Source of the DNA: Candidatus Zixiibacteriota bacterium
Lineage (GTDB): Bacteria; SM23-81
Assembly (NCBI GenBank): GCA_030628225.1
Contig: DAOVRJ010000036.1
Location: 1 to 14,206 of the forward strand
Length of the DNA stretch: 14,206 nt
Reading direction: 5' to 3'
Positions within the stretch are counted from its first letter, which is position 1. Every line of letters begins with the position of its first letter. The position numbers were made by a program, and so were the translations under genes. The notes under the pieces are model-generated. The model was not told the origin of the DNA. It saw only the letters and a program-made list of their open reading frames with translations, and made no database searches. Below are positions 1-14,206 of this stretch, in pieces.

Positions 1-432
1 ATCCCGGGTCTTCAGAATGGTCAATTTCTCAAGGCCCACGGTCTGGAGGGGGTGGTAACCATTCTCGGACGGGTGCCACGCCAGAGGTGCTTGGAAATCC
101 AGGAGGCCTCTCACGTACTGGTCTTAATCCAGTCCGGGACAAAATTGCAGGTGCCAGCCAAACTATACGAGTACATTATGATTGGCAAGCCGATTCTGGC
201 CTTGACCTCTAATGGAGCCACGGCGGATCAGATGAGGTCCGAGGGCCTGGGTCTCGTGGCCGATATTGATAAGCCGGCTCAGATCGAGTCGACCGTCCTG
301 GAGCTTTATCGAAGATTCAAACAGGGACGATTGACGGTCGGGTATAACCTCCAAGCCCGTTCCAAGTTTCGTTTTGATTACTTGACCCGAGAGCTGGCTC
401 ATGTTCTGGAAGAGGTAACCGTCCCTGAATAG
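1..432 (+). CDS. glycosyltransferase, C-terminal fragment (5' end outside window)
   Basis: The frame is open from base 1 to a TAG at 430-432, giving about 143 residues of a larger protein. The visible part looks like the C-terminal nucleotide-sugar-binding half of a GT-B (GT4-like) glycosyltransferase. The stretch VPAKLYEYIMIGKPILAL is the typical donor-binding segment, where the Glu of the 'KLYEY' motif contacts the nucleotide sugar. Before it comes a hydrophobic strand (ASHVLVLIQSG). After it comes a short helix-rich tail, as expected in this fold. It lies 45 bases upstream of the O-ligase gene on the same strand, so it is probably co-transcribed and takes part in building the polysaccharide repeat unit. 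The substrate and exact family cannot be told from the fragment. Confidence 0.8.
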   Translation: MPGLQNGQFLKAHGLEGVVTILGRVPRQRCLEIQEASHVLVLIQSGTKLQVPAKLYEYIMIGKPILALTSNGATADQMRSEGLGLVADIDKPAQIESTVLELYRRFKQGRLTVGYNLQARSKFRFDYLTRELAHVLEEVTVPE

Positions 433-465
433 AGTGGCGATCATGAGATACTCAGTAGATGGATT

Positions 466-472
466 GAGGAGA
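466..472 (+). promoter_or_regulatory. ribosome binding site for the O-ligase gene
   Basis: GAGGAGA lies 5 bases before the GTG at 478. This decides for the GTG start over the in-frame ATG at 544, which has no comparable purine-rich site in front of it. Confidence 0.55.
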
Positions 473-477
473 CGGAT

Positions 478-1926
478 GTGAAACCCGGAGGAGAAACGCT
501 CGAGGGAAAAGCAGCGGTGAGTTCTTCTCGGGAACGTTCCGGGATGCGTGAAGATTACCCCCAGGGCAGAGTCCCCGAGATCATCGGTAAGAAACATCTG
601 CTGATGGTTTTCGTCCTGGGAATCTCGGCGCTGACCGGTTTCCTCTGTCTGATCTTTCCTGCTCGATATATCGTTATCCTGGCGGTTGGACTTCTGGGTT
701 TTGGGGTTATCTGTATGCATCCCATTGTGGGACTGGTGACCTTTTATATTCTCACCTATATTCGACCCCAAGAGATTACCTATGGTTTCGAGCGATTTCG
801 GCTCTCGCTGATAGTGGCCCTGGCCAGCTTCCTCGGGTGGATCCTGGGGGAGGTGAGGAGTTCCCGGCGTCAATTTCAGAGATCAAAGCAGAATTACATC
901 GTTCTGGGACTCTGGCTGGCCTTGATCGGCTCCACCATCTTCAGCTTCGACGCCCGGACCAGCTTCGGGCATCTGGTTGAGTGGAGCAAGATCTTTCTCC
1001 TTTACTTGGTGACTGTGAACCTCGTGCGTCAAGAGAAACAGTTTCGCCTCCTGATCTGGGTACTCATGATCCTGACCGCTTTTCTGGCCTTGAGGGCCGA
1101 TTACCGTTATTTTCACCTGGGTTACACAAAGGTGTCAGGATATGGGCTCTCCTGGGATAACAACGACTGGGGTCTGGCTCTGGTGATGGTGTGTCCCTTT
1201 TTCTACTTCCTGGTATTCGAACAGCCCACTGTTTTTCGCAAGATGTTTCTTGCCGGGCTGTTTCTAATATCCACGCTTGCTGTGGTGGCCACGGGCTCCC
1301 GGGGGGCCTTTCTTGGCCTGATAGCGACTGAGGTCTTCCTGCTGATCAAAGGGAAGAGCAAGTTGCTTGGGATCAGCATCGCCTGTCTTATCGTGATTTT
1401 TGTCTTTCTCTTCGCCTCTCCTAGCTATATTCAGGAGATCAGGAGCATTGGCCAGTATCAGGACGACGCCTCGGCCATGGGCCGGGTCGATGCCTGGAAG
1501 ATCGGCTGGCAGATGATGAAAGACCGTCCGCTGGCAGGTGTGGGGTTGGGCCAATTCATCGTACAGCGTCGGAACTACGAGTCGACATATGATCGGCATG
1601 TGGCTCACAGCGCTTACTTTCAGTTGGGGGCGGAGAGTGGTGTGCTGGCCTTAATCCTGTTTCTTCTGTTGCTTTCGTCCATGATCTACGATCTTCATCG
1701 TCTGCGCTGGCAGGTGCGCCGGGGAAAGGCCTTTCCGTGGGTGGCGCATTATTCGTTGATGCTTGAGGCTGGCCTATGGGGCTACATCATCTGTTCCGCT
1801 TTTCTCAGCAGGGAGCGCTTCGACGTGCTCTATCTGTTCGTGGCCCTGGTGGTGGTTTTGTGCCACCGGGTAGGCTTGAAGCCGCAAGAAAGGCAGTCAG
1901 TTGGAGGAGCGACTCTTGTTGGGTGA
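478..1926 (+). CDS. O-antigen ligase/polymerase-like membrane protein, exosortase-A-associated
   Basis: A 482-residue integral membrane protein with about ten or more hydrophobic segments and a long periplasmic loop in its second half. It matches the pattern of the Wzy/WaaL-type O-antigen ligases found beside exosortase A (the TIGR03097-like 'probable O-glycosylation ligase'). Supporting motifs are YIRPQE at residues 94-99, TGSRGAF in the Wzy_C-like region, MGRVDAWKIGW, and AHSAYFQLGAESG with His377, which resembles the conserved loop histidine of WaaL-type ligases. The likely role is polymerisation of lipid-linked oligosaccharide or its transfer onto an acceptor at the periplasmic face of the inner membrane. 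The start is GTG at 478, supported by an upstream GAGGAG; ATG 544 is the alternative. Only 4 bases, or an overlap, separate it from the next gene. Ligase and polymerase cannot be told apart by sequence alone. Confidence 0.85.
   Translation: MKPGGETLEGKAAVSSSRERSGMREDYPQGRVPEIIGKKHLLMVFVLGISALTGFLCLIFPARYIVILAVGLLGFGVICMHPIVGLVTFYILTYIRPQEITYGFERFRLSLIVALASFLGWILGEVRSSRRQFQRSKQNYIVLGLWLALIGSTIFSFDARTSFGHLVEWSKIFLLYLVTVNLVRQEKQFRLLIWVLMILTAFLALRADYRYFHLGYTKVSGYGLSWDNNDWGLALVMVCPFFYFLVFEQPTVFRKMFLAGLFLISTLAVVATGSRGAFLGLIATEVFLLIKGKSKLLGISIACLIVIFVFLFASPSYIQEIRSIGQYQDDASAMGRVDAWKIGWQMMKDRPLAGVGLGQFIVQRRNYESTYDRHVAHSAYFQLGAESGVLALILFLLLLSSMIYDLHRLRWQVRRGKAFPWVAHYSLMLEAGLWGYIICSAFLSRERFDVLYLFVALVVVLCHRVGLKPQERQSVGGATLVG
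1903..1909 (+). promoter_or_regulatory. ribosome binding site inside the end of the O-ligase gene
   Basis: GGAGGAG lies within the last codons of the preceding gene. It stands 6 and 9 bases before in-frame TTG codons at 1916 and 1919, but 21 bases before the GTG at 1931. It therefore argues for a TTG start of the following glycosyltransferase, although the protein pattern fits GTG 1931 best. Confidence 0.4.
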
Positions 1927-1930
1927 CAGA

Positions 1931-3067
1931 GTGAAGATCCTCCATCTCGTAGCCGGTTTAGGGATCGGTGGACTGGAGCGGGTTGTGGTTAACCTGCTTT
2001 CGGCTCTCGACCGGGACAAATACGATCTGGCCGTTTGCTGCTTGGACGACTATATGGCCCTGGCAAACGAAGTTTCCAGAATGGGAACTCAGATCCTGTG
2101 TCTCCATCGCAACGGGCCAGGCACAGACTACGGTCTTTTTCTACAATTGAGCCGACTATTGAGGCGGCATCGTGTGCAAATATTGCATACTCATAATTAC
2201 TCCCCATACTTTTTTGGTGTACCGGCGGCGCTATTGGCCGGGACGCCACACGTGGTGCACACCGAGCACGGACGGGTTTTCCCCGATCGCCGGGCACTGA
2301 TGGCTTTTAATCGTTTGTTCGCCTTCAAGGTGGACCGGGTAGTGGCTGTGTCACAAGCTCTTAAGCAAGATCTAGCTCGGTACGAAAAAGTCCCGGAGCG
2401 AAAACTAAAGGTAATTTCCAATGGTGTGCCATTGCGGTCTGTAACCAGTAAGGAAGAGATGGCAGCCAAACGGCAGGAACTGGGATACGGACCGAACGAG
2501 ATTTTAGTGGGCAACGTGGCTCGGCTAGTTCCGGTCAAGGATCATCAGTGTCTGCTGAGGGCTATGAATTTGGTAACTTCCGTTTTACCCCATGCCAGGC
2601 TGATCATTGTTGGCGATGGCCCCGAGAGATCCAGGTTAAAACGGCTGGCCGTCGACTTGAGTCTGGGTGAACGAGTGCAGTTTCTAGGGGAGCGGAGAGA
2701 TGTCTGGGACCTCATGGGGATCTTCGACCTCTTCGTGCTGTCCTCTCTGAGCGAGGGGGTGTCCATGACTCTTTTGGAGGCCATGGTCGCTGCTAAACCC
2801 GTTGTAGCCACCCATGTAGGTGGTAACATCGAACTGATTAATAACGGCTGCAATGGCCTGCTGGTCCCAACGGATGACCCAGAGGCTCTGACCGCCGCCA
2901 TTTTGAGGCTTTTGCAGGACCGGAGGCTGGCCCAGAGGATGGGTCAGGTAGCCCGACAGGAAGTGGAGAGAAAATACACCCTCAGCCGAATGGCTCGATC
3001 TTACGAACGGGTTTACGATGACTGTTTTGCCGAGGGAGTTGCTCGAAGAGAGGTAGTTTGCCAATAG
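1931..3067 (+). CDS. GT4 glycosyltransferase, PEP-CTERM/EpsH1-associated (Stp2 type)
   Basis: About 378 residues with the GT-B fold of family GT4. The N-terminus (KILHLVAGLGIGGLERVV) with its glycine-rich loop, then ILHTHNY, HTEHGR and VDRVVAVS, follows the pattern of the sugar transferase known from exosortase loci as TIGR03088 (stp2). The C-terminal half carries the EX7E donor-site motif EGVSMTLLE (Glu275 and Glu283 counted from GTG 1931), followed by KPVVATHVGG. It probably adds a sugar to the lipid-linked intermediate at the cytoplasmic face. The start is uncertain. GTG 1931 gives the usual family N-terminus, the strong GGAGGAG at 1903-1909 is better placed for TTG 1916 or 1919, and the longest frame starts at TTG 1901. 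The gene follows the O-ligase stop at once, which suggests translational coupling. The sugar specificity is unknown. Confidence 0.87.
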   Translation: MKILHLVAGLGIGGLERVVVNLLSALDRDKYDLAVCCLDDYMALANEVSRMGTQILCLHRNGPGTDYGLFLQLSRLLRRHRVQILHTHNYSPYFFGVPAALLAGTPHVVHTEHGRVFPDRRALMAFNRLFAFKVDRVVAVSQALKQDLARYEKVPERKLKVISNGVPLRSVTSKEEMAAKRQELGYGPNEILVGNVARLVPVKDHQCLLRAMNLVTSVLPHARLIIVGDGPERSRLKRLAVDLSLGERVQFLGERRDVWDLMGIFDLFVLSSLSEGVSMTLLEAMVAAKPVVATHVGGNIELINNGCNGLLVPTDDPEALTAAILRLLQDRRLAQRMGQVARQEVERKYTLSRMARSYERVYDDCFAEGVARREVVCQ

Positions 3068-3092
3068 TCGATGAGCATCGTGGAGAACTGTG

Positions 3093-4295
3093 ATGAAAGT
3101 ATTAATCTTCACTACTCTTTTTCCCAATAAAGTCCAGAGATGTTTGGGGACATTCAGCCTGGAACGGGCCAAAGAGCTGGCCAGGTTGGCCGAGATACAG
3201 GTGATAGCTCCGGTGCCCTATTTCCCGCCGTTGCGAGTCTTTCGCAGGTGGTATCCCTTTTCACAGGTCCCCTGTTGCGAGGTCTGGTCCGGGATCGTCG
3301 TCCATCATCCGCGCTACGTCGTCTTTCCCAAAGTGGGCATGGCTCTGTATGGTTTGTCTATGTTTTTCAGCGTTTTGTGCCGGGTCAGGGCCCTGCGGAG
3401 AAGGTTCGATTTCGACCTCATCGATGCCCATTTCGTTTACCCGGATGGCTTCGCCGCCGTCCTGCTGGGCAAGATGCTCCATCGTCCGGTGGTGGTCACC
3501 TCCCACGGCACTGATCTGAATCTGTATCCCCGATTCTCGTTGGTACGGAAATTGCTAATTTACACTTTGTCTAGAGCAGATGCGGTCATCGCCGTTTGTA
3601 AAGCCCTGAAGGATCAAGCCCTCAGTTTGGGCGCTAGCGAGGATAAGTCCTCAGTGATACCTAATGGAGTTCAGCTGAGCAAGTTTCAGCCCATTCCTCG
3701 GTTCGAGGCCCGCCAAAAGCTGAGTCTACCCCAGGATCGGCGCGTCGTCCTGTCCGTGGGGTTACTCATTCCGCGCAAAGGATTTCATTACTTGATCGAG
3801 GCAATAGGCCAGCTGGTTCAGGATCAGGCCTGGTCCGACCTGTTGCTGGTCATCGTTGGCGAGGGAAAGTCGCGGCCCGCCCTGGAACGGCTGATCCGAG
3901 AACGGAATCTGGGGTCTCATGTCATGCTGGTCGGGGCCAAGCCTCACGAGGAGATATACCTATGGCAGGGTGCCTCGGACATCTTCTGTCTGGCCAGTTC
4001 CCGGGAGGGTTGGCCCACCGTTTTTTTCGAGACCTTCGCCTGTGGCAAGCCGGTGGTGGCCACTAAAATCTGGGGCGCTCCGGAGGCGATTCCCTCCGAG
4101 GATTACGGAATCCTGGTAGATGGCCAAGAACCGGAACTTCTGGCTGAGGGTATCCGCAAAGCTCTGCAGCGACGTTGGGATGCCCAAAAGCTGACTTGTT
4201 ACGCCGGGGAGAATACCTGGAAGCGCGTAGCTGAGAGGGTCTTCATTCGATTTCAAGAGGTCTTGGGACGGGGAACCGGGAAAGAAGCTGTATGA
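3093..4295 (+). CDS. GT4 glycosyltransferase
   Basis: 400 residues from ATG 3093. GGAG at 3082-3085 is 7 bases upstream of this ATG; a GTG directly before it (3090) is the other possible start. It is a typical GT4 protein. The N-terminal acceptor domain begins MKVLIFTTLFPN and continues with VIAPVPYFPP, FDLIDAHFVYPDG and VVTSHGTDLN. The C-terminal donor domain contains the EX7E motif EGWPTVFFE (Glu305 and Glu313), followed by GKPVVATKIWGAPEAI. The pattern resembles WcaL/EpsD-like glycosyltransferases that recur in PEP-CTERM-linked exopolysaccharide clusters. It lies 25 bases after the preceding GT gene, in the same apparent operon, and probably adds another sugar to the repeat unit. Donor and acceptor cannot be assigned from sequence. 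Confidence 0.87.
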   Translation: MKVLIFTTLFPNKVQRCLGTFSLERAKELARLAEIQVIAPVPYFPPLRVFRRWYPFSQVPCCEVWSGIVVHHPRYVVFPKVGMALYGLSMFFSVLCRVRALRRRFDFDLIDAHFVYPDGFAAVLLGKMLHRPVVVTSHGTDLNLYPRFSLVRKLLIYTLSRADAVIAVCKALKDQALSLGASEDKSSVIPNGVQLSKFQPIPRFEARQKLSLPQDRRVVLSVGLLIPRKGFHYLIEAIGQLVQDQAWSDLLLVIVGEGKSRPALERLIRERNLGSHVMLVGAKPHEEIYLWQGASDIFCLASSREGWPTVFFETFACGKPVVATKIWGAPEAIPSEDYGILVDGQEPELLAEGIRKALQRRWDAQKLTCYAGENTWKRVAERVFIRFQEVLGRGTGKEAV

Positions 4296-4326
4296 GCTCG
4301 CACACTGCGATGAGGATTGCTCTGTT

Positions 4327-5223
4327 ATGAGATGTCGGCTCTCCTATGTCTCACAGCCCATGGGCAAAAACTTTCATCCCCAGAAATTAGGGGGGTATTA
4401 CAACGACTTCAGCGAGAAGGCGCTTCAATACCGGACGAATTCACAGGATGTTCTTTTCACAACCAACCCCGTGAATATTGCTCAAGCCTGCCTGGGTTTT
4501 CACGAGCTCTGGCTAACCACCGCTCGGAGAGAGGATCTGGAGCGGAGCATCCAACTGGCCGACTGGTTGGTGGCCAATCAGAAGGATGGTCGCTGGGAGT
4601 TCCGATTTGGCTGGTACTACGGGCTTCGCCCCCCGTGGATATCGGCCATGGCTCAGGGAGAGGGGATTTCTGCTCTGCTGAGACTCCATCTGGCCACGGG
4701 AGATGACCGCTATCTGTCGGCGGCTCGTGCGGCCCTGGATCCTTTTCAGAAGGAAATAGGGCGGGGAGGAGTTGCCATCTCGGTGGGGGAGGAGCAGGTT
4801 TTCTTCGAGGAATACCCTTCCGACCCACCCAGCCATGTGTTGAACGGTTTCGTATTTGCCCTGTGGGGACTCTATGACTATGCTCTTTACCTGAAAGATC
4901 CTGAGGCTGACCGGCTATTTCAGGCCGGTGTCCATACCTTAGCAACCTGGCTGCCCGGGTACGATCTGGGATACTGGTCATCCTACGATCTGTTCCCCTT
5001 TCAGGTGCGGTTTGTGGCTCATCCTTTCTATCATCAGTTGCATATTGCTCAACTGGAAGTTATGTTTCAGTTGACCGGACGGCTTCCCTTTCGGGAAACG
5101 GCCGAGCGCTGGGAAGGCTATCGGAAGAGATGGAGCTGTCGATGGAGGCGTGCGGCGCATGCTGCCCTTTTTAAAGCGTACTCCCGTTGTTCAAAAATGG
5201 GCCGTATCACACAGGTTAATTGA
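4327..5223 (+). CDS. D-glucuronyl C5-epimerase-like protein
   Basis: 298 residues, recognised from the pattern of the glucuronyl C5-epimerase C-terminal domain (C5-epim_C, PF06662), the catalytic alpha-barrel of heparan-sulfate and heparosan glucuronyl C5-epimerases. Family-like stretches in order are NPVNIAQ (47-53), PPWISAMAQGEG (102-113), EEYPSDPPSHVLNG (161-174), a tyrosine-rich YDLGYWSSYDL (212-222), and FYHQLHIAQ (234-242). In characterised members, conserved tyrosines act in the proton abstraction and return at C5 of glucuronate, giving L-iduronate. Here Tyr163, 212, 216 and 220 are candidates. No clear signal peptide is seen, and the first 45 residues are unlike the core, so cytoplasmic or membrane-associated action before export is possible. 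The start is ATG 4327 with GAGG at 4312-4315; the gap to the preceding gene is 31 bases. It is unusual among exosortase operon genes. Activity on another uronate cannot be excluded. Confidence 0.82.
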   Translation: MRCRLSYVSQPMGKNFHPQKLGGYYNDFSEKALQYRTNSQDVLFTTNPVNIAQACLGFHELWLTTARREDLERSIQLADWLVANQKDGRWEFRFGWYYGLRPPWISAMAQGEGISALLRLHLATGDDRYLSAARAALDPFQKEIGRGGVAISVGEEQVFFEEYPSDPPSHVLNGFVFALWGLYDYALYLKDPEADRLFQAGVHTLATWLPGYDLGYWSSYDLFPFQVRFVAHPFYHQLHIAQLEVMFQLTGRLPFRETAERWEGYRKRWSCRWRRAAHAALFKAYSRCSKMGRITQVN

Positions 5224-5252
5224 AAGCGGGAGATTTCCCCTGAGAACCTGAG

Positions 5253-6278
5253 ATGAAAGTATTGAGGTTAAACGAGGAACAGGAAAACCGTTGGGACGAT
5301 TACGTCAAGAATACGCCCCAGGCCACTTTTTTCCATCTGGTGGGCTGGAAACATACTGTTGAGCGGACCTTTGGCCACCGAGCGTACTATCTGTATATCA
5401 TGGATGGTGGATCCATTCGTGGTATTCTCCCACTCTTCTTGGTCCGCACACCATTGATAGGGCGTGCCCTGATCTCCATCCCCTACGCTGTTTACGGGGG
5501 GGCTTGCGCTGATGACGAAAAGACAACGCACATCCTGCTGAAGGAGGCCAAAGATCTCGCCGAAGATCTGGGGGTCAGTCACCTCGAGTTACGGCATCTG
5601 TACGCCAACGATTTTTCTCTGCCCACCAAAGACCTTTATACAACTTTTATCAAGGAGTTGCCGCGAGACCCACAGGATTGTCTCAAGAGCTTGCCCCGTA
5701 AGGCCCGGGCTGCCGCCCGGAGCGGTTTGGCCCACGGGTTGGTAGCGGAGATGGGCTTGAGCCAGATGAGCACCTTTTATAAATTACATGCCATCAATGT
5801 TAGGAGGCTGGGTTCCCCCGTTATGCCCTTTAAATGGTTTGAGAATTTGTTGGCCGAATTTGCCCCTCACGTGAACGTTTTGTCGGTGAGGTATAAAAAA
5901 AAGATCGTTGCTGCCGTGTTGACCTTTTTCTTCCGAGATACAGTGATGCCCTATCATTCCGGGTCACTTAAAGAATATGCGCAGTATCAGATCAACAATG
6001 TGATGTACCTTCGATTGATGGAATACGGGAGCGAGAGGGGATATCGGTATTTCGATTTCGGGCGCAGCCGCCACAATACCGGCTCTTATCACTTTAAAAA
6101 ACATCAGGGGTTTAAGCCTCGACCACTTCACTATCAGTACTACTTGCGCCATGGGAAGGAGCTTCCAGATCTGAACCCGTCAAACCCGACCTTCAGCATT
6201 CCTCAACGAATCTGGCCACGCCTGCCCTTGTGGGCCACTCAGTTGTTGGGCCCTAGGGTGATCAAATACATTCCCTGA
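5253..6278 (+). CDS. FemAB-like GNAT-fold protein, PEP-CTERM/XrtA-associated
   Basis: 341 residues matching the FemAB-related family found beside exosortase A (TIGR03019-like). The N-terminal part has NTPQATFFHLVGWKHTVERTFGH and IRGILPLFLVRTPLIGR, typical of the first GNAT-like half. The second half has the conserved run YRYFDFGRSRHNTGSYHF at about 265-282, then KKHQGFKP. FemAB/FemX proteins transfer amino acids from aminoacyl-tRNA onto peptidoglycan precursors. In exosortase loci the substrate is unknown, and aminoacylation or acylation of a sugar or lipid intermediate is the usual guess. There is no signal peptide, so it is presumably cytoplasmic. The start is ATG 5253, 29 bases after the epimerase gene, with only a weak ribosome binding site visible. 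Confidence 0.88.
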   Translation: MKVLRLNEEQENRWDDYVKNTPQATFFHLVGWKHTVERTFGHRAYYLYIMDGGSIRGILPLFLVRTPLIGRALISIPYAVYGGACADDEKTTHILLKEAKDLAEDLGVSHLELRHLYANDFSLPTKDLYTTFIKELPRDPQDCLKSLPRKARAAARSGLAHGLVAEMGLSQMSTFYKLHAINVRRLGSPVMPFKWFENLLAEFAPHVNVLSVRYKKKIVAAVLTFFFRDTVMPYHSGSLKEYAQYQINNVMYLRLMEYGSERGYRYFDFGRSRHNTGSYHFKKHQGFKPRPLHYQYYLRHGKELPDLNPSNPTFSIPQRIWPRLPLWATQLLGPRVIKYIP

Positions 6279-6291
6279 AGGTTAGACTCGG

Positions 6292-7143
6292 ATGTTAATC
6301 ATAACACGCTCACAGAAAATATTTATGTTGACCATCGGTCTACTGCTGGGAGTCCTTTACTTTCCGGTATTTGTCGAGCTGGTGGGAGATTGGGTGCGTG
6401 ATGAAAATTACTCCCACGGCTTTTTGGTGCCCCTGGTTACGGCCTTTCTGGTTTGGCGCAAGCGGAATCGTTTACAGGCAATGGCCTGTGACCCCAACAA
6501 CTGGGGTTTGGTGACGCTCATCGGCGGGCTAGGTCTGCTTATGGTGGCCACGATAGGAGCTGAGTATTTTACCACTCGTTTCTCTCTGTTGGTGGTCATA
6601 GCAGGTCTGCTGCTCTATCTTTGGGGAATAGAAGCCTTTCGAGAGCTGACCTTTCCTCTGGTCTATTTAGTTTTTATGATTCCACTGCCGTATGTTGTGT
6701 TCTACAGCATTTCCTTTCCACTGAAGCTCTTTGCCAGTCAATGCACAGAACCAGTGATAAGGTTTCTGGGAATTCCGGTCATCAGGGAGGGGAATATTCT
6801 CCACCTGTCCAACCTCAGCCTTGAGGTCGTCGACGCCTGCAGTGGGTTGCGTTCCTTGATATCTCTGCTGGCCCTGGGAGCCTTGTTCGCCTATCTGACC
6901 CAAAAAGCCGCCTGGAAGAGGTGGGTTCTCTTTCTGTATACCGTGCCAGTCGCCATCGGAGCTAATATCTTCCGCTTGACGGCAACTGCGGTTATGGCCC
7001 AGGTATACGGTGAAAAGGTGGCCAGAGGGTTTCTTCATCAGTTCTCAGGGATGTTGGTCTTCATCTTCGCCGTTGTGGTCTTGGTCATAACTGGATGGGT
7101 ATTGCGTTGGAAAAGCACAAGTCCAGATATTGGATCGCTATAG
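6292..7143 (+). CDS. xrtA: exosortase (XrtA/EpsH type)
   Basis: 283 residues, an inner-membrane protein with about eight hydrophobic segments, the usual size for the exosortase core domain. Exosortases are transpeptidase-like enzymes thought to cleave the PEP-CTERM sorting signal of exported proteins and pass them on to a surface attachment. The proposed catalytic residues are present: Cys183 in VVDACSGLRSL, Arg228 in ANIFRLTATAV and His249 in LHQFSGMLVF. The early loop ENYSHGFLVPLV is also typical. Type A is inferred from the neighbours (EpsI, FemAB-like, Stp1/Stp2-like and O-ligase genes). The start is ATG 6292 with GAAGG at 6277-6281 overlapping the preceding stop. The 3' end overlaps epsI by 49 bases in another frame. 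Confidence 0.93.
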   Translation: MLIITRSQKIFMLTIGLLLGVLYFPVFVELVGDWVRDENYSHGFLVPLVTAFLVWRKRNRLQAMACDPNNWGLVTLIGGLGLLMVATIGAEYFTTRFSLLVVIAGLLLYLWGIEAFRELTFPLVYLVFMIPLPYVVFYSISFPLKLFASQCTEPVIRFLGIPVIREGNILHLSNLSLEVVDACSGLRSLISLLALGALFAYLTQKAAWKRWVLFLYTVPVAIGANIFRLTATAVMAQVYGEKVARGFLHQFSGMLVFIFAVVVLVITGWVLRWKSTSPDIGSL

Positions 7144-7751
7144 CTCTGCTGTTGGTGGCGACCATATATATACATTTTCTACCCCACGGAGAGGGTTCTT
7201 TACGAGGGGAGGTGAATTTGACTTCCTTCCCCAGTCAAATTGCCGACTGGACCGGGGACAACCTTCCTTTCAGTCAGGAGGTTCGTGACGAACTTGGGGT
7301 AGATGACTATCTTCTCAGATCCTATGCGGATCACAGGGGTCGATCTGTTGTTCTGTATGTGGGCTACTATCGTAGCCAAAGGAAAGGCAAGGGGATCCAC
7401 TCGCCAAAGCACTGCTATCCCGGGGGTGGATGGTCTCTAGTAGAGAAGGGTCTGGAGCGAATCGATGTCGGTGGGGAGCGGGAACTGGTGGTCACAAGAC
7501 TGGTATTTCGGAAAAACCAGGTTATCAACATCGTTCTATACTGGTTTCAATCCCGGGGAAGGATCATCAACAACGAGTACTTGCAGAGGATCTACATGGT
7601 CTTGGATGCCATTTTGCACAATCGAACCGACGGGGCTCTTGTACGAGTGTCTGCCATAGCATATAACAACGATGTGATTCAGACTCTGGAGATAGAACGG
7701 CAGTTCGTGAATGAGGCCTATTCGCACTTGGTCAAGCATTTGTCGCAGTAA
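7095..7751 (+). CDS. epsI: EpsI family protein, exosortase partner
   Basis: 218 residues with an N-terminal membrane anchor (YWIAIALLLVATIYIHFL, about 12-29) and a periplasmic domain of the EpsI family (TIGR02914-like). Diagnostic features are FPSQIADWTG, VGYYRSQRKGK, the conserved GIHSPKHCYPGGGW at 100-113 with Cys107, and IVLYWFQSRGRIINNEY. EpsI is found next to or fused to exosortase A and is needed for methanolan synthesis in Methylobacillus; its biochemical role is unknown. Here it is a separate gene whose ATG at 7095 lies 49 bases inside xrtA, so translation is probably coupled. No strong ribosome binding site precedes the ATG. TTG 7107 is a less likely start. Confidence 0.9.
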   Translation: MGIALEKHKSRYWIAIALLLVATIYIHFLPHGEGSLRGEVNLTSFPSQIADWTGDNLPFSQEVRDELGVDDYLLRSYADHRGRSVVLYVGYYRSQRKGKGIHSPKHCYPGGGWSLVEKGLERIDVGGERELVVTRLVFRKNQVINIVLYWFQSRGRIINNEYLQRIYMVLDAILHNRTDGALVRVSAIAYNNDVIQTLEIERQFVNEAYSHLVKHLSQ

Positions 7752-7756
7752 CGGGG

Positions 7757-9019
7757 GTGACCTTGAATATCCTGCTTCTGGCCCATCGATTACCGTATCC
7801 TCCAGACAAGGGGGATAAAATACGTTCTTTTAACTTGATTAAGCATCTTGCTCAACGCCATTCTGTTCGGCTGGCCTGCCTGGCGTGGTCATCACAGGAG
7901 ATGGAGATGATCGCTCATTTGAGGGATTATTGCCACTCCATCGATGTCATCCGGCTTCGCCCTCAATGGTCAAAGGTCAAAAGTCTCCTACACCTGTTTT
8001 CATCTAAACCGATGACATTGCCCTACTTTTACTCGAGGCGATTGCAAGACCTCGTCCGGCGTCGACTCCAGGAGGAGAAAATTAACGTGATCGTCGTCTT
8101 CTCCTCATGCATGGCCCAGTTTGTTCCTCACGATGTTGCCGTTTACAAGATCATAGATTTTGCCGATGTGGATTCTGACAAGTGGTTTCAATATGCGAAG
8201 CACGTGAAATTCCCCTTCTCGATGATTTATCAGTTAGAGGGCCAGAGGCTAAGGAAGTATGAGATTTCTCTGGCCTCCCGATATGATTGCTGTACGGTGG
8301 TATCTCAGGTGGAGGAGCATCTCTTTCGCTCTTACTCGGATCGATTCATTCTCTCTACGGTTCCCAACGGGGTTGACTTAGAGTATTTCCAACCCAGAGA
8401 AAGAGAACCCGATCAGCCGCTGATGATCTGTATGGGGGTCAGGGACTATTATGCTAATGTAGATGGCGTTCTTTATTTCCATCGTCGGATCCTACCTCAC
8501 ATCCGCAGCAGATTTCCTCAGGTGAAGTTCACAGTTTTGGGTGGCAACCCGACGCGGGCGATTCGCAGGCTTGGTCGGAGCGAGAATGTGACCATCACTG
8601 GATATGTGAAGGATGTTCGGCCATTCCTAAACCGGGCCACCGTTTGTGTGGTCCCCCTGCGAATTGCCCGAGGAGTGCAGAACAAGATCTTGGAGGCCAT
8701 GGCCTCGGGTCTGCCCGTGGTGGCCACCAGTCGTGCCGCCGAGGGCATTGATGCCCGACCGGGGAGAGATCTCGTGGTGGCCGATGATCCCGTGGAGTTT
8801 GCAGCTAGAACGGTAAAGCTGCTATTTGATCGCCAACTCCAGCAGAAGCTGTCTCGAAATGCGCGCAAATTAGTGGAAAGCAAGTATCACTGGAACAATT
8901 GCTTGCAAAAACTAGATCTGATTCTAGAGGCCATACCTGAAAGATCACCTGAAACTACAGCAAACTTATCTCTAGCCTCTTCCTCAAGCTCGGGGAACGG
9001 GTCAGTTTTAGAGCGATGA
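7757..9019 (+). CDS. GT4 glycosyltransferase, PEP-CTERM/EpsH1-associated (Stp1 type)
   Basis: Up to 420 residues. The N-terminus NILLLAHRLPYPPDKGDKIRSF is the hallmark of the exosortase-associated sugar transferase known as TIGR03087 (stp1). It is followed by a GT-B core with VYKIIDFADVDSDKW, TVVSQVEEHLF, TVPNGVDLEYF, VKDVRPFLNRA and GVQNKILEAMASGLPVVAT. The first Glu of the EX7E motif is replaced by Arg (RGVQNKILE), as I expect for this subfamily. It probably adds a sugar to the polysaccharide repeat unit in the cytoplasm. GTG 7757 is the longest start. TTG 7763 has a better spaced GGGGG at 7753-7757 and may be the true one. The last 25 residues are serine-rich and look disordered. It is the last gene of the packed operon. 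Confidence 0.9.
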   Translation: MTLNILLLAHRLPYPPDKGDKIRSFNLIKHLAQRHSVRLACLAWSSQEMEMIAHLRDYCHSIDVIRLRPQWSKVKSLLHLFSSKPMTLPYFYSRRLQDLVRRRLQEEKINVIVVFSSCMAQFVPHDVAVYKIIDFADVDSDKWFQYAKHVKFPFSMIYQLEGQRLRKYEISLASRYDCCTVVSQVEEHLFRSYSDRFILSTVPNGVDLEYFQPREREPDQPLMICMGVRDYYANVDGVLYFHRRILPHIRSRFPQVKFTVLGGNPTRAIRRLGRSENVTITGYVKDVRPFLNRATVCVVPLRIARGVQNKILEAMASGLPVVATSRAAEGIDARPGRDLVVADDPVEFAARTVKLLFDRQLQQKLSRNARKLVESKYHWNNCLQKLDLILEAIPERSPETTANLSLASSSSSGNGSVLER

Positions 9020-9304
9020 TAAAGTCGCTGAGGCAGAGGCTGATCTGTGGCTGAAGCCGCACATTTATGGGAAAGGCTACCTTAATTGAGTTTTCGTCAA
9101 GATGTTCGCCCGCGGAACGCAGGAGAGAAATGCAGAGCTGCTTTTCGGAAAGCCCATGAACGATCTGTTCACATATAGCGGGGCGATCCGCATCTGTACA
9201 GAGACTATCTCCTGCACCTGGGAAAGAACTTAAAGATACCGGAGGGAAACTTTCCTGATCCCGGAGATCTTTCAGCATAAAAAAGAACAGAATAGGTGGG
9301 GAAG
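9020..9304. other. intergenic region before the sigma-54 activator gene
   Basis: About 285 bases with no convincing gene. It holds a 10-base palindrome TCTGTACAGA (9193-9202) and a near-perfect direct repeat GATACCGGAG / GATCCCGGAG (9235-9244 and 9257-9266) spaced 22 bases, about two helical turns. The stop of the preceding gene sits in a weak AGCGA/TCGCT stem without a T-run, so no classical terminator is seen. I find no -24/-12 promoter here and no clear -35/-10 pair. A minus-strand frame across it (8955-9311) resembles nothing I know and overlaps both neighbours. Confidence 0.5.
9235..9266. repeat. 22-base-spaced direct repeat, possible operator
   Basis: GATACCGGAG (9235-9244) and GATCCCGGAG (9257-9266) match at 9 of 10 bases with a 22-base period. 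They end 38 bases before the activator's ATG. Tandem sites two helical turns apart are common for dimeric regulators, but no regulator can be named from the sequence, and a short repeat like this can arise by chance. Confidence 0.3.
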
Positions 9305-10714
9305 ATGACAAAAATTTTATTGGTGGGTGTCGATGACAAAACAGCCCTTTCGCTGAGGGAGGCTGTGGCTCAACGAAAGGAGTATGTCATCGACCGGTGT
9401 AAGGCTGAAGAAGCACAAATACTGATAGAGCGGAGCAAACCGGGGATTATTTTTCTAAATATCGCCCGTCCTGAAGTTTCGCGACTGCATCTGCTCCAGA
9501 CATTCAAAAGAGATGCCCGGGATGTTCCGGTCATCGTCATCGCCGAGAGAGTTTCCACTTCATTGGCCATCAAGGCGATGAAAGAAGGGGCCTTTGACTA
9601 CGTCATAAAGCCCTTAGACAAGACTCAGCTTCGGGCATTATTGGAGAAATTGGCCAGGACTCGCCAGAAGGCTCCCAGTAAACCCGCTCTGGAGCTGGAA
9701 GAGGACATGGAAGGAGAGACGGTTTTCATCGGTGAGCATCCCGAGATGCTGGAGATCTACAAGCTTATTGGCCGTGTAGCTCCCACGGACGTGCCGGTTT
9801 TGATCCAGGGAGAAACCGGAACGGGCAAAGAGCTTGTGGCTCAGGAAATACATCGTCACAGTCTTCGTGGCCACAAGAGGTTGCTGGCCGTGAACTGCGC
9901 CGCTATTCCGGAAACGCTGCTGGAGAGTGAGCTGTTTGGTCACGAGGCAGGGGCTTTTACAGGAGCTATGGGCAGGCGGAAGGGGAAGTTCGAGCAGGCT
10001 GATGGCGGCACAATATTTTTGGACGAGGTGACCGATATGAGCCCGGCCACCCAGAGCAAAGTTTTGCGAGTCCTGGAGCAGCAAGAGTTCGAGAGGCTCG
10101 GCGGAGCAGAGACCATTAAGGTGGACATCAGAATCATCACGGCCACCAATCGCAGTTTGGTTAAGTGTATGCAAGAAGGTGGATTTCGGGTCGATCTGTT
10201 TTATCGACTTCGCGGTGCTTTTATTTGCCTGCCTCCCTTGCGAAGCAGGGGGGAAGATGTTTGCCTCATCGCCGAATACTTCCTGCGGCAGTTTTCCGAA
10301 AAGACCAAGAAGAATATCAAGAGCCTCCATCCCAGAACAGTTAAGAAACTAAAAGAATATTCCTGGAAGGGCAATATCAGGGAGCTGAGAAACGTCATTC
10401 AGACTGCTGTCATCTTCTGCCACGGAGAGGTTCTGCTCCCGGAGCACATTTTTCTGGAGGAGGAAATAGTCGATTCCGGTGAAATCCAGGATGATTGTCA
10501 GCAGATGTTTACTAGGATGATCGAGCCATTATTTGATAAATTGAGGGTCTCTGAGGAGGGCCATCTGTATCAGCAATTGACCTCAGCTTTGGAAAGGGCG
10601 TTGATTCAGATCACCATGGAGAAAGTGGGAAAAAATCAAGTCAAGGCGGCACAGCTTTTGGGAGTTAGTCGTAACACCTTGCGAGATCGATTGAAAAAGT
10701 TCGGGCTGAGCTAG
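9305..10714 (+). CDS. sigma-54-dependent activator (NtrC family) with degenerate receiver domain
   Basis: 469 residues in three domains. Residues 1-120 form a receiver-like fold in which the phospho-acceptor Asp is Asn52 (FLNIARPE), the acidic pair is replaced (ILLVGVDDK), and the usual Thr is Ala, while Lys102 (DYVIKP) remains. Residues about 140-375 form the AAA+ sigma-54 interaction domain with Walker A GETGTGKE (169-176), an intact GAFTGA loop (216-221), Walker B GGTIFLDE (234-241) and the arginine region FRVDLFYRLRG. The C-terminus is a Fis-type helix-turn-helix (from about 444, NQVKAAQLLGVSRNTLRDRL). ATG 9305 is preferred over GTG 9296 because AGGTGGGG lies just before it. It should open complexes at sigma-54 promoters such as the one at 11137-11151. 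It occupies the position of PrsR-type regulators in exosortase loci, but no sensor kinase is present here. Confidence 0.93.
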   Translation: MTKILLVGVDDKTALSLREAVAQRKEYVIDRCKAEEAQILIERSKPGIIFLNIARPEVSRLHLLQTFKRDARDVPVIVIAERVSTSLAIKAMKEGAFDYVIKPLDKTQLRALLEKLARTRQKAPSKPALELEEDMEGETVFIGEHPEMLEIYKLIGRVAPTDVPVLIQGETGTGKELVAQEIHRHSLRGHKRLLAVNCAAIPETLLESELFGHEAGAFTGAMGRRKGKFEQADGGTIFLDEVTDMSPATQSKVLRVLEQQEFERLGGAETIKVDIRIITATNRSLVKCMQEGGFRVDLFYRLRGAFICLPPLRSRGEDVCLIAEYFLRQFSEKTKKNIKSLHPRTVKKLKEYSWKGNIRELRNVIQTAVIFCHGEVLLPEHIFLEEEIVDSGEIQDDCQQMFTRMIEPLFDKLRVSEEGHLYQQLTSALERALIQITMEKVGKNQVKAAQLLGVSRNTLRDRLKKFGLS

Positions 10715-10932
10715 ACCAAGATCTTTTGGCTGGAGAATGGCGGTGTCCGATGCCGTCTTCGGCCTTACCGTCGATACCATGTATGTGAATTCCCCAAGTC
10801 ATATCGGTGATCCAGATGGCAATCACCTATTGTGTAATCCGGGGTTAGAGAGGAAGAGTGGTTTCGGGGAACTCCTGTTCGGTTGACGAATTCATTAAAC
10901 CCCTCATCAACATGGAGGGAAGTGCTCTTGGA

Positions 10933-10962
10933 GGTCCACGACATCTCCTGCGGATGTGGACC
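10933..10962. repeat. inverted repeat / hairpin GGTCCAC...GTGGACC
   Basis: Perfect 7-base arms GGTCCAC (10933-10939) and GTGGACC (10956-10962), extended inward by ATC/GAT after a 3-base bulge, leaving a 7-base loop. No T-run follows, so it is not a standard intrinsic terminator. It could be an operator, a distant enhancer site about 200 bases upstream of the sigma-54 start, or a transcript-end structure of the activator mRNA. Confidence 0.5.
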
Positions 10963-11031
10963 GAGTAGAGCTGCTGATTGTTCAAAGCTTTTAGATCTAT
11001 AGAATAATTTTCTGGGAATGTGTGGGGGAGA

Positions 11032-11054
11032 CACTGTTCAAATCCTATACAGTG
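11032..11054. promoter_or_regulatory. candidate upstream activator site (CACTGT-N11-ACAGTG)
   Basis: Perfect 6-base inverted repeat CACTGT (11032-11037) and ACAGTG (11049-11054) with an 11-base spacer. Its centre lies about 120 bases before the predicted start of the sigma-54 promoter, the usual distance for an NtrC-family enhancer. The CTGT/ACAG half-site also occurs in the palindrome at 9193-9202. Assignment to the neighbouring activator is inference. Confidence 0.45.
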
Positions 11055-11136
11055 CTCTGGGCAGGATCTGTGAGAGCCCCTTGCCCCGGGAGCACGATCC
11101 CCATTTGTTACTTGAACATAGCTCATTCTACCCATT

Positions 11137-11151
11137 TGGCATAGAAGTTGC
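11137..11151 (+). promoter_or_regulatory. sigma-54 (-24/-12) promoter
   Basis: TGGCATAGAAGTTGC fits the sigma-54 consensus TGGCACG-N4-TTGC with both GG and GC elements at the exact spacing; only two of the less conserved central bases differ. With C11151 as -12, transcription would start near 11163, leaving a leader of about 318 bases before the lyase ATG. It points to the plus-strand lyase gene and sits directly downstream of a sigma-54 activator gene, which strengthens the call. Confidence 0.75.
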
Positions 11152-11162
11152 GGGTTCTACCG

Positions 11163-11480
11163 GTGATGGGTTATCATTACTTGCTTGGGATCAAGAACAG
11201 ATTTGGAAATACGAAGGTCCTGAAATTTATTATTACTGCCACCGAGGACGGGACTCCTTCATCCGAGAAAAGCATGAGCTGATTCTTTAAGGGATTTCGG
11301 AGTTGGCCCTGAGGTACGATCTCGCCAGCGGAGCTTATGAGAAGGAAGTACAACCTTGGAGGTTCGCGTTTCATCTTATTACGTGGGAATTTACAGTTAT
11401 TTCATCGGCTCTGCGGATGCTGTGCTGGAAAAGCGGGGAGATCGTAATCGCAACCGACGGCAAAGAGAGGTGACCTAACT
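11163..11480 (+). other. long untranslated leader of the lyase gene
   Basis: About 318 bases between the predicted sigma-54 start and the lyase ATG. I see no riboswitch that I recognise and no strong hairpin. A plus-strand frame (ATG 11018, TAA at 11288-11290, then open to TGA 11471-11473) crosses it but overlaps the promoter and resembles nothing known. The leader ends with a good ribosome binding site. Confidence 0.4.
11465..11473 (+). promoter_or_regulatory. ribosome binding site of the lyase gene
   Basis: GAGAGGTGA is a near-ideal complement to the 16S 3' end, 7 bases before ATG 11481. Together with an in-frame TAA at 11445-11447 it fixes the start. Confidence 0.75.
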
Positions 11481-14206
11481 ATGGAAGTCAAGGATACTGC
11501 TCGAAGCAACTTAAGAATCCCTCTTGTTCTCAGAATAACTCTATTACTCAGTTTAGCCTTTCTCATGGTGGTTGGATCATTGCTGAGGCCTGCAGAGGCC
11601 AACCAGCCCCCCATTTTGCGGACGAGCAAGGTATTTCAGCAGCAGGATTCGGTCGAGGAGGGCCAGCCATATCAAGGGTGCCAGGACGCCTGGTATTGGG
11701 ACGAAAACAACAGGGACTGGAGCTCCAACGAGCTAGGCCAATCTGTCAGGATCGTCATCCGGTTCTCAGATTTGCCCATCCCCTCCGGGGCAGAGGTGGA
11801 AGAAGCCATCTTGCAGATGTACATGTACGAACTGGGTGCGGGCAGTGGCAGTAACATCTATGTCTATGGGGTTAAGAGAGATTGGGTCGTGAATGAGGTC
11901 ACCGCCGTGGAGTACCGTTCCGGAAATAACTGGGAGATGGCGGGAGGAGACGGGCCATCTGATCGAACCCAGGTTGCTGCCGACACGGTTCAGCTTAGCT
12001 CCGGGGCAGGCTGGAGATCCTGGGATGCGAAATCCATTGCCCAGAGTTGGATTTCAGGGGAGTTCGACAACAACGGCTTCATGCTTGTCGGCCAGGGAGG
12101 AGATTCCGGCTGGAACAGCGATAGGACCAAGTTTCACGCCGAATCATTCGGCATCAACGAGGAGCAGAAATTGTTTCGCCCCAAGCTCCTTCTCAGTTGG
12201 TCCCCCGCGGAAATACCTGATCAGGCTCTGATCCAGAACCAGAACTACCAAAATCTGTTCGACCTGGACGACTACTTCTATGACCCCGACGGCGATTCAT
12301 TGTCCTATAGCTGCATTGGGAACACTCATGTTACGGTGATCATCGACGAGGAGAACCGCGTGGACATGGTCCCAGAACAGGATTGGATCGGCGCGGAGCA
12401 GGTTCAGTTTATCGCCGACGACGGGCATGGCGGAACGCTTTCAAGCAATTTCGTACAGATCAAGGTTCAAGGTGCCTCCGTCTCCATCCCCAATCAGCGG
12501 TGGAGCCAGGGATATTCTTACATCAATGCCCTCGACCTGGATGACTATTTTTTGGAGGAGGGATTGACCTTCACCGCTTCCACGGAGGACAACCCCAACA
12601 TCGATGTCGTTATTAATCCTGATCATACCATCGATTTCAACCAGCTGTCTTCCTTTTATGGTACCGAATCGGTGGTCTTTACGGGCACAGGAAGCCAGGG
12701 GGATTACCTGAGTAATTCGGTGCTATTGACGGTTGATAAACCCGAGTATGAGACGGTTCTCACCGATCATCCCAAGATATATATCTGTCCGGAAAACTTC
12801 AACACTCTCAAGGACAGGATAGAAGAGCCAGATGGTCCTCTGGCTTCTCTGTTCAACAGCTTCAAGTCCGAGGCTGACGCCAACGAGTTTCGCGACAAGA
12901 CATACGGTTGGTATGGGTTTGTGAGCGACGGGGCACTGGAGGAGATCGTCATGCTGGGTTATCTGTACCAGATGACCGGGGACGTGGCCTATGCCAATTC
13001 CATAGTCAGTGCCATGGAGTGGCTGCCCAACTACGATGGCGCCGCCAGCAGTCCCACCAATAAAGCCTCCACTCTCGAAGGGCTTGCTTTGGGATTTGAC
13101 ATGGCTTATGACCGGATCGTGGAGCTGGGTCGTCGGGATGAGTTCATCGAGGATATCGTCACCTATGCCGATCGGGAGAAACAATCACTCATCGACGACC
13201 TGTATACCGATTTCCACAATTACTTCACCCACAAATCCACCGCCGTTTTGTTCGCCGGCTTGGCCCTCTATGGAGAACACACCAAAGCCTCAGAATATCT
13301 TGATTTTGCCCTGGAATGCTTTCGCGGAGATCTTACAAACACGGGAACAACAGCCTCCCTGAAATTTCTCGATGGCGATGGGAACTGGGAAGGCAGCACC
13401 TATGCAAGGCAGTCTTTGTGGCATATGAACCGCTTTGTCAAAGGCTGGCAGACGGGCAACGACAACGCGGTTAATTGGTACAATGACATGATTCCCGAAT
13501 TTGAGAACTCTGGATACGCTCAGATCTATTATATGCGCCCGGACAAAATTATGGTCAAGGCAGGAGATTGTACCTACCCCTGGGCACAGGATAAAGACGC
13601 CTTCTCTCTCTGGGCTTTTCAGGGAGAGTATCAGAATCAGCACTTCACCTGGATTTGCGAGAACACCTGGACCGACTACCTTCACGGTATTTTGTTAAAC
13701 AGTGGTCTGGACAAGGATAACACATGGTACAAACGAAAAGTCTGGGCATTTCTGTGGTGGGACCCCTCGGTGCCTGCTGAAAACATCAACAATCTTCCAC
13801 TGAGCCGGGAGTACAAAACCGGCGAGGTGATCATGCGCAGCGATTGGGCCGATGACGCCACGTATATCATGTTCAAGAGACCTACTTATCACTTTGGCGG
13901 CCATCTCCACTTGGACCAGAACTCCTTTACGATATACAAAAACGGTCCTTTGGCCACTCACTCCGGATATTTTAGCAGTGGCGGCGATCACAGGTGGAAT
14001 TACTATAGAAGATCCATCGCTCATAATTCCGTTTTGGTGAAGGACCCCAGCTACTCGATTGTCCATGGCAATTCCAACAATCAGTATATGGATTTTTACA
14101 ACGATGGAGGCTACCGCTTTGTATGGGCCAGACATGATCCTCCGCACGCTGCGGAGCGAGGCTGGTCCAACGAGCCACGCTGGTTGCCAGACGGAAGCGT
14201 GGTTGC
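11481..14206 (+). CDS. secreted heparinase II/III-type polysaccharide lyase with DNRLRE and Ig-like domains (3' end outside window)
   Basis: One uninterrupted frame from ATG 11481 to the window edge, 908 codons without a stop. Residues 1-40 are a signal peptide: Arg-containing N-region, core ITLLLSLAFLMVVGSLL, cleavage likely after AEA. About 47-240 resemble a DNRLRE domain (SVRIVIRFSDLPIPSGAEVEEA is the typical strand pair, ending RPKLLLSW). About 244-330 and 333-418 are two cadherin/Ig-like repeats (DLDDYFYDPDGDSLSY, NALDLDDYF). From about 424 comes an alpha-helical toroid, then the heparinase II/III-like beta domain with HLHLDQNSF (His808, His810, Asp812) and RRSIAHNSVLV (His848). Enzymes with this fold cut uronate-containing polysaccharides by beta-elimination. 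It is exported, probably periplasmic or extracellular, and is driven by the sigma-54 promoter at 11137-11151. The natural substrate is unknown; the locus's own polymer is the likely one. The C-terminus, which might hold a sorting signal, is not visible. Confidence 0.88.
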   Translation, partial: MEVKDTARSNLRIPLVLRITLLLSLAFLMVVGSLLRPAEANQPPILRTSKVFQQQDSVEEGQPYQGCQDAWYWDENNRDWSSNELGQSVRIVIRFSDLPIPSGAEVEEAILQMYMYELGAGSGSNIYVYGVKRDWVVNEVTAVEYRSGNNWEMAGGDGPSDRTQVAADTVQLSSGAGWRSWDAKSIAQSWISGEFDNNGFMLVGQGGDSGWNSDRTKFHAESFGINEEQKLFRPKLLLSWSPAEIPDQALIQNQNYQNLFDLDDYFYDPDGDSLSYSCIGNTHVTVIIDEENRVDMVPEQDWIGAEQVQFIADDGHGGTLSSNFVQIKVQGASVSIPNQRWSQGYSYINALDLDDYFLEEGLTFTASTEDNPNIDVVINPDHTIDFNQLSSFYGTESVVFTGTGSQGDYLSNSVLLTVDKPEYETVLTDHPKIYICPENFNTLKDRIEEPDGPLASLFNSFKSEADANEFRDKTYGWYGFVSDGALEEIVMLGYLYQMTGDVAYANSIVSAMEWLPNYDGAASSPTNKASTLEGLALGFDMAYDRIVELGRRDEFIEDIVTYADREKQSLIDDLYTDFHNYFTHKSTAVLFAGLALYGEHTKASEYLDFALECFRGDLTNTGTTASLKFLDGDGNWEGSTYARQSLWHMNRFVKGWQTGNDNAVNWYNDMIPEFENSGYAQIYYMRPDKIMVKAGDCTYPWAQDKDAFSLWAFQGEYQNQHFTWICENTWTDYLHGILLNSGLDKDNTWYKRKVWAFLWWDPSVPAENINNLPLSREYKTGEVIMRSDWADDATYIMFKRPTYHFGGHLHLDQNSFTIYKNGPLATHSGYFSSGGDHRWNYYRRSIAHNSVLVKDPSYSIVHGNSNNQYMDFYNDGGYRFVWARHDPPHAAERGWSNEPRWLPDGSVV

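What the first reader, a model, noticed from the sequence alone, without database searches (positions are those of the whole stretch)
4327..14206. Glucuronyl C5-epimerase and secreted heparinase-like lyase in one exosortase locus
The sequence shows a C5-epimerase-type protein inside an exosortase-A operon and, less than 7 kb away, a secreted heparinase II/III-type lyase. Epimerases of this family turn glucuronate into iduronate in heparosan-like chains, and lyases of this fold cut uronate polymers. Together they suggest a glycosaminoglycan-like, iduronate-containing exopolysaccharide with its own trimming enzyme, comparable in logic to AlgG/AlgL of alginate. I know of no described exosortase system of this kind.
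Basis: partly seen in the sequence, partly recalled or inferred. Interest (0 to 1): 0.62.

Follow-up and report, generated by a model that had tools for sequence, protein, structure and literature searches.

The report
Uronate epimerase inside an exosortase operon
An uncultured bacterium carries a relative of the animal enzyme that makes iduronic acid for heparin inside an operon that builds a surface polymer and sorts proteins; the enzyme is almost certainly real, but the "heparin-like polymer with its own trimming lyase" idea is not supported, and its relatives point to a rarer, nitrogen-bearing uronic acid.

Summary
Both proteins are present. 4327-5223 is a GlcE-type D-glucuronyl C5-epimerase catalytic domain (PF06662 E 1e-49; confident model, Z 31.5 to human GlcE; all five GlcE catalytic residues kept). 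It sits inside a tightly spaced XrtA/PEP-CTERM operon, next to femAB and the exosortase. 11481-14204 is a secreted, contig-truncated HepII-fold protein with the catalytic residues kept, but far below the heparin-lyase cut-off. It is a separate gene, 766 bp beyond a regulator. The pairing is not supported: the sister-family genome has such secreted lyases without epimerase or exosortase; heparinase II/III genes lie near epimerases only in another, KSB1-type clade (5 of 80 loci), where none is near an exosortase; and heparinases near XrtA loci are ordinary. Epimerase within XrtA looks rare (0 of 36 other genomes screened; 0 of 80 epimerase loci). In the epimerase's own clade the neighbours are wbpB/wbpD/wbpE/wecB-type genes for 2,3-diacetamido-uronates, and the same genome holds a wbpA-B-D-I-E cluster on another contig. 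Best reading: a cytoplasmic C5-epimerase acting on a uronate, probably a di-N-acetylated one, in the XrtA glycan. A glycosaminoglycan-like polymer is neither shown nor favoured.

The parts
1..432 (+). C-terminal fragment of a family 4 glycosyltransferase (cut by contig start)
   Evidence: PF13692 E 8e-5, below cut-off
478..1926 (+). O-antigen ligase / polymerase, exosortase-A associated (PEP_O_lig_1)
   Evidence: TIGR03097 207 bits vs 188 cut-off; Wzy_C
1901..3067 (+). glycosyltransferase, stp2-like
   Evidence: TIGR03088 E 3.5e-87, below cut-off; overlaps preceding gene by 26 bp
3090..4295 (+). family 4 glycosyltransferase, TuaC-like at family level only
   Evidence: NF047684 185 bits vs 550 cut-off
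4327..5223 (+). GlcE-type D-glucuronyl (uronyl) C5-epimerase, catalytic domain only, no signal peptide seen; catalytic E162, Y163, N173, Y220, Y235
   Evidence: PF06662 E 1e-49; PDB GlcE E 1e-56 by profile; model pLDDT 92, Z 31.5 to 6i01; residues; start context
5253..6278 (+). FemAB-family XrtA/PEP-CTERM protein (the family to which VimA was matched)
   Evidence: TIGR03019 377.6 bits vs 260.35; VimA-TIGR03019 link PMC7468200
6292..7143 (+). exosortase A (XrtA)
   Evidence: PF09721 E 7.9e-75; TIGR03109 above cut-off
7095..7751 (+). EpsI / DUF3485 exosortase-associated protein
   Evidence: TIGR02914 151.7 bits vs 42.8
7757..9019 (+). XrtA-system glycosyltransferase stp1
   Evidence: TIGR03087 454 bits vs 316.65
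9296..10714 (+). sigma-54-dependent response regulator (NtrC/PrsR-like); no PrsK kinase in the window
   Evidence: Sigma54_activat E 6e-68; TIGR02915 347 bits vs 502 cut-off, not met
11137..11152 (+). candidate sigma-54 (-24/-12) site TGGCATAGAAGTTGCG, upstream of the lyase gene; not significant by count
   Evidence: 7 matches vs 6.2 expected at 2 mismatches
11481..14204 (+). secreted heparinase II/III-fold protein (signal peptide, DNRLRE, Big_9, HepII-like), truncated by contig end; not shown to belong to the operon. H579, Y641, H808 match HepII H202, Y257, H406
   Evidence: HepII residue numbers from memory, consistent

Best explanation
4327-5223 encodes an active uronyl C5-epimerase of the GlcE type (E/Y/N/Y/Y active site; proton abstracted at C5 of a chain-internal hexuronate and returned on the other face). 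It works in the cytoplasm as part of an XrtA operon, so it probably edits a uronate in a lipid-linked repeat unit or oligosaccharide before export. It precedes ligation by the PEP_O_lig_1/Wzy protein and the use of the glycan by the femAB/XrtA protein-sorting branch. The uronate is more likely a 2,3-diacetamido-2,3-dideoxyuronic acid made by the Wbp pathway (D-manno to L-gulo, or D-gluco to L-ido) than plain glucuronic acid. The secreted HepII-fold protein downstream is a separately transcribed neighbour, with no demonstrated tie to the epimerase's product. Shown here: family, fold, catalytic residues, operon spacing, PEP-CTERM substrates in the genome, wbp linkage in the clade. Inferred: activity, cytoplasmic site, substrate, order of steps, separate transcription of the lyase gene.
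For: Family and fold: PF06662 E 1e-49. AlphaFold model pLDDT 92 aligns to human GlcE 6i01 at Z 31.5 over 266 residues; the next fold is at Z 15.5. GlcE catalytic residues E499, Y500, N510, Y560, Y578 (PMC13308652) map to E162, Y163, N173, Y220, Y235. Operon: eight genes 478-9019 with gaps of -49 to 31 bp. Working sorting system: five proteins in the same genome end in PEP-CTERM signals. Wbp link: the window falls with L012, L038, L051 (99/87) and L013 (94/85). L012 has wbpB 44 bp downstream followed by wbpD and wbpE; L013 has wecB, wbpB, wbpD, wbpE; L038 has wbpB just upstream; outside this clade L027 and L044 have the same genes directly adjacent. Three of 3 clade members with long flanks carry wbpB versus 3 of 33 others (Fisher p 0.003, post hoc). 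Contig C298 of the same genome holds SLBB, Wzc, WbpA, WbpB, WbpD, WecB, WbpE. No true UDP-glucose dehydrogenase is near any of the 80 epimerase loci by tblastn. No signal peptide.
Against: wbp genes are not on the window's contig, and C298 cannot be joined to it; the genome has three wbpB-like genes and five Wzz proteins, and C298 has a GC of 57% against 52%. wbpB is common: 26 of 39 genomes. The genome also has a TuaD-like UDP-glucose dehydrogenase, so plain GlcA remains possible. The window's epimerase is shorter in an N-terminal stretch and lacks two aromatic residues common in its relatives (T46, A54), so activity or specificity may differ. No enzyme of this family is known to me to act on diacetamido-uronates.
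Confidence: 0.45

Rival explanations
1. GAG-like reading: the operon makes a heparosan-like GlcA/IdoA exopolysaccharide and the secreted HepII-type lyase trims it.
For: The epimerase is GlcE-type; the one characterised bacterial member acts on desulfated heparin/heparan sulfate in vitro (PMC4432689, PMC13308652). The lyase keeps HepII catalytic residues and aligns with HepII by profile at E 3e-53. The genome has a UDP-glucose dehydrogenase on C149.
Against: The HepB equivalog cut-off is not met (87 vs 600 bits). Sister-family genome G001 has secreted heparinase-like proteins but no exosortase and no epimerase. Epimerase loci with a nearby heparinase form a different clade and lack exosortases. 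Closest epimerases sit with wbp genes. The lyase is 766 bp beyond a regulator gene.
Confidence: 0.12
2. The epimerase acts on plain GlcA in an ordinary heteropolysaccharide or protein-linked glycan (not a GAG), and the lyase is unrelated.
For: UDP-glucose dehydrogenase present in the genome; archaeal Agl32 shows that C5-epimerisation of GlcA in short protein-linked glycans occurs, although with a different active site (PMC13308652); wbp genes are not on the window's contig.
Against: Clade-level linkage to wbp genes and none to a UDP-glucose dehydrogenase.
Confidence: 0.3
3. The epimerase homologue is not an active epimerase (degenerate or repurposed binding protein).
For: Short N-terminal region, T46 and A54 where relatives have aromatic residues; GlcE's beta domains absent.
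Against: All five catalytic residues kept, confident fold, intact reading frame in a tight operon.
Confidence: 0.1

Closest known systems
D-glucuronyl C5-epimerase GlcE (human 6HZZ/6I01, zebrafish 4PW2)
   Same: Same catalytic-domain fold (Z 31.5) and the same five catalytic residues
   Different: No N-terminal beta domains, no signal or membrane anchor; bacterial operon context; substrate not known
Bermanella marisrubri RED65_08024 (only characterised bacterial GlcE-type epimerase)
   Same: Bacterial GlcE-type protein; active on desulfated heparin/heparan sulfate in vitro (PMC4432689, PMC13308652)
   Different: Sequence and gene neighbourhood were not available here; no comparison made
XrtA/PEP-CTERM exopolysaccharide locus (Haft et al. 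2006, PMC1569441)
   Same: femAB, exosortase A, EpsI, stp1, PEP_O_lig_1, sigma-54 regulator, PEP-CTERM proteins in the genome
   Different: Contains a C5-epimerase; none of 36 other genomes screened has PF06662 at all
Wbp/Vim linking-sugar pathway of type IX secretion (PMC7468200)
   Same: VimA matches the femAB family present here; authors proposed a related amino-acid-modified uronate for exosortases; this genome has wbpA-B-D-I-E-type genes
   Different: No C5-epimerase of this kind described there; wbp genes not on this contig
Heparinase II (PL21; 3E7J/2FUQ)
   Same: Profile alignment E 3e-53; H202, Y257, H406 equivalents present
   Different: HepB equivalog cut-off missed by far (87 vs 600 bits); extra DNRLRE and Ig domains; truncated

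Membership tests
GlcE-type C5-epimerase (PF06662) | Profile score above curated cut-off | tested here: met
   169 bits vs 23.3
GlcE-type C5-epimerase (PF06662) | Catalytic E499, Y500, N510, Y560, Y578 (human numbering, PMC13308652) | tested here: met
   E162, Y163, N173, Y220, Y235
GlcE-type C5-epimerase (PF06662) | (alpha/alpha) catalytic-domain fold of GlcE | tested here: met
   Z 31.5, rmsd 2.9, 266 residues to 6i01
GlcE-type C5-epimerase (PF06662) | C5-epimerase activity on a uronate polymer | not testable with these tools
   needs enzyme assay
XrtA/PEP-CTERM system | Exosortase A above equivalog cut-off | tested here: met
   220.6 vs 208 bits
XrtA/PEP-CTERM system | FemAB, PEP_O_lig_1, stp1, EpsI in the locus | tested here: met
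   all above cut-off
XrtA/PEP-CTERM system | PEP-CTERM sorting signals in the genome | tested here: met
   five proteins ending VPEPATLLLLGSGLLGMGAFGAVRRRKK and alike
XrtA/PEP-CTERM system | PrsR regulator above equivalog cut-off | tested here: not met
   347 vs 502 bits; NtrC-family regulator only
Heparinase II/III superfamily (PF07940) | Profile score above curated cut-off | tested here: met
   32.3 vs 24 bits, partial because truncated
Heparin/heparan sulfate lyase HepB (PL21, NF045571) | Equivalog cut-off | tested here: not met
   87 vs 600 bits; truncation contributes
Heparin/heparan sulfate lyase HepB (PL21, NF045571) | Catalytic H202, Y257, H406 | tested here: met
   H579, Y641, H808 by alignment; residue roles from memory
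GAG-like iduronate EPS system | UDP-glucose dehydrogenase in or next to the locus | tested here: inconclusive
   none in the window; TuaD-like gene on contig C149 beside an ArsB-like transporter
GAG-like iduronate EPS system | Conserved pairing of epimerase and lyase | tested here: not met
Wbp diacetamido-uronate locus | wbpA/B/D/E next to the epimerase | tested here: inconclusive
   adjacent in L012, L013, L038, L027, L044; in this genome on another contig

The most novel reading that the evidence does not exclude
The epimerase tailors the sugar by which XrtA-processed proteins are attached: a di-N-acyl uronate (Wbp product, amino-acylated by the FemAB/VimA-like protein encoded 29 bp downstream) is inverted at C5 to an L-sugar before the exosortase uses it. 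GlcE-type epimerases would then have an unrecognised class of substrates, 2,3-diacetamido-uronates, and the unknown exosortase acceptor would become directly testable.
Probability: 0.12. Interest if true: 0.75.

Novelty: new variant of a known kind. Interest (0 to 1): 0.42.

Why it matters
Only one bacterial GlcE-type epimerase has been characterised, and what exosortase A attaches proteins to is unknown. A genuine GlcE-type active site placed between the glycosyltransferases and femAB/xrtA, with relatives next to diacetamido-uronate genes, gives a concrete, assayable guess about both: which L-uronic acid such bacteria make, and whether it belongs to the sorting glycan.

Tried and rejected
(1) Epimerase-lyase pairing as a conserved module: rejected for the window's type. 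(2) Exosortase linkage of the epimerase as a recurrent arrangement: no exosortase within the fetched flanks (up to 10 kb a side, 30 loci shorter than 15 kb) of 80 epimerase loci by tblastn or a small home-made profile, and PF06662 absent from the 36 other genomes screened. (3) First genome-contig scan with the single protein found nothing; the alignment scan found 190 relatives, of which 80 were kept. (4) Structure model of the lyase failed (pLDDT 35, five-row alignment), so no fold search was made. (5) Sigma-54 promoter before the lyase: one plausible site, but no excess over chance; no terminators above chance between the genes. (6) Contig-end overlaps between the window and C298, C149 or C280: none. 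(7) Literature: no held paper has both 'C5-epimerase' and 'exosortase', or 'exosortase' and 'heparinase'; the two Raedts papers are not held. (9) The organism's phylum could not be named.
Full report
WHAT IS THERE. The window is one whole contig (C173) of a 2.34 Mb draft genome, 92% complete, from a phylum with only four genomes held. Eight genes, 478-9019, run on the + strand with gaps of -49 to 31 bp: Wzy/PEP_O_lig_1, two glycosyltransferases, the C5-epimerase, FemAB, exosortase A, EpsI and stp1. A truncated glycosyltransferase precedes them. After 276 bp comes a sigma-54 response regulator (9296-10714), and after another 766 bp the HepII-type protein, which runs off the contig. Five proteins elsewhere in the genome end in textbook PEP-CTERM signals, so the sorting system has substrates.

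EPIMERASE. The protein scores 169 bits against PF06662 (cut-off 23.3) and matches solved GlcE chains. A model from 35 aligned sequences has mean pLDDT 92 and aligns with human GlcE at Z 31.5, 2.9 A over 266 residues; other (alpha/alpha) barrels follow at 15.5. The GlcE catalytic residues E499, Y500, N510, Y560 and Y578 (listed in PMC13308652) correspond to E162, Y163, N173, Y220 and Y235; N173, Y220 and Y235 are invariant among the 35 sequences. The protein lacks GlcE's N-terminal beta domains and shows no signal peptide, which suggests a cytoplasmic enzyme working before export. That is unlike AlgG, which I recall as periplasmic.

LYASE. The secreted protein has DNRLRE and Ig domains and a HepII-type catalytic region. 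A profile of it with four relatives matches heparinase II over most of its length at E 3e-53, and H579, Y641 and H808 fall on HepII H202, Y257 and H406 (catalytic roles from memory). It is probably an active uronate lyase, but it misses the heparin-lyase equivalog cut-off by far, and its substrate is open. HepII-like folds also include the epimerase DSepi1 (from memory), so lyase activity itself is inference.

IS THE PAIR A UNIT? Four observations speak against it. The sister-family genome G001 has large secreted heparinase-like proteins but neither exosortase nor epimerase. Of 36 other genomes screened, chosen mostly for strong FemAB hits, 18 have PF07940 and none has PF06662; in three of them (G117, G258, G387) a standard heparinase II/III lies 15-19 kb from femAB, and in a fourth (G273) a HepII-like gene abuts exosortase, EpsI and a regulator pair. 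So heparinases near exosortases are ordinary. Among 80 epimerase loci, five have a heparinase II/III gene about 4-6 kb upstream, without an exosortase, and these five fall in a KSB1-type clade away from the window's. Finally, the lyase gene is not in the tightly spaced operon.

WHAT DOES THE EPIMERASE ACT ON? The tree puts the window with L012 (Bacterium HR37, 45% identity), L038 and L051 (99/87), and L013 just outside (94/85). L012 has the epimerase 44 bp before wbpB, followed by wbpD and a wbpE-type aminotransferase, with a wbpA-type dehydrogenase at the start of the fetched stretch. L013 has wecB, wbpB, wbpD and wbpE downstream; L038 has wbpB immediately upstream. L027 and L044, outside this clade, have wbpB-wbpE or a full wbpA-B/D-wecB-wbpE set directly adjacent. 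L051, on a short contig, shows none. These assignments are at family level; the wbpB-like proteins match a UDP-GlcNAc 3-dehydrogenase model below its cut-off. None of the 80 loci shows a UDP-glucose dehydrogenase other than cross-hits on wbpA. In the window's own genome, contig C298 carries PorV, SLBB, Wzc, a nucleotidyltransferase, then wbpA, wbpB, wbpD, wecB and the start of wbpE. That is the gene set for UDP-2,3-diacetamido-2,3-dideoxy-D-mannuronate (five-enzyme pathway as in PMC10622841 and PMC7468200). In relative G002 the chain-length and kinase genes precede the glycosyltransferase, Wzy, femAB and xrtA genes, the order that C298 followed by C173 would give. The link stays circumstantial: the contigs cannot be joined, the genome has three wbpB-like genes, wbpB is common (26 of 39 genomes), and the clade-wise test (3 of 3 against 3 of 33, p 0.003) was made after seeing the data.

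SORTING LINK. Veith et al. (PMC7468200) matched VimA, which completes the linking sugar of type IX cargo (a Wbp-derived di-N-acyl uronate), to the XrtA femAB family, and speculated that exosortases use a similar sugar. Here femAB lies 29 bp after the epimerase and 13 bp before xrtA. That makes C5-editing of an XrtA linking sugar a testable, though speculative, idea.

VERDICT. The epimerase is a confident new bacterial member of the GlcE family in an uncommon setting. The glycosaminoglycan-with-trimming-lyase reading is not supported by the comparative evidence, while a diacetamido-uronate substrate fits better but is unproven.

Noticed in passing
G000 contig C298 = L123:1-10417: PorV-family protein, SLBB and Wzc-type export genes followed by wbpA-wbpB-wbpD-wecB-wbpE-type genes; may be the missing upstream half of the window's locus, or may serve type IX secretion.
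   Followed up: partly
G000 contig C280 = L102:216-4160 (-) and G001:C60 = L103:1315-5256 (-): 1314-aa secreted heparinase II/III-like protein whose C-terminal half ends ...NDGFIRFRF like an outer-membrane barrel; full-length counterpart in the sister-family genome.
   Followed up: partly
L107 (G273:C106) 408-8720: HepII-like secreted protein directly beside exosortase, EpsI, a PrsK-like kinase and a PrsR-like regulator in an unrelated GC-rich genome.
   Followed up: partly
L039, L043, L048, L025, L026: Standard heparinase II/III genes about 4-6 kb upstream of GlcE-type epimerases on the same strand, without exosortase: a better place to look for an epimerase-lyase pair.
   Followed up: partly
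L044:1315-10861: Complete wbpA, wbpB-wbpD fusion, wecB, wbpE set immediately upstream of a C5-epimerase gene.
   Followed up: partly
window 11137-11152: Sigma-54-like site TGGCATAGAAGTTGCG in the 766 bp before the lyase gene.
   Followed up: partly
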